From: Dehalococcoidia bacterium
GTDB lineage: Bacteria > Chloroflexota > Dehalococcoidia > UBA2979
Direction of reading: 5' to 3'
Assembly (NCBI GenBank): GCA_009692685.1
Contig: SHYS01000019.1
Location: forward strand, 1-18,747
Length of the DNA: 18,747 bases
Of the stretch, positions 1 to 18,747 are shown in pieces; the first letter of the stretch is position 1; every line of letters begins with the position of its first letter. The position numbers and the translations under genes were made by a program. The notes beneath the pieces are model-generated. The model was not told the DNA's origin. It was given only the letters and a program-made list of their open reading frames with translations, and did no database searches.

Positions 1-943
1 CCGCGACCGGGAACGACCGTGCGAGGCCAAAGGCGATCGTCGCGAGGCCGAAGGCCGCGACGGATCCCAACAGGAATCGCCCCGTCTGCTTCACCGGCGG
101 CAAGAGGATCATCGCGCCGGACATCAGCAACGCGCCGACCTCAAGCGAGCCGGAGAGGATGCCGTAGCCCACGGCGCCTACGTGCAGAATGTTGGTCGCG
201 TACACCGGCAGCAGCGCCTTCGCGCCGCCGAGGATGACCGCAAACATGTCGATGGTCATCGCGCCGAGGAGCACCGGACGATGCGCGACGAACGAGATGC
301 CCTCTCGGATCATCGCCCAGGTGACGCTGCGCTGCTCGGTCGTCGTCTCGACGACGCGCACGAACAACAGCGCGCCGACGGTGACAACGGTGCAGAGGAC
401 AGAGGCGGCATAGGCCGCGCCCTCGCTGCTCTATCCGATCAGCGCGCCGGCGACGATGGGGCCCGTGACGAAGAAGAGCGACTGCACCGTGGAGTTCACG
501 GTGATCGCGTTGGTGAACACCTCACGCGGCACGATCTGCGGCAGCAGCGCCTGGCGTGCTGGGTTCTCGAACGAGGAGGCGAGGCCGGAGACGAGTACCA
601 CGCCGTAGAGCAAGAGCAGGGACACCTGGCCAGTCGCGATGGCAGCGAGGACGACGAACGTGGCGAGGAGCGGGGCGATCTGCGCGAGCTGGATGATCTT
701 GCGGCGGTCGTAGACGTCGGCGGCGGCGCCACCAAGCAGGCTCACGCCGAGCGCCGGCACGAAGCGCACGAGGCCGATCAGCCCGAGTTGCAGCGTGGAG
801 CCAGAGATCTCGTAGACCGGCCACGCGATTGCGGCCTGCACGATGGTCATCGCCGCGCCGCTTGCGGCCCGCGAGATGACGTACGCGCGGAACGCCGGCA
901 GGCGCATCGCGGCGCCTGGATCGTGGCGAGGGGTGGAGGACAT
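1..943 (-). pseudogene. MFS transporter, interrupted by in-frame TAG, partial at left edge
   Basis: Inner-membrane major facilitator superfamily exporter, closest in style to the EntS/MFS_3 group; substrate unknown. From the ATG at 943 the frame encodes 170 residues with alternating hydrophobic helices and an MFS motif A (GGAAADVYDRRKI, about residues 71-83). A TAG lies at 431-433 directly after GALIG. The same frame then stays open to base 1 and continues as good transporter sequence (GAAYAASVLCTVVTVGALLF, later MTIDMF, GYGILSGSLEVGALLM). One G-to-A change, TGG to TAG, would explain the lesion; a tryptophan fits there. Either the gene is inactivated in the middle of the protein or the base is an assembly error. 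The C-terminus lies outside the window. It starts 8 bases after the damaged SnoaL-like gene ends, so both were probably cotranscribed. Family call is firm; functional state is not. Confidence 0.82.
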
Positions 944-951
944 GCGGTCGG

Positions 952-1374
952 CTATACCGGTTCGTCCGGGTGCGACTCTGCGTATGTCGGAATGATCGGG
1001 GCGAAGGAGTTGAGGTAGAACCAGATCTCGGCGATGGCGTTGCCCTGCGACACGCAGTCCCAAGCAGAAGGGGATGTTGCTCGGTTTGCCGGTGGCCGGG
1101 TACCACCGGACAGGCCCGGTGTTTGTCCCGAAGAGATGGAACTGGAGTGCGGCGCGGTCGTTCTTCACGATCATGCCATCGAGCGTGAGAGACGCGTCAG
1201 GGACAGCTCTTGAGCAGTGGCGGAGCCGAGCTCGATCCCGCCGACTTCGCCGGTAGAGAGGTGGACCACGAATTGCGGGCTCGCGAGGTTACGGATCGCC
1301 GCGGCTAGGTCACCGGGGGCACCGGCTTCCTGCAGCATGCGGAGCACGAGGGCGCGTGTGTCTTCGGTGGTCAC
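952..1374 (-). pseudogene. SnoaL-like / ester cyclase family protein with two compensating frameshifts
   Basis: NTF2-fold small protein of the SnoaL-like polyketide cyclase/ester cyclase type; substrate unknown. Three pieces in two frames join into one protein. Piece one starts at GTG 1374 (TTEDTRALVLRMLQEAG, then GDLAAAIRNLASPQFVVHLSTG). Piece two, shifted by one base, reads PDASLTLDGMIVKNDRAAL and carries the family-typical GTNTGPVRWYPATGKP. Piece three returns to the first frame (GNAIAEIWFYLNSFAPIIP) and ends at TAG 952-954. The first shift behaves as a 1-nt deletion near 1205-1212. The second behaves as an extra base in the CCC run at 1043-1045 (GGG on the coding strand). Corrected length is about 140 residues, normal for the family. 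As written, translation stops after about 67 residues. The neighbouring MFS gene is also broken, so this may be a decaying locus or a patch of poor consensus sequence. Confidence 0.68.
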
Positions 1375-1567
1375 TGTGGCAATTCGTCGCTCCCCACTGT
1401 GAATTCCACTATGACGGAGCGAGCGCTAATCGGCACGTCGGGTCGGCTCCCACGCAGCGGTTCCTCCAACCTACCGACGAGCGGGGTGGTGCGTGGCGTG
1501 ATATCAGACTTCTGCATCGACGCCTGATCAGGTTGCATGCGTCTTGCTCGGGGTTGCTGGATCGGTG

Positions 1568-2563
1568 CTACCCGACGAGGTGCCGGTAGATGTCATAACG
1601 CTTCTTGGGGTCGCGTTCCTGCACGCTGACGCCGTGCAGCGTGAAGCCGGCCTCGGTCGCCTCATCCACGGCCTCGATGCATTCGTCGACGGTACCGACG
1701 GTGCTGAGGTCCTCCACCAACTCCCGAGGTAGCGCGGCGGCGCCGGCAGCACTGCCGCCGTCGGCCCAAGCACGACGCACCGCGTTCGCCTCGTCGGCGT
1801 AGCCCATGCGAGAGAAGTGCTCATAGTAGAAATCGCCCATCCGCGCGATGTAGAACGCGGCATTGCCGGCCTCCGCTGCCTTCACGGCTTCGCGGTTCTC
1901 CGACACGACGACGGCGCTCGGGTTGCGAACATCGACCTCCGCGCGCTGGCGGCCAGCCGCCTCGACCAGCGAGTAGAAGGAGTCGAGCTGCGGCTTCCAC
2001 TGCGGCCTTGGCAGGAAGATCGGGATCCAGCCGTCGGCGAGCCGAGCGGTCTGCTCCAGGCTCTTGGGTGTGATCGAGGCGACGTGGATCGGGATGTGTG
2101 CGCGCACCGGCTTGAAGCGCAGGGTGAAACCGCGTTCCAGTTTGAAGATCTTGCCGTGGTAGTTCAGCGGCTCCTCGGCGAGGAGCATGTTGATGATCTC
2201 GATGTACTCGCGTGTGCGCTGAAGCGGCTTCTCGAACTTCACGCCGTGGAAGTGTTCGATGACGTTCGGGCCGGACGACCCGAGGCCGATCACCATCCGT
2301 CCGCCCGAGAGCTCGTCCAGTGTCGCGAAGTGCTGTGCGACGGCCGCTGGTGTGCGCGAGAAGATATTGATGATGGAAGTGCCGAGTTTGATGCGGGAGG
2401 TCTCCCGCGCCAGCACTGCCAGCAGCGTGAGCGCGTCTCGCCCCCACGCCTCGGCGATCGAGAGCATCTCGACGCCCGCCTCGTCGGCCACCTTCGCCTG
2501 CTCGATCACCTGATCGAGGTCGAACGCGCCCTGCCAGTTCACGCCAATCGAAAGCCGTCGCAT
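1568..2563 (-). CDS. LLM-class flavin-dependent oxidoreductase (bacterial luciferase-like)
   Basis: Cytosolic TIM-barrel oxidoreductase of the luciferase-like monooxygenase superfamily, using FMN or F420; substrate unknown. The 331-residue length is usual. Visible family features are the beta-1 strand RRLSIGVNW, SGGRMVIGLGSSG (residues 86-98), the EHFHG stretch at 103-107 and the ADG segment after ITPKSLEQTARL. I chose ATG 2563 over an upstream start 18 codons earlier, because a strong GGGGGGA Shine-Dalgarno sits just before it and the protein then begins at the conserved first strand. The gene lies 102 bp downstream of the DEAD-box helicase on the same strand and may be read with it. It is a clear paralogue of the gene at 8599-9597, sharing the FSR-PAA-AQ, GLGSSG, VIEHFHGV, KPL-R-REYIEI and PLNY-G-IF blocks. 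Cofactor choice cannot be settled from sequence alone. Confidence 0.88.
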   Translation of the reverse strand: MRRLSIGVNWQGAFDLDQVIEQAKVADEAGVEMLSIAEAWGRDALTLLAVLARETSRIKLGTSIINIFSRTPAAVAQHFATLDELSGGRMVIGLGSSGPNVIEHFHGVKFEKPLQRTREYIEIINMLLAEEPLNYHGKIFKLERGFTLRFKPVRAHIPIHVASITPKSLEQTARLADGWIPIFLPRPQWKPQLDSFYSLVEAAGRQRAEVDVRNPSAVVVSENREAVKAAEAGNAAFYIARMGDFYYEHFSRMGYADEANAVRRAWADGGSAAGAAALPRELVEDLSTVGTVDECIEAVDEATEAGFTLHGVSVQERDPKKRYDIYRHLVG

Positions 2564-2600
2564 CGCTAATTCCCCCCGTGTCGACGCCCTAGCGCGCCGC

Positions 2601-2636
2601 CTGCCCTCCGACGCCATGTCGCGTCGGTGCGGGCAG
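2601..2636 (-). terminator. Two-part hairpin after the helicase gene, possible weak terminator
   Basis: CTGCCC (2601-2606) pairs with GGGCAG (2631-2636), and CGACGC (2609-2614) pairs with GCGTCG (2621-2626) around a six-base loop. This gives 12 paired bases with small internal bulges. It begins about 30 nt past the helicase stop and lies between it and the downstream oxidoreductase. No T-run follows on the transcribed strand, so a classical intrinsic terminator is doubtful. It may be an mRNA 3'-end or processing structure. Confidence 0.35.
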
Positions 2637-2665
2637 TGTACGCACGCGGGAAGTGAGTTTGAGGG

Positions 2666-5353
2666 CTAGCCGGCGGCCGGAGCGCCTGCGGGGTCAACGC
2701 CGACTTCGGCCGCACCGGGGGCCTCGGCGCTGCGAGGCGCAACACGCGGACGGTAGAGGTCTAGGCGCTCCTCGTGCAGACGTTCTCCGAATTCGGCACG
2801 GATGGTGTCGAACTCCTGCATGTCCCACTCGGAGACGAAGGTAATCGCCTTGCCCTCGCGTCCCGCTCGGCCCGTCCGGCCGATGCGGTGGATGTATTCC
2901 TCGGCGTTCTGGGGGACGTCGAAATTCAGGACGTGCGTGATCTCGGGGATGTCGAGGCCGCGCGCGGCCACGTTCGTCGCCACGAGGACATCGAGCGTGC
3001 CGACGCGGAAGTCGGCGATCACGTGGTCGCGGTGGCGCTGGTCCATATCGCCGTGGAGGGCACCGACGCGGACGCCCATGCGCGAGAGGTTCGCCTCCAG
3101 CATGTCGACGGCACGCTTGGTCTTGCAGAAGACCAGCGTGCGCCCCTTCAACTCGCGTTCGATCAGTTCGCGGAGGCCCGCCGCCTTATCGCGGTGAGCG
3201 ACCTCGAAGTAGATCTGCTCGATCGAGTCCACCGGGGTCGATTCGGCGTCCACGGCGATCTGTTGCGGATCGACCATGAACTGCCAGATCAAGCGGCGGA
3301 TGCTGCCCGGCATGGTGGCGGAGAACAGGGCCGTCTGACGACGCTTCGGCGTCCGCCCGAGGATGCGACGGATGTCCGGCAGGAAGCCGATGTCCAGCAT
3401 CTGGTCGGCCTCGTCCAGCACGGCGTAGGTCACGTGGCGTAGCGAGAGCGTGCCCCGCTGGAGGTGGTCGATGATCCGGCCCGGCGTCCCGACGACAATC
3501 GCGGGCCGCCGTTCGAGGGCTTGCAGGTCGTTGCGGATCGCGTGCCCGCCCAACAGACCGATGGCCTGCATACCTCGCGGTGTCGCGATCAGTTGGAGGA
3601 CTTCCAGGACCTGTTGCGCGAGCTCGCGCGTCGGTACCAATACGAGGCCCTGCACTTCGCCGAGGTCGGCGTCCAGTTTCTCCACCATCGGCACGCCGAA
3701 GGCGACGGTCTTTCCGGACCCGGTCTTCGCAATGCCCACGACGTCGCGCCCGTTGAGGAGCGCCGGGATGGCCTGCTCCTGGATTGGGGTTGGCGTCTGG
3801 AAGCCGAATGTCGCGAGTGCGGGCAGTGTCCGCTCGGTCGCGCCGAGGGCCACGAAGGCCTGCGGATATGTCGAGGGGTCGGCGACGACTGGCACCGGAC
3901 GAGGTCGTCGTGCGGTCGGCTTCGGCTGCTCCGCCTCCGCCGCGGGTGTCTCGACGACTTCACGTCTTCGTGCAGCGGGCTTCGGTGTATCAGCACGCGG
4001 TGCCACCACTTGCGGCGCGGCGACCTCGGGCTCGGCGCTTGAGGCACGCGTGCTCCGTCGGGCGGCGACGCGCGGGCGGTCGTCCTCAGAGGCGGTGGCG
4101 GGCGACCGGAATCGCGAGGCAGCACGCACGACGACCGGTGCGGCGGGAGCTACGTCGAGGACGGGCGACTCGATTGCGTCGAACTCACTGACCGCCGGGG
4201 GTGTGTCATTCATGTCGTCCACGTCCATATCGAGGTCGATGGCGTGGTCGTCATCGAAAGGTGCGAGTGCGCTCGACCCATCGGCGTTGGCGTCATCGCT
4301 GGGGTCGAGGGGTGTCGCGTCACTGCTGCGACGGCGGTTGCGTCCGCCTCGGCGACCGCGACGACGGCGCTTGCGCGCCATCTCGTCTTCGCCCGCAGAC
4401 TCCGAGCCATCGGTGGGCTGCATGACGACCTCAGTGATCGCCTCGATTTCGAGGGCGACGGCCACAGGGTCGACAGCGGGCACAAGCGGCGGGTTGATCG
4501 CGCCGCCGTCTGGCGCGACGAGCGCGAATGGGTCGTGGACGCCGAGGGCGACTGCGACGGCGTACGGCCGCGGCAGGTATGCCCCGTAGGGCTGGAGCGG
4601 GATGTCGTGTTCGATCCATCCGCCGAGGCTGCGCGGGCCGGCGAGCAGTACGCGCTCGTCCTCGCGGATGCCCTGCGGGCGTTTGCGGCGGCCGGGGAAA
4701 ATTGTGCGGTCGCCACCTTCGGGCGGTGACCGGAACGCGAGGTCTTCGGGCAGCGGCGGCTCGTGCTGCATGTCGCGTGGTCGGACGGCACGACGTGTGC
4801 CTCGGCGGCCTCGGTCGCTGTCGCGCGCCTCGTCGCCATCGACGCGGCGGCCCCAACCGTACGAGCGGGCTTCGGCAGGTGCCGCGACCGGCGCTGCTGT
4901 GGCGCCAGGGCGCCGACGGGTCACGACGATGGGGCGGGCGACGACGGCGCTGCCTGCGCGCGGTGCCTCGGTAGTGGTGTTGGCAGCGGCGGAGCGGGTG
5001 GCGGCGGAGCGGGTGGCGGCGGAGCGGGTGGCGGCGGAGCGGGTGGCGGTGGCGCGGGGAGTGGAGGTGCGGGCGGTGCGGACGACCGGTGCTACCGATG
5101 TGTCCGTAGCCTCGGTGGTGTCACCGTCTGTGCGCTTGCGGCGGTTGCGGCCACCTCGGCGGCGCCGCCGCGCACCATCCTCCGAAGGTTCGTCGCCTTC
5201 GGCGCTGTCACCGTCATCGAGACGGTCGCCGAGGTCATCCTGGGCCACGTCGAGCGTGGCTCTGGGTGGCGGTGGACCGGAGTCGGGGGAGTCGCCATCC
5301 TCGGGCGTGGTGCCGAGGACCTTCTGCATCAGGCTGCGGAAGACTGGAGTCAC
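2666..5353 (-). CDS. DEAD-box ATP-dependent RNA helicase with ~490-residue disordered/Arg-rich N-terminal extension
   Basis: ATP-dependent RNA unwinding/remodelling (RhlE/CshA-type core), acting in RNA decay or ribosome assembly. The 895-residue protein is roughly twice the usual size. The core sits at about 495-860: Q motif FGFQTPTPIQEQ (516-527), motif I AKTGSGKT (542-549), PTRELAQ (574-580), TPGR (623-626), DEAD (647-650), SAT (678-680), VFCKTK (741-746), ATNVAARGLDI (792-802) and HRIGRTGRAG (822-831). Before it lies a long extension with two Arg/Gly-rich patches (about 61-74 and 328-342) resembling RNase E-type RNA-binding patches. It also has four ATRSA repeats (103-122), an unrecognised block rich in aromatic and aliphatic residues (about 200-310), and acidic and Ala/Pro linkers. 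GTG 5353 is preceded by AAGGAA; ATG at codon 9 is the alternative start. Core function is certain; the role of the extension is inferred (RNA binding, scaffolding or condensates). Confidence 0.93.
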   Translation of the reverse strand: MTPVFRSLMQKVLGTTPEDGDSPDSGPPPPRATLDVAQDDLGDRLDDGDSAEGDEPSEDGARRRRRGGRNRRKRTDGDTTEATDTSVAPVVRTARTSTPRATATRSAATRSAATRSAATRSAAANTTTEAPRAGSAVVARPIVVTRRRPGATAAPVAAPAEARSYGWGRRVDGDEARDSDRGRRGTRRAVRPRDMQHEPPLPEDLAFRSPPEGGDRTIFPGRRKRPQGIREDERVLLAGPRSLGGWIEHDIPLQPYGAYLPRPYAVAVALGVHDPFALVAPDGGAINPPLVPAVDPVAVALEIEAITEVVMQPTDGSESAGEDEMARKRRRRGRRGGRNRRRSSDATPLDPSDDANADGSSALAPFDDDHAIDLDMDVDDMNDTPPAVSEFDAIESPVLDVAPAAPVVVRAASRFRSPATASEDDRPRVAARRSTRASSAEPEVAAPQVVAPRADTPKPAARRREVVETPAAEAEQPKPTARRPRPVPVVADPSTYPQAFVALGATERTLPALATFGFQTPTPIQEQAIPALLNGRDVVGIAKTGSGKTVAFGVPMVEKLDADLGEVQGLVLVPTRELAQQVLEVLQLIATPRGMQAIGLLGGHAIRNDLQALERRPAIVVGTPGRIIDHLQRGTLSLRHVTYAVLDEADQMLDIGFLPDIRRILGRTPKRRQTALFSATMPGSIRRLIWQFMVDPQQIAVDAESTPVDSIEQIYFEVAHRDKAAGLRELIERELKGRTLVFCKTKRAVDMLEANLSRMGVRVGALHGDMDQRHRDHVIADFRVGTLDVLVATNVAARGLDIPEITHVLNFDVPQNAEEYIHRIGRTGRAGREGKAITFVSEWDMQEFDTIRAEFGERLHEERLDLYRPRVAPRSAEAPGAAEVGVDPAGAPAAG
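4986..5045. repeat. Four perfect 15-bp tandem repeats inside the helicase gene
   Basis: The unit GCGGCGGAGCGGGTG occurs four times head to tail without mismatch (4986-5000, 5001-5015, 5016-5030, 5031-5045), followed by a degenerate fifth copy. On the coding strand it encodes (ATRSA)x4 at residues 103-122 of the disordered N-terminal extension. The unit is a multiple of three, so gain or loss of copies would keep the frame. Perfect identity suggests recent slippage expansion. Confidence 0.95.
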
Positions 5354-5536
5354 ATCGTTCCTTCGGTTTGGAGGGTCCCGCGCGCGTCTTCGCGCTGCGC
5401 GGAGGCAGGTCTGTCCCGTTGGGGGGCGGCCGGCGCCGTTGGGCGCCCTCGGCTTGTGTTGGATTCAGTCTACCAGCGCCACCAAATGAGCGCGAACGGG
5501 TGTTTCCCGACGCCCGAGGGCCAGCCTATGCCCCGG
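5354..5536. other. Intergenic region upstream of the helicase and downstream of purU
   Basis: This 183-bp gap must hold the 3' end of the purU transcript and the helicase leader. It contains GGCGCC-GTT(G)-GGCGCC (5432-5447), which can fold with a four-base loop, and a GC-rich alternating patch (5378-5400). The Shine-Dalgarno AAGGAA lies just before the helicase GTG. No convincing sigma-70 promoter or T-tailed terminator is visible. Long structured leaders are common for cold-induced DEAD-box helicases, but nothing here proves one. Confidence 0.3.
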
Positions 5537-6418
5537 CTAACGGAAGACGACGGTCTTGTTCCCGTGGACGAACACCCGATCCTCGATGTGCCATTGCACG
5601 GCGCGTGCGAGGACGCTGCGCTCGACCTCGCGCCCCAGCCGGACGAGGTCGTCCCGCGCGTCTCGATGTGACACCCGCACCACGTCCTGCTCGATGATCG
5701 GGCCCTCATCGAGATCCTGGGTCGCGTAGTGCGCCGTCGCCCCGATGATCTTCACGCCACGCTCGAAAGCCCGGCCGTAGGGGTCGGCACCCGCGAAGGC
5801 GGGCAGGAACGAATGGTGGATGTTGATGATGCGCGCGGGGTACTCGGCAATGAACTCGCCACTGAGGATCTGCATATAGCGAGCGAGCACCACGAGGTCG
5901 ACGTTCGCTTGCTGGAGGAGGGCTCGGATCGCCGTTTCCTGCTGTGCCTTGGTCGCGCTTGTCACCGGCAGCACGTGGAACGGCAGCCCGAACGCCTCGA
6001 CGTCCACGCGCAACGCCTCGTGGTTGGAGATGACGAGGGGGATGTCGATCACGAGTTCGTGACGTCGCCATCGCCACAGCAGTTCCAGCAGACAGTGATC
6101 GGTGCGGCTCGCCATCAGCGCCACTCGAGGGCGATGGTCCCCCGAGAGTCGCCATTCCATCGCGAACGGTGTCGCGACCTCGCTGGCGAAGCGCGCGGTG
6201 AGCGTTTCCACAGACGCGTCTAGGCCGGTCGCCTCGAACTCCACGCGTAGGAAGAAGCGGCCCGCGCCGCTGTCACCCTCGAACGCCGTGGAGTACTGGT
6301 CGGCCTGCACGATGTTCGCGCCATGCTCGAAGAGGAACTTGGAGACCGCAGCGACAATACCGGGCCGGTCGGGGCACTGGATGAGCAGGCGGAGCGCGGG
6401 GGTGGAGGGCGTCGTCAC
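5537..6418 (-). CDS. purU: Formyltetrahydrofolate deformylase
   Basis: Hydrolyses 10-formyl-tetrahydrofolate to formate and tetrahydrofolate in the cytosol, balancing the one-carbon pool for purine and methionine synthesis. Its 293 residues match the family. An N-terminal ACT-type regulatory domain covers about residues 9-90 ([20 protein letters not shown], then [10 protein letters not shown]). The formyltransferase-fold domain follows, with ISNH (130-133) and the [11 protein letters not shown] active-site block giving Asn199 and His201. Asp237 comes from DLDEGPII. All three expected catalytic residues are therefore present. The GTG start at 6418 is preceded by AGGATCGAGG, and the frame begins right at the ACT domain. 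It lies 45 bp downstream of the 70-residue protein gene on the same strand, so the two may share a transcript. No riboswitch is visible upstream. Confidence 0.95.
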
Positions 6419-6463
6419 GCCTCGATCCTACCGGGCCGCAGGCGTAGCCGCGCTGAGCGGCGC

Positions 6464-6676
6464 TCAGGCCGTCGGAAGAGCGCGGCGGATGCCGTCCACC
6501 ACGCCGAGGATAGCGTGGACCTCGATGGCCTCGCCGGGCTGGAGGTCGGCGTCCACCATGTCGTGGGAGAGGCGGGCCTGCTGTGCGCCGGCAGCGCCGT
6601 CCGCCAGGTAAATGACCTGATAGTAGCGCGTGCCGTGGAGTTCGAACGGCATCACTGCCTGCACCGTTGCCCGCAT
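6464..6676 (-). CDS. Small protein of unknown function (70 aa) upstream of purU
   Basis: I do not recognise a named family. The protein is 70 residues and predicted to be mostly beta strand: an initial strand (MRATVQAVMPFEL), then TRYYQVIYLAD, then a final hydrophobic stretch (EAIEVHAILGVVDGIRRAL). It has no signal peptide, membrane segment or Cys pairs. This could be a small beta-barrel or nucleic-acid/ligand-binding protein. ATG 6676 is preferred over an upstream start seven codons earlier, because AGAGGTG lies at proper spacing before it. Codon use matches the neighbours, and the start diverges from the Cys4 protein gene with only 60 bp between them. The gene precedes purU by 45 bp on the same strand. 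A 5-bp stem (GCCGC-GCTGA-GCGGC, 6447-6461) lies in the gap. Confidence 0.6.
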   Translation of the reverse strand: MRATVQAVMPFELHGTRYYQVIYLADGAAGAQQARLSHDMVDADLQPGEAIEVHAILGVVDGIRRALPTA

Positions 6677-6736
6677 CGCGTCACCTCTGGCTCCCATCCT
6701 ACTGTCTACACTCGATGAAGCGAGGTGGGGGCGGCG

Positions 6737-6913
6737 ATGGCTGGCGAAGCGGGACTGTGTGGCGCGTGTGGTTGGGCGGACGCAGTCCGCACCGCCCGGG
6801 GTTCAGTGTTCCTGCGCTGCCGTCGCAGTGACCTCGACCCGCGGTATGCGAAATACCCGAGCCTCCCGCGTATCGAGTGCGCCGGCTTCGAGTTGGCGAA
6901 GGACGAGGGATGA
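6737..6913 (+). CDS. Small Cys4 (probable zinc-binding) protein, 58 aa
   Basis: A 58-residue protein with four cysteines laid out as CxxC (Cys8, Cys11) plus Cys28 and Cys48, set in LCGACGWADAV, VFLRCRRSD and YPSLPRIECAGFE. This looks like a small zinc-ribbon or similar metal-binding fold of the type common as hypothetical proteins in high-GC bacteria. Its role is unknown. ATG 6737 has a strong GAGGTGGGGG Shine-Dalgarno; the GTG four codons upstream has none. Its TGA overlaps the ATG of the haemoglobin gene (ATGA at 6910-6913), so the two are cotranscribed and probably translationally coupled. The gene is divergent from the purU-side operon, and the 60-bp gap must hold both promoters. Confidence 0.72.
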   Translation: MAGEAGLCGACGWADAVRTARGSVFLRCRRSDLDPRYAKYPSLPRIECAGFELAKDEG

Positions 6914-7362
6914 ACGAGTCGGTGATCCCGCCGCGCGCACCTGCGAGTCGTGAACCAGGCCTCTTCGAGCGCGTCGGTGGTCGCGCAGTCGTCGAGCGTG
7001 TCGTCAGCGAGTTCTACGACCGGGTGGAGGCGGACGAGGAGCTGCGGCGAGTGTTCCCCGTCGACTTCGCTGAGGGGCGGGAGAAGCAGGCGCTGTTCCT
7101 GGAGCAGTGGCTGGGGGGCGAGCCGCGCTACTCCGAGCGATTCGGGCATCCTCGACTGCGGATGCGGCATTTCCCCTTCGTCATCGACGAGCGGGCGGCC
7201 GGCCTCTGGCTCCGCCACATGGGCGAGGCGTTCCGTGCGGCAGGTGTGGGGGAGCGGGAGATGCAGGAGGTCTTCGCCGGCCTCGGCCCGCTCGCCAAGC
7301 ACATGGTCAACGCGGGCGACGACGTCCCGCGTGGGCCGCTCGGCGAGACGTTCCTGCAGTAG
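6910..7362 (+). CDS. Group II truncated haemoglobin (trHbO-like)
   Basis: A cytosolic haem protein of 150 residues that binds O2 or NO; roles in the family include NO detoxification, oxidative-stress protection and O2 delivery or sensing. Visible features are Tyr36 (FYDRV, expected B10 position) and REKQALFLEQWLGG at 57-70. Next come GHPRLRMRH with the proximal His87 followed by FPFVI, and Trp100 (GLWLRHM), which fits the G8 Trp of group II. About 15 extra N-terminal residues (ESVIPPRAPASREPG) precede the globin fold. ATG 6910 is chosen because AAGGACGAGGG lies directly upstream and the start overlaps the stop of the Cys4 protein. It ends 6 bp from the convergent SRPBCC gene, with no room for two separate terminators. 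Confidence 0.93.
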   Translation: MNESVIPPRAPASREPGLFERVGGRAVVERVVSEFYDRVEADEELRRVFPVDFAEGREKQALFLEQWLGGEPRYSERFGHPRLRMRHFPFVIDERAAGLWLRHMGEAFRAAGVGEREMQEVFAGLGPLAKHMVNAGDDVPRGPLGETFLQ

Positions 7363-7368
7363 GCCTCG

Positions 7369-7791
7369 CTAGTTCGAGCCCTCGACGCGCGGCTTGAGCG
7401 ACTCCGCCTCCGTGGTGACGTAGGCCCGCACTTTCTTCCCGTAGATGGCTCCGACGACGGGCGCGAGCAGGCCGGTGAATTCCGCAAGCAGCCGGACGCG
7501 CGAACCGTCCGGAGACGACGCGATGACGTGGTCCCCGTTGAAGGCGAGGCCCGGCTGCTTCGTACCACAGAGGAAGCGCCGCCCCTCCTCGACCGCCAGC
7601 ACGGTGAGGACCGACGGACGTAGGCCTGGTTGCTTCACCCGCGCGCGCAGGCCGACTCGCAGTGGTAGCGGATCGAGGGCCTCGATGCTCGTCATCGTGG
7701 GCGTCCAGTCGGGCCAGTGTTCGATATCCGCAAGGACGCGCCAGATCGCGTCGACGGGCGCGGCGATATCAATCGTGTGCTCGTATCGCAT
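7369..7791 (-). CDS. SRPBCC-family (START/Bet v1-like) protein, polyketide cyclase/dehydrase type
   Basis: A 140-residue helix-grip protein that probably binds a hydrophobic ligand. The opening RYEHTIDIAAPVDAIWRVLADIEHWPDWTP is the family hallmark: strand 1, then a PxxxIWxxLxDxxxWPxW segment. Later strands include VKQPGLRPSVLTVLAVEEG and RVRLLAEFTGLLAPVVG, followed by the C-terminal helix. ATG 7791 is preceded by a perfect GGAGGT. The A of this ATG is the last base of the menG stop (TGATG), so translation is coupled to menG. This operon position suggests a link with quinone or isoprenoid metabolism, but the family is too broad to say more. It converges on the haemoglobin gene with a 6-bp gap. 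Confidence 0.88.
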   Translation of the reverse strand: MRYEHTIDIAAPVDAIWRVLADIEHWPDWTPTMTSIEALDPLPLRVGLRARVKQPGLRPSVLTVLAVEEGRRFLCGTKQPGLAFNGDHVIASSPDGSRVRLLAEFTGLLAPVVGAIYGKKVRAYVTTEAESLKPRVEGSN

Positions 7792-8528
7792 CAAAGTACC
7801 TCCGGTTTTCGGGCCACATGCATGGCCACCGTCCCGAACATCAGGCGACGCACCTGCGTCACCTCGAACCCAGCGGCGCGCAGGCGCGCCGTGAACTCGC
7901 GAGGCGTGAGGAAGTGATCGACGGATACCGGCAGGTAGGTGTACGCGCTGCTGTGACCCGAGATCAGCCGTCCGAGGCGTGGCACCACCTGGTTGAAATG
8001 CACGCGCGCGAACGGGCGCAGCAGCCCGCCGTCCATCTTCGGGATTTCGAGGACGGCGAGACGTCCGCCCGGCCGCAGGACACGCGCCGCCTCACGCAGC
8101 GCCGCGTCGAGGTCGGGGATGTTGCGCACCATGAAGGCGGAACACCAGACATCGACGCTCGCGTCGGGCAGCGGGAGGCGGGTCGCGTCGCCGAGGGCGA
8201 ACCCGGTGTGCCCGAACTGTTCGCGTTCCGACTTCGCGCGCGCGCGGGTCAGCATGGTCCCCGCGAAATCGAGGCCGATCACCTGCGCCGCGCCAGCATC
8301 GATGCACGCGAGCGCGAGGTCGCCTGTCCCGGTGCCGGCATCCACGACGGTGTTGCCAGGCCGGACAACAGCCCGCGCCGCGCGACGACGCCAGCCCTGA
8401 TCCTGGCCGATGGTCATCACGCGGTTCATGAGGTCGTAACGCGGAGAGATCTCGCCGAACATCGTCTGAACGTAGGCGGCGCGCGCGGCGCCATCCTCGA
8501 ACAGCCGGTCGGTGCGGTCGGCGGTCAT
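7791..8528 (-). CDS. menG: Demethylmenaquinone methyltransferase / UbiE-type C-methyltransferase
   Basis: SAM-dependent C-methyltransferase that converts demethylmenaquinone to menaquinone (or the ubiquinone equivalent) at the membrane surface. The 245-residue length is typical. Family signatures are clear: MFGEISPRYDLMNRVMTIGQDQGWRR (starts at residue 23), SAM motif I VVDAGTGTGDLAL (61-73), the acidic end of strand 2 (IGLDFAGTML), GDATRLPLPD (113-122), and MVRNIPDLDAALREAARVLRPGG (starts at 133). The closing region with AYTYLPVSVDHFL also fits. ATG 8528 has only a poor Shine-Dalgarno (TAGG-like). The gene follows the LLM oxidoreductase by 70 bp and overlaps the SRPBCC gene by one base. In a likely non-ubiquinone organism menG is the better name; the ubiE role cannot be excluded. 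No other men genes lie in the window. Confidence 0.9.
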   Translation of the reverse strand: MTADRTDRLFEDGAARAAYVQTMFGEISPRYDLMNRVMTIGQDQGWRRRAARAVVRPGNTVVDAGTGTGDLALACIDAGAAQVIGLDFAGTMLTRARAKSEREQFGHTGFALGDATRLPLPDASVDVWCSAFMVRNIPDLDAALREAARVLRPGGRLAVLEIPKMDGGLLRPFARVHFNQVVPRLGRLISGHSSAYTYLPVSVDHFLTPREFTARLRAAGFEVTQVRRLMFGTVAMHVARKPEVL

Positions 8529-8598
8529 GCGTCGAGCCTACGCCCGCAGGTGCGTGAGCGGGAGGGGCTTCGGCGCGGGATCGAGGTCGCCCCGTGCG

Positions 8599-9597
8599 TT
8601 ATCGCAGCACGGACTCCAGCCACTTCCCGACAGCCTTCGAGTCGCCGGCGGGCGAGTAGAGGATCTGAAGATCCGCGCCGAGGGTGGCGCGTTCCTTCAA
8701 CTGCTCGCGCACCTCATCGATGGAGCCGATGACCTGGCAGGCGCGCACCATATCGTCCGAAATTGCGGCGATCGAGCCCTCGGCGTCCCGGGCGGCCCAA
8801 GCCGCCTTGGACTTCGCCACTTCGTCCGCGAACCCGTTGCGCTCCAGCATCTGCCAGTAGAAGACGCCCATCCGGTTGATGTAGTACTGGAGGAGCCGGC
8901 GCCCCTCGTGCCACAGTGCCTCGTCCTCGGACGACCCATCGAGGATCGACACCTTCGTGTACGGGGCGATGGTGAACGGCTGGTCGGCGGGCCGACCAGC
9001 TTGCTTCGCTCCGGCGCGTAGTTCGCCGCGCAGCGTCTCGAAGTGCTGCTTCGGCCAGTGGATCGGGAGGATGCCATCGGCGATCGCGCCGGTCTGGCGG
9101 ATGGACGCTGGCGTGATCGCAGCCACGTACACCGGCACCTTGGTCCTCGGGCGCTCGTAATTCAGCCGGAAGTCGCGCTTGAGGGTGAAGATCTCGCCCT
9201 CGTAGTTCAGGGGCTGGCCAGCGATCAGCATGTCGAAGATCTCGATGTATTCGCGGAGGCGGCGCAGCGGCTTCTTGAATGGCACGCCGTGGAAGTGCTC
9301 GATCACGTACTCCCCGGAGGAGCCGAGGCCCAACGCCATCCGGCCGCCAGAGATCTGTTCCATCGTGGCGAATTCCTGCGCGATCGCGGCAGGGGACCGC
9401 GAGAACACGTTCAGGATGTTGGTGCCGATTGTGACCTTCGAGGTGTTCGCGGCGACGACCGCGAGCCACGGGATCGCGGACGCGCCCCACGCCTCGCCGG
9501 TGGACAAGAACCCGACGCCGAGTTCCTCCGCGATCTGCGCCGTCTTGACCGACTCGCGCCAGTCTTGGCCTAGCCCGATCGACATCCCGATACGCAT
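8599..9597 (-). CDS. LLM-class flavin-dependent oxidoreductase (second paralogue)
   Basis: Luciferase-like TIM-barrel oxidoreductase (FMN or F420), 332 residues; substrate unknown. The first strand is RIGMSIGLGQDW. SGGRMALGLGSSG lies at 83-95, HFHG at 101-104, then KPLRRLREYIEIFDML, PLNYEGEIFTLKRDFRLNY and ITPASIRQTGAIADG. ATG 9597 is chosen over an upstream start 36 codons earlier: it has a GGGGGTGCGAG ribosome site and puts the conserved strand at the N-terminus. A small CCCGC-CT-GCGGG inverted repeat (9606-9617) overlaps that ribosome site region. Block-by-block it closely matches the protein at 1568-2563, while the C-terminal third differs more, consistent with different substrates. It is first in the run to menG and SRPBCC, and divergent from the nurA-herA operon with 119 bp between. 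Confidence 0.9.
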   Translation of the reverse strand: MRIGMSIGLGQDWRESVKTAQIAEELGVGFLSTGEAWGASAIPWLAVVAANTSKVTIGTNILNVFSRSPAAIAQEFATMEQISGGRMALGLGSSGEYVIEHFHGVPFKKPLRRLREYIEIFDMLIAGQPLNYEGEIFTLKRDFRLNYERPRTKVPVYVAAITPASIRQTGAIADGILPIHWPKQHFETLRGELRAGAKQAGRPADQPFTIAPYTKVSILDGSSEDEALWHEGRRLLQYYINRMGVFYWQMLERNGFADEVAKSKAAWAARDAEGSIAAISDDMVRACQVIGSIDEVREQLKERATLGADLQILYSPAGDSKAVGKWLESVLR

Positions 9598-9678
9598 CTC
9601 GCACCCCCGCCTGCGGGCTGATGGTAGGCCCGTCCGCCGAGGCGTAAGCGAACGGATGTGCGGAAGTCCTCGCGCGCG

Positions 9679-9684
9679 TACAAT
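9679..9684 (+). promoter_or_regulatory. Candidate -10 element for the nurA-herA-sbcD-sbcC operon
   Basis: TACAAT matches the sigma-70 -10 consensus at five of six positions and lies 32 bases before the nurA ATG. No good -35 is found at 16-18 bp spacing upstream. It stands out in very GC-rich sequence and is the only such element in the 119-bp divergent gap. Confidence 0.35.
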
Positions 9685-9716
9685 CGGACGGTCTTCCCAG
9701 GACACCGGATCGACGC

Positions 9717-10709
9717 ATGCCCGTCCGCTTGCTCCCGTGGTCGCCCGAATACGGCACCGCGATGCGCATGGACGCCGCCGAGGCTGATGAGGCCGACCGC
9801 GGCGACGTGGATCTGCGCGTCGAACGGGACATCTGGGCCCCTATCACCCCCGGCACCACCCCACCTCTCCGTGTCCGCATCGTCGACGGCGTCCGTCGCG
9901 CCGAAGCCCACGCCCTGGACGACGACCTCGATGGCCTCCCCACGTTCGGCCTCTTCGCTTCCTACGCCGTCGGCGTCGTCGCCTGCGAGCCCTCCGCCGC
10001 CCGCGTCGTGGACGAGGCGACCGACGTCGTGCGGCAGTATCTGCACACGGGCGTCGGCGCGGCCGACCGGATCCTCCGCGCCGGCAGTGCCCGCCTCGAC
10101 TTCCGCGCGCGCGCGGTGCCGCGGGCCAAGAGTGCGGACGACCTCGTCGACGCGATGAACCGCTCGATGCTGGACGCGGAGGCGCACCTCGCCGAGTCGC
10201 TGAGCGAGGACGAGTCCTGGCTCACGCTGGTAGACGGCCCGCTGCGAGGGCTGCGCCACCCGGGCCGCCGAGTCGTCGGCTACATCAAGCGCATGCAGGA
10301 GTGGTACGTCCCCGCCCGTGAAGTCGCGCTGCTGCCGACGCTGCTCCCCGGTGAGCGTACGCCGCTGTTCAGCATCGAGGCGAAGGGCGCTGGCGCCGAC
10401 CACCTGCGCGACGGACGCTATTCTTGGTATGTCCGCATCGCTCACATCGAAGGCCCCATCCACCCGTTGGGTGGAGTCCTGCGCCTCGAGTGCTCGCAGG
10501 CCGTGGGGGTTGAGGGCGCACGCGAACTTGCCGACCTGACCGCGACGCTGCTGCCACGTCTCGCCTCCTCCCCCGTGCGCGACCCGCGCGCGCCACAGAA
10601 CCTCACGCCGACGGGCGCCCTCGAGGCGCGGCTGACGCATTTCCTCGGCGACCGCCGGCTGATCTACCGACTGCTCCTCACCGACCTCGGACGAGGTCTC
10701 GCCGAATGA
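9717..10709 (+). CDS. nurA: NurA-family 5'-3' nuclease
   Basis: NurA nuclease (RNase H-like fold, Mn-dependent) forms a toroidal dimer on the HerA hexamer and resects the 5' strand at DNA ends. In this 330-residue protein the expected acidic motifs are seen: RIVDGVRR with Asp57 as the first catalytic acid, and TLVDGPLRG with Asp173 as the conserved LDGxL-type motif. After these come VVGYIKR (186-192), GRYSWYVRI (233-241) and the closing LTPTGALEARL plus RRLIYRLL, typical of bacterial NurA-domain proteins. ATG 9717 is the only upstream Met in frame; AGGA lies 15 bases before it, so initiation may be weak, and Met16 or Met18 is possible. Its TGA overlaps the herA ATG (ATGA). The position directly before herA supports the call more strongly than the divergent sequence does. 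Confidence 0.88.
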   Translation: MPVRLLPWSPEYGTAMRMDAAEADEADRGDVDLRVERDIWAPITPGTTPPLRVRIVDGVRRAEAHALDDDLDGLPTFGLFASYAVGVVACEPSAARVVDEATDVVRQYLHTGVGAADRILRAGSARLDFRARAVPRAKSADDLVDAMNRSMLDAEAHLAESLSEDESWLTLVDGPLRGLRHPGRRVVGYIKRMQEWYVPAREVALLPTLLPGERTPLFSIEAKGAGADHLRDGRYSWYVRIAHIEGPIHPLGGVLRLECSQAVGVEGARELADLTATLLPRLASSPVRDPRAPQNLTPTGALEARLTHFLGDRRLIYRLLLTDLGRGLAE

Positions 10710-12457
10710 CGCTCGACCCGACGGCCGACGCCGCCTACCGCGGTCTCGTGCTCGGCACCGAGGCGGAGGCCTCGACGCCCTTCGGCTTCTCCGTGTGGGT
10801 CGACCCGACGCGTTTCCTCCAGTTGGACGATGTCGTGACTGTCATCACCACACTCCCCGACGGCACGGAGGTCGAGACATCCGGCATCGTGGACGATGTG
10901 CGCACGCGACAAGAGGGCGTCGCGCTCACCTCGGATGTCTCGCTCGCGCGCGACGGTGTGCTGCCGGCGCAGCAGGCGACCTCCGCCCACATCTCGGTGA
11001 CGCGTGTGGAGCCCGAGGTCTATGTGCCGCCGATGCCCGGGCAGCCGGTGCTGCTCGCGCAGGGCGCCGCGCGCGACCGCGCGCTGTTCTTCGACCGTAT
11101 GGCCGAGCAGTTCCCGCTCGGCCTCGCACGCGACGGTTCAATGATCGTCGGGAACCTCGAGTTCCTCGACGGTGCGAAGGGTGCGCACGTCAACATCTCC
11201 GGCATCTCCGGAGTCGCGACGAAGACCTCGTACGCCACGTTCCTGCTCTACGCGCTGTTCGAGGGCCGTTCGCTCGGCGCACGGCGCGCGAACGCGAAGG
11301 CGCTGATCTTCAATGTGAAGGGCGAGGACCTGCTGTTCCTCGACCGTCCGAACGTGATGCTGACCGACGAGATTCGTGAGCGGTACGCCTCGCTGGGTCT
11401 CCCCGCCGGCCCGTTCGGCTCGGCCGGCTTCTTCGCCCCCGTGCGTCGAGGTGACCTACCGATCCCGGATACCGGCGCGCGGCAGGAAGGCGTCACGGGC
11501 TTTTTCTGGACGCTTCGTGAGTTCTGCGAGGAGGGCTTCCTGCCCTTCCTCTTCACCGAGGCAGACGCTGAGACCTCCCAGATGTCCTACGTCATCGATG
11601 CCGTCGCCGCGCGCCTTGCTGCCGCGGCAAAGGCGCGCCCGGCTGGCCCCAACGTTTTCATCGATGACGTGGAGGTCGAGGACTTCGACCAGTTGTTGGA
11701 CGCGATCGACACACACCTCGACCCCGACTCGGACCTCGCGTTCAAGTGGGCAGGCTCTGGGAACAGTGCGGCTGCCATCGGCACCATCCGAGCGTTCATG
11801 CGACGCCTTCATGGCTCCGCGCGTCATGTCGGCACGCTGATCCGAGGCGCGGGCGCGGCGAGCCCGGAGAAGCACCGCATCGGCTTCCAGCACCAGGTGA
11901 CCGTGGTCGACTTGCATCGACTGCACGATCGCGCCCAGCGCTTTGTCGTCGGTGTGCTGTTGCGTCGAGTGATGGAGGAGCGCGAGTCGCGACCGGGTAC
12001 GGACCGCCCGGCGCCCTTCTTCGTCGTCGTCGACGAGTTGAACAAGTACGCGCCACGCACCGGTCGGAGCCCGATCAAGGACGCGCTCCTCGACATCGCC
12101 GAGCGCGGTCGATCGCTCGGCGTCATCCTGATCGGTGCGCAGCAGACCGCCTCCGAGGTGGAGCCACGCATCGTGGCGAACGCCGCGTTCCGCGTCGTCG
12201 GCCGCCTCGACCCCGCCGAGGCGCAGCGCAATGAGTACCGCTACCTCACGCCCACGACACAGAAGCGCGCCGCGTTGCTGAAGCCTGGCTCGATGATCGT
12301 GGCGCAGCCGGAGATCCCTGTCCCGCTGCTACTGGAGTTCCCGTGGCCCGCATGGGCGACGCGTGCCTCCGAGGTTGCCCCGACCGACGAGGGTGGCGAT
12401 CCGGCGCCCGTGCCTCGACTGCTCCGCCGCTTCGACGTTGGCGATCCGGAGGACTAG
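10706..12457 (+). CDS. herA: HerA-type DNA translocase ATPase
   Basis: Hexameric FtsK/HerA-superfamily ATPase that pumps duplex DNA and works with NurA in end resection. The 583 residues start with a beta-rich HAS-barrel-like region (about 10-105: GLVLGTEAEASTPFGFSVWV, then VTVITTLPDG). The P-loop segment is GISGVATKT (166-174), where a Thr replaces the usual Gly before Lys173. Walker B is FVVVDE ending Asp443-Glu444, followed by LNKYAPR. Next come the sensor-like ILIGAQQTASEV (474-485) and VVGRLDPAEAQRNEYRYL (497-514), equivalent to the HerA arginine-finger region. An insertion-like segment (about 245-395) separates the two Walker motifs. The start overlaps nurA by 4 nt, and sbcD starts 2 nt after its stop. 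Other HerA-like ATPases act in phage defence with different nucleases; the sbcCD linkage favours repair. Confidence 0.88.
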   Translation: MTLDPTADAAYRGLVLGTEAEASTPFGFSVWVDPTRFLQLDDVVTVITTLPDGTEVETSGIVDDVRTRQEGVALTSDVSLARDGVLPAQQATSAHISVTRVEPEVYVPPMPGQPVLLAQGAARDRALFFDRMAEQFPLGLARDGSMIVGNLEFLDGAKGAHVNISGISGVATKTSYATFLLYALFEGRSLGARRANAKALIFNVKGEDLLFLDRPNVMLTDEIRERYASLGLPAGPFGSAGFFAPVRRGDLPIPDTGARQEGVTGFFWTLREFCEEGFLPFLFTEADAETSQMSYVIDAVAARLAAAAKARPAGPNVFIDDVEVEDFDQLLDAIDTHLDPDSDLAFKWAGSGNSAAAIGTIRAFMRRLHGSARHVGTLIRGAGAASPEKHRIGFQHQVTVVDLHRLHDRAQRFVVGVLLRRVMEERESRPGTDRPAPFFVVVDELNKYAPRTGRSPIKDALLDIAERGRSLGVILIGAQQTASEVEPRIVANAAFRVVGRLDPAEAQRNEYRYLTPTTQKRAALLKPGSMIVAQPEIPVPLLLEFPWPAWATRASEVAPTDEGGDPAPVPRLLRRFDVGDPED

Positions 12458-12459
12458 GC

Positions 12460-13623
12460 GTGCGCTTCCTGCATACCGCCGACTGGCACCTCGGCCGCAC
12501 GATTCGTGGCCGTAGTCGCACCGTCGAGTTCGAAGCGGTGCTGGCCGAGGTCTGCGCCATCGCGCGCGACCGGAGTGTCGATGTCGTCCTAGTTTGCGGC
12601 GACATTTACGACTCGACTTCGCCGCCGCCCGAGGCCGAACGGCTGCTCACAACGACGCTCCGCGCCCTCGTCGAGGCGAAGGTCGAGGTCGTGCTGATCG
12701 CCGGGAACCACGACCACCCGCGCCGCCTCGACGCGCTGGGGAAACTCGCGGAGTTGCTGGGTGTCCATGTGCAGTCGGCGGTCCGCGGCCCGGAGGATGG
12801 CGGCGTCATTACCATCGAGCGCGGCGGCGAGACCGCGAAGATCGCCGCGCTTCCATGGGTGCCTGAGGGTCGTGCCGCCGACCTCGAAGCTATCCTCGGC
12901 CCGCGCGAGGAGGCGTTCCAGGGGTATGCGGGGCAACTGTCGGAGTTGTACCGACACGTCGCGAAGGCGTTCACGCCGGAGACGGTGAACATCCTCGCGT
13001 CCCACGTCTTCGTCGACGGCGCGCAGATCGCGATGACCGATGGCTCTGAGCGCCGCCTGCACATCGGCCAGACCTACGCCGTGCCGCCCGCCGCGATCCC
13101 GACGAACGCGCACTACTCCGCTCTCGGCCACGTCCATCAGCCGCAGGACATCGTCGGTACCCCCTCGCCAGCCGCCTACTCCGGCTCGCTGCTTCAGATG
13201 GACTTCGGCGAACGCGACCAGCAGAAGGGCGTCTGGGTCGTCGAGGCCCACCCCGACCGCCCTGTGCAGCGCGAGTTCGTCCCGTTCACCTCGGGCCGGC
13301 CCCTCATCGAGGTGCGCGGCACGCTGGACGAGGTCATCACGCAGGGCCTCGCGCGACCGGATGCGTACATCCGCGCAGTGGTGTGCCTCGATGCCTACGA
13401 GACGGGGATCGCACCCCGGGTGCGTGAGGCCCTCGCCAACTGCGTCGACGTGCGCGTCGAGGTGGCACGCGAGGAGCGGGCGCTCGCCGATCCCGAGTTC
13501 AAACACCTCAAGCCCGCCGAGCAGTTCACCCGTTACTACGCCTCCTCCCACGGCAAAGAGCCGGCGCCCGCTCTCGTCGCCCTCTTTCGTGAGGTGGTGG
13601 AGGAAGCGACGGCGCAGACATGA
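12460..13623 (+). CDS. sbcD: SbcD/Mre11 DNA repair exonuclease subunit
   Basis: Mn-dependent calcineurin-like phosphoesterase; with SbcC it opens hairpins and blocked DNA ends as nuclease subunit of the SbcCD (Mre11-Rad50) complex. All expected metal ligands are present: Asp8 and His10 (TADWHLG), Asp48 (CGDIYD), Asn83 and His84 (AGNHDHP), His182 (ASHVFVDG), and His224 and His226 (LGHVHQPQ). The phosphoesterase fold covers about 1-275. The C-terminal capping and SbcC-binding part follows to 387, a normal length. I chose GTG 12460, which gives the canonical start RFLHTADWH and has GGAGG seven bases upstream. The in-frame ATG 39 codons earlier lies inside herA and adds non-homologous sequence. 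The 2-nt gap to herA implies coupled translation. Confidence 0.95.
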   Translation: MRFLHTADWHLGRTIRGRSRTVEFEAVLAEVCAIARDRSVDVVLVCGDIYDSTSPPPEAERLLTTTLRALVEAKVEVVLIAGNHDHPRRLDALGKLAELLGVHVQSAVRGPEDGGVITIERGGETAKIAALPWVPEGRAADLEAILGPREEAFQGYAGQLSELYRHVAKAFTPETVNILASHVFVDGAQIAMTDGSERRLHIGQTYAVPPAAIPTNAHYSALGHVHQPQDIVGTPSPAAYSGSLLQMDFGERDQQKGVWVVEAHPDRPVQREFVPFTSGRPLIEVRGTLDEVITQGLARPDAYIRAVVCLDAYETGIAPRVREALANCVDVRVEVAREERALADPEFKHLKPAEQFTRYYASSHGKEPAPALVALFREVVEEATAQT

Positions 13624-13636
13624 CCGGGAGCCGGGC

Positions 13637-16600
13637 GTGAGGCCCGTACGCCTCGAACTGCAGGGGTTCACGGCGTTTCGTGAGCAGGCCACCCTCGACT
13701 TCGAGGGGCGACGACTTTTCGTGATCACCGGTCCCACCGGCGCCGGTAAGTCCTCGTTGCTGGACGCGATGACCTGGGCGCTCTTTGGCCAGGTACCGCG
13801 TGTGGGCACCAGCGTGGGGCAGTTGATCTCGCAGGGCGAAACATCGATGCACGTCAAACTCGAGTTCGAGACGCGTGGTCGTCGCTACCAGGTCGCGCGT
13901 CGCGCATTGACCAAGGGCCCCGGCGCGGTACGCCTTGAGCGCCGCGACGCCTCGGGCGACTGGGAGCCGATCGCTGACCGCACGACCGAGGTGAAGACGC
14001 ACGTCGAGCGTCTCCTCGGCATGGACTACGCGACCTTCACTCGCACCATGGTGCTGCCGCAGGGCGCCTTCGACGCGTTCCTCCGAGGCGAACCGCGCGA
14101 CCGCCGTGAGATCCTCTCGCGTCTCATCGGCCTCGATGTCTACGAGACGGCTCGTCAGATCGCAGGCACGCGCGCCAGCACGGCGAAGGCGGCCGCCGAC
14201 ACCCTGCGCGCGCAACTCGCCTCGCTCGACCTTGCGACGCCGGAGCGGATCGCCGCGCTCCGCGCCGACGAAGTCGCCGCCCGCGCACGCCTCGAGGCGC
14301 GCACCACACGCTTCGAGGTGCTGCGCGGCCTGGCCGACTGCTGGCGCACCTTCGAAGCGGCTCGACAGGCAGCATCGGAGGCAACCATCGAAGCCGAGCG
14401 CGCTGCACAGGCGACGCAGACGGCGAAGCAGGCGCTCGAGGCTGCGCAGCAAGCATCCGTCGACGCGCAACGTCAGGCCGCCACGGCCGAAGCAGATCGT
14501 GCCACCCTTGCCTACGACCGCGAGGCGCACGAAGCGCTTCGTGTCCAGATCTCGCTCCTCGACCGGCGAGCCGCGGCTCTGCGCGACGTCGAGGCGGCAC
14601 ACACCGCCCTCGCAACCGCGGAACGTGACCACGCCACGGCCGAGGCCGGCGCTGCCGTTGCCGTGCGTGCCTCGAAGCAGGCGGAGCGCGTGCTGCAGCA
14701 GGCTCGGACGAGAGCCGAGTCCGCGGCCGCACAGGTCACTAGTGCCGCTGCTGCCGCCGTCGCTGCTCGGGACGCCTTGCAGGCGGAGGCGCTTGCACGA
14801 TCCGCCGAGGTGGTTGCGGCGCGCAAGGAAGCGCAGGAGGCGCAGGCACGCGCGCTCGCCATCGAACAGATCGCGGTGCGCCTCGCAGGCGAGGCGGAGA
14901 CGGAACGTTTCGCCAGCCTCACCCACGCCGAGGCGGTTCGCGCCGCGAAAGCGGCGACGCGAGACGCCACGGCCGCCACGAAGGCGCATACCACCGCCGA
15001 GCGGATTGCCTCGGCTGCGCGGGAGAAGGCCGAGGCCGCGCGTCGCGCGAACGCCGCTGTCGATCTGTCACGTGGTTTGAAGAAGGGCGACCGCTGCCCG
15101 ATCTGCGGCGACACCCTGACCGCAGCGCCCAAGCATGCGAAGACCGACTTCGACGCGGCTGAACGCGCCGTCGCCGAAGCGGAGCGCATCCTCGGAGCAG
15201 CCGCCGCAGCGGTTTCCACCGCCGCCTCGGCATCAGCCGTCGCCGCGGAACGTGTCGAGGCGCGTGCCGACGCGCTGGCGATGGCGACCGCACGCCGCGC
15301 CGAGATCGAGGGCGAAGTGAATGCACTTGGCGTCACTGCGCTCGACTTTCCGAAGCAGGCACAGCGCGAGTCGAAGGCCGCCGAGCAGGCCGAGGCACGT
15401 GCCACCCGTGCGGAGCAGGTCGCCGAGCGGGCCTCGGCCACCGCACGCGCTTTCGATGTGGCCCTCGGGCCGCTGGGAGCCACACCGCCTGCGGGTGATC
15501 CCGCTACGTCCCCGGTCGCGCTCACGCGTGCCATCGAGGTGGCTGCCGCCGCTGACCTCGCAGCCCGGACGGCCGTCAGTGCCTTCGACAGCGCGCAGCA
15601 CGATGCAGACGCCGCACAGCGCGAAGTCGCGTTGCGCGATCAATCACTCCGAACCGCCCGCGACCACGATCGAGGTGCCGCGGAACGCCTCGCTGCGCTC
15701 GGTACCGTCGAGGGCGACTCCGCCGCAGTCCACCGAGCCTTCGCTGCTGCCGAGCAGGCGGTCGCGCGGGCGGCGGCCCTCGATGCCGCGATCACGAAAG
15801 CACGAGTGGCATGCGCCGCCGCCGAGGCCTCAGCCGTCGCGGTGAGCACGGCCCTCGACGTTGCACAGACAGACGAGCGCGAACGGACCGCGCGCGTCGC
15901 GAAGCAGCGCGACGCCGAACAGCAGGCGGTCGATGCGCTCACGAGGACCTGGCGCGACGTCCTCGGTGATGGGGCGCCATCGAAGGCGGCGTTGGCGACC
16001 GCGCAGCGCGAGCATCAGGCCGGGCAGCAGGATGCGACACTCCGCGCGGGTGCCCTCGGTCAGGCCGTCGTGCAGGCGGAGCAGCAGGCAGAGCAGGCCG
16101 CCGCCAGCGTCGCCGAGATCGCCACGCATGAGGCACGACACCGGCTGGCGACCGAACTCCACACCGAGTTGCGCAGCGACCACTTTGTCGACTTCCTGCT
16201 CAGCGAATCGCTTGAACTGCTCGCGCGCGACGCCTCGCTGCGCCTCATGCAGTTCTCGACGGGCCGGTACGAACTCCAGACGGCTAAGGGCGACTTCCTC
16301 GTGCTCGACCACCAGAACGGTGATGAGCGACGATCGGTAAAGACGCTCTCCGGCGGCGAAACGTTTCTCGCCTCGCTTGCCCTTGCACTGTCACTGTCCG
16401 AACACCTGCCGGAGATCTCCGGCACCGGCGGTGCGGTCGCCCTCGAATCCCTCTTTCTGGACGAGGGCTTCGGCTCGCTGGACGCCGAATCGCTCGACCT
16501 TGCCGTGCAGGGCCTTGAGGCGCTCGTGGACGGCAATCGGATGGTGGGGGTCATCTCTCACGTCGAGGAGTTGTCAGAGCGCCTGCCCTCGCGCGTCCAC

Positions 16601-16648
16601 GTGGAGAAGCACGCGCATACCTCGTTGATCCGCCCCACGGCAGGCTGA
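13637..16648 (+). CDS. sbcC: SbcC/Rad50 SMC-like ATPase subunit
   Basis: SMC-type ATPase that tethers DNA ends and gates the SbcD nuclease. The 1003-residue protein has Walker A GPTGAGKS (32-39) in the N-terminal lobe and the Q-loop region [14 protein letters not shown]. Long Ala/Arg/Glu-rich coiled coils span about 170 to 860, broken at the middle by a zinc hook CPIC (Cys487, Cys490). The signature TLSGGET is at 903-909 and Walker [12 protein letters not shown], with Asp942 and Glu943, in the C-terminal lobe. The start is GTG 13637, preceded by GGGAG at six bases, and puts [15 protein letters not shown] first as in the family. The frame is open far upstream inside sbcD, but that part has no homology. 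The gap to sbcD is 13 nt. The Ala-rich coil produces long open frames on other strands that are not genes. Confidence 0.95.
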
Positions 16649-16696
16649 GGCGGGTCGGAAGCCGTCACCCGACGCGCCGTGTACCATCCGAGGCTC

Positions 16697-16771
16697 GGGC
16701 CCGTAGCTCAGCGGTAGAGCAGTGGACTTTTAATCCATCGGTCCTCGGTTCGAATCCGAGCGGGCTCACCA
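16697..16771 (+). tRNA. tRNA-Lys (anticodon TTT), CCA encoded
   Basis: The cloverleaf folds cleanly. Acceptor GGGCCCG (16697-16703) pairs with CGGGCTC (16761-16767) with one G-U. D arm is GCTC/GAGC, anticodon stem GTGGA/TCCAT around CTTTTAA with TTT at 16729-16731, and T arm CTCGG-TTCGAAT-CCGAG. Discriminator A and an encoded CCA end the gene. TACCAT at 16682-16687 is a possible -10 with no clear -35. The 3' half of tRNA genes is the classic integrase attachment site, and a recombinase gene starts 228 bp downstream. Confidence 0.97.
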
Positions 16772-16999
16772 CTCCCCCATACCTCCCCGGCCCCCTCGCC
16801 CCCTGGGGGCTCCTGTGCGCCCGGCTGGGGCCTCAGGCGCGCCGAGCGCGCGCGGGGGGCCCTTATCCGCCGGATAACGCCGTGAGGGGCGCCCGCAGCG
16901 GCCGATGCTGATCGAGGGATTCGGACCAGCCGCTCACCGACTTGCTTTGAGGGGGAGACAGAGCGCTGATGCGTGTCGTCCGGGAAAGGCGGCAGCGGC
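16772..16999. other. Non-coding junction between tRNA-Lys and the recombinase chimera
   Basis: No gene is seen in these 228 bases. The first part is C-rich with a GCCCCC-T-GGGGGC palindrome (16798-16810). The perfect inverted repeat at 16863-16877 is listed separately. A GGGGGAG stretch at 16950-16956 lies too far from the chosen start to be its ribosome site. If an island is integrated in tRNA-Lys, its left arm and any attL arm-type sites would be here. Confidence 0.5.
16863..16877. repeat. Perfect inverted repeat TTATCC-GCC-GGATAA
   Basis: Two 6-bp arms, TTATCC (16863-16868) and GGATAA (16872-16877), flank a 3-bp spacer. The arms are AT-richer than the surrounding GC-rich sequence. The site lies 91 bp after the tRNA and 122 bp before the recombinase ATG. 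Possible roles are a regulator operator or a recombinase/excisionase site. A 3-bp spacer is shorter than the 6-8 bp crossover of usual tyrosine recombinase core sites, so an operator or arm site is more likely. Confidence 0.45.
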
Positions 17000-18442
17000 A
17001 TGGCGCAGATCGACGACCAGATAGCAACGTACCTGCAGGCGATTGAGATCGAAGGGAAGACGGTCAAGACGATCGCCAGCTACGCCAACTCGCTGGCTGC
17101 GTTTCGCGGCGTTGGTGCACGACTCGGCTTCCCCGACGGTGTTTCCGACTACGAGGTGGCCCATGTGTACGCGTTTCTCGGTGACCTCCGAGCCCGCGGC
17201 GCGTCGGCCGGCTACCAGCATCGGCGTCATCGCGAGGTGAAGACCTGCTTCTCCTGGTTCAAGCGGATGGGCCTGGTGCAGGAGAACGTATTCGCGCGAG
17301 TCCCGCTCGTGAAACGCCCTCAGCTGATCAAACCGCCGTTTGCTCCTGAAGAGGTCCAACGCCTGTTGGATGGTCAGGAGCGCTCCACGGCGGGGGGCTC
17401 ACGAAACTATGCGCTCATCCTGTTCCTGCTTGATACGGGAGTGCGCGCCTCCGAATGCATCGCACTCGAACTGGCGGACATCGACTGGGAGCGGTCGCGT
17501 GCGTTTGTGCGCCATGGCAAGGGCGAGAAGCAGCGGTGGGTAGGCTTTGGAGCACGGACGGCCGATGTACTTCGTGAGTACTTCGTACAGTTTCGTGGCG
17601 AGGCCCCCGGTGCGTTCTTTCTGACCAGCACCGGCCGGCCGATGACTGCGGCCGGGACGCTTGAAGTGCTCTTGCGTCGGCTCGGCGCGCGCGCGAACGA
17701 GTTCCGCGGACCCTGCGCCGCCATCGGAATAGTTGCCGCGAAAATCCGCTCATTGCAACCTCGCCCCGACATCTCCGAGATCATGGACGACGTTGAAGCG
17801 CTTCTTGATTCGTCAGTGGCGACAGAAGACTACGTAATTCGAAATGATCCACCAATCGACCTGAGTCAGATCGACTTCGATGCTCTCGCGGCACGGTTCC
17901 AAAGCGGACGTCGGCATACCGACGCCGAACGTTTACGTTCCGCGGTGGAGCGGAAGTTGGAACGGATGATCGAGCTCAATCACTCCCGACTCGACTTCAA
18001 AGAGAAATTCCAGGCGCTCATTGATGATTACAACTCTGGCGCGGCTAACGTGGAGGCGTTCTTCAGGGAGCTAATGGAATTCGCGAAGGCGCTCGACGAA
18101 GAACAGAAACGCACGATTTCTGAGCAGCTCAGTGACGAAGAGCTTGCTCTCTTCGATCTGCTAACTCGCCCGGAGATCACACTCACCAAGTCTGAGCGCG
18201 ACAGGGTCAAGAAAGCCGCTCGCGAATTATTGTTCAGCCTCAAAGCTGAACGGCTCGTGCTCGATTGGCGCAAGCGTCAGCAGAGCCGTGCTGCGGTCAT
18301 GGTCACAATCGAGAACGTGTTCGACAGAGAACTGCCAGAACCGTTCACACCCGATCTGTTCCGGGGAAAGTGCGAACTCGTCTACCAGCATGTATACGAC
18401 TCTTACTTCGGCGAGGGACGCGGCACATACGGCGCGGCATGA
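17000..18442 (+). pseudogene. Chimeric ORF: truncated tyrosine recombinase fused in frame to HsdR C-terminus
   Basis: One open frame of 480 residues joins two unrelated proteins. Residues 1 to about 230 are a phage-type tyrosine recombinase: a SAM-like core-binding domain (about 5-100, with YANSLAAFRG), then the catalytic fold with Arg149 in LDTGVRASE and a beta-hairpin Lys in RHGKGEKQR. It stops at LEVLLRRLGARAN, just before where HxxR, the second His and the Tyr nucleophile should come. From about 240 on, the sequence is the C-terminal helical region of a type I restriction HsdR subunit (PDISEIMDDVEALLDSS, KLERMIELNHSRLDFKEKF, FDLLTRPE, LVLDWRKRQQSRAAV, YQHVYDSYFG). The HsdR nuclease and motor domains are absent. 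The second part is visibly less GC-rich. I chose ATG 17000 (AAAGGCGG upstream) over GTG 16973. The product can have neither recombinase nor restriction activity. A deletion scar is most likely; an assembly join is possible. Confidence 0.8.
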
Positions 18443-18747
18443 ACACAGGACACCATGCGTTGGGAGCGCGGGTGGCCTCTAGCTGGGCGCCAGCCCATAT
18501 CTTCTACATCGCGAAGGTCGCGCAAGTAGCCAGCACTGGTGCATGGGGCTGCTCTGGCAATGCTGCTCAGACCATCACTAATGCTCTCGGGGATGTCGAG
18601 GCGCGCTACCCAGATGTCCTCGCGAGCCTTGCCAAAACACGATGGGTTCTGTCAGAACTCAGGACTCGGTGTCGAAAAGACCTCCGATTCGGATCTTCCG
18701 GTGCCCGCTCCCAGATTCGGAGTGGGGCAACTTCTTCCCCCGCCGAT
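18439..18747 (+). CDS. Unidentified ORF, partial, overlapping the HsdR-like stop
   Basis: An open frame of at least 103 codons starts at ATG 18439, overlaps the chimera's TGA by four bases (ATGA), and runs off the right edge. The N-terminal part reads NTGHHALGARVASSWAPAHI and then LGDVEARYPDVLASLAKTRWVLSELR, a plausible helical protein. I recognise no family. The last 25 residues (GSSGARSQIRSGATSS) look less natural, so a frameshift near 18670-18690 or a chance open frame cannot be excluded. The ATGA overlap with an HsdR tail suggests it was the next gene in the original restriction operon. Confidence 0.4.
   Translation, partial: MNTGHHALGARVASSWAPAHIFYIAKVAQVASTGAWGCSGNAAQTITNALGDVEARYPDVLASLAKTRWVLSELRTRCRKDLRFGSSGARSQIRSGATSSPAD

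Follow-up and report, generated by a model that had tools for sequence, protein, structure and literature searches.

Genomic islands at tRNA and tmRNA genes of Dehalococcoides are a subject of published work (PMC2764846; see also PMC3146451), and passages of PMC2764846 place the integrase gene in a lower-GC island adjoining the tRNA or tmRNA gene. The locus reported here, from a Dehalococcoidia bacterium, lies in an 18,747-nucleotide stretch that makes up all of contig SHYS01000019.1 (hereafter the window) and shares this arrangement, although, set against the islands in those passages of PMC2764846, it has a truncated integrase and an island whose distal end lies beyond the contig.

The open frame beside the tRNA gene recalls two further known systems. 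Residues 1-232 resemble XerC/XerD/XerA-like recombinases of integrative elements in an N-terminal SAM-like domain (Pfam E 0.028, a weak match that misses the cut-off) and in the first part of the catalytic domain, which includes the first Arg motif; we presume motif roles for the segments TGVRASE and KGEKQR within this half. Sequence matches to XerA were found in the PDB (5hxy and 4a8e), and both entries also came first by E-value in a fold search, but with low TM-scores (TMq 0.18-0.22). Unlike these recombinases, the fusion stops before the HxxR and Tyr motifs, which would leave catalysis impossible. The likeness of residues ~230-480 is to type I HsdR (PF11867), from which the fusion differs by the absence of the HSDR_N nuclease, the SWI2/SNF2 motor, domain 3, and approximately the first 103 positions of PF11867.

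Two parentages within one frame

The frame opens with GTG and spans 16973-18442 (489 aa), while homologues point to the ATG at 17000 as the start, from which the protein is 480 aa long on the forward strand (17000-18442; P0001). On the 489-aa frame, Pfam places Phage_integrase (PF00589) at residues 125-242, corresponding to profile positions 5-122 of 172, and T1RH-like_C (PF11867) at residues 259-471, corresponding to positions 104-320 of 329. Given that the first match breaks off at position 122 and the second sets in at position 104, both domains are cut internally. Table 1 collects the features around the join.

Table 1. Features of the window from the tRNA gene to the contig end
Feature	Position	Strand	Remarks
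tRNA-Lys (TTT)	16697..16771	+	likely integration target; RF00005 at 16697-16768
spacer, tRNA to recombinase start	16772..16999	+	228 nt; presumed left attachment region
tyrosine recombinase fragment	17000..17695	+	residues 1-232 of a ~299-aa protein; without HxxR and Tyr motifs
join	17685..17695	+	within an 11-nt alternating GC run
HsdR C-terminal fragment	17696..18442	+	PF11867 from position 104; ~last 250 of ~1050 residues; GC 0.556
start of a frame overlapping hsdR stop (ATGA)	18439..18644	+	no Pfam match; runs into the repeat
MITE-like repeat, first 103 bp	18645..18747	+	terminus GGTTCTGTCAGAACTCAG; contig stops inside

The first-pass annotation, made from the letters of the window, had described an in-frame chimera of a tyrosine recombinase and an HsdR C-terminus, and the comparison with an intact recombinase bears this out. 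This recombinase, P0002, comes from another assembly, is 299 aa long, and does not reach the NCBIfam cut-off for either XerC or XerD. It differs from the window protein at one of 232 residues (residue 214), and it mismatches at every one of the residues compared beyond the switch (233-240, 480-aa numbering). P0002 then runs on into GVANVHPHRFRHTFATW and through to the end of the protein, which means that the recombinase half of the fusion stops short of what we take to be the HxxR and Tyr motifs of P0002; alignment and continuation thus agree with the annotated cut ahead of these motifs. The HsdR side (residues ~230-480) is 66% identical to P0013, with the match beginning at (A)RA-NEFRG. About the first 790 of 1049 HsdR residues are absent from the fusion, and of the domains carried by the HsdRs of loci L074 and L076, HSDR_N, SWI2/SNF2 and domain 3 are all missing. 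The absent motifs and the absent HsdR domains together support the earlier claim that both parental chemistries have been lost, and the breakpoint that had been proposed at 17690-17720 was correct to within a few bases.

The run at the join is one of three alternating GC runs of at least 11 nt in the window, which holds seven of at least 9 nt. The peptide encoded there, ARA (17687-17695), is compatible with the recombinase, and its RA portion, at a minimum, with the HsdR parent; several HsdR relatives carry ..RANEF or ..RANEY at this point. Judging from these protein relatives rather than from parental DNA, between 6 and about 11 nt at the join may have been common to both parents. GC content shifts at the join from 0.658 to 0.556, which is lower than in any 747-base segment of positions 1-16771, where the minimum is 0.635. 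By itself, the low GC of the HsdR side would be compatible with an island and with a contig of foreign origin alike.

The tRNA-Lys gene and its surroundings

DNA from the near relative G188 is 93.3% identical to window positions 10256-16771, and the alignment stops at the last base of tRNA-Lys. The protein encoded at 10706-12457 is 99% identical in G188 and 87-93% identical in four other genomes (G311, G145, G210, and G375), and it has matches at E <= 1e-50 in 69 of 393 genomes of the class. Past tRNA-Lys, G188 carries other genes, among them a metallo-beta-lactamase-superfamily gene about 1.9 kb on, whose homologues in G145 (74% identical, starting 56 bp past tRNA-Lys) and G375 (80%, match starting 93 bp past it) lie closer to the tRNA. 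On the upstream side, where the window has an SbcC-like ORF ending at 16648, the match to the DNA of G145 and G375 covers no more than about 20 bases before the tRNA. The window and G188 thus have in common the link between sbcC and the tRNA, while the link between the tRNA and the metallo-beta-lactamase-superfamily hydrolase gene is common to G188, G145, and G375. A tblastx comparison of G188 DNA with the window and with locus L043 returned dispersed short matches in GC-rich DNA, and we discounted it.

The integrase directly 3' of tRNA-Lys in the window is absent from all three relatives examined past the same tRNA. No recombinase match at E <= 1e-3 was found in the fetched 10.0 kb of G145 or 12.0 kb of G375, and in G188 the sole match at E <= 1e-50 (60%) is on another contig. 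Since these relatives have no recombinase at this position, the one in the window marks an insertion there. Insertion of an island at tRNA-Lys, which the first-pass annotation had also suggested, is therefore well supported by the end of G188 homology at the last tRNA base and by the differing DNA of the relatives beyond it.

Recombinase matches at E <= 1e-50 occur in 4 of 44 genomes of the family. We considered whether tRNA adjacency might be a general rule for related recombinases and did not find it borne out: a tRNA was found in the fetched flanks of just one of 12 loci (L010-L021), near none of the recombinases at the five larger loci L077-L081, and not within the 5.8 kb before the recombinase at L001.

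Upstream of the tRNA gene, positions 9717-16648 hold a NurA-domain gene and its neighbor, followed by SbcD-like and SbcC-like genes, and this DNA aligns with G188, G311, G145, and G210 across the stretches fetched. The neighbor of the NurA-domain gene, the gene at 10706-12457, is HerA-like by position alone, with no Pfam match above cut-off.

The contig end and the origin of the join

A repeat begins 202 bp past the hsdR stop and is cut by the contig end. The last 103 bases of the window, which are the first 103 bp of the repeat, align with elements at three other loci, reaching 72% over 93 bp with the element at L085. Complete copies elsewhere measure 142-180 bp; those at L110 (78-257) and L111 (118-259) have the exact 18-bp terminus at both ends, and the one at L085 (1376-1518) has it with one mismatch at one end. 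The elements are short, multicopy, bounded by terminal inverted repeats, and too small for a transposase, as MITEs are, with the window copy being incomplete. Of the 44 genomes in G188's family, 7 carry the exact terminus, GGTTCTGTCAGAACTCAG (24 copies, three of them in G188), as do none of 200 other genomes in the phylum sample; a viral contig collection gave one stretch, and the stretch 18443-18747 had no match among plasmids. With exact copies limited to this family among the genomes sampled, we think a cross-organism chimera unlikely; the sequence past the join is very probably from that family as well.

The same terminus occurs at position 4141 of locus L047 (G188:C25, 2848-4692), downstream of a 60%-identical recombinase that lies 204 nt 3' of tRNA-Met. 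The frame that follows it (4192-4692) has a weak zinc-ribbon match only; it presumably resembles the start of an IS transposase, and it may be part of the element by which the repeat is mobilized.

We consider it probable that a short-homology deletion within an island at tRNA-Lys gave rise to a dead chimeric frame. In a Chloroflexota (probably Dehalococcoidia) genome, a mobile island would have inserted at the 3' end of tRNA-Lys so that its gene for the tyrosine recombinase came to lie beside the tRNA. A short GC-rich repeat in int and another in hsdR would later have served as the ends of a deletion that took the 3' end of the recombinase gene, roughly the leading three quarters of hsdR, and anything between them; the frame would have been left open by chance, and the island would then have been unable to excise via its own integrase. 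We favor this history because the parentages are clean, the join falls in a GC run with RA or ARA fitting both parents, and int lies directly 3' of tRNA-Lys. The repeat terminus also very probably ties the hsdR side to the same lineage, both domains are cut inside, and a 59-60%-identical recombinase sits 3' of tRNA-Met on a different contig of G188, across a spacer of 204 nt. If the deletion is real, this lineage carries an immobilised island with the remains of a restriction gene at a tRNA.

The first-pass annotation had gone further in proposing one deletion from int to the 3' end of hsdR. A single event would be the most economical account, and it agrees with a join placed in a GC run and with the common lineage of both flanks, but an intact island running from int to hsdR was not found, hsd (type I) genes were near none of the related recombinases at the five larger loci L077-L081, and G188 does not match the HsdR tail at E <= 1e-40. 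Weighing against the deletion reading are this unseen layout, the intact P0002, and a single join near a contig end.

The main rival is an assembly misjoin, in which a contig bearing int and an hsdR tail, derived from one organism or from close relatives of each other, would have been linked via a chimeric read or a short overlap in the GC run. We regard a misjoin as the less likely origin, though one to be taken seriously. The join was seen once, in a GC run, and the contig stops 1.05 kb further on within a multicopy repeat; in addition, the recombinase is intact in another assembly, and GC falls at the join. Counting against it, an overlap of approximately 11 nt is below the k-mers usual in assembly. 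Given the lineage-specific repeat beyond hsdR, a chimera across lineages is unlikely, but a misjoin within one genome or between close relatives would be compatible with that repeat, and although frame and orientation suit a simple deletion, a random join so oriented would be in frame one time in three. It had been expected that a relative with a full integrase would mark the join as an artefact. Such a relative exists in P0002, but as P0002 is an intact allele somewhere, it does not follow that the join is artefactual. For joins close to the end of a contig, the lineage-specific repeat end offers a means of distinguishing those within a lineage from chimeras of different organisms.

Searches for the same fusion and the predicted product

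A recurring fusion would instead suggest a functional new protein, in which the DNA-binding domain of a recombinase is paired with the C-terminal helical domain of HsdR. We find this very unlikely, despite a 480-codon open frame and high predicted confidence (pLDDT) in most blocks of residues 1-230 and 381-470. Among the 119 homologues listed (the best 120 of 562 hits, window protein included), none spans both sides: 68 match on the left, recombinase side and 51 on the right, HsdR side, in a search that scored the 7994 candidates with most words in common and whose length limit excludes HsdRs of about 1050 aa. Mapping the alignment ends on either side of the join, as the annotation had proposed, gave clusters at 228-233 and 230-232; 64 of the 68 listed recombinase alignments stop within the former, and 34 of the 51 listed HsdR alignments start within the latter, with 13 starting at 195-215 and four at 234-244. 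A query restricted to the junction region, residues 190-290 in the 489-aa numbering, had 1345 candidates and retrieved three proteins and no second fusion, namely the window itself and the one-sided P0002 (51% covered) and P0021 (50% covered). None of the 360 matching plasmid records and none of the 18 matching phage records covers 80% of the query in a single place, and matches were one-sided in the 20 listed of the 360 plasmid rows and in all 18 phage rows. Nor was a described int-HsdR fusion found in the literature, as judged by titles and abstract openings. Within the reach of these searches, the idea of a recurring new architecture is thus not supported by listed homologues, junction search, plasmids, or phages, and the case serves mainly as a worked example that an apparent two-domain novelty with an open frame may be no more than the scar of a single deletion, or else a misjoin.

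Neither parent could be followed usefully into other collections. All seven pattern matches to the HsdR tail in viral contigs were rejected, with no relative among them, and although 23 of 25 matches to P0002 there were true relatives, their 29-56% identity was too remote to help. In genome contigs, one of 60 pattern matches to the P0002-family alignment was a relative (L001).

The structure model of the fusion had a mean pLDDT of 71.8 and a pTM of 0.34. Seventeen of the 23 ten-residue blocks in residues 1-230 had mean pLDDT of 82-95, and eight of the nine blocks in 381-470 had 80-92, while residues 231-332 were mostly under 50. As a control, we modeled the C-terminus of an HsdR that has no join (P0021; mean pLDDT 64.5), which has a confident bundle of six helices at residues 37-134 and falls mostly under 50 at 150-218. 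Given that the intact control is also low there, part of the drop in the fusion is uninformative on the join, and we discounted low confidence past the join as a sign of misfolding. The approximately 20 residues just past the join score 35-41 in the fusion versus 65-86 in the control, in a region where the fusion alignment (A6) is mixed. The join corresponds to P0021 residues 112-114, so the first four of the six helices of this first HsdR bundle are gone, along with the end of the recombinase catalytic domain, which argues further against a functional protein. Since the product would have neither the recombinase HxxR and Tyr motifs nor the HsdR nuclease and motor, and both of its domains are cut inside, we judge it to be inert.

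It is most improbable that an expressed fusion would act as a trans-dominant DNA-binding protein silencing excision or restriction; were it to do so, its recombinase arm would sit on the island attachment site with the HsdR tail docked on a methyltransferase or HsdR partner. Equally hard to credit is fusion through transposition or site-specific recombination in place of a short-repeat deletion, since the mobile-element end 202 bp past the hsdR stop, which would be in its favor, has its terminus 949 bp from the join, and the 18-bp terminus does not recur in the window even when up to three mismatches are allowed.

Across the class, the HsdR tail is rare, with matches at E <= 1e-40 in 3 of 393 genomes (best 57%), whose HsdRs are 51-55% identical; G188 has no match at this threshold. 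At locus L076, a type I operon (1993-10047) runs hsdM-hsdS-(GmrSD with DUF5655)-hsdR with 4-base overlaps between successive genes, such that a GmrSD type IV restriction gene lies between hsdS and hsdR.
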